Of a stretch of DNA of 48,104 nt, positions 1 through 48,104 are shown piece by piece. The stretch is from a virus. The notes beneath the pieces were generated by a model that was not told the origin of the DNA, searched no databases, and saw nothing but the letters and a program-made list of their open reading frames with translations. Made by a program: the position numbers and the translations under genes. Where the stretch lies: the IMG/VR virus record IMGVR_UViG_3300025669_000055, positions 1-48,104 of that record, one strand, 5' to 3'. The first letter of the stretch is position 1; the number at the start of each line of letters is the position of its first letter.

Positions 1-3000
1 TAAAAGAATCGTCAACATCACAAGATTGAGCTGCACAAGTTAGATTAGTTCCTCCGAGTCCATTGACTACTGTATTTATTTCTGTAGTTGCATCAGTGCA
101 ATTCTCCATTTCACCATTAGCATCTATTCCTAAACCATATTCACCAGCCGCACAATGACCTGCTGGATTAGCAGCAAAGGCAGTTGATGTTAAAGCATTG
201 CCCTGTAAAGCTCCGTAGAATGTAGGGGCTGTTATTCCGACTGTGGAAGTGGCGTTAGAGAATGTGAGTAAGCCGTTGGAATCAATAATCAATTCTGTAG
301 CATTACCACTTATACCATCATTTGTTTGGAATACTAAGCTAGTTGTTACTAAGTTTTCTGCTATACTTCCACTTGTTTCGGCTCTTATCCTAGCAGCGAC
401 TGTATTAAAATCAACTCCGTCATAAGCCTTCCAGTCAAAAGCTCCTATAACTTCAGGGTTTGTAACAATAGTTGGCGAATCAATAGTACCGTTAGAACTT
501 AAAAGAATAAATGCAGGATAACCAGCCCCAGCAACATAATTGCCAAAATCACTTTTATTTCCATCTTCAGTCGCAAGTAAAAAACCAGCTGATGAATTGA
601 TAGAGGCTGGGTCTTCTGTACCTATCCCTATTCTTCCATCTTCTGTTAAATATATAGTTGAAGTAGCAGATGTTTCATTACTAGGATCGCCTACTATGAA
701 GTTTCCTTTTGCCAAGACACTAGAAGAAACTGTAGTATTACACTCAATTCCTGTGCCAGCTTCATAAGTACAAACTTTAGTATCTGTAAGAGTTCCTTCA
801 TCTAAAGAGAAAGTTCCAGTAGTTAAATCCAATAAAGTTCCACCTGCGGTGTATGTTGTATCAATATAATTACCTGCATCAATGTTAGTAGCACCTTGGT
901 CAGAAGTCCAGTCAAGATGTTCGTTAGCTACAAAGTCAGAGAAGCCATCGTGAAAAGCACCACCTGTATAAACAAGTGTTGCGTCTGCTACTATTGTGTT
1001 TAATTTATCGTAAGTATTAATGTCTGTTGGTAGTAAGTAACCTAATTGTAACTCAGTGTATTCTGCTGCTGTTAAGTGATAATATTCTGCTGATGTACCA
1101 CCCTGTATTCCACTAAGGTTATTATGGACTGTGATGTCAGATACTTCTGCAAAAGCTATCCAAGCACTACCAGTACACCATAATAGAGATGTAGCTATTG
1201 TATCGTAGTAAGTCATTCCTGCTTCTGAAGCTGTACAAGAATAAGGTGCTCCTGCACTTCCTACTGGTTTAACTCCGTAGCTGTCCATATAAAGGTAAGT
1301 TCCACCACCTGAAATACTTACTAAATTTTCTATAGGTTTTTGTCCAGCCCAATTATTGCTTCGTGTTCTTTTAATGGCTATATAACTTCTAGCGTCTGTA
1401 TCTGCAAAAGCTGTGCTATCAATTTCTTCATTACATTGTCCTCTATCAACTGGATTCATAAAGTTTATAGAACCTGATTGTTTAAATCCATTGATAGTAG
1501 AAACTACTCCTGACAAGACTTTCCAACTGTCATCGCCATCACAATAATAATATTCAGCATTTATAGTTCTTTGGCTCTCAGTTGAAATATCAAAAGCTAT
1601 GTTTGTAAATTCTATGCCTGTTGCTCCTGCAATGTATATAATCGAATTATCGTTTTCGAACAAAGTTATATTTGTTCCTGCCGAATTAAAGGCAGTTGTT
1701 GAATCAATAGTTGTTCCATCACCATCATCATAATAAGCTCTTTCTAAATCGTTTGGATTACCTGAATGAATTATATGACTTGTTAAAGGTAAATTATTTA
1801 TGTGCATTATATCTACATCATTATCCGTTCCAGTTCCGATAAGGTTAAAGTCCATAAATCTCAATGAACTATTAAGATAATTATTCGCATTTCCTTCAAG
1901 GCTTGCCATTGTTTCTAATACTCCGTCTGATGGGTTAGTAGAAGAAGCATTTTGCATAAACAAGTTAAGAGCAACTATTCCGTCATAACCTTGTGAGTCT
2001 ACATCTATTGTTAATGCTTGATGTTGGTCTGCTCCTGCAATATCGTCAATATATACTCCTGTAAATCCATTACCTTCTGGTATTTCTATTTCAAATACTG
2101 CATCTTCATTATTACCAACAGTTAATTCAAAATCTCCATTATCTCCAACAAAGAAAATAGGTGCTGGGTAAATAATAAAAGACATAGCAGTAGCATCTGG
2201 TATCGCATCTCCATTAGCTGTTCCAAAACTTACAACTAAATGTGTGCTGTCTAATACTTCTTGAACCTCTCCAGTTGCTCCTCCGAAACTAGGTGCTGCT
2301 GAACTTATAACTCTTAAAAACTGTCCTTCATAACTAGAATCAAAACTAGCGTGAGTATCAGTTATTATTTGAGAAGAAGCTGTTAAAGTAGCATCGCCAT
2401 TTGCTATATTTGTATAAGTTATTGTATTTCCTGCATTTAAAATCTCTAATCCAGCTCCATAAGGTTTTGCATCTGCATAGAATCCTCCTACGGCTCTTAT
2501 TGAATCACTAGCAAATATATCTCCATTACCACTAAATCCTGATTCTGATGTTCCACCTACTTGAAGCCTAGTAGAAGAAGCTACAGTAGAAGCTACTAAA
2601 GTTGCTACTGTGAAAGGGTCATCTACATTTAAGGTATTGCCAGCCCAAGCTAGATTAGTACCGTCAGTAATTCTACTAGAAGGAGTATCGTAAAAATCAT
2701 TCCAATTAGTAGTTGAAGCAGTCCTGACCGCAGCGTAGCCTCCGTCATAATCTAAAGCTAAAGTGCCTGATGTTGTTATAGGGTTATCTGCTATTGCAAG
2801 CCCTGTAGGTACACTCAAATCAACTGAAGTTACTGTTCCTGAACCTCCGCTACTTAAACCTAGTGTAGAAGTAGCAACACTTTCCCATTCGCTAGTAGCT
2901 GTATTATATCTAAGCATCTCGCCATAAGTCATTGGTGTTGAAGTCGAAACATCACCTATTTGCCCTAGTTGATCAGTAGCTCCTCCACCACCGCCTCCAG

Positions 3001-3202
3001 TCCCTACAACCGGTACCCAATCTGTCCCATCATATTGTAAATAATCATCAGTAGCTAAACCATATAAATCAACATCGGTCAATGATTCTAGGGTTGGAGA
3101 GTCCTGTAATGAATTAAATCCATCACCAATATTCTTTTCATTTTGAGCCGTACACCCGCTGAATAATAGGAGTAATGCGATTGTGAGTAATATTTTTTTC
3201 AT
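1..3202 (-). CDS. Giant fibre-like lipoprotein, 3' end outside window
   Basis: This reading frame starts at the ATG at 3202 and stays open for 1067 codons to the left edge, so its C-terminus is missing. It begins MKKILLTIALLLLFSGC, a lipoprotein signal peptide with a lipobox cysteine at residue 17. The rest is Thr/Ser/Gly-rich fibre-like sequence with repeated 'ATST' and 'TST' words and the fibre signature GRIGIGTEDP. Near the left edge it carries the motif TNLTCAAQSCDVDD, which recurs almost unchanged in the protein fragment at the right edge. The gene is the last one in the leftward late block. A lipobox is odd for a virion fibre: the protein could be displayed on the infected cell. Fibre-like fold is confident; virion location is not. 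Confidence 0.8.
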   Translation of the reverse strand, partial: MKKILLTIALLLLFSGCTAQNEKNIGDGFNSLQDSPTLESLTDVDLYGLATDDYLQYDGTDWVPVVGTGGGGGGATDQLGQIGDVSTSTPMTYGEMLRYNTATSEWESVATSTLGLSSGGSGTVTSVDLSVPTGLAIADNPITTSGTLALDYDGGYAAVRTASTTNWNDFYDTPSSRITDGTNLAWAGNTLNVDDPFTVATLVASTVASSTRLQVGGTSESGFSGNGDIFASDSIRAVGGFYADAKPYGAGLEILNAGNTITYTNIANGDATLTASSQIITDTHASFDSSYEGQFLRVISSAAPSFGGATGEVQEVLDSTHLVVSFGTANGDAIPDATAMSFIIYPAPIFFVGDNGDFELTVGNNEDAVFEIEIPEGNGFTGVYIDDIAGADQHQALTIDVDSQGYDGIVALNLFMQNASSTNPSDGVLETMASLEGNANNYLNSSLRFMDFNLIGTGTDNDVDIMHINNLPLTSHIIHSGNPNDLERAYYDDGDGTTIDSTTAFNSAGTNITLFENDNSIIYIAGATGIEFTNIAFDISTESQRTINAEYYYCDGDDSWKVLSGVVSTINGFKQSGSINFMNPVDRGQCNEEIDSTAFADTDARSYIAIKRTRSNNWAGQKPIENLVSISGGGTYLYMDSYGVKPVGSAGAPYSCTASEAGMTYYDTIATSLLWCTGSAWIAFAEVSDITVHNNLSGIQGGTSAEYYHLTAAEYTELQLGYLLPTDINTYDKLNTIVADATLVYTGGAFHDGFSDFVANEHLDWTSDQGATNIDAGNYIDTTYTAGGTLLDLTTGTFSLDEGTLTDTKVCTYEAGTGIECNTTVSSSVLAKGNFIVGDPSNETSATSTIYLTEDGRIGIGTEDPASINSSAGFLLATEDGNKSDFGNYVAGAGYPAFILLSSNGTIDSPTIVTNPEVIGAFDWKAYDGVDFNTVAARIRAETSGSIAENLVTTSLVFQTNDGISGNATELIIDSNGLLTFSNATSTVGITAPTFYGALQGNALTSTAFAANPAGHCAAGEYGLGIDANGEMENCTDATTEINTVVNGLGGTNLTCAAQSCDVDDSF

Positions 3203-3219
3203 AATATTGTGTAAATATT

Positions 3220-4536
3220 TTAACATTTCTTTTTATTATTTGCTAGAAAATCATCCTCTGTTAGTAATTCAGAAATATCATCTGATATATCAGAAAGGTC
3301 GCTTGTTATATTTGGTGTAGGTGTTCCAAGTTTTGTATTGATTAAATTAAGTGTTGATAATTCTGAAAATGTAAGACCTCCAGTAATTCTAACTCCATCA
3401 GAATATGCTTCTTGAAATGCTGACGGTTTATTGAAAGTATCTGGTGAATAGGGAATAAAGTAATAATACCCATCGAAAGCTGACGTTTCTAATTCATATT
3501 GGAAAGTAGGTAATGGCGATGAAAATTCTTCTGCTAATGTTACGCTTTTCGTTGTCCAACCTGAAGCCTTAAATGTCATATCGTTAAAATCTAAAAAGTA
3601 ATTATCTGTAAGTCGCATTATTTCAAAAGTAGGTTCAGTTGATGGTGACGAGTCATTCTCTCCACCAGTCCAGTTTATCTTTTCAAATATAGACGAAATA
3701 CTACCAGTTGCAGTCAGTCCTATACTATCGAGGGTAACATCTAAATCGCCTAAGTTGCTTTGTATACCAGTTGCACTTAATCCTATACTGTCAAGAATAA
3801 CATCCAAATCTCCTTCTGGTGGAACATTATTACTTCCTGTCGCACTTAATACTATACTATCAAGTGTAGCGTCTAAATCTCCTGTTTCGGCTTGAGTTCC
3901 AGTTGCACTTAAAGTTATGCTGTCTAGGGTAACATCTAAGTCACCATTGTTCTCTATTTTTTCATATCCAACATCATAAACCTCAACGCTACTTCCTGTC
4001 GGTGTATTATAAATTTGAATTAAAACTCCATCTCTTGTCTCATTAGTTGAGTTTGTTTCTGATATTCTTTCAACATCATCAAGAAAAGCTTTTATTGAAG
4101 TTCCTAAACACCTGATGGATACTTTATAAGTGGTTGAAGCACTAAAACTTGGTATTGTGTAAAGTCCGAGTTGTGTTGTTGTTCCTCCCGCAGTTGTTGC
4201 ATATAATATTAACCTTCCATCTCCACGAAGTACAGCAAAATATCCATCTCTGTCAGAATCAGTTAAACCTATATAAGCACGATAACCAGTACCTGTATCC
4301 CCTAATTTTACGTTTATATAAGCAAGACCATCGCTTGACGGAAGACTTCCCCTACGAATAGGGGCAACTTGAAATGCTGTTCCACTTTCGTGTACAGCTG
4401 CATCAATACTTGCTTTTACTATTGTTGTATATAAAATCTGTGTCCAGCCTACTGAACCTGGGTCTGTATCGGGCGTATGATCGGCCATATTTGTGTCCGA
4501 TGTTTCTGTAAACGAATCGTAAAAATAGTTGGCCAT
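3220..4536 (-). CDS. Virion-type protein with four GDLDxTLDS repeats
   Basis: A 438-residue protein of unrecognised family. The N-terminal half (about residues 30-195) looks like a concanavalin/laminin-G-like beta-sandwich, with lines such as GYRAYIGLTDSDRDGYFAVL. Four tandem repeats follow at roughly residues 198-282, each a variant of GDLDVTLDSIGLSATG, and then a C-terminal domain rich in aromatic residues. Repeats of this kind are common in phage structural and receptor-binding proteins. It lies 17 bp upstream of the lipoprotein gene and 1 bp after the SGNH hydrolase gene, so the three are probably co-transcribed. The start at 4536 follows an A/T-rich leader. A tail or capsid surface fibre is likely; the ligand is unknown. 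Confidence 0.7.
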   Translation of the reverse strand: MANYFYDSFTETSDTNMADHTPDTDPGSVGWTQILYTTIVKASIDAAVHESGTAFQVAPIRRGSLPSSDGLAYINVKLGDTGTGYRAYIGLTDSDRDGYFAVLRGDGRLILYATTAGGTTTQLGLYTIPSFSASTTYKVSIRCLGTSIKAFLDDVERISETNSTNETRDGVLIQIYNTPTGSSVEVYDVGYEKIENNGDLDVTLDSITLSATGTQAETGDLDATLDSIVLSATGSNNVPPEGDLDVILDSIGLSATGIQSNLGDLDVTLDSIGLTATGSISSIFEKINWTGGENDSSPSTEPTFEIMRLTDNYFLDFNDMTFKASGWTTKSVTLAEEFSSPLPTFQYELETSAFDGYYYFIPYSPDTFNKPSAFQEAYSDGVRITGGLTFSELSTLNLINTKLGTPTPNITSDLSDISDDISELLTEDDFLANNKKKC

Positions 4537-4537
4537 A

Positions 4538-5770
4538 TTATTTAGTCATAAATCTTAAAATCACGTCCGCTAAAACTCTACCACCTGTTGCTGGCGTAGG
4601 GTGTATATCATCTGAAGAAAACCAATTCTTATCAGAACCATAACCATAATCTGAATATGACTCACCGAATACATATTGAGTATCAACAAATCCTGCTTTA
4701 TGAGTTGCTGCTAAAGCTAGTATTTTAGCTGTATATAAAGACATTGCGTATGTATGACTAAGCCCATTCACAGGGCAAGCTACACAAAGAATATCCACAC
4801 TTGGAAGTGCTGCTCGTATTCTAGTTAGCAAAGTATTGTATGCTGTCTCAAAATCGTCTGGTGTTACATCACCATTTTGGTCATTAACTCCAAGCATTAC
4901 AATAACCAGATTTGGGTTGAGTGAAGTTATCCCTGCTTGCCATTCAGTTGCGTCTACTGCTGCCCATTGCGTTGCTCGACTACCAGATGCACCAAGTTTA
5001 AATACATTAACCCCGTCAGCTGTAGATTTCTTAACATTTAATCCTGCTAGTTTTACAGTTCCTGAAACGTGTTCTATTTCTAATTGCCAAGCAGTTGCTG
5101 GCATACCTGAAAGTGCAGTAATAGTTAAACCTGAACCAGTCCCAACATCTAATCCTGTCCAACTTCCCCCATCCCATCTATATCTTATTGCACCTGCTGT
5201 TCCTGCTATATGAAATAAATCTATTGAGGTAGACCCAGCTTCGCCATCTATTGTAAGTTTTGACTCTGCTGTTGTACTTGAGCGGTAAGCTAAGTCTGGT
5301 GATGTGCCTGTAGTATACGCAGTGGCAACCCAAGTCCCTGACTCTGCACTAAAATCAAGCCTAGTTGTATCTATACTATTATTATATCCTGCTGAAGCCA
5401 GATAACTGCCAAAACTTACCCAACCAGAAGCTGCCTCACCATAGTCGGTTGTGAGTCTTTGATAAACTGCCCCTGAATATCTTGATAAAGCTTGAGTGTA
5501 AGAATCTCCAATAATTGCAATGGAAAGTTGTGATGTTTCACCAAGTAATAACTGTTCTAATCTCATCCTTGTTTCACGAAGAAAATAATCTCCTATCATA
5601 AAAGGTATGACTGAACCACTTGAAGCAGCAGGAATGTCTACTGTTACAACGCCATCTTCTTCAGATGCTGTAACACCAGCTCCAGTGAAATCCATTGTAT
5701 GACTTGACGGAAGAGCTGAACCAGCATCTTTAATTCCGATAACTAAATTTTGCGAAGGGAATGAACCCAT
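4538..5770 (-). CDS. SGNH/GDSL-family hydrolase, virion-associated
   Basis: A 410-residue protein with the catalytic blocks of the SGNH hydrolases: block I IIGDSYTQ with nucleophile Ser90, a block II-like GASGS at 260-264, block III GVND at 294-297, and block V DDIH with Asp388 and His390. A beta-rich domain of about 110 residues sits between blocks I and II. The first 75 residues are a separate segment that could attach it to a fibre. Phages use such esterases to remove acyl groups from surface polysaccharide during adsorption. It sits between two fibre-like genes, which fits that role. Catalytic family is confident; substrate unknown. Confidence 0.85.
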   Translation of the reverse strand: MGSFPSQNLVIGIKDAGSALPSSHTMDFTGAGVTASEEDGVVTVDIPAASSGSVIPFMIGDYFLRETRMRLEQLLLGETSQLSIAIIGDSYTQALSRYSGAVYQRLTTDYGEAASGWVSFGSYLASAGYNNSIDTTRLDFSAESGTWVATAYTTGTSPDLAYRSSTTAESKLTIDGEAGSTSIDLFHIAGTAGAIRYRWDGGSWTGLDVGTGSGLTITALSGMPATAWQLEIEHVSGTVKLAGLNVKKSTADGVNVFKLGASGSRATQWAAVDATEWQAGITSLNPNLVIVMLGVNDQNGDVTPDDFETAYNTLLTRIRAALPSVDILCVACPVNGLSHTYAMSLYTAKILALAATHKAGFVDTQYVFGESYSDYGYGSDKNWFSSDDIHPTPATGGRVLADVILRFMTK

Positions 5771-5781
5771 AGTATTTTTTA

Positions 5782-6177
5782 TTAAGCGTTACCATCTGTT
5801 TGAATGAAGCTTAGGATTTGACACGAAACCCCAGAAACGAATGCTACGGAATTGAAAACGATTGCTGTTGCCCCTGTAGTTGCAACATCGTAATCTGCTA
5901 CGAACACATCGCCTGAAGTTACTAGCCTAGCCCAAGCCCCTGTCCCTGTTGCTGATGCGTTTACGGCATCAGGAAGTGTCCCTGTTAGAACTCCATCAGT
6001 TGAATCATCAGAGAAAGGAGAACCCATAGTAAATGTAGCTAAAAGATTTGTTGCTGACCCACCTGACGCTGGTCGTGTGCCATCGTAAATTAATAACTTT
6101 CCTGCCGAGCCAACTGCTGTTTTAATAGCGTTGACACGAGCTGACCTTAAAGCTGTCGAAAATGCTGGATTTGCCAT
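5782..6177 (-). CDS. Small phage structural protein, unknown function
   Basis: A 131-residue protein, Ala/Thr/Ser-rich and predicted to be mostly beta strand. It contains KLLIYDGTRP near residue 28, a phrase I associate with short conserved proteins in phage structural modules, but I cannot name a family with certainty. It lies 12 bp upstream of the SGNH hydrolase and downstream of the 102-residue gene, within the leftward late block. The start codon follows an A-rich leader (AAAAAATATATG) with no Shine-Dalgarno, as is usual in this genome. A minor virion component is likely. Confidence 0.6.
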   Translation of the reverse strand: MANPAFSTALRSARVNAIKTAVGSAGKLLIYDGTRPASGGSATNLLATFTMGSPFSDDSTDGVLTGTLPDAVNASATGTGAWARLVTSGDVFVADYDVATTGATAIVFNSVAFVSGVSCQILSFIQTDGNA

Positions 6178-6209
6178 ATATTTTTTATTAGTTTATTATT
6201 TTATTATAT

Positions 6210-6518
6210 TTATGCGTATGAATACGAAAGACTAGCTCTCGCTGTCCAAGCGTCGTCAAAATTAGCGTAAGTTCCGGTAAAGTCTTCGTAAGCTATCTCC
6301 CAAACTCCTGTCGCAAGAGTTTTGCGTTTAATCTGCCAAGCTGTCAACGAAGAAAATCCGTAATATTTATAAGTTGCTGTTTCTTCTGATCGAATATAAT
6401 TACAATCTTCTCCTATTGCTGTAATAATACTAGCTTGTCCTTCTTGGGTTGACGGATTAATCGGATCACCATCAGCTTCTAATATTTTAGTAGCTACCCC
6501 ATGGATACTGTTATTCAT
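6210..6518 (-). CDS. Hypothetical small virion protein
   Basis: A 102-residue protein I do not recognise. It has no signal peptide or membrane segment. The C-terminal half is rich in aromatic residues and looks like a compact beta domain (AWQIKRKTLATGVWEIAYEDF), of the type found on small decoration or fibre-tip proteins. It sits between a coiled-coil protein and a 131-residue structural-type protein in a tight leftward block, so it is probably a virion component. This is inferred from position only. Confidence 0.5.
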   Translation of the reverse strand: MNNSIHGVATKILEADGDPINPSTQEGQASIITAIGEDCNYIRSEETATYKYYGFSSLTAWQIKRKTLATGVWEIAYEDFTGTYANFDDAWTARASLSYSYA

Positions 6519-6530
6519 ACCTTTTTTCCT

Positions 6531-7412
6531 TTAAATTTTGGTTAGGTCTATTTTAAATACAGCTCTTGCATCAATTTTAGCAAGTTTAGGAATAACACCT
6601 TGAAGATATTTTAGAACATCTTCTACTTTACGTTCCCTAATTGATAATTCTCCTGATTTAAGTGAATAATCCTTATTATTTGCTTCTTTTTCTTCATCTA
6701 ATTTTTCTTTTCTGTCATCAAGTTTACCAATCTCTTTATCAAAGTCTGCTTTTAATCTTGAAAATTCTGACGTTAGATTATTTTTTTTCTCTTTCAATTT
6801 TACTATTTCTTTTTCAATTTCTTTTAATTCCTCCATTGTCAATTTTCCTTTTTTAATTTTACTTGACAATTTTTCCAAATAAATTTCTGATTCTTCAATA
6901 TGCTTTTTAATCTTATTAGTTTTTTTCTTATAATAAGACTTTTTTTCATTGAACTCTACACTTGCAGTATTGGCAGATGTTTTAATATCTGCTAATTCAT
7001 CTTCTTTTTCAGAAATTTTATCCTTTAGTTCTGAGGAATCATTTTTAAGATTTTTGTTTTCAGATAATAATTCTTTATTAAGTTTTTTGCTATCTTCATA
7101 TTTCTCTAAGGCCTCTATTAAATTAGCACTGGCTTCTTTAATTTTATTACTCAATTCTTTCTTTTCTAAATTTTGTTCTCCAGTAGCTTTTTTAAATATT
7201 TTCTTTAATGATTCTAATTTATCCTCAGTATCTTCAAGATTTTTTTTAGCCTCTTCAGCTTTTTGGTTAGACTCTTCAGTAATTTTGTCAGAATCTTTTA
7301 CCATTTCGCTATGAGAATCTATTTTACTACGCAAAATCTCTAGCTTAGATTCTTTCTCCCTAAGTCGTTCATCAAGATCAAGTTTTTTACTAGGTTGATT
7401 TTTAAATCCCAT
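6531..7412 (-). CDS. Long coiled-coil protein
   Basis: A 293-residue protein that is almost entirely heptad-type coiled coil from about residue 10 to 255, rich in Lys, Glu and Leu, with a short globular C-terminus containing PKLAKIDARAVFKIDLTKI. It has no signal peptide or membrane segment. Its neighbours on both sides are small beta-rich structural-type genes. The family is not recognisable because coiled coils match many things. A fibre shaft, a scaffold-like assembly factor or a chaperone are all possible. Base composition is even more A/T-rich than its neighbours, as expected from the Lys-rich coding. Confidence 0.55.
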   Translation of the reverse strand: MGFKNQPSKKLDLDERLREKESKLEILRSKIDSHSEMVKDSDKITEESNQKAEEAKKNLEDTEDKLESLKKIFKKATGEQNLEKKELSNKIKEASANLIEALEKYEDSKKLNKELLSENKNLKNDSSELKDKISEKEDELADIKTSANTASVEFNEKKSYYKKKTNKIKKHIEESEIYLEKLSSKIKKGKLTMEELKEIEKEIVKLKEKKNNLTSEFSRLKADFDKEIGKLDDRKEKLDEEKEANNKDYSLKSGELSIRERKVEDVLKYLQGVIPKLAKIDARAVFKIDLTKI

Positions 7413-7429
7413 ATTGTTAATTTATTTTT

Positions 7430-7816
7430 TTAAACTGAACCAACAACAGCTTTTAATGCTATTGATGATGAAGTAACTGTACCAGTTCCTTGGACTGATA
7501 ATTTAATAAACCTATCTTTTATAGGTATAGCGATACGATAAGCCCCGGTAGCAGCGAAAGTTCTCTCTGCTAAACTCACAACGCCAGAACCAGCTGTAAA
7601 GGCTTCTGAAGTTTCTCGGTAATAATTTGTACCATCAGGAGAAAATTCAACTTTAATTTCTACTGAGGTTAAAGATCCCTTCACGAAATCAGCTAAAATA
7701 ATCAATTGATTAGCATCTTTAACCTCACTAATCACTGTGCCGGCCACATAACTATTTGTGAGTATTGCGGCCGCTCTGACTATATGTAGTCTATAATCTA
7801 ACTCATTAGGATTCAT
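7430..7816 (-). CDS. Small beta-rich structural protein
   Basis: A 128-residue protein, predicted all-beta. The segment EIKVEFSPDGTNYYRETSEAF and later FIKLSVQGTGTVTSSS resemble small phage proteins of the head or neck surface. There is no signal peptide. It lies between the coiled-coil gene and the Lys/Glu/Ala-rich gene downstream of the capsid gene. I cannot assign a family; a head- or tail-surface component is the best inference. Confidence 0.55.
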   Translation of the reverse strand: MNPNELDYRLHIVRAAAILTNSYVAGTVISEVKDANQLIILADFVKGSLTSVEIKVEFSPDGTNYYRETSEAFTAGSGVVSLAERTFAATGAYRIAIPIKDRFIKLSVQGTGTVTSSSIALKAVVGSV

Positions 7817-7830
7817 ATTTTTTTAAATTA

Positions 7831-8535
7831 TTATTTATTAACTTTTTTAGTTTCTGTTTTATTTGAAGTTATTTTTTTGACTGGCTCAACTTTCTTTATT
7901 TCCGGTATAGCTTTAGGTGTAACCTTTTTAGCATCTGCCTCAGTTTTGGCTTTAGCGTCTGCTTCAGCTTTAATATTGGCTTCACCTTCTGCTTGCTCCT
8001 CAGCATCTAATTTCGCAATCGCTTCATCACTTTCTTTTTGATCTTTAGCTCTTGCTTCATCTTCAGCTTTTTTTACAGCTTCATCTTTTTTTTCTTCTTC
8101 GACTTTAGCAACTTCACTAACTTCTTCTTTTTTAGCTTTTTGAGCTTCTTCATTTTCTTTTAAACTATCATCAATTTCTTGACCAATTTTACTTTTTACC
8201 TCATCAACAACTTTTTCAGTTTTCTGAGATTTGTTAGACATTTTTTCTTTTTCATCGTCTAATTTTTTCTGCCACTCAGCTTCTTCTTTTGGTGTCATGT
8301 CTTGAGTAGGTTTATTTAAGAAACTAGTCTCCATGTCTTTTCTTACTTCAGACTCATAACCTTCACTTTGAGATCGATAAAGAGCAACTAATTTTTCAAG
8401 CTCAGCTTCTTTCTCTGGTGTTATTTCATTAATTAAATTTGTGAAAATTTTATAATCGGCTTTATCCATTGCCTTTTTAATGTTTTCTTTTTCTTGTCGG
8501 GTAAATACTTCCCAACGAATTGAACCAGTAAGCAT
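7831..8535 (-). CDS. Charged helical protein with Ala/Glu/Lys repeats
   Basis: A 234-residue protein. The first 75 residues look like a folded helical domain (RQEKENIKKAMDKADYKIF). The rest is low-complexity helix rich in Ala, Glu and Lys, with TolA-like words such as ADAKAKTEADAKK near residues 190-203, and a Lys-rich tail. No signal peptide is present. It is two genes downstream of the capsid gene. Possible roles are a shaft, linker or DNA-associated internal protein. Low-complexity sequence gives no family information. Confidence 0.5.
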   Translation of the reverse strand: MLTGSIRWEVFTRQEKENIKKAMDKADYKIFTNLINEITPEKEAELEKLVALYRSQSEGYESEVRKDMETSFLNKPTQDMTPKEEAEWQKKLDDEKEKMSNKSQKTEKVVDEVKSKIGQEIDDSLKENEEAQKAKKEEVSEVAKVEEEKKDEAVKKAEDEARAKDQKESDEAIAKLDAEEQAEGEANIKAEADAKAKTEADAKKVTPKAIPEIKKVEPVKKITSNKTETKKVNK

Positions 8536-8570
8536 ATTGTTTTTTATTATTTTAATAATTTATTAAATGA

Positions 8571-8607
8571 GGTGTTCCGCCCACCAATAGTGATGAGCGG
8601 ATACCGC
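8571..8607 (-). promoter_or_regulatory. Intergenic hairpin pair between capsid-region genes
   Basis: The gap 8536-8613 holds two inverted repeats: GCGG-ATA-CCGC at 8597-8607 and GGTG-TTCCGCC-CACC at 8571-8585. They lie just after the stop codon of the 242-residue gene. There is no good U-run on the minus strand, so a plain intrinsic terminator is doubtful. An RNA-processing or transcript-end-protecting structure after the capsid genes is possible. Confidence 0.4.
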
Positions 8608-8613
8608 ATTTAA

Positions 8614-9342
8614 TTAGTCGGATGCAACATATTCGTCAACAGAAACAGTGATATCTGTATCTGTTTCACGAGTAAGTCGTAAATAGGCTTCGTTACCACC
8701 TTCGATAACAACATCACCATTCTCATTTTCAACTAAATCCATACCAGTTCCAGCAGCAATGGTTGTGCTAGAAGCTGAAGTAGGAGACACATTCCTAATT
8801 TTGAATGTAACATAGTCTCCAGCAGTTTGGATTAGAGTTGTGAAAGTAGAAGTGGCGGCTAACGTCAATGTATTAGCAGCGCTAGTCAAAGTATAATCAA
8901 GCTGATTATACGCGATTAACTGAGCTTCTGTTAATACACCAGTAGCGACATCGGTAGAACTAGCTAGAATTCCACCACCTTGGGTGAATCTACTAGCATC
9001 TAAGTCTCCAGTGGCGCTAATATCTCCAGTAATAGTAGCATCTCCTAAAACAAATAAATCATCGTTAACTTCAAGATCATCTACTAAAAGATCATTTAAA
9101 GCTGTCCATTCATCAGTATCAAGATTTGTTGGATTAGGATCACCTAGCGCGCCAAAGGCATCATCCCTTGAATCAGTTTTTATAGGTTGGCCATCAATAT
9201 TAATATTAATATTGATGTTAATACCATCTTTTTCAACTTCTTCAAAGGCTTGACCTCTAACTAAACTAGGTAAATAAAAGCAAAACGAAATAACCATTAT
9301 CCCTATAGAAGCGGCAAGAATTTGTTTACTATATTTTCGCAT
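8614..9342 (-). CDS. Membrane-anchored or exported fibre-like protein
   Basis: A 242-residue protein. It opens with MRKYSKQILA and a hydrophobic segment at about residues 8-28, which can act as a signal anchor or signal peptide. Next comes an alternating Ile-Asn run (ININININID) encoded by a perfect DNA palindrome. The remainder is fibre-like, with DLFVLGDATITGDISATGDL and the Thr/Ser-rich AATSTFTTL. It is the gene directly downstream of the major capsid protein. An N-terminal export signal directly after a capsid gene is unexpected; the protein could sit on the host surface or be anchored in the membrane during assembly. Confidence 0.6.
   Translation of the reverse strand: MRKYSKQILAASIGIMVISFCFYLPSLVRGQAFEEVEKDGININININIDGQPIKTDSRDDAFGALGDPNPTNLDTDEWTALNDLLVDDLEVNDDLFVLGDATITGDISATGDLDASRFTQGGGILASSTDVATGVLTEAQLIAYNQLDYTLTSAANTLTLAATSTFTTLIQTAGDYVTFKIRNVSPTSASSTTIAAGTGMDLVENENGDVVIEGGNEAYLRLTRETDTDITVSVDEYVASD
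9193..9216. repeat. Perfect 24-bp palindrome inside a coding region
   Basis: The 24 bases here read identically on both strands: ATCAATATTAAT followed by its own reverse complement. They lie inside the 242-residue gene and encode alternating Ile and Asn residues just after its hydrophobic N-terminus. In mRNA the site can form a hairpin near the 5' end of the coding region. Confidence 0.85.
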
Positions 9343-9363
9343 AAAAATAAGTTAAATGGTTAA

Positions 9364-10347
9364 TTAAATAGCTGCACTTGAACCTTTCGAACTGAAAGCC
9401 CACTGCCATCCGAGTACAACTGGACCAAACACAGTAGAACCGGTTTTAATGGTTGTACCGTTATTGTATTCCGGTTTCTCGTTCATACGAGGCTTCCAAG
9501 CGTAAGCCATGAAAGCTCGACGTTTTGCACGATTACCTTCAGAAAGAGACCAATATTCTCTATAAGCATAAGGAATATCAGCAGCAACAACAACACGAAT
9601 ATTAATTCCACGTCTCTTTAATGCCTCGGAACTAGCAAATTGCAAACCTAAATTTGCAACATCTGGACCTTGACGAGAGTCAATCAATTTATAAGCGTAT
9701 GCTGCTTTTTCTGTAGAGATAACTAAACGCAAATCTCTAACAGGTAATAATTGAATCCCATTATGATTCTGGAATCGGTTCATTCTGGAAATACCGTCGG
9801 TTAAGGCTGTTGGGCCTAATGGTCGTTCAGTATCACCTGATCCAAAATTATTATATTGGGTAGTTCCACTTTTTAAAGCATGTGAACCAAACAATGCTTC
9901 CGAATTTCCAACAGTCAAGAATGTAGTCCCATGACCTAAATAGAATACTTTACAAGCATCCTCATTCCAGCGTTGGTTCATTGATTGCTCAAATTCGCTC
10001 ATGTCATTACGCATGTCCATCATACGTTTTGAACTAGCACTCTTGGCAAGCCAATGTAAATCTTCCTCGGTCATCACAAACTTAGCAGTGTATTTTCTCA
10101 TTGCTAAGGTGACTGGATAACCTCTAACTTTTGTCACAACATTATACTCCTGACCTTCAGAAGATAATGGGGCACGACCAAAACCAGACATGTCGTTCAG
10201 AACTTCTTCTGGAACGTCTGGCTCATATTCGTTTAAACCTAAATCCTGGTAGTAAAGCATTGATGATTGCTCATCTTTAGCACGTGAGTATAATGCACGT
10301 ACTGTTGCATCTACCACATCAGAATATAATCCTTCAATTGTTTCCAT
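9364..10347 (-). CDS. Major capsid protein (HK97-fold candidate)
   Basis: A 327-residue protein that would form the icosahedral shell. The region YNVVTKVRGYPVTLAMRKYT near residues 69-88, the helix that follows (FVMTEEDLHWLAKS), and the C-terminal domain from RLVISTEKAAYAYKLIDSR to GPVVLGWQWAF match the general pattern of HK97-type capsid subunits. Length is typical. It follows the scaffold-like and decoration-like genes in the canonical order portal, scaffold, decoration, capsid. There is no long N-terminal delta domain, which fits having a separate scaffold gene. The start at 10347 is the first ATG after the decoration gene stop. Confidence 0.85.
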   Translation of the reverse strand: METIEGLYSDVVDATVRALYSRAKDEQSSMLYYQDLGLNEYEPDVPEEVLNDMSGFGRAPLSSEGQEYNVVTKVRGYPVTLAMRKYTAKFVMTEEDLHWLAKSASSKRMMDMRNDMSEFEQSMNQRWNEDACKVFYLGHGTTFLTVGNSEALFGSHALKSGTTQYNNFGSGDTERPLGPTALTDGISRMNRFQNHNGIQLLPVRDLRLVISTEKAAYAYKLIDSRQGPDVANLGLQFASSEALKRRGINIRVVVAADIPYAYREYWSLSEGNRAKRRAFMAYAWKPRMNEKPEYNNGTTIKTGSTVFGPVVLGWQWAFSSKGSSAAI

Positions 10348-10365
10348 ATAAAATGTAGTAAATTA

Positions 10366-10812
10366 TTAATCTTGAGTAAACCCAAGTTCTTGAGGTTCTG
10401 CAACCTCTACGACCACCAGGTCGGTATCACCGTCACCTTCTGGATCAAAAGCTTTTATAAGATATTGACCAGAGGATCCGGCAGCTAAATTAATTTGAAT
10501 AGCACCAGTAGTACCACTCAAATCGGCATAAGCGCCGATGTCTGTTTGGGTACATGCTTGATCGGAAGTGAAAACCATTTCCACTCCTTTGTTCTCGAGA
10601 TACTGTATTGTTTTCTTGGCAACGGTTTCGTTGTCAGCGGCAGATACAATAGCTGCAAGAGCATGACCAATTATTTTTGTCCCAGCAGTAGCGACAATAA
10701 TAAAACCATCACTGTCAATAGTCAACGGATCAGCAAAAGCGATCGTTGTGCTATTGGCAACAATAATTGGTGTCCCAACACGCGCATCTTTCTGTTTATG
10801 AAATCTTTGCAT
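10366..10812 (-). CDS. Capsid decoration (head-stabilising) protein candidate
   Basis: A 148-residue protein, mostly beta, just upstream of the capsid gene. The stretch ATAGTKIIGHALAAI and the C-terminal QYLIKAFDPEGDGDTDLVVVEV are of the type seen in small phage decoration proteins. I chose the ATG at 10812 (MQRFHKQKD) because it immediately follows the upstream stop in the arrangement TAATATG seen elsewhere in this genome. An in-frame ATG at 10836 would add 8 residues and overlap the scaffold gene. Function is inferred from position and fold type. Confidence 0.65.
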   Translation of the reverse strand: MQRFHKQKDARVGTPIIVANSTTIAFADPLTIDSDGFIIVATAGTKIIGHALAAIVSAADNETVAKKTIQYLENKGVEMVFTSDQACTQTDIGAYADLSGTTGAIQINLAAGSSGQYLIKAFDPEGDGDTDLVVVEVAEPQELGFTQD

Positions 10813-10813
10813 A

Positions 10814-11566
10814 TTATAATTTGGCAATCTCCTCATCTATGACTTTTTGGTCATAACCAGCACTTTTCATGTTCTGGGCAACAGCACGTTTTTTAGCGTC
10901 TCCCATATTGGATCCGCCTTCTCCGTTACCATAACTCCCAGATCCAGAAACACCAGTCATGTCATTCTCATCTTGAGTCGCCTTAGATCGAGTCTTGCGA
11001 TATTCGCCAATGTCGTCAGCTGACGCAATGGCAAGGGATTTTTTAAAGTCTGCGGCGATGTCACCTGATTTTATGATGTCATTATCATAGGCATTCATAA
11101 TTGCTTCTCTGTCTTTAACCTCAGTAGTCTCAGTGTTAATAAGTGCTTGAATAGCATTTTTATTATTCTGTTCTACTAAATCACGTTTTGTGATTGGTTT
11201 GTCAAGATCGTCTTTTTCCGCTTCAGTTTTTTCTTCCTCAGCTTTTTTATCAGCTGCAATTTCTTCATCTGTTTTTGCATCAGGCTTTGGTTTCTTCAGA
11301 GAGGTTATAGCACGATTTTTATAACCAATTATTTTTGTACTTTTAGCTAAAAGTCCAAATAATTCATCCGGAGTAGCATCTGGATGCTTCTCTTTTAAAT
11401 CGGTTGTAATCTCTTCATCAGACATTTTGGAGTAGTCTTTTTTATCGAGGTCCGCGTCGGCACCATCGCCGCCTTCGCCACCCTCAGTTTCTTCTCCATC
11501 GACGTTTAAAGCTGCGTCGTCAGTTACTTTTTTTTCCGCCTCAAGCTCGGCTGCTGTTTTTTCCAT
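10814..11566 (-). CDS. Scaffold-like head assembly protein
   Basis: A 250-residue, strongly acidic, helix-rich and probably partly disordered protein. The N-terminal third is Glu/Asp/Gly-rich (about residues 20-45), the middle has helical charged segments, and the C-terminus is basic with a final helix (SAGYDQKVIDEEIAKL). This composition and the position between portal-linked genes and the decoration and capsid genes are typical of phage scaffolding proteins, which fill the prohead and leave before packaging. No protease motif is visible. Assignment rests on composition and gene order, not on a sequence family. Confidence 0.65.
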   Translation of the reverse strand: MEKTAAELEAEKKVTDDAALNVDGEETEGGEGGDGADADLDKKDYSKMSDEEITTDLKEKHPDATPDELFGLLAKSTKIIGYKNRAITSLKKPKPDAKTDEEIAADKKAEEEKTEAEKDDLDKPITKRDLVEQNNKNAIQALINTETTEVKDREAIMNAYDNDIIKSGDIAADFKKSLAIASADDIGEYRKTRSKATQDENDMTGVSGSGSYGNGEGGSNMGDAKKRAVAQNMKSAGYDQKVIDEEIAKL

Positions 11567-11654
11567 TTTGTTTAATTTTATTACCCCCGGATCAGGGGCT
11601 AAATAATCCTAACACCTTGATTTGTTATCCGTTCAAAGTGAATAAAAACTGGCT

Positions 11655-11696
11655 GTTGATGCCCAGCAATGGCTGTAGAGGGCACCAACCGTCAAC
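11655..11696 (-). promoter_or_regulatory. Two-tier inverted repeat in scaffold-upstream gap
   Basis: The 132-bp gap 11567-11698 holds GTTGA-TGCCC at 11655-11664 facing GGGCA at 11680-11684 and TCAAC at 11692-11696, so two nested perfect 5-bp helices can form with an internal bulge. The gap also has a small CCCC/GGGG hairpin near 11585-11600. It is the longest gap in the leftward head-gene block and could be an RNA-processing site, a leader element or part of a promoter for the scaffold and capsid genes. Confidence 0.4.
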
Positions 11697-11698
11697 TT

Positions 11699-12049
11699 TT
11701 ATGATATGGTTTGAATTGCTTGAAACTCTTTACTTTTTGATAATAAACGCTTTTGTTTATCTTGCTCAATCATAATAGATAATCTGTATGCGCTTAACAT
11801 TAAATTGTCAGATGGTTTCAAGGCTAACTCTTGATAAAATTTTCTAAGAACTTCCTGGCTTTCAAGTTTATAAGCTGTACTGTTCACCCAATTATGGATC
11901 TCTTGTAGATACATAGCTTTCTCATGGGCGTGCATTTTTTCATAAGCGTCGTCCGCTTTATCGAAAGGATACATGAATGATCCAAAATATGCTTTAAATA
12001 CCCATGATACTGCCCAGAATCTAATCTTGTTCTTTAGACTCCTCAACAT
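11699..12049 (-). CDS. Hypothetical protein between portal and scaffold
   Basis: A 116-residue, mostly helical protein I do not recognise. The N-terminus is basic and amphipathic (MLRSLKNKIRFWAVSWVFKAYFG), which could bind membrane or nucleic acid. The start overlaps the preceding gene by 29 bp, indicating translational coupling. Position in the head module suggests a head-assembly or internal protein. Confidence 0.5.
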   Translation of the reverse strand: MLRSLKNKIRFWAVSWVFKAYFGSFMYPFDKADDAYEKMHAHEKAMYLQEIHNWVNSTAYKLESQEVLRKFYQELALKPSDNLMLSAYRLSIMIEQDKQKRLLSKSKEFQAIQTIS

Positions 12050-12386
12050 TTTCGTAGAATTCTAATTTATTAATTGGTGTTGTGTAGTACTCTTCTTGAA
12101 TTTTATTAGCTTCTGCCCATAATTTTGATTTACCTTGGGTAATTTTTACTAATCCTTGTATGTATTGAGGTAATCTCTCAATCACAACCATTGGTAATTC
12201 GGAAGTCATAATCTCTTCCTTGAAAAACTTGTAGGCTTTTTCACTAATTTCTTTAATCTGATCAGCCTCTTTATTGTCGGCTGCTTTTTCCTCTTCACTC
12301 CTTGTGTCAGGAGCGTCGAGTGCTTCTTGAATTGGTTCAGGAATCTCCTGTTCTTTGGATTCTCCTGCCTTTTTGTTCTCACTCAT
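12021..12386 (-). CDS. Hypothetical acidic protein downstream of portal
   Basis: A 121-residue protein with a disordered, Glu/Asp-rich N-terminal third (about residues 1-45) and a helical C-terminal part (AYKFFKEEIMTSELPMVVIER). It lies 21 bp after the portal gene and overlaps the next gene by 29 bp. Such small acidic proteins next to portal are often head-assembly cofactors, but no family is recognised here. Confidence 0.5.
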   Translation of the reverse strand: MSENKKAGESKEQEIPEPIQEALDAPDTRSEEEKAADNKEADQIKEISEKAYKFFKEEIMTSELPMVVIERLPQYIQGLVKITQGKSKLWAEANKIQEEYYTTPINKLEFYENVEESKEQD

Positions 12387-12407
12387 AATTTTTTTATGAT
12401 TATTTAA

Positions 12408-14375
12408 TTAAACTGTTGGTATTCCTTCTCCAGACTCAGCTAGAGCTGCTGGATTATCTGATGATTTACTTAATGCGTTTTGACCGGAACCACTTCCTCC
12501 ACCCGCTTGTTCTAGTTGCGCTTGCTCTTGTTTTCTTTTCTCTTCGGCCGGATCAACTAACATTGATTCATTGTCATTGTTTGCCCTAATTAACATTCGG
12601 GCAGCTTCTCGTTGGTTAAATAAATCTGGTCTACTAGAATATCGATTAAATTTCATATCGGCTTTAGCTGCTCTAATTGCCGGTGTTTCTGGGATTAAGC
12701 TTTCAACACTTGCTTTCATATATAAATCAATCTCTGTCCAATAATCTTTTCGAATAACAACTGTACGTCTTGGCGCACCTTTTTTTCCAGCGGCTCGATC
12801 CTGTTTATAAATCTCATATTCTCGGTCCTCAATCTCTTTTTTCGAAATTGTTTCTTTCTCCGAAAAAATGATTTGCATAGTACCAGCGGACCCGTCCGGT
12901 AAAGATTGATTAGGCACGGAAATTTTTCCAATTTCTTCGCGAGTCTTAAACTGGAACATTCTCATTATAATAGGGAATGATCGAGCGGATGTGAAGAACA
13001 TTAATTGTAATGCAAATGAGTTTAATACCTTATTGGCGTTAGCATCTAAAATAACAACTTCTTTCGCAGTCTGTCTTCCTTGTTCACCTGAACCACCTGT
13101 TTGTGGCGGTGTAGTAGCTCTATCAATTTCAGCGTCAGAACTTTGATCGAGTGCCACGTCTGAATTATCAATTCCTTTAGTAAGCCCTGGGATTGTCTGA
13201 ACATCATCTTTATTCATTCCTGCTGGGGCCGGAGTAATCATTCCTGGAATAACAATATCTGAGTCAACGAATGTACCATTAAATGTGATTAGTGGTGGAA
13301 TCGCTGACATCTTACCTTTCCATCGCAATAAAGTTTTCCAACCATCTTTCCATTTCTTATCTTCTTTTATTTTATTTGCCAATGAATTACCCCAATAATA
13401 TTCTGGTCGCGCAAACATTTCGAAAATACCTTTATTGATTGGGTAATTACCATCGTGATACGGCATTAAATTATCATGCGCGAACATTAATACTCCGTTA
13501 CAAATAATATTGAAATATTTAGCTTTTTTTACATAACTAGGTAATCTACCACTCTCTTTAAATTCTTTTAATTTATGCCTAGGTACAACACTCCAAATTC
13601 TAACAATTTGACATTTATTTTCAGTATCAATCATTTGGCTAAGCTCTTGAAATTTACCGTCATTAAGTCCAGTGAAAATTGTAGTCATCTGAGGGTAAAC
13701 GTATTTTTGAAAATTCTCTAATCCACCAAGCTCGGCCTCGGCATCATCATAGGTTAAATTATCTTGCACACGCATCAATCTTTGCTGCTTCTGAATATTC
13801 GGCTGATAAAAATTTGGAACTAATATTTCTTCATTTGGAACAATATTTGATTCTAACTTCCCATCTACAATATCGTCTTGCACATGGACTGTACCTTGAA
13901 CAACTGTTTTCTGAACTGATCGAACATATTTTTGGTGACCACTCTCTGCCGGCCGTCCATCATTTTCATGTGCATATTCTAACATCGCGCGCGCCGCCGC
14001 AGAAAATATAATATCCTCTTCTTGATTACTATTCTGAGCTACGACTGTAGGATAGAATAAATTCAAGGCTAAGTTCGTCACAAAAATATTTGTTTTGTCA
14101 CGGGAAATTCCAGAAGAATAAGGAACAATCGGATCATTGGGTGAGTTCGCTTCTGTTAAATTATTATAGTCATATTCACTATCTTCCCAAAATTTCTTTA
14201 ATGTACGTCCACCAAGCATGTTTTGACCCTTCTCTTTTAGATTACGGTCGAATAAAAAATGCTGGTATGTCTTCATTATAAAATCAAAATCTTCCTTCGA
14301 TGGAGCGTAGGGTTCTTTATTATTTGCTGTTTGCCTAATGGCATTTGTTAAATCTATATCTTGTTTTGTTGACAT
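12408..14375 (-). CDS. Portal protein
   Basis: A 655-residue protein that would form the ring at the DNA-entry vertex. Supporting signs are the length, the position directly after TerL, and the general pattern: an N-terminal helical part, a middle domain with GNYPINKGIFEMFARPEYYWGNSLA near residues 308-332, then long helices with DANANKVLNSFALQLMFFTS (stem/wing-type). The C-terminal 60 residues are Gly/Ser/Gln-rich and probably disordered. The gene ends 21 bp before the next gene. The large size and a T7-type tail module fit a podovirus-type portal. Confidence 0.8.
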   Translation of the reverse strand: MSTKQDIDLTNAIRQTANNKEPYAPSKEDFDFIMKTYQHFLFDRNLKEKGQNMLGGRTLKKFWEDSEYDYNNLTEANSPNDPIVPYSSGISRDKTNIFVTNLALNLFYPTVVAQNSNQEEDIIFSAAARAMLEYAHENDGRPAESGHQKYVRSVQKTVVQGTVHVQDDIVDGKLESNIVPNEEILVPNFYQPNIQKQQRLMRVQDNLTYDDAEAELGGLENFQKYVYPQMTTIFTGLNDGKFQELSQMIDTENKCQIVRIWSVVPRHKLKEFKESGRLPSYVKKAKYFNIICNGVLMFAHDNLMPYHDGNYPINKGIFEMFARPEYYWGNSLANKIKEDKKWKDGWKTLLRWKGKMSAIPPLITFNGTFVDSDIVIPGMITPAPAGMNKDDVQTIPGLTKGIDNSDVALDQSSDAEIDRATTPPQTGGSGEQGRQTAKEVVILDANANKVLNSFALQLMFFTSARSFPIIMRMFQFKTREEIGKISVPNQSLPDGSAGTMQIIFSEKETISKKEIEDREYEIYKQDRAAGKKGAPRRTVVIRKDYWTEIDLYMKASVESLIPETPAIRAAKADMKFNRYSSRPDLFNQREAARMLIRANNDNESMLVDPAEEKRKQEQAQLEQAGGGSGSGQNALSKSSDNPAALAESGEGIPTV

Positions 14376-14376
14376 A

Positions 14377-16035
14377 TTATAGTTTTAAAATTCTAGCGCG
14401 AACACTTTCTCTTGATTTTTGTTTACGCTTATATTCATAAAATTCTCTATGTAAATCTGATTTATATTCATCTTTCCCTTGCCCGAATGGTCTAAAACCA
14501 ATCTGAGCAATATAATGCAGTGCATCCGCTAAATCATCATGTTTTGCTTTTGGAAAATCATACAACTGTTTCTTTAGTTTAGCAGTATGATCGACAGGTT
14601 TATGTTTAAAATATATTTTTCCGTGCTGCAATCTACCCTGGAGGGCCCCACGAATCCGGTCTTCCTTATTAGTGCCTCCATGTTTCAACTCCACAACAAC
14701 AGGAAATACTTGTTTTTCTTCACTACGTTGCCGTATATACGGCATAACTTGATCCTCTAAGGATTTCTTCTCAATACCGATCTTCACTGGCTTATATGTT
14801 TCCCACACGTAGAAAACCCAATCAATTAATTCAGGAGCATTAAGTCGCGCTTCTCGAACAGATTGTAAATACCAGTTCCCCTCACTATCAATATCAGCAA
14901 TTATTGTACCAGTATAATCCGGATCATTTTTAGCCCTAGCTTTAGAGTCAGCCACATCAATCGTAATATATCGATTCGTAGTACGTTTCAAAATTTCTGC
15001 CGGATCAAATTCTTTCTGTAACCACGCCAATTTAATTTCACGTTCAGCGTCAGTTAAAGGAGTATTAAGCATTTCCCGGTTATAAGTAGTATAACCAAGT
15101 AATCGCTGCTTCTTCTCTAAACTAACTTTCCGTTCTTTCGGATCGGCAATATCTTTATTAAATTCTAAAGCTTCCTTATCAGTATGAACGTATTTTGTCG
15201 GCCAGGTTATTCTTCCTTCATCATCAACTGCTTTTATGTCTCGAACTTTCCAGTCTACCTCATTTTTTGTTTTGTCTTCTAAATAAACAATCGAACCAGA
15301 AAAACTAATCCTATTGGCGAGTATTAAGAAATTACAATCAGGCGCGGACCCGGACAACATTTCATCAATAAATGTAGTAACTTCCAGTGTCATAGCCTCC
15401 GAAACAACAGTTTTCGAATTTTCAATATCATCCATGATAATCATGTCAGGCCTATAGCTATCATAAACCTCACCACGAATATTCATACCAGTCGAATATG
15501 CAATAACTTTAATTTTATTCGACGTAATAAATTCTTTAACAGATTTTTTCTTGGAAAATCTATGATTCTCCTCATCTATATCCATGTCCTTCTCAAAAAA
15601 CAATTGACCAAAATCATCAATAATCTTTTGATTCGTCTGTAAAGCAAATGCTACATCGTATAAGTTCGAAGATGCTTTCCTCTGATCGTAACTAACCCAG
15701 ATAATAAACTTCTTTCTTTCATAACAAATCATGTGAGCCAACCCAATCTTACCTAGAGAGGTTTTAGCAGACTCACGATACATAATCCACATAGCCCCAA
15801 CCAGGTTGTCAAAATTTAAGTCCTGGTACATGTCACTATGGAAATCTGGCATCTCGAACAAGTGATAATGTGAAAAGTAATATAATGAAAAGAGCGCAAT
15901 ATTTTTTCTACATGCGTAAACTCGTTTTTCTTTATCTTCTAATATCTCCTCAAATAACTTACGAAAGTCTTCTTTATTGTCGGGGAAAATTTTCTTTTCG
16001 TTTGAGGAATTTATCAATTCGTTGTTTTTCTGCAT
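14377..16035 (-). CDS. terL: Terminase large subunit (TerL)
   Basis: A 552-residue DNA-packaging motor. The N-terminal ATPase has a Walker A variant YRESAKTSLGK at residues 86-96 and Walker B MIIMDDIE at 198-205. The C-terminal RNase H-like nuclease has TIDVAD with Asp360 and the signature KHDDLADAL at about 498-506, whose acidic residues coordinate metal. The start at 16035 lies 62 bp inside the preceding gene, which implies coupled translation; no later ATG precedes the ATPase domain at a better place. The stop is 2 bp from the portal start. Confidence 0.95.
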   Translation of the reverse strand: MQKNNELINSSNEKKIFPDNKEDFRKLFEEILEDKEKRVYACRKNIALFSLYYFSHYHLFEMPDFHSDMYQDLNFDNLVGAMWIMYRESAKTSLGKIGLAHMICYERKKFIIWVSYDQRKASSNLYDVAFALQTNQKIIDDFGQLFFEKDMDIDEENHRFSKKKSVKEFITSNKIKVIAYSTGMNIRGEVYDSYRPDMIIMDDIENSKTVVSEAMTLEVTTFIDEMLSGSAPDCNFLILANRISFSGSIVYLEDKTKNEVDWKVRDIKAVDDEGRITWPTKYVHTDKEALEFNKDIADPKERKVSLEKKQRLLGYTTYNREMLNTPLTDAEREIKLAWLQKEFDPAEILKRTTNRYITIDVADSKARAKNDPDYTGTIIADIDSEGNWYLQSVREARLNAPELIDWVFYVWETYKPVKIGIEKKSLEDQVMPYIRQRSEEKQVFPVVVELKHGGTNKEDRIRGALQGRLQHGKIYFKHKPVDHTAKLKKQLYDFPKAKHDDLADALHYIAQIGFRPFGQGKDEYKSDLHREFYEYKRKQKSRESVRARILKL

Positions 16036-16420
16036 TTGTTAGATTATCACTTTTATTAGCTAATTGACCTACCCTACTCTCAAGTTTTTTTATTTTGTAA
16101 GACAGATCGTCCGTAACATTTGATAATCCGCTAATAATTTTGCTTAATCCTACCGCTGTACTTGCACAAATTTTTTCTGGAGTCATGCACATCGTCGCAA
16201 AAAATTTTCTACGTTCCACTTCACCAAGTAAATCTCGTAGGTACTTCACGTCTTCTACTGCACGAGAGAAATCAATTGGTCCAGTTGGTTCATATTTTAC
16301 GATTTCGCCTCCAGTTTTTTTAAGATCGTCCGGCATTTTTGCTTGAAACATGACTTCATTCATCATTACTCCAAAGAATTTTGTTTCTGTTATAGATTTT
16401 TTCTCTACCAATACTTCCAT
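15974..16420 (-). CDS. Small terminase subunit candidate
   Basis: A 148-residue protein encoded immediately before TerL and overlapping it by 62 bp. The C-terminal part (LSYKIKKLESRVGQLANKSD, about residues 106-125) is coiled coil, and the middle is helical (FSRAVEDVKYLRDLLGEVERRKF). TerS proteins are small, oligomeric and encoded just upstream of TerL, so position and size fit. I do not see a clear helix-turn-helix at the N-terminus, so a different packaging-associated role remains possible. Confidence 0.5.
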   Translation of the reverse strand: MEVLVEKKSITETKFFGVMMNEVMFQAKMPDDLKKTGGEIVKYEPTGPIDFSRAVEDVKYLRDLLGEVERRKFFATMCMTPEKICASTAVGLSKIISGLSNVTDDLSYKIKKLESRVGQLANKSDNLTNAEKQRIDKFLKRKENFPRQ

Positions 16421-16433
16421 AAAATTTTTCTAT

Positions 16434-16454
16434 AAAAAAAACGCCAAAAGGCGT
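16434..16454 (-). terminator. Leftward intrinsic terminator just before the terminase genes
   Basis: On the minus strand a 5-bp GC-rich stem, ACGCC-TTTT-GGCGT (16441-16454), is followed directly by a run of seven or eight T residues (16434-16441). The T-run ends about 13 bp upstream of the ATG at 16420. It is therefore a terminator or attenuator inside the leader of the late transcript. Confidence 0.7.
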
Positions 16455-16461
16455 ATTAGAA

Positions 16462-16476
16462 TGTGGTAACACCACA
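16462..16476. promoter_or_regulatory. Perfect inverted repeat TGTGGT-AAC-ACCACA
   Basis: A 15-bp inverted repeat with 6-bp arms and a 3-bp centre, adjacent to the leader terminator of the late block. It may be a protein-binding site or an alternative RNA helix that competes with the terminator hairpin next to it. Confidence 0.5.
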
Positions 16477-16651
16477 AACTAGATCAAAATTTTTAAACCA
16501 TCTTTGTAAGAAATCAATAAGCATATACCTATATAAATTGATTATTTGTAAGTCGGCACGTTGGCGCCGACCTATGACCCTTTCTTACCTCCAAAAAGGA
16601 AAAAGATAAGTGGGCGCTTTTTTATTTTTGTGACAATATGTCAACATTTAC

Positions 16652-16680
16652 ATTATAGCATATATTTAAATTTTTGGAAA
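16652..16680 (-). promoter_or_regulatory. Leftward promoter candidate with extended -10
   Basis: On the minus strand TTTCCA, a 17-bp spacer and TATAAT, with TGC directly before the -10 hexamer (an extended -10). A DnaA box lies 9 bp upstream. It would start transcripts that pass the terminator at 16434-16454 before the terminase genes. The -35 match is weak (4 of 6). Confidence 0.55.
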
Positions 16681-16689
16681 ATTTTTTTA

Positions 16690-16698
16690 TGTGGATAA
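16690..16698 (-). promoter_or_regulatory. DnaA box
   Basis: TGTGGATAA, the exact reverse complement of the consensus DnaA box TTATCCACA. It is next to the leftward promoter candidate at 16652-16680. Confidence 0.6.
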
Positions 16699-16742
16699 CT
16701 TTTCCTGGAGTGAAATATTGGGTGGGGCTAGTTTTTAGGTAC

Positions 16743-16774
16743 AAAAAGGGGCCCTTAAATGAAATAAGGACCCC
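16743..16774 (-). terminator. Strong leftward intrinsic terminator
   Basis: On the minus strand a 9-bp stem (GGGGTCCTT with AAGGGCCCC, one G-U pair) spans 16748-16774 and is followed by five T residues (16743-16747). It lies between the leftward promoter at 17115-17143 and the terminase genes, so it would cut the late transcript short unless anti-terminated. Confidence 0.75.
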
Positions 16775-16935
16775 GATTTGAAATGATAAATATATGACGG
16801 TTACAGAGGTAACGATTTTAGTATAGCACGGATTAAGGGGGAGGGGAAGAGAGAGGCTTACTGAAATTATTAACCTGGCATAATACCCCACAGGTAACGG
16901 GTAGGGGTCACCCCGAACTTTGACATGTTTTTGAG

Positions 16936-16952
16936 TGTTAGCTAACATTAGC
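16936..16952. promoter_or_regulatory. Palindromic operator candidate, copy 1
   Basis: TGTTAGCTAACA (16936-16947) is a perfect 12-bp palindrome and overlaps GCTAACATTAGC (16941-16952), giving three half-sites in a row. The 12-mer GCTAACATTAGC occurs again at 17457-17468. Placement on either side of the divergent promoters suggests binding of a phage regulator. Confidence 0.55.
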
Positions 16953-17057
16953 CCACCATGTCAATACGAACATAATACGAACTTACGTTTATTAATATAC
17001 ATTAATCCACCTATTGGGGTTTTTTAGCTAACCTTGGGCTATTTATGAGTTGTTACT

Positions 17058-17066
17058 TGTGGATAA
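17058..17066 (-). promoter_or_regulatory. DnaA box
   Basis: TGTGGATAA, a perfect DnaA box in the same orientation as the one at 16690-16698. Confidence 0.6.
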
Positions 17067-17114
17067 CTCACTATAATATGGATTGATATATTATGTTGCT
17101 TATTGGGGGGCTAT

Positions 17115-17143
17115 ATAATAGCACAAAGCGAGGTATCTGTCAA
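17115..17143 (-). promoter_or_regulatory. Leftward promoter for the late block
   Basis: On the minus strand TTGACA (17138-17143), a 17-bp spacer and TATTAT (17115-17120), with TGC in front of the -10. This is close to a sigma-70 consensus. It reads towards the terminase genes. A perfect 8-bp inverted repeat abuts the -35 upstream. Confidence 0.7.
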
Positions 17144-17166
17144 AGTGGCCTGAGGTTGAGGCCACT
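17144..17166. promoter_or_regulatory. Inverted repeat abutting the late promoter
   Basis: AGTGGCCT (17144-17151) faces AGGCCACT (17159-17166) across a 7-bp centre. It directly touches the -35 of the leftward promoter, the usual place for an activator site. On the plus strand it is followed by AATTTT, so a weak rightward terminator is the alternative. Confidence 0.6.
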
Positions 17167-17295
17167 AATTTTGGTGGCTAAAAAAATATTTTTGACTAAT
17201 AATGACTAAAGATTGTTAAGCACAAAGGGTTTGAAAAAAAAGCTCTAAATTGTTCGACCAACTGCCCTTTTATTTAATGTTGGCTAATTATGCTA

Positions 17296-17324
17296 TTGAC
17301 TTTTGCTTGTTTTCGTTCTATAAT
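17296..17324 (+). promoter_or_regulatory. Rightward promoter, near-consensus
   Basis: TTGACT, 17-bp spacer, TATAAT. It points towards the early genes. No gene starts until 17728, so the transcript would have a leader of about 400 nt that passes through the (TA)10 tract and an operator copy. Confidence 0.7.
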
Positions 17325-17386
17325 CTCCGTAATTTGTCAATTAAGCTACAGTGTAAAAACCCTTATCCTTCTTTAATATTAGTTAA

Positions 17387-17406
17387 TATATATATATATA
17401 TATATA
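17387..17406. repeat. (TA)10 tract
   Basis: Ten TA dinucleotides in a row, extended by flanking A/T. In a region with DnaA boxes it could serve as an unwinding element; slippage at such tracts is also common. Confidence 0.8.
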
Positions 17407-17456
17407 AAATAGTAACCTAAATATATTAAGACTTTTTATGCGACCCTGTGATTATG

Positions 17457-17468
17457 GCTAACATTAGC
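17457..17468. promoter_or_regulatory. Operator candidate, copy 2
   Basis: GCTAACATTAGC, identical to 16941-16952. It lies between the two rightward promoters. Confidence 0.5.
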
Positions 17469-17598
17469 ACAAGCTGAGCCTAAAAAAGCAATGTAAATTT
17501 TAAAAGTGTTTGGAATATCGTTCAGCCTCAAGCCTTAATTTGCTATAACATTTAAATTATAATTAACTAACCCCTAAACAACTGCTAATATTGAACAC

Positions 17599-17627
17599 TT
17601 GACAAGATAATTTTCGTATGCTATAGT
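17599..17627 (+). promoter_or_regulatory. Early rightward promoter
   Basis: TTGACA, 17-bp spacer, TATAGT, with TATGC directly before the -10. It lies about 100 bp upstream of the first small early gene and would drive the rightward block. Confidence 0.75.
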
Positions 17628-17727
17628 TAAATAAGATAGGCCGAACGACAAAAAGAGGTTAAGCCATTTCACAAAAAAACGGCACAACAAAAATACTATG
17701 TTATAACTTATAAGTTACAGTATAAAT

Positions 17728-17871
17728 ATGACCTATAATATTACATATAAAATACCAAAATATAGACACGCTAGACAATCCTCCCAAACACTACGAAATT
17801 TATCCAAAAATGACCTCTCGGATTGGATTGCATGGATAAACTATAAAAGGGGAACTTACACCATATTTTAA
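17728..17871 (+). CDS. First small early protein, 47 residues
   Basis: A short reading frame beginning MTYNITYKIPKYRHARQSSQ, basic in its first half and aromatic near the end (DWIAWINYKRGTYTIF). It is the first gene after the early promoter at 17599. The start ATG follows an A/T-rich leader (TATAAATATG), the genome's usual start context. A perfect palindrome AACTTATAAGTT sits 12 bp upstream. No family recognised. Short length makes the call uncertain. Confidence 0.5.
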   Translation: MTYNITYKIPKYRHARQSSQTLRNLSKNDLSDWIAWINYKRGTYTIF

Positions 17872-17896
17872 CTCCATTTCAGGAGATTTAAAACCG

Positions 17897-17934
17897 GCGG
17901 GCAGAAGTGGGGTATAAACTCCCCACTCACCCGC
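17897..17934 (+). promoter_or_regulatory. Intergenic hairpin, GCGGG family, copy 1
   Basis: Helices GCGGG/CCCGC and AGTGGGG/CCCCACT stack around a short loop. There is no U-run after it, so it is not a plain terminator. The outer sequence (GGCGGGCAG on the left, CCCGCATATA on the right) is shared with the hairpin at 18126-18166. Confidence 0.65.
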
Positions 17935-17959
17935 ATATAATAAAATAACATTTAATCAA

Positions 17960-18118
17960 ATGACAAAAAGTTATCAAATCAAAACTTATTTAATTGACTG
18001 CGTGGGTTATTCAGATGAGGATTTAAAAGGAGCTAATACAGACGAATTAGTCGAATTAGTCGAAAATGAAAAGGAATGCGCTGAATATTTAGAGGTGCCA
18101 ATGTCTTATTTAAAATAA
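17960..18118 (+). CDS. Small early protein, 52 residues
   Basis: Starts MTKSYQIKTYLIDCVGYSDE and is acidic in its second half (ANTDELVELVENEKECAEYL). It looks like a small alpha-beta domain; no family recognised. The ATG follows the repeated leader type TTTAATCAAATG. It is flanked on both sides by hairpins of the same family, so it behaves as a cassette. Confidence 0.6.
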   Translation: MTKSYQIKTYLIDCVGYSDEDLKGANTDELVELVENEKECAEYLEVPMSYLK

Positions 18119-18125
18119 ATAAATG

Positions 18126-18166
18126 GCGGGCAGTGAATAGATAACGACTTACTTATTCACTCCCGC
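18126..18166 (+). promoter_or_regulatory. Intergenic hairpin, GCGGG family, copy 2
   Basis: Helices GCGGG/CCCGC and AGTGAATA/TATTCACT enclose a 14-nt loop. Only the outer parts match the copy at 17897-17934; the inner stem has changed on both sides while pairing is kept, which is covariation-like evidence for selection on structure. Confidence 0.7.
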
Positions 18167-18177
18167 ATATATATATT

Positions 18178-18294
18178 ATGAGTACAATTCAAAAACAAAA
18201 CCAAATCAAATCATTTTACAAATTAAATAAACTAACTGCCCTGATACTGCTATTACTAGCCGGCGCGGTGGTGGTAATAAATTTATGGAGTTAA
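18178..18294 (+). CDS. Small single-pass membrane protein, 38 residues
   Basis: Starts MSTIQKQNQIKSFYKLNKLT and continues with a hydrophobic helix ALILLLLAGAVVVINLW, giving one transmembrane segment at about residues 21-37 with a basic cytoplasmic N-terminus. It overlaps the next gene by 10 bp. Small phage membrane proteins of this kind act in exclusion or lysis timing, but function is unknown. Confidence 0.6.
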   Translation: MSTIQKQNQIKSFYKLNKLTALILLLLAGAVVVINLWS

Positions 18295-18464
18295 CAAAAG
18301 AACAACACGCTAACAATGTAAAAAGTTTAATGTTAAACAAGACAGACGCGGTATATAATGCAATTTTAAGAGGTGATGACCCGCGCGACTGTAAAGAATT
18401 TCAACTTTATTTAAAGAAAACAAACGATTATTTGAATAAACATCAATTAATCAAAACCGATTAA
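18285..18464 (+). CDS. Small early protein, 59 residues
   Basis: Starts MELTKEQHANNVKSLMLNKT and is predicted all-helical and soluble. Its start overlaps the 3' end of the membrane-protein gene by 10 bp, so the pair is likely translated together. No family recognised. Confidence 0.6.
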   Translation: MELTKEQHANNVKSLMLNKTDAVYNAILRGDDPRDCKEFQLYLKKTNDYLNKHQLIKTD

Positions 18465-18516
18465 ACCCTAACACGGAGCAGTCCCAGACAATAAGCGACT
18501 GCTCAAGTTAGAGTTT
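18463..18516 (+). promoter_or_regulatory. Long two-tier intergenic hairpin
   Basis: Outer arms AAACCCTAAC and GTTAGAGTTT (one mismatch) and inner perfect arms GAGCAGTC and GACTGCTC form a long stem over a 13-nt loop. It begins at the stop codon of the 59-residue gene. No U-run follows. The left flank CCCTAAC resembles the flank of the hairpins at 19407 and 20475. Confidence 0.65.
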
Positions 18517-18581
18517 AACTAATAATGCGAGCGTCGGCAGTACTCACATAAGTGAACAAACACCAGACCGCAAACAATTAA

Positions 18582-18980
18582 ATGACAAAAGAAAAAAAGT
18601 ATTTTATCGCTGATTTTTACACATCACCCGAGGAAATACAACAAAGAAAAGACCAAATTGATAGACAAATGGCAAGCGTGCTAAAAACAATCAAACAAGG
18701 CAAAATTTATGCCACAGTTACAAGTGTTAGCCGTTCGGGTATGTCAAGGCGAATTCTATTTTTTAGAGTTACCAAGGGCAGCATAGAACGAATAACACCC
18801 CAAATCGCGTGGTTATACGGAGCAGTTACACCTGGGAAATATAACCAAGGCGGAAAAGAACTAATTGAAGATGGTTTACAAGTTAGCGGTTGTGGTATGG
18901 ATATGATTTTTCATACTCTATACAATTGTATGCCGAACAAGCAAGCAAGCAAATGGCGTCAAAATTATAAAACCTTATAA
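18582..18980 (+). CDS. Conserved phage hypothetical protein (RSGMSR type)
   Basis: A 132-residue protein. The pair of motifs VSRSGMSRRILFF (about residues 48-60) and VSGCGMDMIFHTLYN (about 101-115) is one I recognise from uncharacterised small proteins in many phage and plasmid genomes; their function is not established. The protein is basic and probably cytoplasmic. It follows a 65-bp spacer with a small TCAC/GTGA hairpin after the long hairpin at 18463-18516. Confidence 0.7.
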   Translation: MTKEKKYFIADFYTSPEEIQQRKDQIDRQMASVLKTIKQGKIYATVTSVSRSGMSRRILFFRVTKGSIERITPQIAWLYGAVTPGKYNQGGKELIEDGLQVSGCGMDMIFHTLYNCMPNKQASKWRQNYKTL

Positions 18981-18995
18981 ATTAAATTTAAGTAT

Positions 18996-19178
18996 ATGTT
19001 ATTAGAAATTTTATTTACGGAGTTAAGACACGACAAAAACCTAAAATCTTTTTTAGGGGATATTGTTAAAAAAGTAAATGCAACAATAGAAATTAGGAAC
19101 GAAGAGGATAAAATTGTCATAACAGGTGGCAGTAAAGATATAAAAGACACCCTAACAATATTTTACCGTAACATCTAA
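18996..19178 (+). CDS. Small early protein, 60 residues
   Basis: Starts MLLEILFTELRHDKNLKSFL. A helix followed by a beta hairpin (ATIEIRNEEDKIVITGG) and a C-terminal helix suggests a small folded domain. No family recognised. It ends just before the structured element at 19180-19236. Confidence 0.55.
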   Translation: MLLEILFTELRHDKNLKSFLGDIVKKVNATIEIRNEEDKIVITGGSKDIKDTLTIFYRNI

Positions 19179-19179
19179 A

Positions 19180-19236
19180 TTAACCCCTCACCCCGTGGCT
19201 ATCACATAAAACTGGTAGCCACTAGCGAGTAGTTAA
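19180..19236 (+). promoter_or_regulatory. Structured intergenic element, three-tier stem
   Basis: TTAAC, CTC and GTGGCTA (19180-19201) pair with TAGCCAC, GAG and GTTAA (19216-19236). The element is followed by the same TTAATAAATTAAA leader as the elements at 19407 and 20475. No U-run. Confidence 0.65.
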
Positions 19237-19254
19237 TAAATTAAATATAATCAA

Positions 19255-19410
19255 ATGGCAAATGACATTGACTTATGGCGCGATATTGAAGATGTAGAGA
19301 AACTTATAAGGTGGTCTATAAGAGATAAGGATAAAATACTAGAGAAACTTTATAGAAAAGAGCATAAAAAATTAATGAGTAATTTTCAAGCTGTTTACAT
19401 TAATAGTTAA
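19255..19410 (+). CDS. Small early protein, 51 residues
   Basis: Starts MANDIDLWRDIEDVEKLIRW and is helical and charged throughout. The leader AAATATAATCAAATG is a near-copy of the one used by the genes at 19495 and 19700. Its stop codon lies inside the left arm of the next structured element. No family recognised. Confidence 0.6.
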   Translation: MANDIDLWRDIEDVEKLIRWSIRDKDKILEKLYRKEHKKLMSNFQAVYINS

Positions 19411-19476
19411 CCCCTAACCCTCAACCACAAAGGCGACAAGCCATTTCTGCCCTTGTGGTTCTGGGCTAGTGATTAA
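19407..19476 (+). promoter_or_regulatory. Structured RNA element with conserved loop, copy A
   Basis: AACCACAA(a)GG at 19423-19433 pairs with CCTTGTGGTT at 19451-19460. The loop has ACAAGCCATTTCT (19436-19448), identical to copy B at 20505-20517. Flanks TTAACCCCTAACCC and GGGCTAGTGATTAA can form an imperfect outer helix. The loop AGCCA can instead pair with TGGGCT downstream, a pseudoknot that excludes the outer helix. Confidence 0.7.
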
Positions 19477-19494
19477 TAAATTAAACATAATCAA

Positions 19495-19689
19495 ATGACT
19501 AATAAAACAGCTTTATGTGTTGCTTGCCTTGATGAATTTGAGCAAGACAGGGATTTGCAATTATGTGATAATTGCATAACTAAATATGATACCGACAAAA
19601 TATGGAAAGACCACGACGAAAACAAAATTGATATTCTTGATGTTAACGAGAATATTCAATTATTAAATGAGTATATGTTAAATAACTAA
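19495..19689 (+). CDS. Small zinc-ribbon protein
   Basis: A 64-residue protein with CVACLDEF and LCDNCI near residues 8-28, two CxxC knuckles typical of a zinc ribbon. The rest is acidic and helical. Small phage zinc-ribbon proteins often bind host RNA polymerase or nucleic acid; nothing here decides which. Leader AAACATAATCAAATG, no Shine-Dalgarno. Confidence 0.65.
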   Translation: MTNKTALCVACLDEFEQDRDLQLCDNCITKYDTDKIWKDHDENKIDILDVNENIQLLNEYMLNN

Positions 19690-19699
19690 ACATAATCAA

Positions 19700-19876
19700 A
19701 TGACTAAACAATCAATCAAAAAAAGACTTGCCTATTTAAGACAAGAGATTGAAGCCGAACGTATAAGCCAAGGCGAAATCCTTGAATTACAAGGCTTAGC
19801 CGAACACATAGACGCGGGCGACACTCTGCTTTTAGAGTGGGCTTTAGTCCCTGAGTTTAACGGATACTTAGATTAA
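19700..19876 (+). CDS. Small early protein, 58 residues
   Basis: Starts MTKQSIKKRLAYLRQEIEAE; a helical hairpin protein with a conserved-looking C-terminus (LLLEWALVPEFNGYLD). It starts 10 bp after the zinc-ribbon gene, using an exact copy of the same leader (AAACATAATCAAATG). The composition recalls short phage proteins of unknown role that contain an ERIS-type helix. No firm family. Confidence 0.65.
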   Translation: MTKQSIKKRLAYLRQEIEAERISQGEILELQGLAEHIDAGDTLLLEWALVPEFNGYLD

Positions 19877-19899
19877 TTTAATAAATTAAACATAAAACT

Positions 19900-20478
19900 A
19901 TGTCATCGACAAATCGTGGCTATGACCGCCATAAATCAGACTACTACATCACGCCCTTACAACCAATCAAGGAGTTTTTATCTGTATTTTTATTGGATGA
20001 AAATATAACGAGGCCAGACCGTTTAATTTGGCTTGACCCTTGCTCTGGTGGTGATAAAAATAATCCAATGAGTTACCCGACTGTTATTAAGGAAGAATTC
20101 GACCCGTTAATAATGACAATCGATATTCGGGAAGATAGTTTAGCTGAGTTAAAGGCTGATTATTTGCTAGAAGAAATCAAAGCGCCTAAGCCGGATATAA
20201 TTATAACTAATCCGCCTTTTCATCTAGCTAAGGAAATTATAACTAAGGCGCTGGATGATGTTGGCAATGGTAGATATGTGATTATGCTTTTACGGCTTAA
20301 TTTTTGGGGAAGTAAAGACCGCAATCAGTGGTTAAAGGATAATATGCCAAAGTATTGTTATATTCATGGCTTTCCTAGGATGTCTTTCACTAAAGACGGT
20401 GGCACTGACTCAATCGAGTATGCCCATTTTGTTTGGCAAAAGGGAACCAATAAAAATACAAAAATAATATTACTTTAA
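19900..20478 (+). CDS. DNA adenine methyltransferase-like protein
   Basis: A 192-residue protein with a SAM-binding-type motif LDPCSGGD at residues 45-52 and the catalytic motif TNPPF at 103-107, as in N6-adenine methyltransferases. It is shorter than most Dam-type enzymes and has no obvious target-recognition domain, so it may be a solitary, low-specificity enzyme. Phages use such enzymes to escape host restriction. There is no restriction endonuclease gene beside it. The gene ends inside the next structured element. Confidence 0.75.
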   Translation: MSSTNRGYDRHKSDYYITPLQPIKEFLSVFLLDENITRPDRLIWLDPCSGGDKNNPMSYPTVIKEEFDPLIMTIDIREDSLAELKADYLLEEIKAPKPDIIITNPPFHLAKEIITKALDDVGNGRYVIMLLRLNFWGSKDRNQWLKDNMPKYCYIHGFPRMSFTKDGGTDSIEYAHFVWQKGTNKNTKIILL

Positions 20479-20546
20479 CCCTTAACCCTCACCTAAGACG
20501 GCTAACAAGCCATTTCTACCGTCTTAGAGATGGGCTAGTGATTAAT
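20475..20546 (+). promoter_or_regulatory. Structured RNA element with conserved loop, copy B
   Basis: CTAAGACGG (20493-20501) pairs perfectly with CCGTCTTAG (20519-20527). The loop ACAAGCCATTTCT is identical to copy A although the stem sequence is wholly different. AGCCATTTCT in the loop can pair with AGAGATGGGCT just after the stem (one bulge), forming a long pseudoknot. Outer flanks TTAACCCTTAACCC and GGGCTAGTGATTAA match copy A. Confidence 0.75.
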
Positions 20547-20570
20547 AAATTGCCCGCACATTTAAAATTT

Positions 20571-20786
20571 ATGGATAAATTATTTATTATTGAATATTGC
20601 GATCAAGGCACTTCCTGGTATTGGGCAAAAAATAAAGAGGAAGCTAAAAAGCAAGCCTTAGAAACAGATGAAGCCACAGAATATGCCTTAGAAGAAGCAG
20701 AAATCTGGTGCATAGATGAAGCCATAAACAAACAAGAACTAAAAGAACGCCTTGACAGGTACATTAATAAACCATTAAATAAATAA
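20571..20786 (+). CDS. Hypothetical early protein, 71 residues
   Basis: Starts MDKLFIIEYCDQGTSWYWAK and then has alternating charged helices (KKQALETDEATEYALEEAEI). I chose the ATG at 20571 because it follows AAAATTT and matches the genome's start context; the in-frame GTG at 20538 lies inside the conserved right flank of the structured element. It resembles small DUF-type phage proteins but no family is certain. It ends shortly before a rightward terminator. Confidence 0.6.
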   Translation: MDKLFIIEYCDQGTSWYWAKNKEEAKKQALETDEATEYALEEAEIWCIDEAINKQELKERLDRYINKPLNK

Positions 20787-20808
20787 TAACAACACTCTTT
20801 TATTACTC

Positions 20809-20824
20809 CCACGCGTAAGCGTGG
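20809..20824 (+). promoter_or_regulatory. Hairpin CCACGC-GTAA-GCGTGG
   Basis: Perfect 6-bp stem with a GTAA (GNRA-type) tetraloop, just before the terminator at 20833-20885. Probably a 3' end stabiliser or protein-binding hairpin. Confidence 0.6.
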
Positions 20825-20832
20825 CACTACTA

Positions 20833-20885
20833 AAACACTGTTAACTTTACTTTAAGCGGGCAAGTAAAGCAGACAGTGTTTTTTT
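20833..20885 (+). terminator. Rightward intrinsic terminator
   Basis: AAACACTGT (20833-20841) pairs with ACAGTGTTT (20873-20881); inside it CTTTACTT pairs with AAGTAAAG. A T-run follows (20879-20885). This ends the first early transcript unit, in contrast to the other early hairpins that lack U-runs. Confidence 0.85.
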
Positions 20886-20942
20886 ATTAAAAAATAACTC
20901 ATTGAAATAAAAACAAAAATAAAAAATTAACAATTAAACAAA

Positions 20943-21521
20943 ATGAAAAAACTTACAAAAATGCTATTTTCAAGCATTATCAAACAAAGTAAAAACGATT
21001 TGCCGTTTACAGCAAGAGAAGGGCAAATGGTTAAATGGTTTATAAAATTCCAAATCCTTACACTGGTTATTATATCAGCATGGATTTATCCATTAATCAC
21101 GCTAAATAGCCACATAACAAGCTACAATCAATTAATTAAGGAGAATGTAAGCTTGCGGACTAAAAACAGCGTGGCGACCACCAAGAGAAGGATTTTAACA
21201 CCAGAAATTCCGGGAATACAGGTAAAAAGCGTCAAAAAAACTCCTGATCAAGTAAAAGATGAAATTCAGTTAATTGCGGAGGAACATAACTTTCCCTGGA
21301 TAGATTATCTTTTGCGGTTAGCCGGGTGTGAAAGTGAATTTAATTCAGAGGTGAGAGGTAAAATAGATAAAAGAGATAGAGGTGTTTTTCAGATTAATTC
21401 TTATTGGCATAGTGAAGTGTCAGACGAATGCGCGTTTAACGTCCGGTGTGCGACAGAGTGGACTATGTGGAGAATTGAGAGCGGACACCAAAACGAATGG
21501 ATTTGTGACAAATTAATTTAA
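20943..21521 (+). CDS. Membrane-anchored lysozyme/transglycosylase-like protein
   Basis: A 192-residue protein with a transmembrane segment at about residues 33-55 and a C-terminal lysozyme-like domain. The motif LAGCESEFN contains a candidate catalytic Glu130, and DRGVFQINSYWH (about 144-155) is the Gln-Ile-Asn signature of SLT/goose-type folds. It would cut peptidoglycan from the outer face of the membrane. It is encoded in the early arm, away from the holin-like genes near 45 kb, which is odd for an endolysin; a signal-anchor lysin or an entry-related or cell-wall-modifying enzyme is possible. Confidence 0.75.
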   Translation: MKKLTKMLFSSIIKQSKNDLPFTAREGQMVKWFIKFQILTLVIISAWIYPLITLNSHITSYNQLIKENVSLRTKNSVATTKRRILTPEIPGIQVKSVKKTPDQVKDEIQLIAEEHNFPWIDYLLRLAGCESEFNSEVRGKIDKRDRGVFQINSYWHSEVSDECAFNVRCATEWTMWRIESGHQNEWICDKLI

Positions 21522-21534
21522 TAATAATAAAACC

Positions 21535-21798
21535 ATGCTTATCAAAACAGAATTAACCCGGGCCGCGATAGATCACATCTTATTATGGGCCACAGGTTAT
21601 CGAAACAAATTTAGATGGACAAAACATGACACTAATTTAACAAACGTGCTTCACTTAATAAAGAAGCAAGTTGGTCGCAGGGCTTACAATAAGCAAAAAA
21701 TTAAAGAGTTAATAGGTGATGATGTATCAAAAGAAAAACTACAGGAAATAATAAAAATAGTAGATGAGGCACCAATAACATTGCGATTAAAGAAATAG
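21535..21798 (+). CDS. Hypothetical early protein, 87 residues
   Basis: Starts MLIKTELTRAAIDHILLWAT, basic and helical. It lies 13 bp after the lysozyme-like gene and ends just before the helicase control region. No family recognised. The ATG follows AATAATAAAACC. Confidence 0.55.
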   Translation: MLIKTELTRAAIDHILLWATGYRNKFRWTKHDTNLTNVLHLIKKQVGRRAYNKQKIKELIGDDVSKEKLQEIIKIVDEAPITLRLKK

Positions 21799-21818
21799 TT
21801 ATTAAGGTTCCTCACAGC

Positions 21819-21827
21819 TTATCCACA
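21819..21827 (+). promoter_or_regulatory. DnaA box
   Basis: TTATCCACA, a perfect DnaA box in the 330-bp gap before the replicative helicase. Confidence 0.6.
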
Positions 21828-21911
21828 TTAAAAAATCAAGATCTTTACAAAAAAAACTAAACTATAATTTGTAAACTGTAGTTTGTTAAATGTTAGCACT
21901 TTTTTATAGTA

Positions 21912-21940
21912 TTGCATTTTTAAAAGCTGTAAGCTATACT
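21912..21940 (+). promoter_or_regulatory. Promoter for the replication genes
   Basis: TTGCAT, 17-bp spacer, TATACT, with TAAGC before the -10. Its transcript would begin with a leader of about 180 nt that contains the 117-nt hairpin at 21992-22108. Confidence 0.65.
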
Positions 21941-21991
21941 TTAATTAAGTTAATCCTCTATATGTTTGTCAACAGAGTTTAATAACTCACC

Positions 21992-22108
21992 CCTATTAAA
22001 AAACCGGATAATATCAGTTAGACATTCATGCCTTTATATTACTAAGCCTTATATAAAAGCACGACAAACTATGGATTTCAGCTGATTTTTATCCGGTTTT
22101 TTAATAGG
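21992..22108 (+). promoter_or_regulatory. Large hairpin in the helicase leader
   Basis: A perfect 20-bp inverted repeat: CCTATTAAAAAACCGGATAA at 21992-22011 and its complement at 22089-22108. Inside, ATCAG/CTGAT extends the stem, and TTTATAT/ATATAAA forms a further helix. It ends 20 bp before the helicase ATG. It could be a replication origin structure or a leader that controls helicase expression. Confidence 0.8.
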
Positions 22109-22128
22109 AGTGCGCTAATTAATATTTT

Positions 22129-23697
22129 ATGCTAACGAATGCACTCGTCCAAGGGGCGACTAAAAATAGTATTTTAATTGCTAATTATATGATAGAGCAA
22201 GCCACAATTGACGGTAAACACTTCGCCTATAGCGAGAAAGAAAAAATGCTTTACTGTTATGATGGTAAGATTTATATACCATTCGAAGGGATCGATCTTG
22301 ATCAGTTTTTCCACGATTTTATGGTTCAATACAACGCCACCGAAATGTGGAAATCGTCAAGACTTGCAGAATTTGAGCGAGCAATTAAAGTAAATAAATT
22401 AGTCCCTCGAGTAGAGATGGACGATTACAATGATCAGATTTGTTTTAAGAACGGAGTGCTAGACATGAAGACAATGGAATTTAAAAATCATAGTAGTTCA
22501 CTATATTTCTCAACATTTGTAGATGTAGATTACGACCCGAAAGTAGGTTCCGAACCAGTAGCATTTTTAACCACAATGGAAAAAATCTTTTTCAATACTA
22601 AAACCGGAAAACCAGACTATGACACAATCGATCTTATAAAATGTATAGGTGGCTCCCTCATCTTTCCTAAAAATAAATTAAAACAATTGTTTATTTTCTT
22701 AGGTGGTGGTTCGAATGGTAAATCTGTAATAATGAATACATTTGCGATGTTTTTTTCAACCGACCACACCACTTATTTATCTCTCGAGGAGCTGTCAACT
22801 AAAAACAAAGAAAGGTCACGGTTGCTAAAGTCTCGTATCAATTTTTGTTCAGAGGAAAAAGGTGGAACTATTAATTCAGAAGAAATCAAACGGATTGTTT
22901 ATGGCGAGGGTATAACAATTGGACGGATGTATAAAGAGGCGGTTGAATTTATCCCTAAGACTAAAATTGTTGTGGCCGCTAATTCAAAACCATATTTTAA
23001 AGATACTAGTTATGGATTAGAGCGACGACTTACAATCGTAAACTTCGACAATTTATTTCTGCAAACTGCTAAGTTTAAAAAAACTAAAGACGCGGAGAAG
23101 CAAGGTATATTTTTAGCAGAAGATGATGATGATTTAATGGCTAAAATAAGAAAAGAACGTACACAAATTTTAAACTTTTTCCTAAAAGGATTGAAAATAT
23201 TAGTAGATCGTAAATGGGAAATGCCTGAAAGTGTTGCTGTTAAAGAGGCTAAAGAAGAATATATTGAGGGTAATGACACAGTTGGAACTTGGTTGAAAGA
23301 TAATTATGAAGTTGATGTTAGTGGAGAATCAAAGATATTAGCCTCTGATATTCTAGTAAACTACAGGACTTGGTACCAGGATAATGTAAGCACTCGATCA
23401 TTAAACTTTGCAGTTAATACAATGGGTACAAGAATTAATGAAATTTTCAGATTAAAGCCAATCCGTAAAGCAGTAAATGGTAAGAGATTGGCGCATTATA
23501 CATTAATGAAAAAAATATATGTTACTGACGACGATACAACAGAAGAGCCAGGAGATGGAAGTGAGCTACCGGTGGGCGATCTTGTGCAGGGCTCGTTATC
23601 TATACCAGAAAATCAAGGAGAGCCTACCACCAAGAGAAGTGAATCGGGAGAAGGAAATCAAGAGGTTGAGGAGAATAGCCAAGAAAGAACTCAGTAA
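22129..23697 (+). CDS. Superfamily 3 replicative helicase (P4/D5-type)
   Basis: A 522-residue protein that would unwind DNA at the phage origin. It has the SF3 Walker A FLGGGSNGKS at residues 190-199, a Walker B-like FCSEE near 239-243, and the sensor motif KIVVAANSKPYF at about 279-290 followed by LERRLTIVNF. The N-terminal 130 residues match the D5_N-type region that precedes the ATPase in P4 primase-helicases, but no primase catalytic domain is fused. The C-terminal 50 residues are acidic and low-complexity, and their DNA also encodes the start of the next gene in another frame. Confidence 0.88.
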   Translation: MLTNALVQGATKNSILIANYMIEQATIDGKHFAYSEKEKMLYCYDGKIYIPFEGIDLDQFFHDFMVQYNATEMWKSSRLAEFERAIKVNKLVPRVEMDDYNDQICFKNGVLDMKTMEFKNHSSSLYFSTFVDVDYDPKVGSEPVAFLTTMEKIFFNTKTGKPDYDTIDLIKCIGGSLIFPKNKLKQLFIFLGGGSNGKSVIMNTFAMFFSTDHTTYLSLEELSTKNKERSRLLKSRINFCSEEKGGTINSEEIKRIVYGEGITIGRMYKEAVEFIPKTKIVVAANSKPYFKDTSYGLERRLTIVNFDNLFLQTAKFKKTKDAEKQGIFLAEDDDDLMAKIRKERTQILNFFLKGLKILVDRKWEMPESVAVKEAKEEYIEGNDTVGTWLKDNYEVDVSGESKILASDILVNYRTWYQDNVSTRSLNFAVNTMGTRINEIFRLKPIRKAVNGKRLAHYTLMKKIYVTDDDTTEEPGDGSELPVGDLVQGSLSIPENQGEPTTKRSESGEGNQEVEENSQERTQ

Positions 23698-24133
23698 GTG
23701 GCAACATTTACGCCTAGAAGCTGATACAAAAGACCTGTGGTTTATAGATGATCAAACATTGATATGGTTGGAAAGGTTTAATAAATGTGAGAAGACACTA
23801 GCTTATTATAGACGGCTTAAAAAAGCTGATAAAGACGAAAAAGAGGGTAAAGTAGTTACCAGACCGGTTGAATATGATATTGAGAGGCTGAAAGAGACAC
23901 CAATTGTAGATATAGTTAAGCATTATGGCTTCAACGTTAAAATGTCCGGTGTCGGGCGTGGGTACATTAAATTAAGGCAAGAGAAAACCGCCTCATGTTG
24001 CTTAACAGTTGATAAAAATACATTTCACGACTTTGGATCCGGTGAACACGGCGACGTAATCGATTTCGTAGCCAAACAAGAAAACTGTGGATTTCAAGAG
24101 GCATGTAAAAGATTAACATTAATGGGATATTGA
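23519..24133 (+). CDS. Primase-like protein with degenerate CHC2 zinc finger
   Basis: A 204-residue protein. The C-terminal 75 residues look like a DnaG-type CHC2 zinc-binding domain: FHDFGSGEHGDVIDFVAKQ then FQEACKRL, but the cysteines and histidine that bind zinc are mostly lost. The N-terminal part is basic and helical. The ORF starts 179 bp inside the helicase gene in a different frame; the ATG follows AAAAAAATATATG, this genome's typical start leader. A later start is possible. It probably supplies DNA recognition to the helicase as a separate subunit. Confidence 0.65.
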   Translation: MLLTTIQQKSQEMEVSYRWAILCRARYLYQKIKESLPPREVNREKEIKRLRRIAKKELSKWQHLRLEADTKDLWFIDDQTLIWLERFNKCEKTLAYYRRLKKADKDEKEGKVVTRPVEYDIERLKETPIVDIVKHYGFNVKMSGVGRGYIKLRQEKTASCCLTVDKNTFHDFGSGEHGDVIDFVAKQENCGFQEACKRLTLMGY

Positions 24134-24134
24134 T

Positions 24135-24254
24135 ATGACTAAAGAAAAAGGTGTAATTCTGATAATATTTATAGTTTGTATATACTTTGGATTAAAATAC
24201 GACAGTCATTTAGCAACTATTGGAGCATTAATATCGTTATTATTATTAATATAA
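24135..24254 (+). CDS. Small hydrophobic membrane protein, 39 residues
   Basis: Starts MTKEKGVILIIFIVCIYFGL. Two hydrophobic stretches separated by KYDSH (about residues 21-25) suggest a helical hairpin in the membrane. The ATG overlaps the stop of the primase-like gene (ATTGATATG). Small membrane proteins among replication genes may tether replication to the membrane or act in exclusion; unknown. Confidence 0.55.
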   Translation: MTKEKGVILIIFIVCIYFGLKYDSHLATIGALISLLLLI

Positions 24255-24260
24255 AATTTT

Positions 24261-24959
24261 ATGCAAGTAATTTTATTCGACACAGAAACAACAGGTCTAA
24301 AAAACCCTCGACTGGTCCAACTAGCTTGGAAGTCAGAGAATAAGGACGTTAATCAAATGTTTTTTAAACCACCAGTACCAATTGAATTTGGTGCAATGGC
24401 TGTTCATCATATTACTAACGAAGACGTAGAAAAAGCCCCAATATTTGATGATGAGTTAAGGAAATTTTGGCAAAAAAAACTTAAAGATGTTGTTGCCGTT
24501 GCTCACAATCTACCGTTTGATGTTGGTGTTATGAGAAACGAAGGCGTGATAATTAATGGTGGAATATGTACCTTAAAAGTTGCTCGGTTTTTATTTCCAA
24601 ATGAAGAACAACACAAAATGCAATACTTGAGATATAGTTTAAAGTTAAAAGTAGATCGTGAAGCCGTCGCGCATGATGCCAAGGGCGACGTAATGGTTTT
24701 AGACGCTTTATTTAATAAGCTCTATGTAGTAATAGCGGAAAGGATGAGTTCACCTACTTTTGATGATATAATTGAAGAAATGATTAAAATCACCGGACAA
24801 CCATCAATCCTAAATAAAATTAGTTTTGGTAAGCACCGCGGAAAAACAATTAAAGAAATTATAGCCACAGATTCTAGTTATATTGATTGGCTGCTTAAAC
24901 AACCAACACTTGATAATGATTTAAAATATTCAATTAATTATCATAAAAAAAATGCGTGA
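24261..24959 (+). CDS. DnaQ-like DEDDh exonuclease
   Basis: A 232-residue 3'-5' exonuclease. ExoI motif FDTET has Asp7 and Glu9; ExoII HNLPFD has Asp87; ExoIIIepsilon AHDAKGD has His138 and Asp143. After about residue 185 a second small domain appears (ISFGKHRGKTIKEI and YIDWLLKQ), a short module I know from the C-terminus of several phage and bacterial exonucleases. It would proofread or degrade DNA during replication. No DNA polymerase is encoded in this window, so host polymerase is probably used. It overlaps the next gene by 8 bp. Confidence 0.88.
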   Translation: MQVILFDTETTGLKNPRLVQLAWKSENKDVNQMFFKPPVPIEFGAMAVHHITNEDVEKAPIFDDELRKFWQKKLKDVVAVAHNLPFDVGVMRNEGVIINGGICTLKVARFLFPNEEQHKMQYLRYSLKLKVDREAVAHDAKGDVMVLDALFNKLYVVIAERMSSPTFDDIIEEMIKITGQPSILNKISFGKHRGKTIKEIIATDSSYIDWLLKQPTLDNDLKYSINYHKKNA

Positions 24960-25326
24960 TTTATTTAGAACAGAAGGATTGAAAATATCCTATATAAAGG
25001 AATACATTGACCGGCGTAACCATCTTATAGGATTGGTAATAATAGCTTTATTTATTTTTGCAGCAGTATTTTTATGCTCAAACCTTCTAGTATTAAGAGG
25101 AAAAGTTCTTGAGCGATCAGAGAAAGAATGTGTAAGCGCAAGCGCTATTAGTAGCTGGGAGAACAGTCTAAACATCGCTAACCAAATCTGTGTCGAATCT
25201 CAAGGAAATTATATTTTAGATCTCAAAACTAATTATGATGCTCAAATAGGTAATCTTGAATCAGATGTCAAATATTGGAAGGACGCGTATATGTGGTTAA
25301 AATTTCAAAATAAAGAAGAAGAATAA
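24952..25326 (+). CDS. Single-pass membrane protein with coiled-coil tail
   Basis: A 124-residue protein: basic N-terminus, transmembrane helix at about residues 24-48 (NHLIGLVIIALFIFAAVFLC), then an extracytoplasmic helical region with two cysteines. The topology is like an Rz-type inner-membrane spanin, but its place next to the exonuclease and far from the holin-like genes argues against it. No family recognised. Confidence 0.55.
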   Translation: MRDLFRTEGLKISYIKEYIDRRNHLIGLVIIALFIFAAVFLCSNLLVLRGKVLERSEKECVSASAISSWENSLNIANQICVESQGNYILDLKTNYDAQIGNLESDVKYWKDAYMWLKFQNKEEE

Positions 25327-25346
25327 CATTAATTATAAATAAATAT

Positions 25347-25484
25347 ATGGATAAATATTTTTGGATTTGTCCAAACTGTAATACATGGAATAGGAAGGTA
25401 ACTGCGACTGAAACACAGGCAACAAATTTTACTGGTGCTGAATGTGAACATTGTGATTATAGACCAGATAATTATACATATTAA
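25347..25484 (+). CDS. Small zinc-ribbon protein, 45 residues
   Basis: Starts MDKYFWICPNCNTW and ends CEHCDYRPDNYTY: two CxxC knuckles about 22 residues apart, a minimal zinc ribbon. The ATG follows AAATAAATAT. Probably a nucleic-acid- or RNA-polymerase-binding protein. Confidence 0.65.
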   Translation: MDKYFWICPNCNTWNRKVTATETQATNFTGAECEHCDYRPDNYTY

Positions 25485-25499
25485 AAAAGGAAACAAAAA

Positions 25500-25622
25500 T
25501 TGAAGAAATGTGAAAACTGTGCCAGAAGAATCTGGCTAGTAACAAAATGGGGCTGTACTGTCTATCGAATACAGGTATTTAAAAAGAACCCTGTATTATG
25601 CAGGGAACACAAAAAAGCTTAG
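25500..25622 (+). CDS. Small Cys-rich protein with TTG start, 40 residues
   Basis: Reads (M)KKCENCARRIWLVTKWGCT then LCREHKKA. CxxC and a later C-x2-H could bind zinc. The likely start is TTG at 25500, because AAGGA lies 8 nt upstream, one of the few Shine-Dalgarno sequences in the early arm. No ATG is in a suitable place. The stop overlaps the left arm of a hairpin. Confidence 0.5.
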   Translation: MKKCENCARRIWLVTKWGCTVYRIQVFKKNPVLCREHKKA

Positions 25623-25644
25623 GGGAGGGCTTTAATTCTCCCCT
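25621..25644 (+). promoter_or_regulatory. Intergenic hairpin AGGGGAG/CTCCCCT
   Basis: Perfect 7-bp arms with a 10-nt loop between two early genes. No U-run follows. Confidence 0.6.
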
Positions 25645-25659
25645 ATCTAAATTAAAATT

Positions 25660-26106
25660 ATGAAAATTTATAAAACACAAAAAGAAGTAGAAAAAGACAT
25701 TAAAAATGGAGTGTTAGCTATCGAGGGAGATGTTAAATTTGAATGTTCAATTTACATCAGTGCTTCAATTAAGGTAACCGCTGGGGACATTAACGCTTTG
25801 GACATTAACGCTTGGAACATTAACGCTTGGAACATTAACGCTGGGAACATTGACGCTTGGAACATTAACGCTGGGAACATTGACGCTGGGAACATTGACG
25901 CTAGGAACATTTTATATTACGCCTTTTGTGGAGTGTATGATTCTATCAGATGTTTATCTATTAAAGCTAAAAGAGAATCTCACAGCGAGCCAGTTTGTCT
26001 TGATGGTAAATTAGAAATAAAAGACGAAGAAGAAAAAGTAACTATTAAAATATCTAAGAAATCCTTAGAAGCTTTAAAAGAAAGTGGTATAGAGATAATT
26101 GAATAG
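25660..26106 (+). CDS. Pentapeptide-repeat protein
   Basis: A 148-residue protein with an N-terminal 40-residue part, eight tandem five-residue units of the form (N/D)I(N/D)A(W/G) at about residues 43-82, and a C-terminal beta-rich domain (CLDGKLEIKDEEEKVTIKIS). Pentapeptide repeats fold as a right-handed beta-helix; some mimic DNA (MfpA, Qnr). The repeat DNA is nearly perfect 15-bp units, so copy number probably changes fast. I know similar proteins in phages and bacteria, without a proven function. It is followed by a large structured RNA candidate. Confidence 0.7.
   Translation: MKIYKTQKEVEKDIKNGVLAIEGDVKFECSIYISASIKVTAGDINALDINAWNINAWNINAGNIDAWNINAGNIDAGNIDARNILYYAFCGVYDSIRCLSIKAKRESHSEPVCLDGKLEIKDEEEKVTIKISKKSLEALKESGIEIIE
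25786..25905. repeat. Eight tandem 15-bp units
   Basis: Eight copies of AACATTAACGCTTGG-type units, differing at only a few positions (AAC/GAC at the start, TTAAC/TTGAC, TTGG/TGGG). They encode the pentapeptide repeats of the surrounding gene. Confidence 0.9.
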
Positions 26107-26121
26107 GTTGCCAGAGTCGAT

Positions 26122-26149
26122 GCTAGGTGAGACTTAAAATAATCCTAGC
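26122..26149 (+). promoter_or_regulatory. Hairpin GCTAGG/CCTAGC
   Basis: Perfect 6-bp arms (26122-26127 and 26144-26149) just upstream of the large structured element at 26156-26321; probably part of the same RNA. Confidence 0.55.
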
Positions 26150-26155
26150 TACAAC

Positions 26156-26321
26156 TTTGTTTATTACATTCTAGTAATATTGAGGACAGCGTAAAATGTT
26201 GCTGTTGCGGGAGGTGGATTGGTTGCGTCTCCCTAAGACTTACATCGGCTTAAAGTCCGTGGCGAATCCTCTAACCAAGAGTTTGAACCCTAAAGGATAT
26301 TACTAGAATGTAGTAAACAAA
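26156..26321 (+). ncRNA. Large structured RNA candidate closed by a 25-bp stem
   Basis: The 25 bases 26156-26180 are complementary to 26297-26321 with a single G-U pair. The 116-nt interior can form ACAGC/GCTGT (26186-26205), GGGAG/CTCCC (26209-26233), GACTT/AAGTC (26237-26257) and CTCT/AGAG near 26270-26281. TTGGTT in the loop of the GGGAG hairpin can pair with AACCAA (26273-26278), a pseudoknot. No tRNA cloverleaf or known class is recognisable to me. It lies in a 246-bp gap between two early genes. A small inverted-repeat mobile element is the alternative, but I see no clear target duplication. Confidence 0.65.
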
Positions 26322-26352
26322 CCCCTACTAAATAATTATTAATATAAAAGAG

Positions 26353-26553
26353 ATGAAAAAACATCTATGGACACTTATATATACCGACACAGATAGGGTT
26401 AGGGCTGCTTCTTTTAATATAACTGGTGTTAATAGTAGTTTTATTCCTGTGTTTTTTACCAGAAGAGATGCTGTTACTTTTTATAAAAAGTCTTTTAAAG
26501 AAGTTGAGACTACCTTGAAAATAACTAAGATAACCTTGTTAGAAACTAAATAA
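26353..26553 (+). CDS. Hypothetical early protein, 66 residues
   Basis: Starts MKKHLWTLIYTDTDRVRAAS. A small alpha-beta protein with alternating beta strands (LWTLIYTD, FIPVFFTR, TLKITKITLLE). Possibly paired with the structured RNA just upstream, since it is the next gene downstream. No family recognised. AAAGAG lies just before the ATG and is a weak Shine-Dalgarno. Confidence 0.55.
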   Translation: MKKHLWTLIYTDTDRVRAASFNITGVNSSFIPVFFTRRDAVTFYKKSFKEVETTLKITKITLLETK

Positions 26554-26615
26554 CCCTAAGCACTACTAATATGAATAAACTAACCCATGACTAATTAATA
26601 TAATAAATAACAAAA

Positions 26616-26987
26616 ATGAAAAAAGTAATTTTCACAATCTGCATCGCCTTTCTATTGTTTGGTGGTGTAGCAAGTGCGGCAACATTGCCTATCGGAGACC
26701 TATCTGGTTTCTTTGTAATGATTCCAAGAATCAGTACTTATAATTATTACATGTCTCAAGACGGTAATGATGTATCAATGAACTTTCTAACAAACTTCAA
26801 GACTGAAGGACATGTTATGATTGTTGATACGGACACAGGTATTGATCAAATGTATTACGAAGGAGCTGAAAGTGTTTTTCACACAATGAGCATTACACTA
26901 CCATCAGGTAATTATGAAATGTTTGCAGTAACCGAGGGAAGACACGGGCTATTAACAGGTGATGTTATTCCATTCACTATTGATTAG
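26616..26987 (+). CDS. Secreted protein of the early arm
   Basis: A 123-residue protein with a clear Sec signal peptide: MKKVIFTICIAFLLFGGVASA, cleavage expected after ASA at about residue 21. The mature part is beta-rich and acidic (FKTEGHVMIVDTDTG, ITLPSGNYEMFAVTEG), and looks like an immunoglobulin-like sandwich. An early exported phage protein may change the cell surface, for example superinfection exclusion. It is followed by a strong hairpin, a DnaA box and a promoter, so it ends a transcription unit. Confidence 0.65.
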   Translation: MKKVIFTICIAFLLFGGVASAATLPIGDLSGFFVMIPRISTYNYYMSQDGNDVSMNFLTNFKTEGHVMIVDTDTGIDQMYYEGAESVFHTMSITLPSGNYEMFAVTEGRHGLLTGDVIPFTID

Positions 26988-26994
26988 TGTATGT

Positions 26995-27018
26995 CTGCCC
27001 CTGTTTTTCTGGGGGCAG
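26995..27018 (+). promoter_or_regulatory. Intergenic hairpin CTGCCCC/GGGGCAG
   Basis: Perfect 7-bp GC-rich stem with a T-rich loop, just after the secreted-protein gene. No U-run follows, so terminator activity is uncertain. Confidence 0.6.
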
Positions 27019-27038
27019 GAATATGCCAAGCAACAAAC

Positions 27039-27047
27039 TGTGGATAA
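27039..27047 (-). promoter_or_regulatory. DnaA box
   Basis: TGTGGATAA, the fourth perfect DnaA box in the window, about 50 bp upstream of the regulator promoter. Confidence 0.55.
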
Positions 27048-27096
27048 CTAAACTATAGTACAGAAAGTGTCTAAAATTACACTATTTATAAGGGTC

Positions 27097-27125
27097 TTGT
27101 ATAATTTTAGTTAGTATGCTACAAT
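27097..27125 (+). promoter_or_regulatory. Promoter for the regulator and recombination genes
   Basis: TTGTAT, 17-bp spacer, TACAAT, with TATGC before the -10, like the promoter at 17599. An inverted repeat AGTGT/ACACT (27066-27083) lies just upstream and may be an operator. Confidence 0.6.
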
Positions 27126-27161
27126 AAAAAAAAAGGAAATTTAAATAATTAATAAATAAGT

Positions 27162-27392
27162 ATGCTTTTAGCAGAAATCAAAAAATTGAATAAAAACATC
27201 AAGTTAGAGGATGTGGCACAATTATCAGGCTTGTCAGCAGTTCGTCTTTATGAAATTAATAAACGTCCAGAACAAAAGACTTTGAAATTAATGACGATGG
27301 AACGAATTTACAGTGCTACGTATAAACTATGTGGGGCTGGATTAACACCGGATAAATATTTAATTGGAGTCGTATTACCGTTTAAAAAATAA
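27162..27392 (+). CDS. Helix-turn-helix regulator (XRE/Cro-like)
   Basis: A 76-residue protein. The segment KLEDVAQLSGLSAVRLYEIN (about residues 16-35) fits an XRE-type helix-turn-helix with the recognition helix at SAVRLYEIN. The C-terminal part (LCGAGLTPDKYLIGVVLPF) is short, as in Cro-type proteins. It is the first gene after the promoter at 27097 and is a good candidate to bind the palindromic operators near 17 kb or the AGTGT/ACACT repeat in its own promoter. Confidence 0.7.
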   Translation: MLLAEIKKLNKNIKLEDVAQLSGLSAVRLYEINKRPEQKTLKLMTMERIYSATYKLCGAGLTPDKYLIGVVLPFKK

Positions 27393-27403
27393 TATAAAAT
27401 TTT

Positions 27404-27874
27404 ATGAGTGAAGAACAACAAGATGGTGAAAAATGGGAAGAGGTTAGCTCTGACTTAGGACGCACTATCCGTTGGCGAGAAGTCGCTAAAGATGATAAAG
27501 AAGCTGAAAAGACTATCTTTATCGGGACCGAAGTTGTCGGTATTTATACCGAGAAGAGAGAAAATATTGGCGAAAATAGCGCCACTATTTATCAAGTTAA
27601 TACAATTGAGCATGGTATGTTGAATATCTGGTCAACCACAGTATTAGCTGATAAGATGAAGAGAATTTTCGAAGGCAACGAAGTACGAATCACAATGAAA
27701 GGCGAACAGAAGCCTAAAGCCGGTGGTAAAGCTTATATGCTTTTCGACGTTTTCCAACGTCCGCCATCAGCAGAATTAGTTGCTCAGTTAGGAGTTGAAA
27801 AAAAGGAAGAAGAAAAAGAGGAAGAAAAAGAGGAGGAATCAACTGATGAAGAGGTAGATCCTAAATTTGATTAA
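27404..27874 (+). CDS. Single-stranded DNA-binding-like protein
   Basis: A 156-residue protein. Residues about 35-115 look like an OB-fold: KTIFIGTEVVGIYTEKRENI, then a strand-helix-strand section ending EVRITMKGEQKPKAGGKAYM and LFDVFQ. The C-terminal 30 residues are strongly acidic (Glu-rich), ending DPKFD, as in SSB-type proteins that recruit partners through an acidic tail. It lies directly upstream of the recombination genes. It might alternatively be an annealing-type protein cofactor. Confidence 0.65.
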   Translation: MSEEQQDGEKWEEVSSDLGRTIRWREVAKDDKEAEKTIFIGTEVVGIYTEKRENIGENSATIYQVNTIEHGMLNIWSTTVLADKMKRIFEGNEVRITMKGEQKPKAGGKAYMLFDVFQRPPSAELVAQLGVEKKEEEKEEEKEEESTDEEVDPKFD

Positions 27875-27891
27875 GTTTTCCTTAATGAATT

Positions 27892-27931
27892 GTTACCCTC
27901 TCCTTAGTTTCTAGCACTAGGGAGGGGTAAC
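27892..27931 (+). promoter_or_regulatory. Long intergenic hairpin after the SSB-like gene
   Basis: Arms beginning GTTACCC and ending GGGTAAC pair over about 15 bp with two G-U pairs and a 9-10-nt loop. No U-run follows. A second long hairpin follows at 27947-28010. Confidence 0.65.
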
Positions 27932-27946
27932 ATATATTGTTTATTG

Positions 27947-28010
27947 AAGCGGGTAGGCGGAAAATTATTGGTGTGTGTACGGGCATGTATACGCATTTAC
28001 CTGCCCGCTT
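27947..28010 (+). promoter_or_regulatory. Second long intergenic hairpin
   Basis: AAGCGGG and AGG (27947-27957) pair with CCT and CCCGCTT (28000-28010). The 42-nt interior has a further GTGTAC/GTATAC helix. It ends 18 bp before the next ATG; stem GCGGG/CCCGC is shared with the hairpins at 17897 and 18126. Confidence 0.65.
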
Positions 28011-28028
28011 TAATAAATAATCTCTTAT

Positions 28029-28232
28029 ATGATTTATACAAAATTAAGTGCAAAAAAATCACGTACAATCGGTACCCTTGATTCGCACGGTAAAACAAGA
28101 TTTAAGAAGATCGAGTTTCAAGCCGACGTTGAGTTAGACGAAAGTGACGATCCTGCAACCTGTAGGCAAGAACTCTCAACATTTATAGATAATTATTTAA
28201 GTGAGGAAGCTGCTAAAGCTTCTAAAAAATAA
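28029..28232 (+). CDS. Small protein of the recombination operon, 67 residues
   Basis: Starts MIYTKLSAKKSRTIGTLDSH; first half beta, second half helical and acidic. It lies 1 bp before the ATPase gene and so is part of the same operon. The type of protein (basic beta hairpin then helix) is common in phage recombination clusters, but no family is recognised. Confidence 0.6.
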   Translation: MIYTKLSAKKSRTIGTLDSHGKTRFKKIEFQADVELDESDDPATCRQELSTFIDNYLSEEAAKASKK

Positions 28233-28233
28233 T

Positions 28234-29484
28234 ATGAAAATTTTAAACGCAATAATCAAAAACTACAAAGCGATTCATCGTATTGAAATCACTCCAAAAG
28301 GAACGATTACTGTAATTTCTGGTAACAATTCTCAAGGAAAATCTTCAGCGATTGAAGCGTTGGTCACGACCCTAGCTGGTAAGGAGCATGGAAAAGGAGC
28401 TCCTGTACGAACAGGTTCAGACGGTGCTATCATTGAGATCGATCTTGGTGACAGGATGGTTAAAAGAACTATTAAAGGTGGTAAAGATGAACTCGAGGTA
28501 TCCACTAAAGAAGGTCATGTTGTTAAACGTCCACGTAGTGGCTTGGACGAATTAATGGACAAGCGTAAGTTTGACGTGATGAGTTTTATTACTGGTAAAC
28601 CAAAAGAGCAAAGAGCTTTGTTAATGGAGTTGGCCGGTTTATCTTTTGATCAACTCGATCAAACAAAAAATGTTGTTTATAATAATCGAACTTCAGTTGG
28701 TAGAGAGAGAGACCTTTTAAAAGGACAACTTAACGGATATATAAAACATAATGATGCCCCAGAAAAATTAGTAGATACTCAGGAGATTTTGGAGGAGATT
28801 AAGAAAGCTAATAATCACAATAGTGATATTCGTGGTTCAGTTATGGAAATAACAAATTCAGAAGACAGATTATTAAGACTAGGTAATGAAATTGAACAAG
28901 TTAATCAGGAACTTGAAAGGTTAGATGAAAAACGAGAGCAGTTAGCATCTAATTATGAAAAAGCTCATAAATTTAACAATAATCTAAAAGAAAAAACTAA
29001 AGACTTAAAAGAAATCGACACCACTGATCTCGAGAAACAACTCGACGGAGCCGAAGGATCTAATGATTCTTTCCGGGCGGCGCAAAAACGAAATGAAGTT
29101 CTTGGTGAACTTGAAGAAAAACAAAAAGAATATGATGGTAAAACTGGTGAGATCGAAAAAATGGAAGAAGATAAAATTAAACAGTTGAAGGAAGCTAAAT
29201 TCCCAATCGAAGGATTATCTCTGACTGATGAAGGTGTTATTTACAATAATTTACCGTTAGAAGATGAGAGTCGATCTAATAAGTTGAAAGTTGCGCTCGC
29301 TATCGCAATGTCATTACCAACTGAATTGAAAGTAATTATTCTTGACGATGCGGAAGTACTTGACGATGATAATATGAAAATTGTAGATGAGATGATGGCC
29401 GCGAATAATTATCAAGCTATAATTGCCCGGAGACAAGATCCGGATGAAAATACTTATACTATAAAGGAGGGCTTAGTTGTATGA
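28234..29484 (+). CDS. RecF/SbcC-like ATPase
   Basis: A 416-residue SMC-type ATPase. The N-terminal lobe has FKNYKAI-like ILNAIIKNYKAIHRIEI and Walker A GNNSQGKSS at residues 30-38. A coiled coil spans roughly residues 180-310. The C-terminal lobe has Walker B VIILDDAEVLDDDN from about residue 367. I chose the ATG at 28234, which follows the upstream stop (TAATATG); an upstream in-frame ATG would overlap. With the downstream PD-(D/E)XK nuclease it probably forms a DNA end-processing pair like SbcCD or phage gp46-type systems, though with a short coiled coil. Confidence 0.82.
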   Translation: MKILNAIIKNYKAIHRIEITPKGTITVISGNNSQGKSSAIEALVTTLAGKEHGKGAPVRTGSDGAIIEIDLGDRMVKRTIKGGKDELEVSTKEGHVVKRPRSGLDELMDKRKFDVMSFITGKPKEQRALLMELAGLSFDQLDQTKNVVYNNRTSVGRERDLLKGQLNGYIKHNDAPEKLVDTQEILEEIKKANNHNSDIRGSVMEITNSEDRLLRLGNEIEQVNQELERLDEKREQLASNYEKAHKFNNNLKEKTKDLKEIDTTDLEKQLDGAEGSNDSFRAAQKRNEVLGELEEKQKEYDGKTGEIEKMEEDKIKQLKEAKFPIEGLSLTDEGVIYNNLPLEDESRSNKLKVALAIAMSLPTELKVIILDDAEVLDDDNMKIVDEMMAANNYQAIIARRQDPDENTYTIKEGLVV

Positions 29485-30272
29485 AATTAAATAATGATAA
29501 CTATCATACACTTGAGAGTAGATACCTAACCGGTTCTCGGATAGGCGATTTCCTCAAGTGCAAAAGATATTTCCACGATCGTCACATCTCTGGTGAGCGC
29601 AGGAACATTATCACAGACGCTCTTATTACTGGAAGCGCAGTTGATACCTGGCTCACTAGAGGTGAAGACGCATTTAAAAGAGAGTTCTTAGCCGTACCTA
29701 GGCGTAGTAAAGTAAATCCACCTGTAGGGTATACAGAGATCACAAACACTATGTTTGATGAGATTGTAGCGATTTGTAGTGTGGCCGAGAAACAACCAGC
29801 TTTTCAAGAATTAAAGGATCACAGGGCTCAAGAAATTATTTATTTCGATGAAGATTTCGGTAAACATTTTTGTGGCCTATCATTTATTCCTGATTGGTAC
29901 AAAATTGAAGGCGACACCTGTATAATCACAGATCTTAAAACAGCGGCCGACGCTAACGAACGACAATATTTTTGGCACTGTTTGAAATTTAGATACTTCG
30001 AACAAATGGCTGTAGCGACTATTATTCTTCGTAAACTACACCCAGAAATTAAGAAATTTGTTTATAGACATTTTGTACTCGAGAAAAATCCAAATGTTGT
30101 ACCAATTCCTTACACTTATTTCTTAGATAATGATCGGGTTGAGGTATGCGCTAATATAATTAAAAATGAAGTTATCCCTATGATAGCTTCAGAAGTAGAA
30201 TTTAAATCTAAGGAGGTTGAGTGGCGCGGTGCGCCTAGTATCGGGTCCTTAGACAATGATTGGGATGAATAA
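29481..30272 (+). CDS. PD-(D/E)XK exonuclease (RecB/lambda-type)
   Basis: A 263-residue nuclease. Motifs: GSRIGDFLKCKRYFHDRH near 18-35, PDW with Asp138, and TDLKT with Asp151 and Lys153, the D-x(n)-D-x-K active site. It matches the family of phage exonucleases that process DNA ends for recombination. Its start overlaps the ATPase stop by 4 bp, so both are co-translated. No separate single-strand annealing protein is evident; the SSB-like gene may serve. Confidence 0.8.
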   Translation: MKLNNDNYHTLESRYLTGSRIGDFLKCKRYFHDRHISGERRNIITDALITGSAVDTWLTRGEDAFKREFLAVPRRSKVNPPVGYTEITNTMFDEIVAICSVAEKQPAFQELKDHRAQEIIYFDEDFGKHFCGLSFIPDWYKIEGDTCIITDLKTAADANERQYFWHCLKFRYFEQMAVATIILRKLHPEIKKFVYRHFVLEKNPNVVPIPYTYFLDNDRVEVCANIIKNEVIPMIASEVEFKSKEVEWRGAPSIGSLDNDWDE

Positions 30273-30390
30273 TCATCATGACGACATGGCCGATGCCTTT
30301 AGGTATCGCATAATAAATTTTAAACCAGAGAATTGGTATCAGAAACTTTGGTGTATAATAAAGCGCATAATGTTAATAAAGATATGTTAG
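30265..30390 (+). CDS. Micro-protein with terminase-like HDDMADA motif
   Basis: A 41-residue reading frame starting MNNHHDDMADAFRYRIINFK. The N-terminal HDDMADAFRY resembles the C-terminal nuclease signature of large terminases (compare HDDLADAL in TerL here). It overlaps the exonuclease by 8 bp and the next gene by 7 bp, a coupled arrangement that supports translation. It may be a remnant of a duplicated gene or a small partner of a nuclease. Confidence 0.45.
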   Translation: MNNHHDDMADAFRYRIINFKPENWYQKLWCIIKRIMLIKIC

Positions 30391-30656
30391 GGAATGACAA
30401 AACAATATTCAAAATATTATCAGAACGTTTTAATGCTTTAAGGCCAATATTTTTTGGGCAAGATAGATGGAAAGAGTACAAACAAGTTTTTGACGTCCAT
30501 AATAAGTTGTCTAAGAAAAAACTATCTCAAGTAGATTTTAGATATAATATAAGTTTACTTTCAAGAACGCTTTATGCTTTCGAAAACGGAGTAAACATTA
30601 ACGACTTAGAACATGACCACATCCCTGAAGAAACAAGTGGCGGGCTCCCACTATAA
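30384..30656 (+). CDS. Hypothetical protein, 90 residues
   Basis: Starts MLGNDKTIFKILSERFNALR at the ATG at 30384, which overlaps the stop of the micro-protein. Helical, basic in the middle (KEYKQVFDVHNKLSKKKLSQ). An earlier non-ATG start at 30333 is possible but would overlap more. It overlaps the DUF3310 gene by 44 bp. No family recognised. Confidence 0.5.
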   Translation: MLGNDKTIFKILSERFNALRPIFFGQDRWKEYKQVFDVHNKLSKKKLSQVDFRYNISLLSRTLYAFENGVNINDLEHDHIPEETSGGLPL

Positions 30657-30903
30657 AAATATGAAGATTCAGCCGGTAGAATTTTGCCATGCTAACAAGA
30701 TCCCTTTTATCGAGGGGTGTGTTATTAAGTATATTTGCCGGTGGCGCGATAAAGGTAGAATCAGTGATCTTGCGAAAGCTAAGCATTTTATAGAAATATT
30801 AATCGACTTAGAAAAAGAAAACTATACAAAAGAAACCGATATTGAAAGAGATTATGAGCTCCTTTTTGGTGGTAAAAGAGATCCAATAATTACTAGTTTT
30901 TAA
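30613..30903 (+). CDS. DUF3310-family protein
   Basis: A 96-residue protein matching the DUF3310 pattern: SHYKNMKIQPVEFCHANKIP, then EGCVIKYICRWRDKG and LAKAKHFIEILIDLE. DUF3310 members occur in many phages near replication genes; some are annotated as nucleotide kinases, but activity is not proven. It overlaps the preceding gene by 44 bp. Confidence 0.8.
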   Translation: MTTSLKKQVAGSHYKNMKIQPVEFCHANKIPFIEGCVIKYICRWRDKGRISDLAKAKHFIEILIDLEKENYTKETDIERDYELLFGGKRDPIITSF

Positions 30904-30905
30904 AT

Positions 30906-31103
30906 ATGCTTGATCCATTACCAATAGGCCAAAAAGAAGAACACGACACATTAAAATGTGAGCTTTGCGGCCAGTATTTTAGTGAACTTAGTCCTGATGA
31001 ATGCCTTGATTTCGAAAATATAGATGAAACCGGGGCTTGTATTTATTGTGATAAAAATAGAGATAATGAAATTATATCAACATCAACAGAAGATAATCGA
31101 TGA
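30906..31103 (+). CDS. Small zinc-finger protein, 65 residues
   Basis: Contains CELCGQYF and CIYCDKN, two CxxC pairs about 29 residues apart. The C-terminal 13 codons overlap the start of the helicase gene. A zinc-binding nucleic acid protein is likely. Confidence 0.6.
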   Translation: MLDPLPIGQKEEHDTLKCELCGQYFSELSPDECLDFENIDETGACIYCDKNRDNEIISTSTEDNR

Positions 31104-32334
31104 TAATCCAGACAAAATAGGTCTCTTCCTAGGCACAGGAACTGGAAAAACGCTCACAGCAATCAGATTAGCAGAAAAAAAAGGACTGGACACTATAGTT
31201 ATATGCCCGAAATCCCTCCAAGAGAATTGGCAAAATGAGTTGGATAAATTTAGTTCTAGTGATATTAAGTTCCTTATTATAAGTAAAGAGAATTTTAAAA
31301 AAGATTTGAAAGAGTTACCCGGGTACGAGACATTAATTTGGGACGAAGCTCACTATGCGTCCGGATTAAAAAGCCAGATACACAAATCAACAATTAGCTA
31401 CATAAGGAGGTGGAACGTGAAGAATATATACTTACTTACCGCAACCCCATATATGGCTAACTGTTGGAGTGTGTTCGCTCTAGGCAAGTTATTAGGAAGA
31501 GATTGGAAATGGTACAAATGGAATAAAACTTTTTTTCATCAATTCAGACTAGGAAAAAAACCACCAAAAGGAGTAAAAGACAGACGTCGAATGATTTGGA
31601 AGCAAAAAGATGGTATTGAGAAAAGTATTGCCAATATAGTTAATAAAATAGGTGTCACAGCACGTCTTGAAGATCTATTCGATGTGCCTGATCAAATATT
31701 TTTACATGAATTTTTCACCCTTACAAAAGAACAGGAAAAAGCAATGGAATCCGTCATTGAAACGCACCCTATTGTCGAGTTCACCAAGTATCACCAGATA
31801 TGCGGTGGTTCACTCAAAGGGGACGGATATATTCCGGATCAATTCTATAGATCCGAAAAGTTGTCGCGTACACTTGATTTGGTTAAAGAGAATAAAAAAA
31901 TAGCTATAATTTGTAGATATAATAATGAATTAAAAATGATATATGATTTACTTCACAAAAACTGGTCGTATAATAATAATACCAAGTGTCCTTCCAACAT
32001 TTTCGTCATCAACGGGAAAACGAAAGATAAAGACAGTATCATTTTTAACGCGGAAAGAGCTGAAGAGTCTGTTATCTTGATCAATGCAGCTTGCTCAGAA
32101 GGTTATAATTTGCCTTCATTTCCGATAATGGTATTCTACAGCCTTGATTTTAGTTTAAAAAACTACATTCAGATGCTTGGCCGTATTCAGCGCGCTAATC
32201 ATTTAAAAAAGAATGTTTATATTCACATGACTACTAGTAATACAATTGATGAAAATATTTATCAATGTATTATGAATAAACAAGATTTTCATATCGAAAT
32301 TTATGCCAAGACTAAACAAACGAAGGGACTTTGA
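31066..32334 (+). CDS. Superfamily 2 (SNF2-like) DNA helicase
   Basis: A 422-residue helicase. Motif Q-like YQHQQKIID, motif I GTGTGKT at residues 23-29, motif II DEAH at 93-96, motif III LTATP near 123-127 and a motif VI-like QMLGRIQRANH near residues 370-380. The start at 31066 gives a normal N-terminus; the upstream in-frame ATG at 31024 lies within the preceding gene. Phage helicases of this type act in recombination-dependent replication or fork repair. It sits next to nuclease genes, consistent with that role. Confidence 0.85.
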   Translation: MKLYQHQQKIIDDNPDKIGLFLGTGTGKTLTAIRLAEKKGLDTIVICPKSLQENWQNELDKFSSSDIKFLIISKENFKKDLKELPGYETLIWDEAHYASGLKSQIHKSTISYIRRWNVKNIYLLTATPYMANCWSVFALGKLLGRDWKWYKWNKTFFHQFRLGKKPPKGVKDRRRMIWKQKDGIEKSIANIVNKIGVTARLEDLFDVPDQIFLHEFFTLTKEQEKAMESVIETHPIVEFTKYHQICGGSLKGDGYIPDQFYRSEKLSRTLDLVKENKKIAIICRYNNELKMIYDLLHKNWSYNNNTKCPSNIFVINGKTKDKDSIIFNAERAEESVILINAACSEGYNLPSFPIMVFYSLDFSLKNYIQMLGRIQRANHLKKNVYIHMTTSNTIDENIYQCIMNKQDFHIEIYAKTKQTKGL

Positions 32335-32749
32335 AGCAAAAATTACACCAAAAATTGAACGTTGGTTAAAGTATTATGGTAGAAGAGTTAGTCCAACAAA
32401 AAACCTTGGCCCAATTGAGGTCAAAGTTTCTTATGATAGAAGATTTAATATAAATAGTAATGTCGGTGGAAAAAGAATACACCAATTGAAAGCGTTAGTT
32501 GCTATCGAAGAAGAAAAGGTAGTAGTTTATAAAATTCCTGATGAAGATAGGAGACGTAAGCCATGGGATATTGATTGCTATACAAACTCTAAACCGGCTT
32601 ATGCTTTAATGTGGCACCGTACCGGTAATAAAGTTTTCTATTTAATCAATCCACTCTATTTTAAAATATTACTTGATAGAAAAGCTACTAGCATAACAGA
32701 GGAAGAAGCCGCAGAAAATTGTATTATGATTTGTCACTTAAGAACTTAA
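32303..32749 (+). CDS. Holliday-junction-resolvase-like nuclease candidate
   Basis: A 148-residue basic protein. RRDFEAKITPKIERWL near the N-terminus, then LGPIEVKVSY with Glu-x-Lys (about residues 35-44), and KPWDIDCY near 85-92, which together suggest a compact PD-(D/E)XK fold as in archaeal-type resolvases. It is the last early gene; its stop shares the bases TTAA with the stop of the convergent late gene. Assigned from pattern only; another nuclease or DNA-binding role is possible. Confidence 0.55.
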   Translation: MPRLNKRRDFEAKITPKIERWLKYYGRRVSPTKNLGPIEVKVSYDRRFNINSNVGGKRIHQLKALVAIEEEKVVVYKIPDEDRRRKPWDIDCYTNSKPAYALMWHRTGNKVFYLINPLYFKILLDRKATSITEEEAAENCIMICHLRT

Positions 32750-34395
32750 TCGTAGGTTTGAACTCCAAAACCAAATAATTCGAATAGCATAAATATTGCT
32801 TGATTATCTAAATCTTCACCTGATTCTGACATTTCAACCAAAGTACTAATAATTAATGGTCTCATTCTTTCTTTAACCTCTTGTCCAACATCGAGTGGAT
32901 CACCTTTATAATCTACTCCGGATAACATGTTGGCCATGAAAGATGTCATCGGCGCTAGTTTATTTCTACCAAACCTCGCGAGCAATGTTAACCTAGTAGT
33001 CGGTTTATAACCGGTTCCTAATGTATATACTTTTCCAGTGGTTGAACTTTTTGTAGTACCGGTTAGCAACCTGGCCAATAAAACTGCATAAGTACCATTA
33101 CCACCAGTAAAATCTATTCTTGTTTTTCCTGATTTTACTTTACCGAAATCAGAGCTCGTTGGATCTGTTTCAACATCATGTCCCATAGCCCGGGCTAATC
33201 CGAGTGCTGTGACAGTCATAGCAAGACTACCAATTAATTGCCTGAACTGCGCTTTCCGCGCAGTTTTACTTATTTTAGGATCTAAAAAATTCCTAGGATT
33301 AAACATTTCTACAGTAGCAGTAATTTTACGAGGTGAGAATAATCCTACATTTAATATCGGAGCAACATTACCAAATCTATCTTTTTTCCCTAGTCTTCCC
33401 CTACCACTAAAATTATTAACTACATCAGCAAGATCGTCTAGCGTTGAACTACCTTTACTAATATTCTCTCCAGCCATCTCAGCTTGCTTCATAAGAGATC
33501 TAAACCGATCGAACCTGACCTTATTCAAAAAACCTACGAATGCTCTCATAGACCCCCTAAATACAGGTAATTTATCGATTAAACTTGACTGAAAGGCTTC
33601 CTCACGCTCTGAAAGCTTAGTTCCTATCTTAGTTATACCTAATTTTGCTGTTTTTGCTTTTTCATAATCAGGGTGGCCAAGAATACTAGCTAATGATTTT
33701 TGGTAACTATCCTCACTCAAAAAGAAACGAAGTCCATCTGGAAAATCTTTCCAAAATTCTTTTGTACTCATCATACCCCAACCTTGTCTAAAATACATTG
33801 AGACATCGAAGGATGACATTAATGTTTTAGCTAGATTTCCTACATTAGTAAAAAAATTTAGAGGTTTAAAATCTGACGGACTAATACTATTTTTATATTC
33901 AGCAAATTCGATTAAAGACATTCCGTAATCAGTTTCAGCAGCTTTTTTTTCAGCCTTCCCAAGTTTTGGATCAATAGATTTAATTCTTAACTCTTCTGAC
34001 CGCTTAGCTAGTCTTGAAATTTCTTTAGCTTCTTCGAGTGTTACATCGATGCCAAGTTTTGAGGCAACTAAATCCTCTAAAAAAGCTGCTTCCTCTGCCG
34101 GATTTAAAGCTTTATCAAGTCTGTTAATTTTTGAAATAACATCTCTTCGAGCCGTCTCTTTAAGGTTACCAATCTTTTTGGCCCAAGTAATCATACCAGC
34201 TTTTTGGTTCTTCAAAAGTAATTTACTTTCAAATAAAGCATTCACTTTCTTGGCATTCTCTTCTCCAAGAGATTTAGCAAAAAAAGCTCGTCTTTGTTTA
34301 CTGGTCATGCCGGCAAGTTTTTCCGGATTTATTTCACCACTTTTTAATTTTTCTACAAAATCTTTTGCAAGATTCTTGTTCAAGCACCAAGCCAT
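32746..34395 (-). CDS. Internal virion / polyvalent-type protein
   Basis: A 549-residue protein, last gene of the leftward late block. Mostly helical with hydrophobic segments in the C-terminal half (about residues 390-410, QLIGSLAMTVTALGLARAM). The segment RKITATVEMFNPRNFLDPKI is of a type I associate with C-terminal parts of large phage polyvalent or ejection proteins. With the next two genes it would form the set of internal core proteins that enter the cell with DNA. Inferred from size and position. Confidence 0.6.
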   Translation of the reverse strand: MAWCLNKNLAKDFVEKLKSGEINPEKLAGMTSKQRRAFFAKSLGEENAKKVNALFESKLLLKNQKAGMITWAKKIGNLKETARRDVISKINRLDKALNPAEEAAFLEDLVASKLGIDVTLEEAKEISRLAKRSEELRIKSIDPKLGKAEKKAAETDYGMSLIEFAEYKNSISPSDFKPLNFFTNVGNLAKTLMSSFDVSMYFRQGWGMMSTKEFWKDFPDGLRFFLSEDSYQKSLASILGHPDYEKAKTAKLGITKIGTKLSEREEAFQSSLIDKLPVFRGSMRAFVGFLNKVRFDRFRSLMKQAEMAGENISKGSSTLDDLADVVNNFSGRGRLGKKDRFGNVAPILNVGLFSPRKITATVEMFNPRNFLDPKISKTARKAQFRQLIGSLAMTVTALGLARAMGHDVETDPTSSDFGKVKSGKTRIDFTGGNGTYAVLLARLLTGTTKSSTTGKVYTLGTGYKPTTRLTLLARFGRNKLAPMTSFMANMLSGVDYKGDPLDVGQEVKERMRPLIISTLVEMSESGEDLDNQAIFMLFELFGFGVQTYD

Positions 34396-34396
34396 A

Positions 34397-36751
34397 TTAG
34401 CATTTTATTGAGTTAATGAAGTTACTCCAGTCATGTTTGTCTGGTTTTTTAATACTCTTTTTAATATCTTTTGTAATTTTTTCTTTGGTTCGTCTGATTG
34501 ATTTACCTTTCTTTGTGATCGCTTTTTCTCTGATTCTGATTATCTCTTCGATATGTTTAACCGGTGAAGCTTTATCTAATTCGGTTAAGATACTTAATTC
34601 TTGACCTAACCTTGTAGATCGTAATGAAGCTAATTTTAACGCTAAGTTAACATCACCTTTAGCTAAATTATTCATAGCCACAAGTATAGAATTATTCACA
34701 ACACCTTTTGGCGCATCAATATTTCCCTTTAAAACTTCTAATGCTTCATCAGGATTTTTCAAAACATACTCACTGGCCATAGCAATATTTTCAGCTTTAT
34801 TCATTTCTTTAAAAGTAGATAATCCAAGTCTCTCAATATCTTCTGGTGAAGTTTTACCAAGTGAATTTTTGATTCTTGCTTCCAATCGACTGACTTTTTC
34901 TTTACCAGCTCCAACTGGCAATTGTTCGCGAGGAACTTCTTCAACTTTAACTTTACCCTTATGTTTCACCTCAACTTTTTTATCCCATAGTTGTTTAAGT
35001 TGGGATTTAGTTTTGATAGCTGATTGTTCTCTTTTTTGTATTTTTAACGCTTCTTCTATCGAAACAACTTTTATAACTTTTGCATCTTTTGGAGATGATA
35101 TAAATATTTCGTTTCCAAAGCCCCTTGTAGCTATTTCTAAATTTTTATCAGCAACTTTTGATGTATCTATTATAGCAACAAATTTTCTATCACCAGATAA
35201 TACACCCTTTTCCAGCCATTCATCTAAACTTTTTGTAACCATTAATCCAGCACCGCCACCTTTTTCTTCAAACATTTTCCTTTGTGTATCAATATATTTT
35301 GTTATTTCATCTTTTGTTTTTATACCACGTTCTCTAAATATCTTTGTATCTTTTGATAATTGCTCTTCAAATTGTTTTTTAGTTAAAACTTTTTTTGTTA
35401 CTACTTTAGACACAGTATCTTCTGGTATAATGTCTGTTCTTATTTTAAAATTAGGGTTGTCAGTTATATGAAATTTTAATCCAGTTTTACCAGATAAAAA
35501 GTCATTATTAAACTCATCAAAACTCTTACCTTCTGCTTTAGCTTTGGATATATCACTGGCTATGTCATCTACTTTAGTTGCTCCTTTATCCCATAGTTGT
35601 TTAAGTTGTGGTTTGAATATTTTATCAGACCATTCTTTTTTTGACTTAAATTCTTGTGGAGTGAAATCACTAAAAGAAAACTTTTCACCAGCATCTATTT
35701 TTTGTTGTTTATAAATTTCTAAAGCATCCCTGTCTATATTGTTAACCCAATCCTCAAAACTATCACCTCTTGCCTTGGCTTTGGTTATTTCTTTAGTTAA
35801 GGGGTCTATTTCTTTCGCTACTGCTTTAGTTATAGGTTGAACAGCTGGCTTACCAATTGCTCGTTTTGGTCTCATAACAAGGTCATCACCTTGGAATTTA
35901 GCAACCATTTCTGCTCCTGTGGCATCCCTAGTGGTCATAATAAGGTCAGTTGTTTCCTTTGATAGCTGTCCTTCAGGTAAAGCCTTCTGAGACGGAAATC
36001 TCTTTTTATAGCCCTTAATAATAATATCTTTAGTTTTTGGCTGAACTTTTATTTTAAGGTCAGGACCAATTGGTATCTCAAGCTCTCTAGTAACACCTTT
36101 AAATTTTACCCCCTTTGGCAGCACCTTCTTTACCTCTCCTACTTTTTTAAATTTAATAGCTTCCTTTACAATTTTAATTCCCTTTAGACCAACGCCAACC
36201 TCAAACGCTGGATCTCCAAATAAATTAAAAAATCCAAGCGTGGCCAATGTAACCACATTTGGAATGGTTGGTATATAGTTACCTTTTTCATCTTTTCTTG
36301 AAGTTTTTTCTAAGAATTGCTGCGCGGCCTGTTCCACTCCTTCATCGAACTCAGATTCTCCCTTAAAAAGTCTTTTAGCCATTTGAAAACTTTCTTCCGC
36401 CGCCTCGCTTGGGGTAACTCCCCCTGGTACTGCCGCAAAAAGAACTGATGGTGAAGCTAACTGTGTAGTTCCCCTCAGAATACCAAAACCTCTGCTCAAA
36501 CCTTTCCCAGCAGTTTCGCCCAATGTTCTTAAGTAGCTAACTCTCTCTGGATCAAACGATTTTAAAACATCTTGTGGCGCACCGCGCCTTCTCAACGTCT
36601 TAAATAATTCTTTATCAACATTTTGTTGTTCAGACGCTTCTAAGCCAAACGCCCTCTCAGACATTTGCTTATTAAAAGCTTCCCAAGCAGGAGGGGCTTG
36701 AGTTGGTGCTTTACTTTCTATTTGTTTATTGAATTCTTCCCAAGTTGCCAT
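34397..36751 (-). CDS. Large polyvalent/ejection protein with possible ADP-ribosyltransferase-like domain
   Basis: A 784-residue protein. It opens with two copies of a WEEFNKQ/WEAFNKQ motif (residues 4-10 and 23-29). A hydrophobic region lies near 90-125 and 165-190. Two similar modules around residues 335-400 contain SFEDWVNNI and SFDEFNNDF followed by LKQLWDKG, a third LKQLWDK near 590. Between about 410 and 580 is a domain with FHITDNPNF, GLMVTKSLDEWLE and IFISSPKDAKVIKV, which has the layout of enzyme-like polyvalent domains. Proteins of this kind are packaged and injected. Confidence 0.6.
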   Translation of the reverse strand: MATWEEFNKQIESKAPTQAPPAWEAFNKQMSERAFGLEASEQQNVDKELFKTLRRRGAPQDVLKSFDPERVSYLRTLGETAGKGLSRGFGILRGTTQLASPSVLFAAVPGGVTPSEAAEESFQMAKRLFKGESEFDEGVEQAAQQFLEKTSRKDEKGNYIPTIPNVVTLATLGFFNLFGDPAFEVGVGLKGIKIVKEAIKFKKVGEVKKVLPKGVKFKGVTRELEIPIGPDLKIKVQPKTKDIIIKGYKKRFPSQKALPEGQLSKETTDLIMTTRDATGAEMVAKFQGDDLVMRPKRAIGKPAVQPITKAVAKEIDPLTKEITKAKARGDSFEDWVNNIDRDALEIYKQQKIDAGEKFSFSDFTPQEFKSKKEWSDKIFKPQLKQLWDKGATKVDDIASDISKAKAEGKSFDEFNNDFLSGKTGLKFHITDNPNFKIRTDIIPEDTVSKVVTKKVLTKKQFEEQLSKDTKIFRERGIKTKDEITKYIDTQRKMFEEKGGGAGLMVTKSLDEWLEKGVLSGDRKFVAIIDTSKVADKNLEIATRGFGNEIFISSPKDAKVIKVVSIEEALKIQKREQSAIKTKSQLKQLWDKKVEVKHKGKVKVEEVPREQLPVGAGKEKVSRLEARIKNSLGKTSPEDIERLGLSTFKEMNKAENIAMASEYVLKNPDEALEVLKGNIDAPKGVVNNSILVAMNNLAKGDVNLALKLASLRSTRLGQELSILTELDKASPVKHIEEIIRIREKAITKKGKSIRRTKEKITKDIKKSIKKPDKHDWSNFINSIKC

Positions 36752-38227
36752 TTATTTTTCTTTAGCTCTACCAAAGGCTCCGGAAGTATCAAACTCTCCA
36801 TTAGAGAATGGAATACCACCGCCTAGGGCACCATTAATAGCGTCATTTGATGCTTCTGGGAACCTGGCTTTTATATTATCAAAAGCAGTACTCCAGACGA
36901 CACCACCATCTTCTTTATCAAGTTCAATTATCATTTCAGCAACAGCTTCTCTAAATTTTTGAATGTCTTTATCATCACCACTATCTCCCGAGCCACTAGT
37001 CTCTCTCTTATTAATTGTACTTCTCACGTTAGCGATGTCAACCATTGCTTTCTCAATTTTTAAGTCATCAATTATTTCACCCTTAGCTTTTTCGTCTTCT
37101 AAACTGGAGTAAAACGCCTCAAAAGTGCCAAATTCTAAGCCCGCCTCATATTCTAGCTTCATTATTTCCTCATCTGTTAGGCCGTCTATTGAGATCCCTG
37201 AATTAGCCATTCTCGTTATATTCTTTAAAGTTCTTTCACGATCATCTTTCTCAACTTGATAATCAAATTTCTCTGCCACTAAAGCTTGATTCCTATTTAG
37301 TCGAGCTTCACCAATATTGAATTTATCAATGTCGAATCCTAGTCTTGCCCCAAGTCTCTCTTCTTGTGATAAGTCAATAAATTCTTGGATCTGATCTTGT
37401 CTTTGCTCTCTTTGCCTATCAAAATATTTAGTGTCTAAATCCTCGATCTGAGTCATGTATTCCTTTAATAATTTGATATTATCATCACGAGAAGCGCGTT
37501 GAGCTTTACTGATAAGATCTTGTTTTTGAGACAATAAACTATTTAATTCAGCTTTTCTTTGAAGATCTCTTGTCTTAGTTTGTTCTATTCCAAATGCAGT
37601 ACCAGCCTGACCTGTTCTGAATTGAATAGCTTTTTCAGTTGACTTATCAGCTTCTTGTGCTTTAAGTGCCGCTTCTTTTGATGCTTCAAAATCAGCTGTT
37701 ATACCTTGAATTAATGCGTCGGTTTGTTCTTTGATTACTGCTTGCTCAGCTGTTAATAAACCTCTTGCCTCTGCTACAGCTGTATCAAGACCTCTAGCTT
37801 CTTCAAAAACTTTATCTCCTGAAATAATATCTGGAGTTGTGTCTGATACAAAATCTGTAGATTCAGTTACTTGTCCTTCTCTGGTTAATTTTTGCATTTG
37901 AGTGTGGTCAGTTGGATCAACAGATGTTGTATCACCTGTCTTAGGATTGGTAAAAACGATCTTCGCGGCCTCCGGTGCGGTTGGTTTTACTCCAAACCCT
38001 TTCGGTCTTTGAACAAATTTTTGGAAACCAGTTCCGTCAGAGAAAAGTTCTCCACCGTTAACAAGTTTGCTGTTTAAAGCATTAAAGCCTTGAGTTTTTA
38101 AATTCTCCGCATTTAATCCGCCACTAATAACGTTACCCAAGCTATCACGACCAGTGAAATTCTCAGTATTTATAGTGGCATCAGTTTTTGGATTTCTAAA
38201 CAATCCTTTGGCAAAATTTTCAGGCAT
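36752..38227 (-). CDS. Coiled-coil internal virion or tail protein
   Basis: A 491-residue protein. Residues 1-110 are Gly/Thr-rich; about 140-340 are long coiled coil rich in Gln, Ala and Glu; the C-terminal part is helical with a Gly/Ser linker (GSGDSGDD near 415). It lies between the nozzle-like protein and the polyvalent protein, matching the place of T7-type internal core proteins. The start is the first ATG after the upstream stop. Confidence 0.6.
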   Translation of the reverse strand: MPENFAKGLFRNPKTDATINTENFTGRDSLGNVISGGLNAENLKTQGFNALNSKLVNGGELFSDGTGFQKFVQRPKGFGVKPTAPEAAKIVFTNPKTGDTTSVDPTDHTQMQKLTREGQVTESTDFVSDTTPDIISGDKVFEEARGLDTAVAEARGLLTAEQAVIKEQTDALIQGITADFEASKEAALKAQEADKSTEKAIQFRTGQAGTAFGIEQTKTRDLQRKAELNSLLSQKQDLISKAQRASRDDNIKLLKEYMTQIEDLDTKYFDRQREQRQDQIQEFIDLSQEERLGARLGFDIDKFNIGEARLNRNQALVAEKFDYQVEKDDRERTLKNITRMANSGISIDGLTDEEIMKLEYEAGLEFGTFEAFYSSLEDEKAKGEIIDDLKIEKAMVDIANVRSTINKRETSGSGDSGDDKDIQKFREAVAEMIIELDKEDGGVVWSTAFDNIKARFPEASNDAINGALGGGIPFSNGEFDTSGAFGRAKEK

Positions 38228-38236
38228 ATTTTTATT

Positions 38237-40441
38237 TTATATTATATTTTTGATAAATTTTTCAGCTGGTAATAGGAATAATTGATGTTCATGATAAGCA
38301 TATCTAATCAATTCATAATTCACATTTTGTTTGTCAGATGATATTTGAATAGATACATTATAAAATTGTATATTTGCTTTTAGCGGAATAATATATATGT
38401 ATTTATCTAAACCTGCAAGGTCTTCATTTGATCCAAATCTTCTTGATCCAAATGGTGAACTGCCAAACATAGTATATTCATCTTTCTTCAAAATATGTCC
38501 AATATCTTCCTCAGCTGATATATCAATTTCAGTTTGCCCACTAAATCCATCATCGTCATAAAGCACAGTAATTGTACCTTCAAAGTTGTCTGATAACTTT
38601 AGTTCAAGAGCTATAGAATCTATAGTTTTTTGAAGCGTCGGTTCACCAAAGTCTTCAGAATGTGTTCTAAGGATTGTTGTGTAAGCACTACTATTATCAA
38701 GCAAATCACTTTGTAATTCGAATGTATTCGGTGTGATTGATGAGTGCCAACGTAATTTATTTTCAATAATTGTCCAATCGCCTACGCTCCAACCGATATA
38801 TGGCGCATGCCAAATCTTACGAATCAAATCATAAACTATTACAACATCGTTATAATTACTGTTAGAATCTCGCTTAAAAGCGTAATAAACCTTTGATTTA
38901 TAGACTATTCCAGCTGCTTCATCATGCACTCCAGCCTTAAAAGTAGGTGAGATAGGGTCAGAAATAGATAATAATTGAGGGTAATCGATGTCTTTTTCAC
39001 GTGTTAAATGTATTAATTCCTTATCTTCTGTTACGAATATAATGCCATTAGGTGAATGAAAAGTAGATTTTTGACCTATGGCACCAGTCGTAGTAGAACG
39101 GTCATCAGCTGGCTTCAAATCAGCATAAAATGGTACATCTACACGTGTTCCAGTTTGAGTAAACTCGAGTATTTTAATTTTTCTCTTTTTGAAAATATAT
39201 AAACTTTTTTCATCATTACCGTAAGCAGTGATAGGACCACCTTGCTCAATCTCTTTTGCCCCACCATCACCATCGTTTGAACCAGTTGTCCAATCATCAG
39301 GATCATCTAATTTCGAATAATTACTAACTGACTTCTTAGTTTCCAATCTCGCATGAATACGCCCACCGTGCGCCATCCCAACACTCCCCTTAAAACTAGA
39401 AAGCATAACATTTTCTGGAGCTTGAACTAGTATATCGTCAACAGTCGGAGCCGTAGGAACCGCTGCACATCCGGTAAAAGTATATCCGCTTATTCCAGTA
39501 TATTGAATTATTTCTCCATTAATAACGATTGAACCTTCAACTGTGAAATTATAAACCTCTCGGTCGAAAGCTGACGCGCGATTTTCACTTAAACTTGCGT
39601 AAGCTAGTCCTTCACCTGATATATCTGTGCCGACTGTTCCGGTTGAAGTTGTGGCCACAGTTATTGCAGAAGAGTTGCTATCGATAGTCGTGATAATAAA
39701 GGCATTTTTATCACTGTCATAAGTAACAGTTTCTAAAGATGAAGTTGCTGTACGAAGGCCTACTTGCATAGTTGCGGCTACTTCAGCTAATGTAGTATCA
39801 CTTGTGAAATCTAAAGCATCAACATTATAACCAGTACCATCGATAGTGATTCTAAAACTTCCATCGGATACTGAAAGGAAATTAGCCAATGTTACGATTG
39901 ACAAAAATCTACCTTGTAAATAAGCAGCTTTACCGAGTAACTCATCGACTGTAATTACACTTGAAGCATCATCACTTTGATATTTAGCAAAAGCACCACT
40001 CCATTTATACCAATCTTCAACTCCGTTGCAAAAATATACATAGGAAGGTACAATGCTTGATTTTGAAATTACAGCAAAACAAAACTCTTTATTAGCTGTA
40101 AGTCCGGAAAGAAGATCTGAATACTCTGTCATTTCATTTGCTATAAAAAAATCTACTTTAGTGCCATAAGCTCTCATTTCAATCTGTTGCCCATCACGTC
40201 TTTCAAATCTCCAGGCTCTTTTAATTGATGTGGTCCCTGATTTCTGACTCCCGATCCTTATACTACCTGGTCTAATTGTTGGTATCATACCATCATTAAA
40301 CATCATATTCTGTCCAACAGGAAAGGCACCCCTAACCTGACTAACATCATCTCTTGTTATATATCCTCGAAATCTAGGTGGGTTTAAATTGTCAGGAAAG
40401 ATATACCATTTATCTATTTCCCGTGCTCTTTTATCACTCAT
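38237..40441 (-). CDS. Tail nozzle / tubular protein B-like
   Basis: A 734-residue, almost all-beta protein. The N-terminal part (ARGAFPVGQNMMFND-type region, here VRGAFPVGQNMMFNDG near residues 36-51) and many short strands with aromatic turns suggest the beta-propeller nozzle of short-tailed phages (T7 gp12-type). Its start overlaps the stop of the adaptor gene by 4 bp, as is usual for the adaptor-nozzle pair. The middle contains a Thr/Ser-rich region (about 190-300). Assignment rests on fold type and context. Confidence 0.65.
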   Translation of the reverse strand: MSDKRAREIDKWYIFPDNLNPPRFRGYITRDDVSQVRGAFPVGQNMMFNDGMIPTIRPGSIRIGSQKSGTTSIKRAWRFERRDGQQIEMRAYGTKVDFFIANEMTEYSDLLSGLTANKEFCFAVISKSSIVPSYVYFCNGVEDWYKWSGAFAKYQSDDASSVITVDELLGKAAYLQGRFLSIVTLANFLSVSDGSFRITIDGTGYNVDALDFTSDTTLAEVAATMQVGLRTATSSLETVTYDSDKNAFIITTIDSNSSAITVATTSTGTVGTDISGEGLAYASLSENRASAFDREVYNFTVEGSIVINGEIIQYTGISGYTFTGCAAVPTAPTVDDILVQAPENVMLSSFKGSVGMAHGGRIHARLETKKSVSNYSKLDDPDDWTTGSNDGDGGAKEIEQGGPITAYGNDEKSLYIFKKRKIKILEFTQTGTRVDVPFYADLKPADDRSTTTGAIGQKSTFHSPNGIIFVTEDKELIHLTREKDIDYPQLLSISDPISPTFKAGVHDEAAGIVYKSKVYYAFKRDSNSNYNDVVIVYDLIRKIWHAPYIGWSVGDWTIIENKLRWHSSITPNTFELQSDLLDNSSAYTTILRTHSEDFGEPTLQKTIDSIALELKLSDNFEGTITVLYDDDGFSGQTEIDISAEEDIGHILKKDEYTMFGSSPFGSRRFGSNEDLAGLDKYIYIIPLKANIQFYNVSIQISSDKQNVNYELIRYAYHEHQLFLLPAEKFIKNII

Positions 40442-41580
40442 ATTCTATTATATTTTGAATAATAATTAGATTGGGCTAATGCTTCAACTGATGGATAACG
40501 TCTGTTTAAATCTATGTATCTTTCATCTTTTTTACTTTTAGCTAAAACAATTAAGTCAGTATCTCTTAGTTTAAACGTAGCTGCGTTTTCAATAGCATCA
40601 TACATGAACGCGGCTTCGTATGTTTCATCTGTTAGGATTGTATCACTTCCGGCAGTCACAGATTCTTGATAATCTCCACTGTTGTCTTTAACAACATTTT
40701 TTGAGTTGTACGGTAACTCCAAAAGTGAAGGAATATGGAATGTGAAGGCATCGATGCGGAAGTCTGTGTCAGTTACGGTTTCAGTCATTGTGATTACATA
40801 TCGATCAATTGCGGTGATGTCTGGGCTTCCGGTTATGACTGCGTTTTTCATGTCGAACTGTAAGATGTTAAACTTACCAGCTGTGAATGCGTTGCCGAAG
40901 AAATCAACCGCTACCGCTTGAACTTCGTAGTAATCAGTGTCACTACTTCCATATCTTATTGTAACACTATCAACCACAGTTGGCATGTCTAACCAAAGGA
41001 ATCCATAGCCTTTATTAAGATATTCAGTTAGATCAACTTTGCTTCCAAGTGTTCTTGAGATAATTGCTGAACCTGAACTAGATGTGATATTGAACCGTAA
41101 CGAGGCTGCGCCTTCTTTAAATCTGATACTGTCTGATACCGGTGTATTAGCGTCCCCTGTTAAATCGTATTCAGTGGCATCGTCTCCGAATCCATCCATC
41201 AAGACCATGGCTGCACTCTCTTGTTTGGCGAGTAATGTTCTCACGTCTCTCTCCCATTTTATACCTAGACTGTAATTATTATTCGCAAAGAAATCTTTAT
41301 CACGGCCGTAAAGTAAGAAAGGACCCTCATCAGTTGATACCAACATATCCTTGTGTGGTTTAATGAAGGAATCTATATCAGAAGGTAAAGGATATTCGAA
41401 AATATTAGTAAAAAATTCCATTGAAGTTGTCCTTTTTTGCCAAGGTAAAGTTCTGCCAGCCCGGGCTCTACGAATCGCCTCTGTGAAATAGAAAAACCAA
41501 TCAGAATCTTCTACTCGTTGACCCAGGTCGGGAATATTTCTTTGACATTTAGCTATTAAAGCATCAGCTGTGATATTCAT
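40438..41580 (-). CDS. Head-tail adaptor (tubular protein A-like) with inserted beta domain
   Basis: A 380-residue protein. The first about 90 residues and the last about 80 look like a T7 gp11-type adaptor: DSDWFFYFTEAIRRARAG at the start, YEAAFMYDAIENAATFKLRD at the end. Between them (about residues 130-290) lies an inserted beta-sandwich like a carbohydrate-binding module, with FKEGAASLRFNITSS. Adaptors are normally near 200 residues, so the insert explains the size and may contact sugars on the host. Stop overlaps the nozzle start by 4 bp. Confidence 0.65.
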   Translation of the reverse strand: MNITADALIAKCQRNIPDLGQRVEDSDWFFYFTEAIRRARAGRTLPWQKRTTSMEFFTNIFEYPLPSDIDSFIKPHKDMLVSTDEGPFLLYGRDKDFFANNNYSLGIKWERDVRTLLAKQESAAMVLMDGFGDDATEYDLTGDANTPVSDSIRFKEGAASLRFNITSSSGSAIISRTLGSKVDLTEYLNKGYGFLWLDMPTVVDSVTIRYGSSDTDYYEVQAVAVDFFGNAFTAGKFNILQFDMKNAVITGSPDITAIDRYVITMTETVTDTDFRIDAFTFHIPSLLELPYNSKNVVKDNSGDYQESVTAGSDTILTDETYEAAFMYDAIENAATFKLRDTDLIVLAKSKKDERYIDLNRRYPSVEALAQSNYYSKYNRI

Positions 41581-41589
41581 ATTTTTATA

Positions 41590-43074
41590 TTATTTTATTA
41601 TACTTGCTATATAGCCCTCTGTTACTATTCCATAACTTGAATTGCTCTCTGAATTTTTAACTGTTACCGCTAGTGTCAAATCTCCGGTGCTGTCTTCTGT
41701 GGCAAAACCAGTCGCAAAACTATGTGCAACATTCAAAGCTCCGTTCGGGTCTGATCCATTTTCAGTTGCTTTTAATTCAATAATTCCTTTTTGTGCATCA
41801 GTAGATGTGGCTATGATAAAAGCTGTTATTGAACCTGTCATGTCAACTGCGCCACTAGAGCCTGCTTGCGATATAGTTGCTAATGTTGTTCCACCATATT
41901 TTATCTTTATATCAAAGGTTCCTGTTGTGTTCATATCTAATTCAGAGAAAGGTATTTCAATTTCTACTGCATTATTAGATCCTAACTCTCCGCCTGAAAG
42001 TGTTGTTGTGAAAACAGTTTGTTCATTAGTTGAGCTATGAGTATCAACTACTGTTGTTCCTGTTAATAATTTTTTATTACCAAAGGAATCAACATAAGCT
42101 TTATTAGCTATGTCATCATCGCCTGTTGGTGTTGGAACTGTAGTTGAACCAGTCACATATAAGTTAGCAATCTCAGCGTATTCGATGGTTGAGGTTGCTT
42201 GAGTGGTTGTAGCGAAAGCAAAATCTTCTGTAAGATCTAAAAATGATTGGCTTAATTTACCATCTGTACCAGTAATAGGAATAATAGTAGTAGCTATTAA
42301 TGGAGTAGATGAGGCATATTGAGTTGATAATACTTGTGGTTCATCAGAATCAAAGGTACCAGCGGCCATCTCAGCTTGAGTTCCGAGTTGAACGATTCCC
42401 ACTACAGTCGCGGTTGAAGTTGCACCACCTTGTTGTGCTACGCCATCGACATAAGCTTTAGTAGTAGCTTGACTATCGGTGGTCGGAGCCGGTACTATTG
42501 GTGACTCAGTAAAAGTTAAAACACCAGCGCTCTTAGTTTGATCATCATATAAATTAACATAATTACTATAAAATTGAGCAATGTTTGTCATTATGATTCT
42601 TGATCCTGCATTATGAGGAAAAGTTAGATCACTATCACCAACTTCACTATTCCCTGTGGCGGCTAAACCACGTACGCATGGTGTAAATGCAGTTGTTGAC
42701 AAACCTGAACATACAACTCTTTCTTCTTTACTTGTTCCCTGCTCGATATTGAAATAACATTTATTAGTAGCAGAACAAGTTAATGTTGTGCCATCGCTAT
42801 CATCCACTGATGATACTGGTATCTCAGTAGCTATAGCCGTGATTGACTCGCTCAATCTTTCAGAGTAACCAGTACTCGGAGCAAAGCCAATCATCGGCTC
42901 TTTTGTTTCAAGAATGTATCCACCCTGAAAAGCGTATGGATCGCCCACAACAACTGACTCTCTATGTCCCGTGCTGGGGTTATACACCGTTGCCATTTTT
43001 ACTTCATCAGCACTAGCGATTCCTGGTGCCAGGAAAACAAGTAGTGATAAAGTTATTAGTATTTTTTTAGTCAT
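41590..43074 (-). CDS. Exported fibre-like protein with signal peptide
   Basis: A 494-residue protein. It starts with a textbook Sec signal peptide, MTKKILITLSLLVFLAPG then IASA, with cleavage after residue 22. It then carries fibre-type repeats with TTKAYVDGVAQ (about 205-215) and NKAYVDSFG (about 325-333), the AYVD motif of phage tail fibres, and Thr/Ser-rich 'TSTIE' words. It lies between the peptidase and the head-tail adaptor. A cleavable signal peptide means the mature protein would leave the cytoplasm, unlike a normal virion part. Confidence 0.7.
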   Translation of the reverse strand: MTKKILITLSLLVFLAPGIASADEVKMATVYNPSTGHRESVVVGDPYAFQGGYILETKEPMIGFAPSTGYSERLSESITAIATEIPVSSVDDSDGTTLTCSATNKCYFNIEQGTSKEERVVCSGLSTTAFTPCVRGLAATGNSEVGDSDLTFPHNAGSRIIMTNIAQFYSNYVNLYDDQTKSAGVLTFTESPIVPAPTTDSQATTKAYVDGVAQQGGATSTATVVGIVQLGTQAEMAAGTFDSDEPQVLSTQYASSTPLIATTIIPITGTDGKLSQSFLDLTEDFAFATTTQATSTIEYAEIANLYVTGSTTVPTPTGDDDIANKAYVDSFGNKKLLTGTTVVDTHSSTNEQTVFTTTLSGGELGSNNAVEIEIPFSELDMNTTGTFDIKIKYGGTTLATISQAGSSGAVDMTGSITAFIIATSTDAQKGIIELKATENGSDPNGALNVAHSFATGFATEDSTGDLTLAVTVKNSESNSSYGIVTEGYIASIIK

Positions 43075-43167
43075 ACAGTAAAAATTTTATAAATTAAGTA
43101 TATTATAAGTAAAATAAATATAGTTATAATGAATTTTTCAAATCCATCGGGAATAAAAACCTCTGTT

Positions 43168-44205
43168 TTATTTTCCGAAAAATTTATGATCTGGAAGTTT
43201 AGCCAAGTCATCATCTGTTAAATTATTTTTTTCAACACCTATTTCATCGATTATAGAACCGAGCATAGCTTCCCAATCTTCAATCTTTTGCTTCTTACCG
43301 TCTTTAATAAACCAGAATCCACCTTTTGTATCTCTTGATATTTTTTTGAACATATTTATAAAATAAGTTAATAATTTTTTTTTTTCCTCAATTGGCTCTA
43401 ACCAACAAGCGTGAGCTGAGGCATATTTGAATGATTTGTGTAATTCTTTAAATAACTCGTCTTTTTGGACGTTTTCTTTGTATTTAAAGGTCTTAGGGTA
43501 CGTGTCATCACAGAAATTATTGCCATTATCTAGGACTTCTAGCCCTAAAAAACAGTGATTTGCCCATCTACCATTGTCATAATAAATACCATTTCTTGAT
43601 GCCCAAGCGAATCCGGTTAAAACAACTGGTGTTCTTTTGTATTGATTTTTAATTGAATCTAAGTTTACTGGTATAACCTCCCAGCGGAATTTCCATTTTT
43701 TTAATTTACCTCTGGCCATAATCTGAATTTCTTTTGGTGGTCTTTTGTAAAAATCTTTAAGGACCATTTCAGCTGTGAAGGGATAATTTCTGTCTTCTAC
43801 CCATCCATATTTTCTGAAACTTTCCATTCCTAGTCGAATACTTGTACCTCTTCCATGTTCTACTCGGGCATAAAAAGCATTATACATTTCTGAAACACTT
43901 GTTTTTACACCGTAACGTTTAAATAAATAATAACAAGTCGCTTTGGCTATACCGAAAAGGACACAGCAATAAGTATCAAAATTCTTATTCAATTGTATCT
44001 CTGGATTACCATAACTAGTAGCAATTTGATGCCACCCTTTACCATTAGGAAAAATTATTGGAGCTTTTTCTAAAGGTGAAATAGCGCCAAACATCGGAGT
44101 ATCACTCTTTTCAAATAATTTTGAGTGATAATCTTTTTCATTTGGATCTTCAACAATAAGACCAGAGTCTATAACTTCATTGATAATTAATTTTTCTTTT
44201 TTCAT
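43168..44205 (-). CDS. Papain-like (C1-type) cysteine peptidase
   Basis: A 345-residue protein with papain-type signatures: Gln71 then FDTYCCVLFGIAKA with Cys80/Cys81 at the helix start, RWANHCFLGLEVLD with His217, and FCDDTYPKTF with Asp233/234 at the place of the third catalytic residue. No signal peptide is seen. It lies between the holin-like genes and an exported fibre protein, so it could be an endopeptidase that cuts peptide crosslinks, a virion-maturation protease or an effector released on lysis. Family call is good; role unknown. Confidence 0.65.
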   Translation of the reverse strand: MKKEKLIINEVIDSGLIVEDPNEKDYHSKLFEKSDTPMFGAISPLEKAPIIFPNGKGWHQIATSYGNPEIQLNKNFDTYCCVLFGIAKATCYYLFKRYGVKTSVSEMYNAFYARVEHGRGTSIRLGMESFRKYGWVEDRNYPFTAEMVLKDFYKRPPKEIQIMARGKLKKWKFRWEVIPVNLDSIKNQYKRTPVVLTGFAWASRNGIYYDNGRWANHCFLGLEVLDNGNNFCDDTYPKTFKYKENVQKDELFKELHKSFKYASAHACWLEPIEEKKKLLTYFINMFKKISRDTKGGFWFIKDGKKQKIEDWEAMLGSIIDEIGVEKNNLTDDDLAKLPDHKFFGK

Positions 44206-44255
44206 ATATTAACTTAATTGTTAATGAGATGGGGAGTTTTTAAGTCCCCTGGAGA

Positions 44256-44444
44256 TTAAGCATGACATTTATCACATTGTCCGTCAGTAACGGTATGAAA
44301 GTAATTGTACTTGTGGGTATTGTTACGAATATCGCAACGATCTTTTACCTTGCAATAATCACAAACTGCAATTCCCTTACTAAAAATGCCATTACAGGCC
44401 ATAATGTCAGTACAGTCGGTACATACGAATAGTGCTTTCTTCAT
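44256..44444 (-). CDS. Small Cys-rich protein, 62 residues
   Basis: Starts MKKALFVCTDCTDIMACNGI and contains ten cysteines, in CxxC pairs near residues 8-11, 28-31 and 57-60, with a CDIRNNTHKYNYFH section. A multi-zinc or redox protein is likely. It has a perfect Shine-Dalgarno (AAAGGAGG) 5 nt before the ATG, unlike most genes here. It is downstream of the holin-like genes. Confidence 0.65.
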   Translation of the reverse strand: MKKALFVCTDCTDIMACNGIFSKGIAVCDYCKVKDRCDIRNNTHKYNYFHTVTDGQCDKCHA

Positions 44445-44449
44445 TTTGT

Positions 44450-44457
44450 CCTCCTTT
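44450..44457 (-). promoter_or_regulatory. Strong Shine-Dalgarno
   Basis: AAAGGAGG on the minus strand, 5 nt before the ATG of the Cys-rich gene. It shows that the host ribosome does recognise the classical anti-Shine-Dalgarno, though most phage genes do not use it. Confidence 0.75.
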
Positions 44458-44487
44458 GTTAACCATCTTTTACTAGGTTAACGTATG

Positions 44488-44604
44488 TTAAGGTTGCCCT
44501 GTGGCGATCTTCCAAAGAAAATCTTTGATTCTGTTGATTGCGAGTATAGCTATAAAAGCTATAAAAGCGGTGAATACTGCTGTATAAAGCTTGAATTGTT
44601 TCAT
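44488..44604 (-). CDS. Small membrane protein, 38 residues
   Basis: Reads MKQFKLYTAVFTAFIAFIAI and LAINRIKDFLWKIATGQP: one transmembrane helix at about residues 8-24 with a basic C-terminus. AAGGAGA lies 6 nt before the ATG. It is next to two holin-like genes, so it may be a holin partner or antiholin. Confidence 0.6.
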   Translation of the reverse strand: MKQFKLYTAVFTAFIAFIAILAINRIKDFLWKIATGQP

Positions 44605-44610
44605 GTCTTA

Positions 44611-44617
44611 TCTCCTT
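44611..44617 (-). promoter_or_regulatory. Shine-Dalgarno of the 38-residue membrane gene
   Basis: AAGGAGA on the minus strand, 6 nt before its ATG; it decides the start of this otherwise easily missed gene. Confidence 0.7.
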
Positions 44618-44628
44618 TTTTTAATGTG

Positions 44629-44865
44629 CTATTTTAAAATCAATGCTAATACAGCACCGATGATAGCTAATGTGCAAGCTCCCATTACAAGTTTAAGGGC
44701 TTGAGCAACCCAAAGGGGAGCAAACTTTGCTTCCAGTTTGTTTGGTAAGTCAGCGATTTCTTTGATGACTTCTATTTTAAAATCTGTTAAATCTTTTTTT
44801 AAATCATCCATTTTATCGTTGAAATTAGATATATGTTTTTCGCAGTCCGCTTTCTTAACCTCCAT
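44629..44865 (-). CDS. Holin-like protein with coiled-coil N-terminus
   Basis: A 78-residue protein: a charged coiled coil at residues 8-50 (NDKMDDLKKDLTDFKIEVIK) and one hydrophobic segment at about 56-77 (LKLVMGACTLAIIGAVLALI), ending in Lys. This layout is common among class III or XhlA-type phage haemolysin/holin proteins. It lies 7 bp after the next holin-like gene. Confidence 0.6.
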   Translation of the reverse strand: MEVKKADCEKHISNFNDKMDDLKKDLTDFKIEVIKEIADLPNKLEAKFAPLWVAQALKLVMGACTLAIIGAVLALILK

Positions 44866-44872
44866 ATATTTA

Positions 44873-45064
44873 TTATTTAGATACTTTGTTATTAATTTCT
44901 TTAGTAGCCCAATTTAGAACCATAATGATAAATGGTGCGTAAGTTAGGTCTATCTCCCCAAAGAATACTACAAGCAAACCAACAACTGCATTACCGAAGT
45001 TCCAGTATGCACGTTTTGCTTGTTTTGAAGTAAATACTTCAATAAGTTTGTCTAGGTAATTCAT
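44873..45064 (-). CDS. Holin-like protein, two membrane segments
   Basis: A 63-residue protein with two hydrophobic helices (about 22-37 and 41-53: NAVVGLLVVFFGEIDLTYAP, FIIMVLNWAT) and a basic C-terminus, a size and topology typical of class II phage holins. Neighbouring membrane genes form a small lysis group with it. Confidence 0.65.
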   Translation of the reverse strand: MNYLDKLIEVFTSKQAKRAYWNFGNAVVGLLVVFFGEIDLTYAPFIIMVLNWATKEINNKVSK

Positions 45065-45095
45065 AAATTTTTATTTATATTAGTTAATGATATTA

Positions 45096-45359
45096 TTAAA
45101 ACCTTAATTTATGATGGTTCTCTTCTGTGTGATTCTTTTTTCTATATTTATAAATTTCTCTGTAGCTAAGACCCTGCATACTACATTTCCCATTCCTGAA
45201 ATCACCACCAGCCCAATCAGGGTTATCATTAAATCCTTTATTTATCTCTTTTAATACTATAGGGTTGTGTAAGTCATGTATAAAGTAATAAAAAGAAAGA
45301 TAAATAGAAGAACAAAAACCAATAATTAAATCCAATATAAGATGTGATATTCTTTTCAT
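45096..45359 (-). CDS. Hypothetical membrane protein, 87 residues
   Basis: A hydrophobic N-terminus (LILDLIIGFCSSIYLSFYYF, about residues 7-26) followed by a basic soluble part with aromatic and His residues (GLSYREIYKYRKKNHTEEN). It may be a signal-anchored protein of the lysis group. No family recognised. Confidence 0.5.
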   Translation of the reverse strand: MKRISHLILDLIIGFCSSIYLSFYYFIHDLHNPIVLKEINKGFNDNPDWAGGDFRNGKCSMQGLSYREIYKYRKKNHTEENHHKLRF

Positions 45360-45376
45360 ATTAATTAATCCTTATT

Positions 45377-47890
45377 TTAATAAATTGTTTCCCAAGAGTC
45401 TCCTATGTTAATTTGTGCTCCCTCTACAGCTTTCCAAGCATCTCCTATATTAATTTGCATTCCGTCAATGGCTTTCCAAGCATCACCAATGTTGATTTGT
45501 GTATTTGTTCCTTCTGCGGCTGCTCCTGTATTAATACCATACGTCAGCCAATCTACTGCTACGTTTGCAATACCATCTGTGCTTGTCGCTATAATCTTGC
45601 TCCATAAATAATTACTTGAAAGGTCGCCAGTTGCATTTGGTATGGTAACCCCACAATAAGTTAAGTCCCAAGAGGTAGGTGGTGTATCTACACTTGAATT
45701 AATACCAGTATACAAACTTAGTTCTGTGTTTGCAGGCGTTGTAGTTGCACATTCAATCTTACTTGCATCAGCATTAGTAATATCGCTTAAATCTGTAGAA
45801 AGTGATGTCCAAGTGCCAGTAGTTGCTTCTGGTGAAGCCTCATAAACCTTTACAAAGTCTATGGCTGCATCTCCATAATAACTTGAAGCACCGTCATAAT
45901 AAAATCTAATAGCTGTTGCTCCCTCCCAATCAGTATCAGGGGTTGTAACCTGTATATATGCTGCTGCTGAATTTGCTTGTACTGCACCATCCTGACTCCA
46001 TATTTCAACCCAAGAACTATCTATCTCTGCCTCTAGTGCAAGTTTTCCCATTGATGCTCCAAACATGTGATAATAGAAATCAACATATCCATCAACCTCT
46101 CCTGATAGTGTATATTCTATCGTATCATAATATGTTGCTCCTCTACATTGCGTAGTGCCACTAACTTCTGTAAACATATAATAACTGCCATCTTCTGCGT
46201 GGTCTGGTCCAGTAGGGTTTGATGGTGTTCCACCAGAATCTCTAGTCCAACAAGCTGTACCATTAGAATCGCTGTCAAACCAATCACCAAGGTTTACTTC
46301 ATAACTTTCTGTATCTACAAGAGCTGCTGACCCAGCTAATGTTATTATTAAACTATCTTCGCTTACTTCCATCTCATCTGATGTTCCCTTACCCCATTGT
46401 TCTTCTATTTGAGTTGTAGTTGCCACATCACCAGCCATTACTAAATAAGTATCTCCGATATAATAACCTGTGGCATCATAAGCAGACCTGTAATAATATG
46501 GTGTCAAAGTAGTAAGACCTGTCTGATTAAAATAAAATGTGCTATTTCCGCTAATAGTTTCTGGAGTTGTAGTTGCACCAAAAGCCTCGGTTATACCATA
46601 TTCAAAAGAAGCATCACCTCCATCGTCATCTTCAACAACAACTGAACCTTTAAAATTTACTGAAGTTTGACTTGAGCTTGTTGCTATATCAGTTATCGCT
46701 GTTGGAGATGGAGGCGGAGTATAAGTAGCATAAATTGAAGTTAGTCTTGCTTGACTGTCATAAGTTTGAGTTGCATCAGGAAAATTTGCATAATTAGTAT
46801 TTTGTTCATGAGTTTCATCCGTTCCTGCATCATAGGCTGTATAATAATAAAGCCCAGCAGCACCATCACCTTGCATGAGTAACCAATACGTTCCCGCTGT
46901 TAAACTTTTTGACAAAGTGTAATCATTCCATTGGTTTGCTGGACCAAGTGTTATTTCATTTGAAATAGAACCAGAAACATAACTTAATGTACTACCAGAT
47001 AAAGTATAAATAGCAGCCTTTGACAAATCAGGCGGAGTCCTTGGTGAAGTTAAATAAACTGATATTTGAGTTACTGTTCCGTCTTCACTCAAAACACCCT
47101 CTCCGCCAATAGTCCAGGTAGTAGTATTGAAACCCTGAGATGCACCAATGTCTGTAATTCCAAAAGTAGCTCCCATAGCGTGTTTAACTGGGTAAGTTGC
47201 TTTATCTAAGAAACCTTGTGGGATAGTAACACTCATTATTCCGTTTTCAATTAACAATTCTCCCCATACTTTATTTCCTTTTGCATCTTGCATTTGAGGT
47301 CTATAAATATGAAATGCTTTACCAGTCTTATAATTTGTGCTGCCTATTAAATGCCCATTTTTAATAGAGTGATAAACTGCATAACTTCCAACCACATTTT
47401 CAGGTCTGATAGCTCCTTCGTCTATTTCTTTTTGCGTAAGTTCAGGCTGATAATAAAAGACTAAATCCTTTGTTTCAATATTTAAAGTTATTACATTACT
47501 TTTAGGTTTCTCTTTTAAGATAATCTCATATTCAAAGGCTTCGTTCCCTTCAAAGGTAGTAGTATAAAAATTAAACTCTTTTTCTGGTGTATTCCATTTT
47601 ATTTTTCCGTCTTCTTGTTTAGCTGTTTTATCACCTTTTTCATCACTCCAAACTCTAATATAGGTTTCGTCTCCCCATTTCTCAAGTTTAACTTCTGGTT
47701 TGAAATCTTTTACTGAGTCCATTTTAGCTCCTAATAATTGTTCACCTCCAATTAAGACTCTTTCACCACCAACTTTAAATTCTTTCGTAACTACACCGCC
47801 ACCTAAGCCTTGTTCAATTTCAACATTCTGTATAGGTTGACTACACCCACTAAGCAATAAGATAAATAAAATTGTAATTAATTTTTTCAT
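45377..47890 (-). CDS. Giant lipoprotein-type surface/fibre protein
   Basis: An 837-residue protein. I chose the ATG at 47890 because the protein then begins MKKLITILFILLLSGCSQ, a lipoprotein signal with lipobox Cys16, and the preceding gene ends 2 bp before it; the longer frame from 48010 lies inside that gene. Residues about 110-260 contain LTQKEIDEGAIRPENVVGS and VTIPQGFLDKATYPV, a module I recall in surface proteins of uncultured bacteria. Then come beta-sandwich (laminin/MAM-like) and fibronectin-III-like domains (about 410-520). The C-terminus has three INIGD(A/S)W repeats, found in phage minor structural proteins. Confidence 0.75.
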   Translation of the reverse strand: MKKLITILFILLLSGCSQPIQNVEIEQGLGGGVVTKEFKVGGERVLIGGEQLLGAKMDSVKDFKPEVKLEKWGDETYIRVWSDEKGDKTAKQEDGKIKWNTPEKEFNFYTTTFEGNEAFEYEIILKEKPKSNVITLNIETKDLVFYYQPELTQKEIDEGAIRPENVVGSYAVYHSIKNGHLIGSTNYKTGKAFHIYRPQMQDAKGNKVWGELLIENGIMSVTIPQGFLDKATYPVKHAMGATFGITDIGASQGFNTTTWTIGGEGVLSEDGTVTQISVYLTSPRTPPDLSKAAIYTLSGSTLSYVSGSISNEITLGPANQWNDYTLSKSLTAGTYWLLMQGDGAAGLYYYTAYDAGTDETHEQNTNYANFPDATQTYDSQARLTSIYATYTPPPSPTAITDIATSSSQTSVNFKGSVVVEDDDGGDASFEYGITEAFGATTTPETISGNSTFYFNQTGLTTLTPYYYRSAYDATGYYIGDTYLVMAGDVATTTQIEEQWGKGTSDEMEVSEDSLIITLAGSAALVDTESYEVNLGDWFDSDSNGTACWTRDSGGTPSNPTGPDHAEDGSYYMFTEVSGTTQCRGATYYDTIEYTLSGEVDGYVDFYYHMFGASMGKLALEAEIDSSWVEIWSQDGAVQANSAAAYIQVTTPDTDWEGATAIRFYYDGASSYYGDAAIDFVKVYEASPEATTGTWTSLSTDLSDITNADASKIECATTTPANTELSLYTGINSSVDTPPTSWDLTYCGVTIPNATGDLSSNYLWSKIIATSTDGIANVAVDWLTYGINTGAAAEGTNTQINIGDAWKAIDGMQINIGDAWKAVEGAQINIGDSWETIY

Positions 47891-47891
47891 A

Positions 47892-48104
47892 TTATGGAGT
47901 ATATTGAATATACAAAGTTCCTCTTGGGAAACCTGAAGCGGCGGGTGGAGTATCGTCTGTGTTGTATAATATATTAGGAACATAATTAGTGTCTGCCGAA
48001 GAATTATCACCTGTGAGGGTTAAGCCAACTCCAATATCTGTTGCGTCATTCTTAAGAGCAAAATCATCAACATTACAGTTTTGAGCAGCACAAGTTAGGT
48101 TAGT
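47892..48104 (-). CDS. C-terminal end of a fibre-like protein, 5' end outside window
   Basis: The last 70 codons of a gene entering from the right edge, ending at TAA 47892-47894, 1 bp before the next ATG. It starts with TNLTCAAQNCNVDDFALKND, which matches the motif at the left edge of the window (TNLTCAAQSCDVDD), and ends ASGFPRGTLYIQYTP. It is either a paralogue or, more likely, the missing C-terminus of the gene that runs off the left edge. Confidence 0.8.
   Translation of the reverse strand, partial: TNLTCAAQNCNVDDFALKNDATDIGVGLTLTGDNSSADTNYVPNILYNTDDTPPAASGFPRGTLYIQYTP

Follow-up and report, generated by a model that had tools for sequence, protein, structure and literature searches.

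Described systems

Llp of phage T5 and Cor of phages phi80 and N15 are superinfection-exclusion lipoproteins, i.e., small receptor blockers. The protein at the left edge of the locus described here would be comparable to them as a phage-encoded lipoprotein exported during infection, but it exceeds 1000 residues, is made in a structural operon and, having no matching family, does not fit a small superinfection-exclusion lipoprotein. PblB of streptococcal prophages is a tail-fibre-like phage protein that acts as a cell-surface adhesin; a signal has been predicted for the NTUH-P15 protein, and the S. mitis PblB is described as being freed by phage-induced permeabilisation and as binding other bacteria (PMC4508584). 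Further, WceF of Pantoea stewartii, an exopolysaccharide enzyme, is an exported protein with a trimeric tailspike fold (PMC7949094), and gp40 of Xanthomonas phage PBR31 is an SGNH esterase with a signal peptide (PMC10975493). Missing signal peptides have also been cited in support of a phage origin of DGR targets, which are adhesin-like proteins (PMC6199706). In the open-access literature we found no paper that treats exported fibres as a class.

The left-edge gene and its signal

The window, i.e., the whole stretch of DNA that was analysed, is an entire IMG/VR virus record of 48,104 bases. The features at and around its left-edge gene are as follows (a slash marks the predicted cleavage site).

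2..3226, minus strand: fibre-like protein with an export signal, start at ATG 3226 or 3202, 3'-truncated at the contig edge
3152..3202, minus strand: signal peptide MKKILLTIALLLLFSG and lipobox cysteine (L-F-S-G/C), read from the sequence
3220..4536, minus strand: repeat-bearing protein without a signal, directly upstream of the fibre gene
4538..5770, minus strand: conventional tail fibre without a signal (phrog_38670, 2.2e-72), with a GDSL domain
9364..10347, minus strand: putative major capsid protein (weak PF25209, below the cut-off)
14377..16035, minus strand: terminase large subunit

The reading frame 2..3226 on the minus strand is open to the contig edge and comprises 1075 codons from ATG 3226 or 1067 from ATG 3202. 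This agrees with the original prediction of a gene of more than 1067 residues, with the correction that the contig edge truncates the gene. From ATG 3226 the N-terminus reads MLKYLHNI-MKKILLTIALLLLFSG/C, and from either ATG it retains a K-K n-region, the h-region ILLTIALLLLF and L-F-S-G/C, i.e., the charged n-region, hydrophobic core and lipobox ending in cysteine of a lipoprotein. Phenylalanine at position -3 of a lipobox is allowed, if uncommon. The prediction that this protein opens with a lipobox signal is hence confirmed from the sequence for both starts. Signal calls throughout were made with our own heuristic for cleaved signals or lipoproteins, whose false calls amount to 0.6% on shuffled N-termini and to 0.17% on internal segments.

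It had also been anticipated that a better internal start might remove the signal. Two such starts exist, namely a TTG at residue 49 and an ATG at residue 99; both are without a Shine-Dalgarno sequence, as are the signal-bearing ATG 3226 and ATG 3202. The internal starts would leave a gap of 120-300 nt, while the genes around it are packed with overlaps or with spacings of 1-32 nt (with one gap of 78), and the start ATG 3226 shares bases with the stop of the upstream gene 3220..4536. A better internal start is therefore not borne out, as either candidate would open a gap in a tightly packed operon.

The contig ends and other signal-bearing genes of the window

47892..48104, minus strand: probable C-terminal end of the fibre gene if the contig is circularly permuted, a 5'-open frame ending in ...FPRGTLYIQYTP and a stop
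45377..47890, minus strand: MAM-domain protein, the second with a lipobox (MKKLITILFILLLSG/CSQP), 1 nt after the probable fibre stop
41590..43074, minus strand: fibre-like protein with a Sec signal (...PGIASA/DEV), in the late operon, 9 nt upstream of the next gene
8614..9342, minus strand: protein after the capsid gene, with a hydrophobic N-terminus (signal anchor or weak signal) and no convincing cleavage site

The right edge of the contig carries a 5'-open frame of 70 codons (48104..47892) on the same strand as the left-edge gene. It begins with TNLTCAAQNCNVDD, which is identical at 12 of 14 positions to residues 1060-1073 of the left-edge protein (TNLTCAAQSCDVDD), the last complete motif of the latter; a break of the contig within the fibre gene, at one of its repeats, is therefore probable. 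On this match, the right-edge frame is probably the C-terminal end of the left-edge gene, and the simplest reading is that a circularly permuted genome was interrupted at such a repeat, which would make the two lipobox proteins adjacent; some sequence may still be missing between the two ends. The fibre frame stops at 47892, and ATG 47890 of the second lipobox gene lies one base further.

Export signals had been proposed for three further genes of the window. At 45377 a canonical lipobox (LSG/C) is present, with the start corrected from GTG 48010 to ATG 47890; a relative of this protein in L010 (40% identity) has a signal and lacks the lipobox. At 41590 the protein has a clear Sec signal ending in ASA, and no relatives of it were found in phages or viral contigs. 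At 8614 no convincing cleavage site is seen, and the N-terminus may be a signal anchor or a weak signal. Same-place equivalents of the 8614 gene, with a signal- or anchor-like N-terminus, occur in L004 (7662-8489) and L057 (4693-5211), and in these three phages the gene that immediately follows the one for the major capsid protein possibly codes for an exported capsid decoration.

Elsewhere in the window, 26616-26987 in the non-structural half codes for a 123-aa protein with a clear Sec signal (MKKVIFTICIAFLLFGGVASA/A), possibly an early envelope modification. The product of 20943-21521 is lysozyme-like (PF18896, just under the curated cut-off) and has a membrane segment at its N-terminus, which argues for a host with peptidoglycan; no relatives of it were found in the species genome contigs. 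Near the exported fibres, 43168-44205 of the window and 17913-18995 of L004 look papain-like by eye, with no Pfam hit, and a genuine Peptidase_C1 match is present in the L018 contig. No tRNAs were found in the window, and the Patescibacteria-like features of the phage are only an impression.

The fibre core and its distribution

1022..2596, minus strand: conserved core, residues 211-735, common to ten viral backbones
1247..2089, minus strand (approximate): recently exchanged part of the core, 93% nucleotide identity to the L013 phage

The left-edge protein has no Pfam hit and a single weak, uncharacterised PHROG hit. An AlphaFold model of its core has a pLDDT of 52 overall and of ~80-93 in one beta domain. 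In Foldseek the well-modelled part has weak matches, at best E 3.7e-3, among phage tail and spike proteins; the core model, of low overall confidence, returned mostly tail fibres from a viral library. As judged from these models, the label 'fibre-type' given to the protein appears fair. No virion-anchoring domain was recognised in it, such domains often being unrecognisable, and the PF09008 head-binding domain is absent.

The core of ~520 residues was found in ten distinct viral backbones, with near-identical contigs counted once. Their capsid and terminase genes are mostly unrelated to each other; the backbones nevertheless share the domain by descent and are thus not fully independent samples. 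Several different viruses from metagenomes 3300031227 and 3300035698 share the core, so that the module circulates within a community, and no relatives of the L018 fibre were found in cultured phages. Nucleotide identity between the window and the L013 phage is 93% (88% at third positions) over the C-terminal half of the core and 63% over the upstream part; as read from these identities, the C-terminal half is a recent swap between unrelated backbones. Swapping is common among receptor-binding modules. It could be argued that the domain was borrowed from a cellular surface protein and has no phage-specific function, given that bacteria too export tailspike-like proteins, e.g., the Tat-exported WceF of Pantoea (PMC7949094). 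We consider this very unlikely, because the core recurs in viral structural operons and a pattern scan of 84,980 species genomes, which favours close relatives, found no cellular relative of it.

A Sec-type N-terminus is present in eight of the ten core-bearing backbones (seven of ten if L057 is left out). In addition to the window fibre, the versions are MIKKLILTLFSFFFATGACFAD in L003/L005/L006/L013, ...SSYVFA/D in L004, ...LVTS/V in L015, ...LVSA/A in L016, ...IVAYG/I in L017, ...NSSA/T in L018 and ...CNPCSA/N in L057. The L057 frame has no ATG, GTG or TTG before the signal (around 8510-8580), and we tentatively attribute this to a non-standard ATT start, which GGAGG precedes by some nine bases, or to a sequencing error. 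No signal was called in the core fibres of L019/L020/L024 and L021/L022/L023. The signals do not align with one another and vary both in sequence and in type; L004, L015, L016, L017 and L018 have signals of signal-peptidase-I-type appearance, and conservation does not extend to the lipobox. Lipidation as a conserved trait of the core fibres was rejected on account of these ordinary signals in the relatives. Most long ORFs in the compared loci are without a signal: among 98 ORFs of at least 400 aa, 16 have a signal call, and 15 of these 16 are, by our own assignment, fibre- or adhesin-like.

Traits expected outside the cytoplasm

1541..1543, minus strand: Cys562, putative disulfide partner of Cys598, from co-variation
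1433..1435, minus strand: Cys598, putative disulfide partner of Cys562, from co-variation

Both cysteines are present in six signal-bearing homologues, and both are absent in two signal-less homologues and in the signal-bearing L017. A second pair, at positions 289/329, occurs together only in L016 and L018. This co-variation, across few sequences, suggests disulfides.

Sequons (N-x-S/T) were counted against the reversed motif (S/T-x-N), with proteins that have a signal or N-terminal TM segment set against the others. The signal/TM proteins contain 228 sequons versus 100 reversed motifs in G001 (the L018 contig; p=1e-12), 99 versus 52 in G002 (the L016 contig; p=2e-4) and 141 versus 66 in G004 (the L024 contig; p=2e-7), and the remaining proteins of these viruses show no sequon excess (67/68, 154/143 and 45/58, respectively). 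No excess was seen in the contigs of the window, L004, L013, L017, L022 and L057, and glycosylation in the window phage was accordingly rejected. For the core fibres alone, shuffling made the enrichment look significant in L015 and L018, but with the reversed control it is not significant (L018 21 vs 18, L016 17 vs 18, L015 29 vs 17); hence, the claim is limited to the signal/TM proteins of the three viruses as a set. Genes for RFC and XPB-like proteins in G002, and for a group II chaperonin in G004, make it very likely that these two infect archaea, and from the sequons we infer an archaeal host for G001. By the same heuristic, no signal-bearing fibres occur in the cultured archaeal tailed viruses psiM2, Drs3 and HFTV1.

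Giant proteins of archaeal-type viruses (L077 3652-8541, L064 3862-6801, L067 14770-19329 and L068 7232-10162) have in common an N-terminal domain of ~200 residues that starts with a TM segment. They are very sequon-rich and are encoded near tail-hub-like genes, and some contain lectin-like or GDSL domains.

The part of the original prediction that such fibre-like proteins leave the cytoplasm is supported at the level of sequence, because the signal recurs, the cysteines co-vary and sequons are enriched in the archaeal-type relatives. The hydrophobic N-terminus might instead be a non-working signal, with the protein remaining cytoplasmic and the segment serving as a virion-anchoring or trimerisation element; indeed, some N-termini (8614 and the archaeal giants) resemble uncleaved anchors. 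However, homologous proteins carry signals of different sequence and type, the cysteines co-vary, and the sequon asymmetry is seen only in signal/TM-bearing proteins, which together make a non-working signal quite improbable.

P22-type tailspikes and a possible virion role

Two P22-type tailspikes, L022 17204-19384 and L032 4902-6956, carry a signal peptide directly followed by PF09008 (5e-14 and 2e-17), with a DNA-ejection gene a few genes upstream. A scan for PF09008 gave 23 loci (22 distinct), and in 20 other loci the protein begins with the domain or close to it and has no signal; normal tailspike N-termini align to L022 residues ~19-27, beside the predicted cleavage site. A possible lipobox (VSG/C) makes the type of the L022 signal ambiguous. 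As the signal precedes a virion-binding domain in both, export does not exclude a role in the virion. The region 17204-21410 of L022 has four successive signal-peptide genes, coding for the tailspike, two small proteins and, by eye, an SGNH-like hydrolase.

This layout favours the alternative that the fibre is an exported virion appendage, which would be secreted, matured outside (by disulfides, and by N-glycans in archaeal hosts) and docked at lysis, the head and tail core being built inside and the adhesive appendages added outside. Collar and S74 chaperone domains in signal-bearing fibres, as well as the recent swap of the core, point the same way. A lipid anchor in the left-edge gene, and perhaps in L022, or an uncleaved TM segment in the archaeal giants would, however, hold the protein on the membrane, and no virion-binding domain is seen in the window protein; we regard the appendage as possible though doubtful. 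The broader proposition that some bacterial and archaeal tailed viruses finish their virions in two compartments, with the capsid and tail core cytoplasmic and the fibres or tailspikes Sec-exported, given disulfides, N-glycans and lipids as they mature outside, and joined to the particle at lysis, is in our view rather unlikely.

A fibre proposed to be held on the infected cell

Our preferred explanation, held tentatively and at close to an even chance, is that the left-edge fibre is kept on the envelope of the infected cell by its lipobox, beside a lipoprotein partner, and acts late, as an adhesin or by masking a receptor. A late fibre-type adhesin would be made with a Sec signal and cross the cytoplasmic membrane by export; in the window phage it would probably be lipidated at the lipobox cysteine and held on the outer side of the envelope together with the coupled lipoprotein neighbour. 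Its core may then bind a surface ligand, such that the receptor is masked or that cells and progeny are tethered. The left-edge fibre would belong to a broader class of fibres that tailed viruses export. The secretion, lipidation, cell location, ligand and benefit of this fibre are what we infer here.

The separate, signal-less tail fibre at 4538..5770 favours a separate role for the exported one. Envelope anchoring draws on the lipobox signal, the second lipobox gene 1 nt past the probable fibre stop, the unrelated Sec-type N-termini on the core (8 of 10 backbones), the fibre- or adhesin-like nature of 15 of the 16 long signal-bearing ORFs, the co-varying cysteine pair, the archaeal-type sequon excess and the absence of a known virion-anchoring domain after the signal. 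Set against it are the lack of lipobox conservation, the two tailspikes that pair a signal with a virion-binding domain, the placement of the gene in a structural operon and the swapping of the core in the manner of receptor-binding modules; moreover, the signal-less fibres of L019 and L022 share the core, and L017 has a signal without the cysteine pair. The lipid anchor originally envisaged thus stays plausible for the left-edge gene and its neighbour and does not extend to the relatives with signal-peptidase-I-type signals. Likewise, that the protein decorates the infected cell in place of the virion is one of two viable readings, its exclusivity being undercut by the signal before the virion-binding domain in two tailspikes.

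Comparison with known systems

Within the open-access literature, exported fibres look new as a recurrent class: some tailed viruses of bacteria and archaea seem to place adhesive fibres outside the host cell. If recurrent, such fibres would open a way to viral adhesins that are glycosylated or disulfide-bonded, and would weaken the argument from missing signal peptides for a phage origin of adhesin-like proteins. They also raise the question of whether they shield receptors on the infected cell or are attached to the virion once the cell has lysed.

As for individual systems, WceF, with its tailspike fold, is exported by a signal peptide, as is predicted for the window fibre, but differs in being a bacterial gene product, a Tat substrate and an exopolysaccharide enzyme. 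The PBR31 gp40 resembles tail-associated hydrolases and has a signal, but is a small enzyme of the lysis region and not a fibre. P22-type tailspikes are not known to be exported, and the window protein is without their recognisable head-binding domain; L022 and L032 share PF09008 with them, with an added N-terminal signal, and have the layout of a virion adhesin or depolymerase beside ejection genes. PblB, likened here by its description, is a tail-fibre-like adhesin, as the window fibre is proposed to be, and unlike it has no reported lipobox.

Follow-up and report, generated by a model that had tools for sequence, protein, structure and literature searches.

Inter-gene hairpins with conserved outer arms and variable inner stems in the early operon of a virus genome

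Inverted repeats and processing sites in described systems

Short inverted repeats are kept between the early genes of many phages. Cluster K mycobacteriophages carry SAS elements together with 17-bp inverted repeats before gene starts (PMC3203893), and the authors saw little support for RNA pairing of the ESAS repeats of this cluster (PMC3203893). In Microbacterium phages of cluster EG, inverted repeats of 18 bp lie 14-22 bp ahead of gene starts (PMC7302621), and 17-bp repeats are found in cluster O mycobacteriophages (PMC4351075). The early polycistronic mRNA of T7 is split at five RNase III sites (PMC4858673). In integron attC sites the inner parts are variable and the bottom strand is used (PMC2727003).

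Here we describe hairpins in the plus-strand early operon of a 48,104-base virus record (the window, taken at its full length; 36% G+C). They fall into two families of different sequence, family 1 (hairpins A-D) and family 2 (h1 and h2). In placement, their closest counterparts are the inverted repeats associated with gene starts in phages of clusters K, EF and EG. As with SAS and ESAS in cluster K, inverted repeats recur just before the starts of non-structural genes, in one orientation and with a variable centre. The cluster K consensus differs by subcluster, and the two hairpin families here likewise have different arms. Unlike the ESAS repeats, however, the hairpins of the window have inner stems that change with compensation. 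The 13-bp, Shine-Dalgarno-containing SAS (GGGATAGGAGCCC) found at the ribosome-binding site in cluster K is absent here, and the leaders are AT-rich. The cluster EG and cluster O repeats resemble the hairpins in that they too are short, inverted and confined to small gaps (in EG, 14-22 bp ahead of the start), but they have a single conserved arm sequence per phage group, and a variable inner stem has not been described for them.

The resemblance to T7 lies in the setting: in both cases hairpins that are not terminators separate the genes of an early polycistronic transcript. The T7 site R1.1 is built of two helices around an internal loop, with some 20 pairs in all, and sites of this type span about two turns of double-stranded RNA. 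Family 1 appears to be similar in build and in number of pairs. In contrast to the T7 sites, with which they have no sequence relationship, the hairpins here fold at least as well on the antisense as on the sense strand, those of family 2 are shorter (13-17 pairs), and cleavage is putative. Like attC, the hairpins combine conserved ends with a variable centre between genes of the same direction, the minus strand folds better, and in family 1 a stop codon lies in the 5' arm. They differ from attC in that core sites are absent, no integrase was recognised among the scanned proteins and there is no evidence of gene exchange. TIGR-Tas arrays were set aside, as the hairpins do not form a tandem array.

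Hairpins in the gaps of the early operon

The early region lies on the plus strand and is flanked on either side by minus-strand genes, labelled structural on the basis of the terminase and the gene arrangement. The early operon extends from a promoter-like site, TTGACA-17-TATAGT (17599-17627, plus strand; 11/12 matches, with TG before the second hexamer), to a probable terminator hairpin with a T tract at approximately 20838-20892 on the same strand. Promoters in the window are sigma-70-like in appearance, and a TTGACA-TATAAT-like site is present at the position equivalent to 17599 in both of the nearest relatives, L080 and L081. A motif, AAGCCATTTC, is present at 17661-17670 in the 5' leader of the operon as well as at 19438-19447 and 20507-20516, in the loops of C and D.

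Hairpins h1 (17897-17934) and h2 (18126-18166), both on the plus strand, are located at the head of the operon. A possible, uncertain ORF of 47 residues (17728-17871) precedes h1, and an ORF of 52 residues without known relatives (17960-18118) is placed between the two hairpins. Directly 3' of h2 begins a 38-residue ORF with a hydrophobic segment (18178-18294), which overlaps the start of the ORF at 18285 and was overlooked in the first-pass annotation. That annotation had described two hairpins with common outer arms around a gene of 52 residues; both positions, the exact arm repeat and the ORF were recovered. The arms, GGCGGGCAG / CCCGCATATA, are identical over 9 and 10 nt. The pattern GGCGGGCAG...CCCGCATATA occurs exactly twice, the reversed-pattern control zero times, and h1/h2 represent the sole GC-armed hairpin in the window with repeated 8+7-nt arms (0 in 120 dinucleotide shuffles). 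RNA folding of 56-nt stretches gave -22.5 kcal/mol for h1 (z -4.58) and -20.0 kcal/mol for h2 (z -5.67), and none of 200 shuffles equalled either value.

In a structure-based alignment, both hairpins are built on a GCGGG/CCCGC base, followed by an irregular junction and then a GTG/CAC step. Above this step, one hairpin continues with G-C, G-C, G-C and the other with A-U, A-U, U-A. Three pairs are thus altered on both sides with pairing kept, and h2 forms additional pairs (17 in total, against 13 in h1). The inner stems had been called fully compensated, which is correct for the paired positions; the lower junctions, however, differ by bulges. A proposed recurrence of GCGGG/CCCGC at 27947-28010 turned out to be a different, larger hairpin (AAGCGGGTAGG / CCTGCCCGCTT). 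Its status as a third family-2 copy is unproven; GGCGGGCAG with one mismatch occurs 5 times, against 1.45 expected.

Folding of the remaining gaps revealed family 1, with hairpins A (18462-18519), B (19179-19238), C (19407-19477) and D (20476-20546) on the plus strand. This family also combines conserved outer arms with variable inner stems, and its members have about 19-24 pairs, arranged in two helices around an internal loop. They begin at the stop codon of the preceding gene or within it, and the 5' arm contains TAA in three of the four. C and D have the outer arms and a 13-nt loop, ACAAGCCATTTCT, in common and differ in the inner stem. In their alignment 97.5% of cells are paired, compared to 22-50% in slid registers; both partners are exchanged in 3 pairs, and one pair is imperfect. 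The compensation count was equalled or exceeded in 79 of 500 shuffles, so that the C/D comparison, which comprises two sequences only, is suggestive and short of proof. A covariance model built from C and D recovers both, matches B weakly (E 0.12), and gave no match to A and none in 21 other loci.

Taken together, h1, h2 and A-D occupy all six inter-gene gaps of the operon that exceed 25 nt, a regularity that the first-pass annotation had missed, while no hairpin is present where genes overlap or lie less than 25 nt apart. Relative to the end of the preceding stop codon, the hairpin starts range from 4 nt before to 25 nt after. The distance from the hairpin end to the next ATG is 11-25 nt in five cases and 62 nt for A. 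Terminator-like sites with a T tract coincide with none of the six, and an Rfam search gave no match above the gathering score for the hairpins. Of the 22 gaps in the window that measure 45 nt or more, 10 contain a hairpin at z<-5, compared to a mean of 1.3 and a maximum of 5 in samples of coding stretches (n=300). Among 107 control gaps from AT-rich virus loci, 28% reach z<-4 and 21% z<-5. The tiny 52-residue gene is flanked by h1 and h2 because almost every inter-gene gap of the early operon has such a hairpin, and the framing of a single gene is an accident of scale.

Other structured features occur elsewhere in the window. The element at 26156-26322, in a 246-nt gap, has a closing stem of ~25 pairs and a branched interior (-59.6 kcal/mol, z -5.4); it gave no Rfam match and, from the folding model, is possibly a structured non-coding RNA. 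A very long hairpin at 21990-22118, with ~20 basal pairs and 36 in total by a symmetric count, stands just before a primase-like gene (22129-23697). Within the gene at 25660-26106, tandem repeats of ~15 nt (25780-25910; GGGAACATTAACGCT) encode repeated NINAG/NIDAG-like residues.

Distant relatives of the locus

The only close record, L053, is the same virus, 100% identical over the shared 14.8 kb. The h1/h2 arm pattern matched 74 stretches among 2.9 million virus contigs, with real hairpins only in L053 and the rest unrelated. Among the virus contigs, the family-1 loop-plus-arm pattern was present in the same virus and otherwise only in two coding stretches by coincidence, and it had no match among genome contigs. 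No DNA similarity to known phages was found. The terminase, the primase and the 52-residue gene yielded no close relatives when used as bait, and for the last no relative was found at all. With the methyltransferase as bait, 48 other loci were recovered, none with two or more window genes. Repeated outer-arm hairpin families were seen only in the window in a scan of 133 loci, a crude scan that missed h1/h2 and the pair in L080.

The 132-residue protein encoded at 18582-18980 on the plus strand led to the two nearest relatives, L080 (53% identity) and L081 (46%). Both are distant, and their gaps hold hairpins of other sequence. L081 is syntenic, with homologues in the same order of 12408-14375 (21% identity), the terminase at 14377-16035 (28%), 9364-10347 (34%) and the 132-residue protein (46%). 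It does not contain the 52-residue gene, and between the promoter and the 132-residue homologue has a hairpin with GGCGGG/CCCGCC arms. GGCGGG is found only twice on the hairpin strand of this 12.6-kb locus. Going by the arm sequence, this hairpin may be a relative of family 2, although the case is weak.

In L080, the hairpins of two successive gaps have the outer arms GGGCGTC / GGCGTCY in common and different inner stems; the hairpin pattern therefore recurs with other sequences. The second hairpin of each gap (7774-7846 and 8066-8140 of L080) keeps the loop CAATATAAG, with stems GGCTA/TAGCC in one and GCC.GC/GC.GGC in the other. A two-hairpin gap follows the 132-residue homologue in both L080 and L081, and the genes after it differ. 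This is the only hint, and a weak one, of a hairpin that stays while its gene changes. Insertion of a gene beside the hairpin explains the difference without a cassette mechanism.

Possible roles of the hairpins

We tentatively read the hairpins as intercistronic mRNA elements that mark processing or stability boundaries in the early transcript, a reading that may well be right and is far from secure. Post-transcriptional action at the mRNA level is favoured because of the position of the hairpins, the missing T tracts, their repetition in one transcript and the pairing that is kept through sequence change. h1 and h2 would thus belong to a set of RNA hairpins that punctuate a single polycistronic early transcript (about 17630 to 20890), each placed after the stop codon of a small gene and ahead of the start leader of the gene that follows. 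The conservation of the arm sequences suggests recognition by a protein. The outer arms, together with the 13-nt loop of C and D, are probably read by an RNA-binding protein or nuclease of the host or phage, and the inner stems would be free to vary provided that pairing holds. The early mRNA could then be cut at the hairpins by a double-strand-specific nuclease, or be shielded there from exonucleases, so that mRNAs covering one gene or a few genes would persist, in the manner of the T7 RNase III sites. We infer that the hairpins work as RNA, that their arms are read by a protein and that the message is cut or stabilised. With 13 pairs, h1 is short for an RNase III site, which counts against processing.

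It is less probable, but deserves consideration, that the hairpins are start-associated sites similar to SAS/ESAS, where a protein bound to the conserved arms, in RNA or DNA, acts at the initiation of translation or transcription of the following gene and co-ordinates the early genes. Five of the six hairpins end within 25 nt of the ATG, the arm sequence is conserved as expected for a recognition site, and cluster K (PMC3203893) and cluster EG (PMC7302621) provide precedents. Among the start signals of the window, a Shine-Dalgarno-like motif is absent within 20 nt of the start in 54 of the 58 listed genes, and across 34 genes the last 20 nt before the start are 84-94% A+T, compared to 62-69% at -26 to -40. 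The hairpins sit just outside this AT-rich leader. Several of them are followed by a repeated AT-rich box similar to AATTAAACATAATCAAATG (19255, 19495, 19700), but the box also precedes genes that have no hairpin (19700, 19900). The contact of family 1 with stop codons implicates the upstream gene as much as the downstream one, and the little support for RNA pairing in ESAS is unlike the situation here. When native and shuffled hairpins were compared by folding, start accessibility was clearly raised in none of the six cases and lowered in three. A simple insulating role, in which the hairpins expose the start, is therefore unsupported.

The hairpins are unlikely to be transcription attenuators or pause sites, at which partial stops of RNA polymerase would grade expression along the operon. 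A site directly after a stop codon is the usual place of a terminator, and the operon is indeed closed by a terminator-like hairpin that has a T tract; such a tract is missing from all six hairpins, however, and a short AT-rich spacer leads straight to the next gene.

Slightly more doubtful still is that the folded minus strand, in single-stranded DNA or as an antisense-strand element, acts in recombination or replication, for example as integron-like cassette ends. The antisense strand is at least slightly more stable in all six hairpins. Mismatches in family 1 are mostly A-C, corresponding to wobble pairs on the antisense strand (10, versus 2 G-T, which wobble on the sense strand), while for other intergenic hairpins in the window A-C and G-T stand at 3 to 13, mostly sense-strand wobble. 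This bias does not fit a structure selected in sense mRNA, but it counts only weakly since the family 1 copies share ancestry. Better folding of the minus strand and the wobble bias thus leave some room for a DNA or antisense reading, for which the variable inner parts and bottom-strand use of attC (PMC2727003) and the two-hairpin gap of L080 and L081, placed after the same gene and before different ones, also speak. The hairpin gaps of L080, on the other hand, are more stable as sense RNA (-22.9 versus -14.9 and -20.8 versus -15.9 kcal/mol). The attC core pair (R'' RYYYAAC / R' GTTRRRY) does not occur in the operon, h1 and h2 are without any AAC..GTT, and no recombinase or integrase was recognised among the scanned proteins, which comprise part of the ORFs of a possibly incomplete record. 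Genes separated by less than 25 nt have no hairpin between them and are not bounded one by one.

The first-pass annotation had offered exchangeable gene cassettes or RNA-processing boundaries as explanations of the framing. Cassettes are unsupported, as the hairpins single out no gene, attC cores are absent and no recombinase was recognised among the scanned proteins; the 52-residue gene also has no relative for comparison, and the one close record is identical. RNA boundaries are plausible and fit the presence of hairpins in 6/6 gaps above 25 nt, near the upstream stop codon, with pairing kept through change of the inner sequence. A more speculative variant, which we consider very improbable, is a phage-specific, hairpin-based system of gene boundaries unlike integrons. 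It would read the conserved arms (in C and D also the loop) on a minus strand folded as single-stranded DNA or antisense RNA, and would segment or rearrange the early operon. We give equally little weight to h1 and h2 as simple, functionless copies in drift, as their identity over 9 and 10 nt might indicate, because the upper stems have changed on both sides and still pair, and because this pattern is repeated within the operon by a second, unrelated family.

Several copies with fixed arms and changed yet pairing inner stems within one genome constitute an internal comparison, suggesting from sequence that structure is kept as well as sequence. For the preferred reading as mRNA elements, the hairpins provide exact segments for the study of mRNA processing. 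If they are processing sites, this lineage would join message cutting in the style of T7 with starts that mostly have no Shine-Dalgarno motif.

What the first reader, a model, noticed from the sequence alone, without database searches (positions are those of the whole stretch)
17897..28010. Almost every early intergenic gap contains a strong hairpin without a U-run
Hairpins occur at 17897, 18126, 18463, 19180, 19407, 20475, 20809, 21992, 25621, 26122/26156, 26995, 27892 and 27947, with unrelated stem sequences. Only one (20833-20885) is a normal terminator. The pattern suggests a general rule of early mRNA organisation, such as RNase processing sites, stabilisers, or translational insulation for leaderless-like starts.
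Basis: seen in the sequence. Interest (0 to 1): 0.75.

Follow-up and report, generated by a model that had tools for sequence, protein, structure and literature searches.

The report
Paralogous hairpins between phage early genes
An unclassified phage separates many of its small early genes with RNA-type hairpins that are real, partly copies of one another and kept paired despite sequence change; they most resemble the mRNA-processing hairpins of phage T7, so this is a new variant of something known rather than a new kind of system.

Summary
The hairpins are real: 14 of 15 sites tested beat dinucleotide shuffles at p<=0.012 (only 26122 fails), and 12 of the 13 early gaps of at least 37 nt hold one. 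Three parts of the claim need correcting. (1) The rule concerns long gaps only; 20 of 33 early junctions are too short for a hairpin, and a late gap (8536-8613) also has one. (2) The stems are not all unrelated. 19407 and 20475 are 79% identical copies; 18461, 19180 and the outer arms of 21978 share their ends; 17896 and 18126 form a second pair. In the copies, loop and outer arms are constant while the inner stem changed on both sides and still pairs, so pairing is under selection. (3) Other phages also carry gap hairpins (T7 8 of 18 gaps, lambda 9 of 18, here 8 of 13). The hairpins do not make start codons more accessible, which weakens 'insulation'. The phage has almost no Shine-Dalgarno sites and a start-associated TTAATAAAT motif that often abuts the hairpin's 3' base. 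Most likely they punctuate a long early mRNA like T7 RNase III sites (processing or exonuclease barriers). Function is unproven; no informative relatives exist in the collections searched.

The parts
17896..17935 (+). Hairpin, class 2 (GGCGGGCAG ... CCCGCATAT ends), between ORFs 17728-17871 and 17960-18118
   Evidence: p 0.000; shares ends with 18126, inner stem differs but pairs
18126..18168 (+). Hairpin, class 2, second copy
   Evidence: p 0.002
18461..18520 (+). Hairpin D, class 1 (outer stem starts TTAA at the stop codon)
   Evidence: z -6.9; shares 5' arm TTAAACCCTAAC (D4)
19180..19236 (+). Hairpin C, class 1
   Evidence: z -6.3
19407..19475 (+). Hairpin A, class 1; outer stem includes the upstream stop codon TAA
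   Evidence: 79% identical to B over 77 nt; covariation
20475..20545 (+). Hairpin B, class 1; copy of A with a rewritten inner stem
20805..20825 (+). Small hairpin CCACGC-GTAA-GCGTGG just before the terminator
   Evidence: p 0.004
20832..20885 (+). Ordinary terminator-like hairpin with T run
   Evidence: sequence
21978..22122 (+). Long inverted repeat (34-nt arms, 85% complementary, 77 nt apart) 6 nt before the primase start; outer arm similar to class 1
25620..25645 (+). Short GC hairpin at a stop codon
   Evidence: p 0.012; borderline in the gap test
26156..26321 (+). Long inverted repeat (25-nt arms, 96% complementary) closing a GC-richer 116-nt folded core; candidate non-coding RNA
   Evidence: no Rfam match
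26991..27023 (+). Short GC hairpin right after a stop codon
   Evidence: p 0.000
27889..27935 (+). Hairpin GTTACCCTCTCC...GGGAGGGGTAAC
   Evidence: p 0.000
27936..28021 (+). Very stable long hairpin (22 consecutive pairs plus inner stem), 7 nt before the ORF 28029 start; folds far better as the mRNA strand
   Evidence: dG -42.9 sense against -21.0 antisense; strand bias z -5.3
8563..8614 (-). Same kind of hairpin in a late gap (TTAAATG...CATTTAA, then TAATAAATTA leader)
   Evidence: z -7.5 to -8.3
19473..19481 (+). Example of the start-associated motif TTAATAAAT that abuts hairpin 3' bases (also 19233, 19878, 20542, 27149, 28010; minus strand 7833, 8558, 12065)
   Evidence: 9 of 11 genome copies lie within 45 nt upstream of starts; 9 of 57 genes against 0.5 expected

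Best explanation
The early region is probably read as one long plus-strand mRNA (basis: same-strand ORFs, near-consensus sigma70 promoters at 17296 and 17599, no excess of promoter-like sites in the gaps; no transcript data). Selected RNA hairpins sit between cistrons, often hugging the upstream stop codon and mostly ending 6-31 nt before an A/T-rich, Shine-Dalgarno-less start (shown from sequence). Several are duplicated copies that keep outer arms and loop but rewrite the inner stem with paired changes (shown). The inferred step is that they punctuate the mRNA: a double-strand endonuclease (host RNase III type) cuts the longer ones, or the stems block 3'-to-5' exonucleases, so cistrons get their own ends and stability, as in T7 early mRNA.
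For: Excess over shuffles. Copies A and B: differences are 1/16 and 0/15 in the outer arms and 2/15 in the loop, but 5/12 and 8/13 in the two inner arms, with both inner stems at -15.2 kcal/mol against -3.7 and -7.7 when arms are swapped; three pairs changed on both sides. Class 2 shows the same, and chance matches to its end pattern in 29 other contigs lack an inner stem. 27936-28021 folds twice as well on the mRNA strand. T7's early intercistronic hairpins, seen in the same test, also have a common base (AAGGTC...GGCCTT) and a variable tip, no T run, and similar size and energy; [quoted passage not shown]
Against: No transcript data, no known host, no relative with a different sequence. The left cluster (17.9-22.1 kb) folds slightly better as the minus strand, although base composition explains that except for A and B. 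Stems vary from 10 to more than 50 pairs; the shortest (25620, 26991, 17896) are short for a classical RNase III substrate. Presence of RNase III in the host was not tested.
Confidence: 0.5

Rival explanations
1. A mixed bag: the gaps exist because each holds some independent element (terminator, replication origin, ncRNA, operator, stop-proximal stabiliser), and no common function unites them.
For: At least four anatomical classes; 26156-26321 looks like a separate structured RNA; 21978-22122 sits in an AT-rich gap beside the primase; lambda and T7 also have hairpins in many gaps.
Against: Five sites share class 1 arms and two share class 2 ends, and several end in the same leader motif.
Confidence: 0.25
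2. Start-associated regulatory cassettes of the SAS/ESAS type: the TTAATAAAT leader motif plus an upstream inverted repeat bound by a phage or host factor to control translation or transcription of selected genes.
For: TTAATAAAT is strongly tied to starts and occurs with and without an adjacent hairpin, like SAS with and without ESAS (PMC3203893). The conserved loop ACAAGCCATTTCT in A and B could be a binding site.
Against: ESAS arms have a shared consensus within a genome; here the inner stems differ. Accessibility of starts is not improved by the hairpin.
Confidence: 0.13
3. Recombination or module-shuffling cassettes like PeSLs of T4-type phages, or another DNA-level hairpin.
For: A and B are copies in unrelated gene contexts (no clear ORF paralogy); A and B fold better as minus strand beyond composition.
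Against: No promoter-like excess in the region (66 found, 66.4 expected), so the promoter part of a PeSL is absent; no integrase or transposase seen among the ORFs scanned; single phage, no shuffled relatives.
Confidence: 0.08
4. Transcription terminators lacking a U run.
For: Stop-proximal GC hairpins at 25620, 26991 and 27889 have that shape.
Against: The phage has a normal U-run terminator (20832-20885), and no strong promoter match follows most hairpins, so termination would silence the downstream genes.
Confidence: 0.04

Closest known systems
RNase III processing sites of phage T7 early mRNA
   Same: Hairpins without U run in the early intergenic gaps of a long mRNA; copies with a common lower stem and variable tip; similar length and energy.
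   Different: T7 uses Shine-Dalgarno starts and has promoters in some of these gaps; no cleavage is known here; several hairpins here are much shorter or much longer.
Extended start-associated sequences (ESAS) and SAS of cluster K mycobacteriophages (PMC3203893)
   Same: Short motif just before many start codons, about half of them with an inverted repeat directly upstream.
   Different: Different motif (TTAATAAAT here, GGGATAGGAGCCC there); the inverted-repeat arms share no genome-wide consensus here.
Promoter early stem-loops (PeSLs) of T4-type phages
   Same: Repeated stem-loops in early gaps.
   Different: No promoter is paired with most of the hairpins here. The original papers were not readable here; described through PMC4503421.

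Membership tests
T7-type RNase III processing sites | Intercistronic hairpin without U run in the early same-strand gene block | tested here: met
T7-type RNase III processing sites | Paralogous sites with a common base and variable tip | tested here: met
   Class 1 and 2 copies against T7 sites
T7-type RNase III processing sites | Cut by RNase III in infected cells | not testable with these tools
   no transcript data; host unknown
SAS/ESAS | Short motif tied to start codons | tested here: met
   TTAATAAAT, 9 of 57 genes against 0.5 expected, though it is a different motif
SAS/ESAS | 17-bp inverted repeat with genome-wide consensus arms | tested here: not met
   inner stems differ; only short outer arms are shared by subsets
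PeSL | Early promoter joined to the stem-loop | tested here: not met
   promoter-like sites no more than chance, none of the strong ones in the hairpin gaps of 17.97-20.6 kb on the plus strand
Intrinsic terminators | U run after the stem | tested here: not met
   only 20832-20885 qualifies fully; hairpins without T run dominate
Integron attC sites | RYYYAAC / GTTRRRY end boxes | tested here: not met
   3' arms of A and B (GGGCTAGTGATTAA) contain no GTT (read from the sequence)
Known Rfam RNA family | Covariance model match above gathering score | tested here: not met

The most novel reading that the evidence does not exclude
A phage of a host that initiates without Shine-Dalgarno sequences has evolved a set of duplicated, mutually non-pairing intercistronic hairpins (constant outer arms and loop, diverged inner stems) that together with a start-associated TTAATAAAT leader form a modular punctuation code for a polycistronic mRNA.
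Probability: 0.15. Interest if true: 0.65.

Novelty: new variant of a known kind. Interest (0 to 1): 0.38.

Why it matters
It would show that phages of Shine-Dalgarno-poor hosts punctuate early mRNA with hairpins as T7 does, and that such hairpins spread by duplication inside a genome while their stems diverge under pairing constraint, giving a covariation signal from a single genome. It also gives a start-associated motif that can be tested as an initiation signal.

Tried and rejected
Strand preference: the left cluster seemed to fold better as minus strand (A.C 21, G.T 10) and the right as plus strand (6, 19), Fisher p 0.0014, which hinted at lagging-strand or antisense function; base composition explains it (p 0.58 and 0.15) except for A, B and 27936-28021. 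Insulation of starts: no effect. Relatives: protein and DNA scans of viral contigs, genome contigs and phage records gave only an identical 25,949-base contig (IMGVR 3300023435_000084) or remote proteins below 60% identity. L005 and L006 (terminase 21-22% identical) were not informative for intergenic elements. Class 2 pattern matches elsewhere are chance, without inner stems. Automatic four-way structural alignment of class 1 failed because inner stems differ in length; the MAFFT alignment of T7 sites was likewise poor and their common base was read from the folded sequences. attC and known Rfam families rejected.

Full report
The window is a 48,104-base virus record: terminase and structural genes on the minus strand (left and right parts) and replication genes (D5-type primase/helicase, primase zinc finger, exonuclease, recombination ATPase, helicase, DNA methyltransferase) on the plus strand (17.7-32.7 kb). 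The only close relative found is an identical contig.

Check of the observation. All listed hairpins exist. In windows around the sites 14 of 15 beat 500 dinucleotide shuffles at p<=0.012; 26122 does not. In the gap test without chosen windows 8 of 13 early gaps of 37-400 nt have p<=0.02; whole-gap folding gives 10 of 13 at p<=0.025. Twenty of 33 early junctions are too short to hold a hairpin, so the rule is that almost every long early gap contains one. The late gap 8536-8613 holds an equally clear hairpin. The same test finds hairpins in 16-50% of gaps in six other phages, so the excess here is real but is a matter of degree.

Anatomy. Class 1 (18461, 19180, 19407, 20475; outer arms also at 21978) starts with TTAA, at or next to the upstream stop codon in the first four, has a 5' arm like TTAACCCYTMACCC and ends in TTAA, in three of them followed by TAAAT. 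Class 2 (17896, 18126) has GGCGGGCAG...CCCGCATATA ends. Class 3 comprises long inverted repeats at 21978-22122, 26156-26321 and 27936-28021. Class 4 comprises short GC hairpins at 25620, 26991 and 27889. Thus the stems are not all unrelated.

Evidence for selected pairing. A (19407) and B (20475) are 79% identical over 77 nt. Their differences concentrate in the inner arms (5/12 and 8/13) while loop and outer arms are nearly constant, yet both inner stems have the same stability (-15.2 kcal/mol) and arms pair poorly when swapped; RNAalifold on the pair counts three both-sided changes. Class 2 shows three more. Occurrences of the class 2 end pattern in 29 other contigs, about the number expected by chance by my estimate, carry no significant inner stem.

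Context. Only 4 of 60 starts have a Shine-Dalgarno-like motif. Leaders are A/T rich, and TTAATAAAT lies within 45 nt upstream of 9 of 57 starts (0.5 expected); 9 of its 11 genome copies are there. The three best promoter matches are in the divergent region (17296 and 17599 plus; 17143 minus), and promoter-like sites overall equal the chance number. This fits one long early mRNA with internal punctuation; it is inference, not a transcript map.

Function. [quoted passage not shown] In the same analysis the T7 hairpins share a base and vary at the tip, as class 1 and 2 do. Insulation of start codons was tested by partition-function folding and not supported. A DNA-level or minus-strand role was suggested by mismatch asymmetry but is mostly explained by composition. 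The element at 27936-28021 clearly favours the mRNA strand (dG -42.9 against -21.0). My preferred reading is therefore mRNA processing or end protection, confidence 0.5, with a mixed bag of elements as the main rival.

Comparison. SAS/ESAS of cluster K mycobacteriophages (PMC3203893) are similar in layout, but the shared arm consensus is missing. PeSLs of T4-type phages need a promoter, which is missing. Rfam has no match. The finding is a new variant of a known kind, of moderate interest.

Noticed in passing
26156-26321: 166-nt element with 25-nt nearly perfect terminal inverted repeat and a GC-richer folded core, no Rfam match; candidate ncRNA or miniature mobile element.
   Followed up: partly
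25764-25915 within ORF 25660-26106: Tandem 15-nt repeat encoding five-residue repeats (xNIxA), a pentapeptide-like repeat protein.
   Followed up: no
17143 (-), 17296 (+), 17599 (+): Three near-consensus sigma70 promoters (11 of 12) in the divergent region although the phage hardly uses Shine-Dalgarno sites; argues against a Bacteroidota host with its own promoter type.
   Followed up: partly
19900-20478: DNA methyltransferase up to 59% identical to Clostridioides difficile phage proteins, far closer than the other genes examined are to known phages; possible recent transfer.
   Followed up: no
17-32 kb: GC skew on the same coding strand rises from about 0.03 (17-21 kb) to about 0.18 (22-28 kb), stepping near the long inverted repeat at 21978-22122; possible replication origin beside the primase.
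   Followed up: partly
19405-19480 and 20473-20549, minus strand: Hairpins A and B fold better as minus strand than composition predicts (z 2.6 and 2.8); unexplained.
   Followed up: partly

What the first reader, a model, noticed from the sequence alone, without database searches (positions are those of the whole stretch)
26122..26321. Large structured ncRNA candidate
A 25-bp near-perfect closing stem, an adjacent hairpin, at least four internal helices and a possible pseudoknot in 200 nt. It is far more structured than the neighbouring elements and the interior is less A/T-rich than its surroundings. It does not match tRNA, tmRNA or group I intron features that I can check by eye.
Basis: partly seen in the sequence, partly recalled or inferred. 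Interest (0 to 1): 0.85.

Follow-up and report, generated by a model that had tools for sequence, protein, structure and literature searches.

The report
Long intergenic RNA hairpin in phage
Between two early genes of an otherwise unknown tailed phage there is a long, clearly non-random RNA hairpin, one of about ten in the same gene block, most likely a place where the shared messenger RNA is cut or protected rather than a free-standing new RNA gene.

Summary
The 25-bp closing stem is real: arms 26156-26180 and 26297-26321 pair fully as + strand RNA (one U·G). None of 200 shuffled windows gave a comparable stem. The rest of the observation does not hold up as stated. The 116-nt interior folds no better than shuffled sequence (z -0.09). 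The adjacent hairpin is ordinary. It is not the most structured neighbour: 27875-28028 is far stronger.

Most gaps in this early (+ strand) gene block hold a significant hairpin: 10 of 14 have z below -3.3, against 5% of coding windows below -2.9. I read the element as the longest-stemmed of these intergenic mRNA hairpins, most likely an RNase III processing or mRNA-protection site (inferred). No Rfam match, no relative in the phage, plasmid, IMG/VR or GTDB searches I could make, no target duplication. The virus is an orphan: the only overlapping record found is a 100% identical fragment that stops 160 bp short. The interior is unusually G+C-rich (49%, top 1% of windows), so a distinct excised RNA is not excluded.

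The parts
26156..26180 (+). 5' arm of the 25-bp closing stem, TTTGTTTATTACATTCTAGTAATAT
   Evidence: mean pair probability 0.91-0.995 for the two helix parts tested
26297..26321 (+). 3' arm of the closing stem, ATATTACTAGAATGTAGTAAACAAA; one U.G wobble, otherwise Watson-Crick
26181..26296 (+). 116-nt interior, 49% G+C; folds no better than shuffles
   Evidence: z -0.09 and -0.44; G+C
26186..26205 (+). internal hairpin ACAGCG-UAAAAUGU-UGCUGU, the only well supported local internal hairpin
   Evidence: mean pair probability 0.95
26216..26269 (+). second internal arm closed by GGAUU (26216-26220) / AAUCC (26265-26269)
   Evidence: mean pair probability 0.85; model only
26122..26149 (+). adjacent upstream hairpin GCTAGG/CCTAGC, 16-nt loop
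   Evidence: z -0.87: not beyond chance
26196..26306 (+). 36-codon ATG open frame inside the element; probably not a gene
   Evidence: codon score below the lower quartile of the phage's genes; no family or relative
25660..26106 (+). upstream gene, 148 aa, with a run of near-identical 15-bp (5-residue) repeats
26322..26352 (+). A/T-rich leader without Shine-Dalgarno sequence before the next gene
26353..26553 (+). downstream gene, 66 aa, function unknown
21992..22108 (+). comparable intergenic long-stem hairpin: arms 21992-22011 and 22089-22108, perfectly paired, before the primase/helicase gene at 22129
   Evidence: (z -7.3)
27891..28020 (+). two strong intergenic hairpins before the gene at 28029; the structure is much more stable as + strand RNA
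   Evidence: + strand -68.2, - strand -43.8 kcal/mol

Best explanation
The element is the longest-stemmed of a series of about ten intergenic hairpins in the early (+ strand) gene block of a tailed phage. It would be transcribed as part of a multi-gene mRNA. Its 25-bp duplex, more than two helical turns, would serve as a double-strand processing site (RNase III type) and/or as a block to exonucleases. It would separate the message of the 148-aa gene upstream from that of the 66-aa gene downstream and leave a short, unstructured A/T-rich leader in front of the latter. The 116-nt interior would be mostly spacer. Shown: the stem, its place between same-strand genes, the series of hairpins, the A/T-rich leaders. 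Inferred: co-transcription, the nuclease, the effect on expression.
For: Stem far beyond chance. It sits between two same-strand genes, 49 bp after a stop codon and 31 bp before a start codon. 10 of 14 gaps in this block have z below -3.3; 5% of 80 coding windows reach -2.9 (folds). The strongest member is 24 kcal/mol more stable as + strand RNA, as expected for a structure acting in the mRNA. The one imperfect position in this stem is a U.G pair only on the + strand (sequence). Hairpins in gaps 19410-19494 and 20479-20571 keep the loop ACAAGCCATTTCT while their arms differ in sequence yet still pair. No U-tract follows the stem and no terminator call lies there. [quoted passage not shown]
Against: No expression data. 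No relatives, so no covariation test of this stem. The interior is far more G+C-rich than a mere spacer needs, and at 116 nt it is long. The hairpins of the series vary greatly in length, so one function for all is an assumption. The host, and so its RNase III preferences, is unknown.
Confidence: 0.5

Rival explanations
1. A distinct phage non-coding RNA: the AT-rich stem is a processing stalk, as around pre-rRNAs, and the G+C-rich 116-nt interior, or the whole ~166 nt, accumulates and acts as an RNA.
For: Interior G+C 49% in a 36% G+C genome; among windows of at least 47.5% G+C it appears to be the only one lying wholly in an intergenic gap (one search compared by eye with the gene list). The best fold is a junction of closing stem, ACAGCG hairpin and GGAUU arm. 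No protein-coding signal.
Against: Interior z -0.09; no Rfam match even at E 10; no relative; neighbouring gaps hold hairpins too.
Confidence: 0.22
2. A small non-autonomous mobile element (MITE-like): 25-bp terminal inverted repeats around a 116-bp foreign interior.
For: Terminal inverted repeats, intergenic position, deviating base composition of the interior.
Against: No target-site duplication at the arm ends for 2-12 bp. Single copy in the window. No copies in phage or plasmid records, no matching stem pair in IMG/VR beyond chance hits. Neighbouring gaps carry other hairpins in the same position.
Confidence: 0.1
3. A transcription-control RNA: an attenuator or a processive antitermination element (put- or EAR-like) in the early operon.
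For: Position within a multi-gene early block; structured nascent RNA.
Against: No U-tract after the stem, no terminator call; no Rfam match, although Rfam coverage of put-like elements was not checked.
Confidence: 0.1
4. A small gene: 36-codon frame 26196-26306 with an SD-like GAGGA.
For: An ATG frame of this length occurs in only 2.4% of shuffles; GAGGA upstream of the ATG.
Against: Codon score -0.28, against a lower quartile of 0.07 for the phage's genes and within the range of shuffles. 52 of 56 starts listed here have no SD-like sequence. No relative. The frame ends inside the stem arm.
Confidence: 0.04
5. A DNA-level element (cruciform, protein-binding inverted sites, replication or recombination site).
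For: Long inverted repeat; arms nearly identical.
Against: The 116-bp spacer disfavours cruciform extrusion (established knowledge); the single mismatch is of the RNA-wobble kind; the strongest hairpin of the series is strand-specific; the arm motif recurs elsewhere in the window only with 2-3 mismatches.
Confidence: 0.04

Closest known systems
RNase III processing sites in the early mRNA of phage T7 (R-sites)
   Same: Hairpins in a polycistronic early phage message; duplex long enough for RNase III (PMC4858673, for T7).
   Different: The R1.1 substrate used in that paper is 60 nt (products of 47 and 13 nt), much shorter than this 166-nt element. Cleavage here is not shown.
Pre-rRNA processing stalks cut by RNase III
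   Same: A long stem brings the ends of an RNA together (established knowledge).
   Different: The enclosed 116 nt is not rRNA (no Rfam match) and has no supported fold.
phi29-type packaging RNA (pRNA)
   Same: General layout only: terminal helix, junction, two loops with a short complementarity (UGGUU/AACCA). Resemblance recalled from memory, a lead only.
   Different: No Rfam match at E 10; the loops in question are improbable in the model; this phage has an ordinary large terminase.
Large ornate phage-associated RNAs (GOLLD, ROOL, HEARO)
   Same: Intergenic structured RNA in a phage genome.
   Different: No Rfam match; much shorter than GOLLD and ROOL (established knowledge).

Membership tests
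RNase III processing site | RNA duplex of about 20 bp or more within a transcript | tested here: met
   25 bp with one U.G; presence in a transcript not shown
RNase III processing site | cleavage by RNase III, with 2-nt 3' overhangs | not testable with these tools
   needs RNA end mapping or an in vitro assay
Structured ncRNA family | match to a described family | tested here: not met
Structured ncRNA family | internal structure beyond chance | tested here: not met
   interior z -0.09
Structured ncRNA family | conserved helices with covariation | tested here: inconclusive
   no homologue found in the collections searched, so covariation could not be counted
tRNA / tmRNA | ARAGORN or Rfam match | tested here: not met
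Group I intron | Rfam match to the catalytic core | tested here: not met
   E up to 10
MITE / transposon | terminal inverted repeats | tested here: met
MITE / transposon | target-site duplication | tested here: not met
MITE / transposon | further copies | tested here: not met
   host genome unknown
Intrinsic terminator | G+C-rich hairpin followed by a U-tract | tested here: not met
phi29 pRNA | sequence/structure match to the Rfam model | tested here: not met

The most novel reading that the evidence does not exclude
A phage early transcript releases a G+C-rich ~116-170-nt RNA of an undescribed family, cut out through a 25-bp stalk, that acts on the host or in the virus cycle; the other intergenic hairpins form a related processing system.
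Probability: 0.15. Interest if true: 0.65.

Novelty: new member of a known kind. Interest (0 to 1): 0.3.

Why it matters
If right, this phage punctuates most early gene junctions with an RNA hairpin, a denser arrangement than T7's five early processing sites, in a virus most of whose genes lack Shine-Dalgarno sequences. It would be a tractable case for how such phages set the output of single genes in a shared message. As a free-standing new RNA it would matter more, but that is not supported now.

Tried and rejected
Rfam at gathering and at E 10: nothing. ARAGORN: nothing. blastn against phages and plasmids: only short chance matches. Interior 16-mer in IMG/VR: 14 hits, none alike much beyond the pattern. 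Conserved-stem pair with free interior in IMG/VR: 4 hits, no meaningful similarity outside the pattern. 40-aa open frame in IMG/VR and GTDB genomes: none. Neighbouring proteins and terminase as bait: only a 100% identical fragment of the same virus, ending at window 25996, and exonuclease or terminase relatives at 21-32% identity. A resemblance to HDV-like ribozymes (GGCGAA before a helix strand) was considered by eye and dropped, because no P1 strand fits. Series hairpin motif in IMG/VR: the same virus, plus two other matches that by eye do not look like such a hairpin.

Full report
WHAT IS THERE. The window is a 48,104-base virus record, a tailed phage by its terminase, tail and virion genes. 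Genes run on the - strand up to about 16,950 and from 32,746 onward; between lies a + strand block with primase/helicase, DNA-polymerase-type exonuclease, exonuclease VIII-like and helicase genes, here called the early block by analogy. The finding lies in the gap 26107-26352 between a 148-aa and a 66-aa gene on the same strand.

THE STEM. Arms 26156-26180 and 26297-26321 are 25 nt long and 96% complementary. The one non-Watson-Crick position is a U.G pair in + strand RNA and A.C in the other strand. In 200 dinucleotide-preserving shuffles of the whole window the best near-perfect inverted repeat averaged 13 and never exceeded 17, by a measure that gives 24 here. As RNA, 26100-26340 folds at -69.7 kcal/mol against -52.0 +/- 4.0 for shuffles. 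The stem is not chance.

THE INTERIOR. Folded alone, the 116 nt between the arms give -29.8 kcal/mol; shuffles give -29.5 (z -0.09). The - strand is no better. Within the element the model favours the hairpin ACAGCG/UGCUGU and the helix GGAUU/AAUCC. A low z-score does not exclude a functional RNA, but there is no positive evidence for a complex fold. The interior does stand out in composition: 49% G+C, reached by 1% of windows of that size. Comparing the listed positions of windows of at least 47.5% G+C with the gene list by eye, I see no other that lies wholly in an intergenic gap. This is the main reason to keep the ncRNA reading alive.

THE NEIGHBOURHOOD. It is not. Of 14 gaps tested in the + strand block, 10 fold with z below -3.3, while only 5% of 80 coding windows reach -2.9 (structures). 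Gap 27875-28028 has z -8.7 to -9.7, and the hairpin at 21992-22108 has a perfectly paired 20-bp core. Some - strand gaps hold strong hairpins too (z -7.2 at 8536-8613, -4.1 at 16421-16621), so the habit is not confined to this block. Two hairpins, in gaps 19410-19494 and 20479-20571, share the loop ACAAGCCATTTCT and the downstream GGGCTAGTGATTAATAAATT while their arms differ and still pair. That is a small within-genome sign of selection for pairing, from two copies only. The 27875-28028 structure is 24 kcal/mol more stable as + than as - strand RNA, which points to RNA and to the coding strand; several other gaps fold better on the - strand, so this argument holds for that gap only. For the element itself the strand difference is small.

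START SIGNALS. 52 of 56 listed gene starts have no SD-like sequence; leaders are A/T-rich. A few listed + strand starts in that table are off by one or two bases, which hardly affects the count. Members of the Bacteroidetes naturally lack Shine-Dalgarno sequences and tune initiation by mRNA structure and an A at -3 (PMC6847099). A host of that kind is plausible, not shown.

RELATIVES. None was found for the element: Rfam, phage and plasmid records, three kinds of IMG/VR scan and GTDB genomes via its open frame. The virus itself has one other record found here, a 25,949-base contig; the stretch held of it is 100% identical to window 14261-25996 and stops 160 bases before the stem. So absence of conservation says little: there is nothing to compare with.

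MECHANISM. The best-supported reading is a hairpin in a polycistronic mRNA. A duplex of more than two turns between cistrons is a natural substrate for RNase III; [quoted passage not shown] Cleavage or mere presence of the hairpin would separate and stabilise the two messages. There is no U-tract and no terminator call, so it is not an intrinsic terminator. A mobile element is weakened by the lack of a target duplication and of other copies. A small protein is weakened by un-phage-like codon use.

VERDICT. Real stem, over-read interior, one member of a series. Ordinary in kind; the series itself is the more interesting feature.

Noticed in passing
window 27875-28028: Two very strong adjacent intergenic hairpins (z -8.7 to -9.7), much more stable as + strand RNA (-68.2 vs -43.8 kcal/mol); more structured than the finding given.
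   Followed up: partly
window 19410-19494 and 20479-20571: Two intergenic hairpins with an identical loop ACAAGCCATTTCT and shared downstream GGGCTAGTGATTAATAAATT but different, still pairing arms; the scan of IMG/VR gave the same virus and two matches that do not look like such a hairpin.
   Followed up: partly
window 21992-22108: Intergenic hairpin with a perfect 20-bp stem and a 77-nt loop region just before the primase/helicase gene.
   Followed up: partly
window 25779-25898: Run of near-identical 15-bp repeats (five-residue units of the NINAW/NIDAG type) within the 148-aa gene upstream of the element; perhaps a beta-helix repeat.
   Followed up: no
window, all genes: 52 of 56 listed starts lack an SD-like sequence and have A/T-rich leaders, as in Bacteroidota.
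   Followed up: partly
window 8536-8613 and 16421-16621: Strong intergenic hairpins also in the - strand gene block (z -7.2 and -4.1).
   Followed up: no
window 22129-24133: D5-type primase/helicase frame (22129-23697) overlaps by 179 bases a second frame (23519-24133) that matches primase families; perhaps a split or overlapping primase pair.
   Followed up: no
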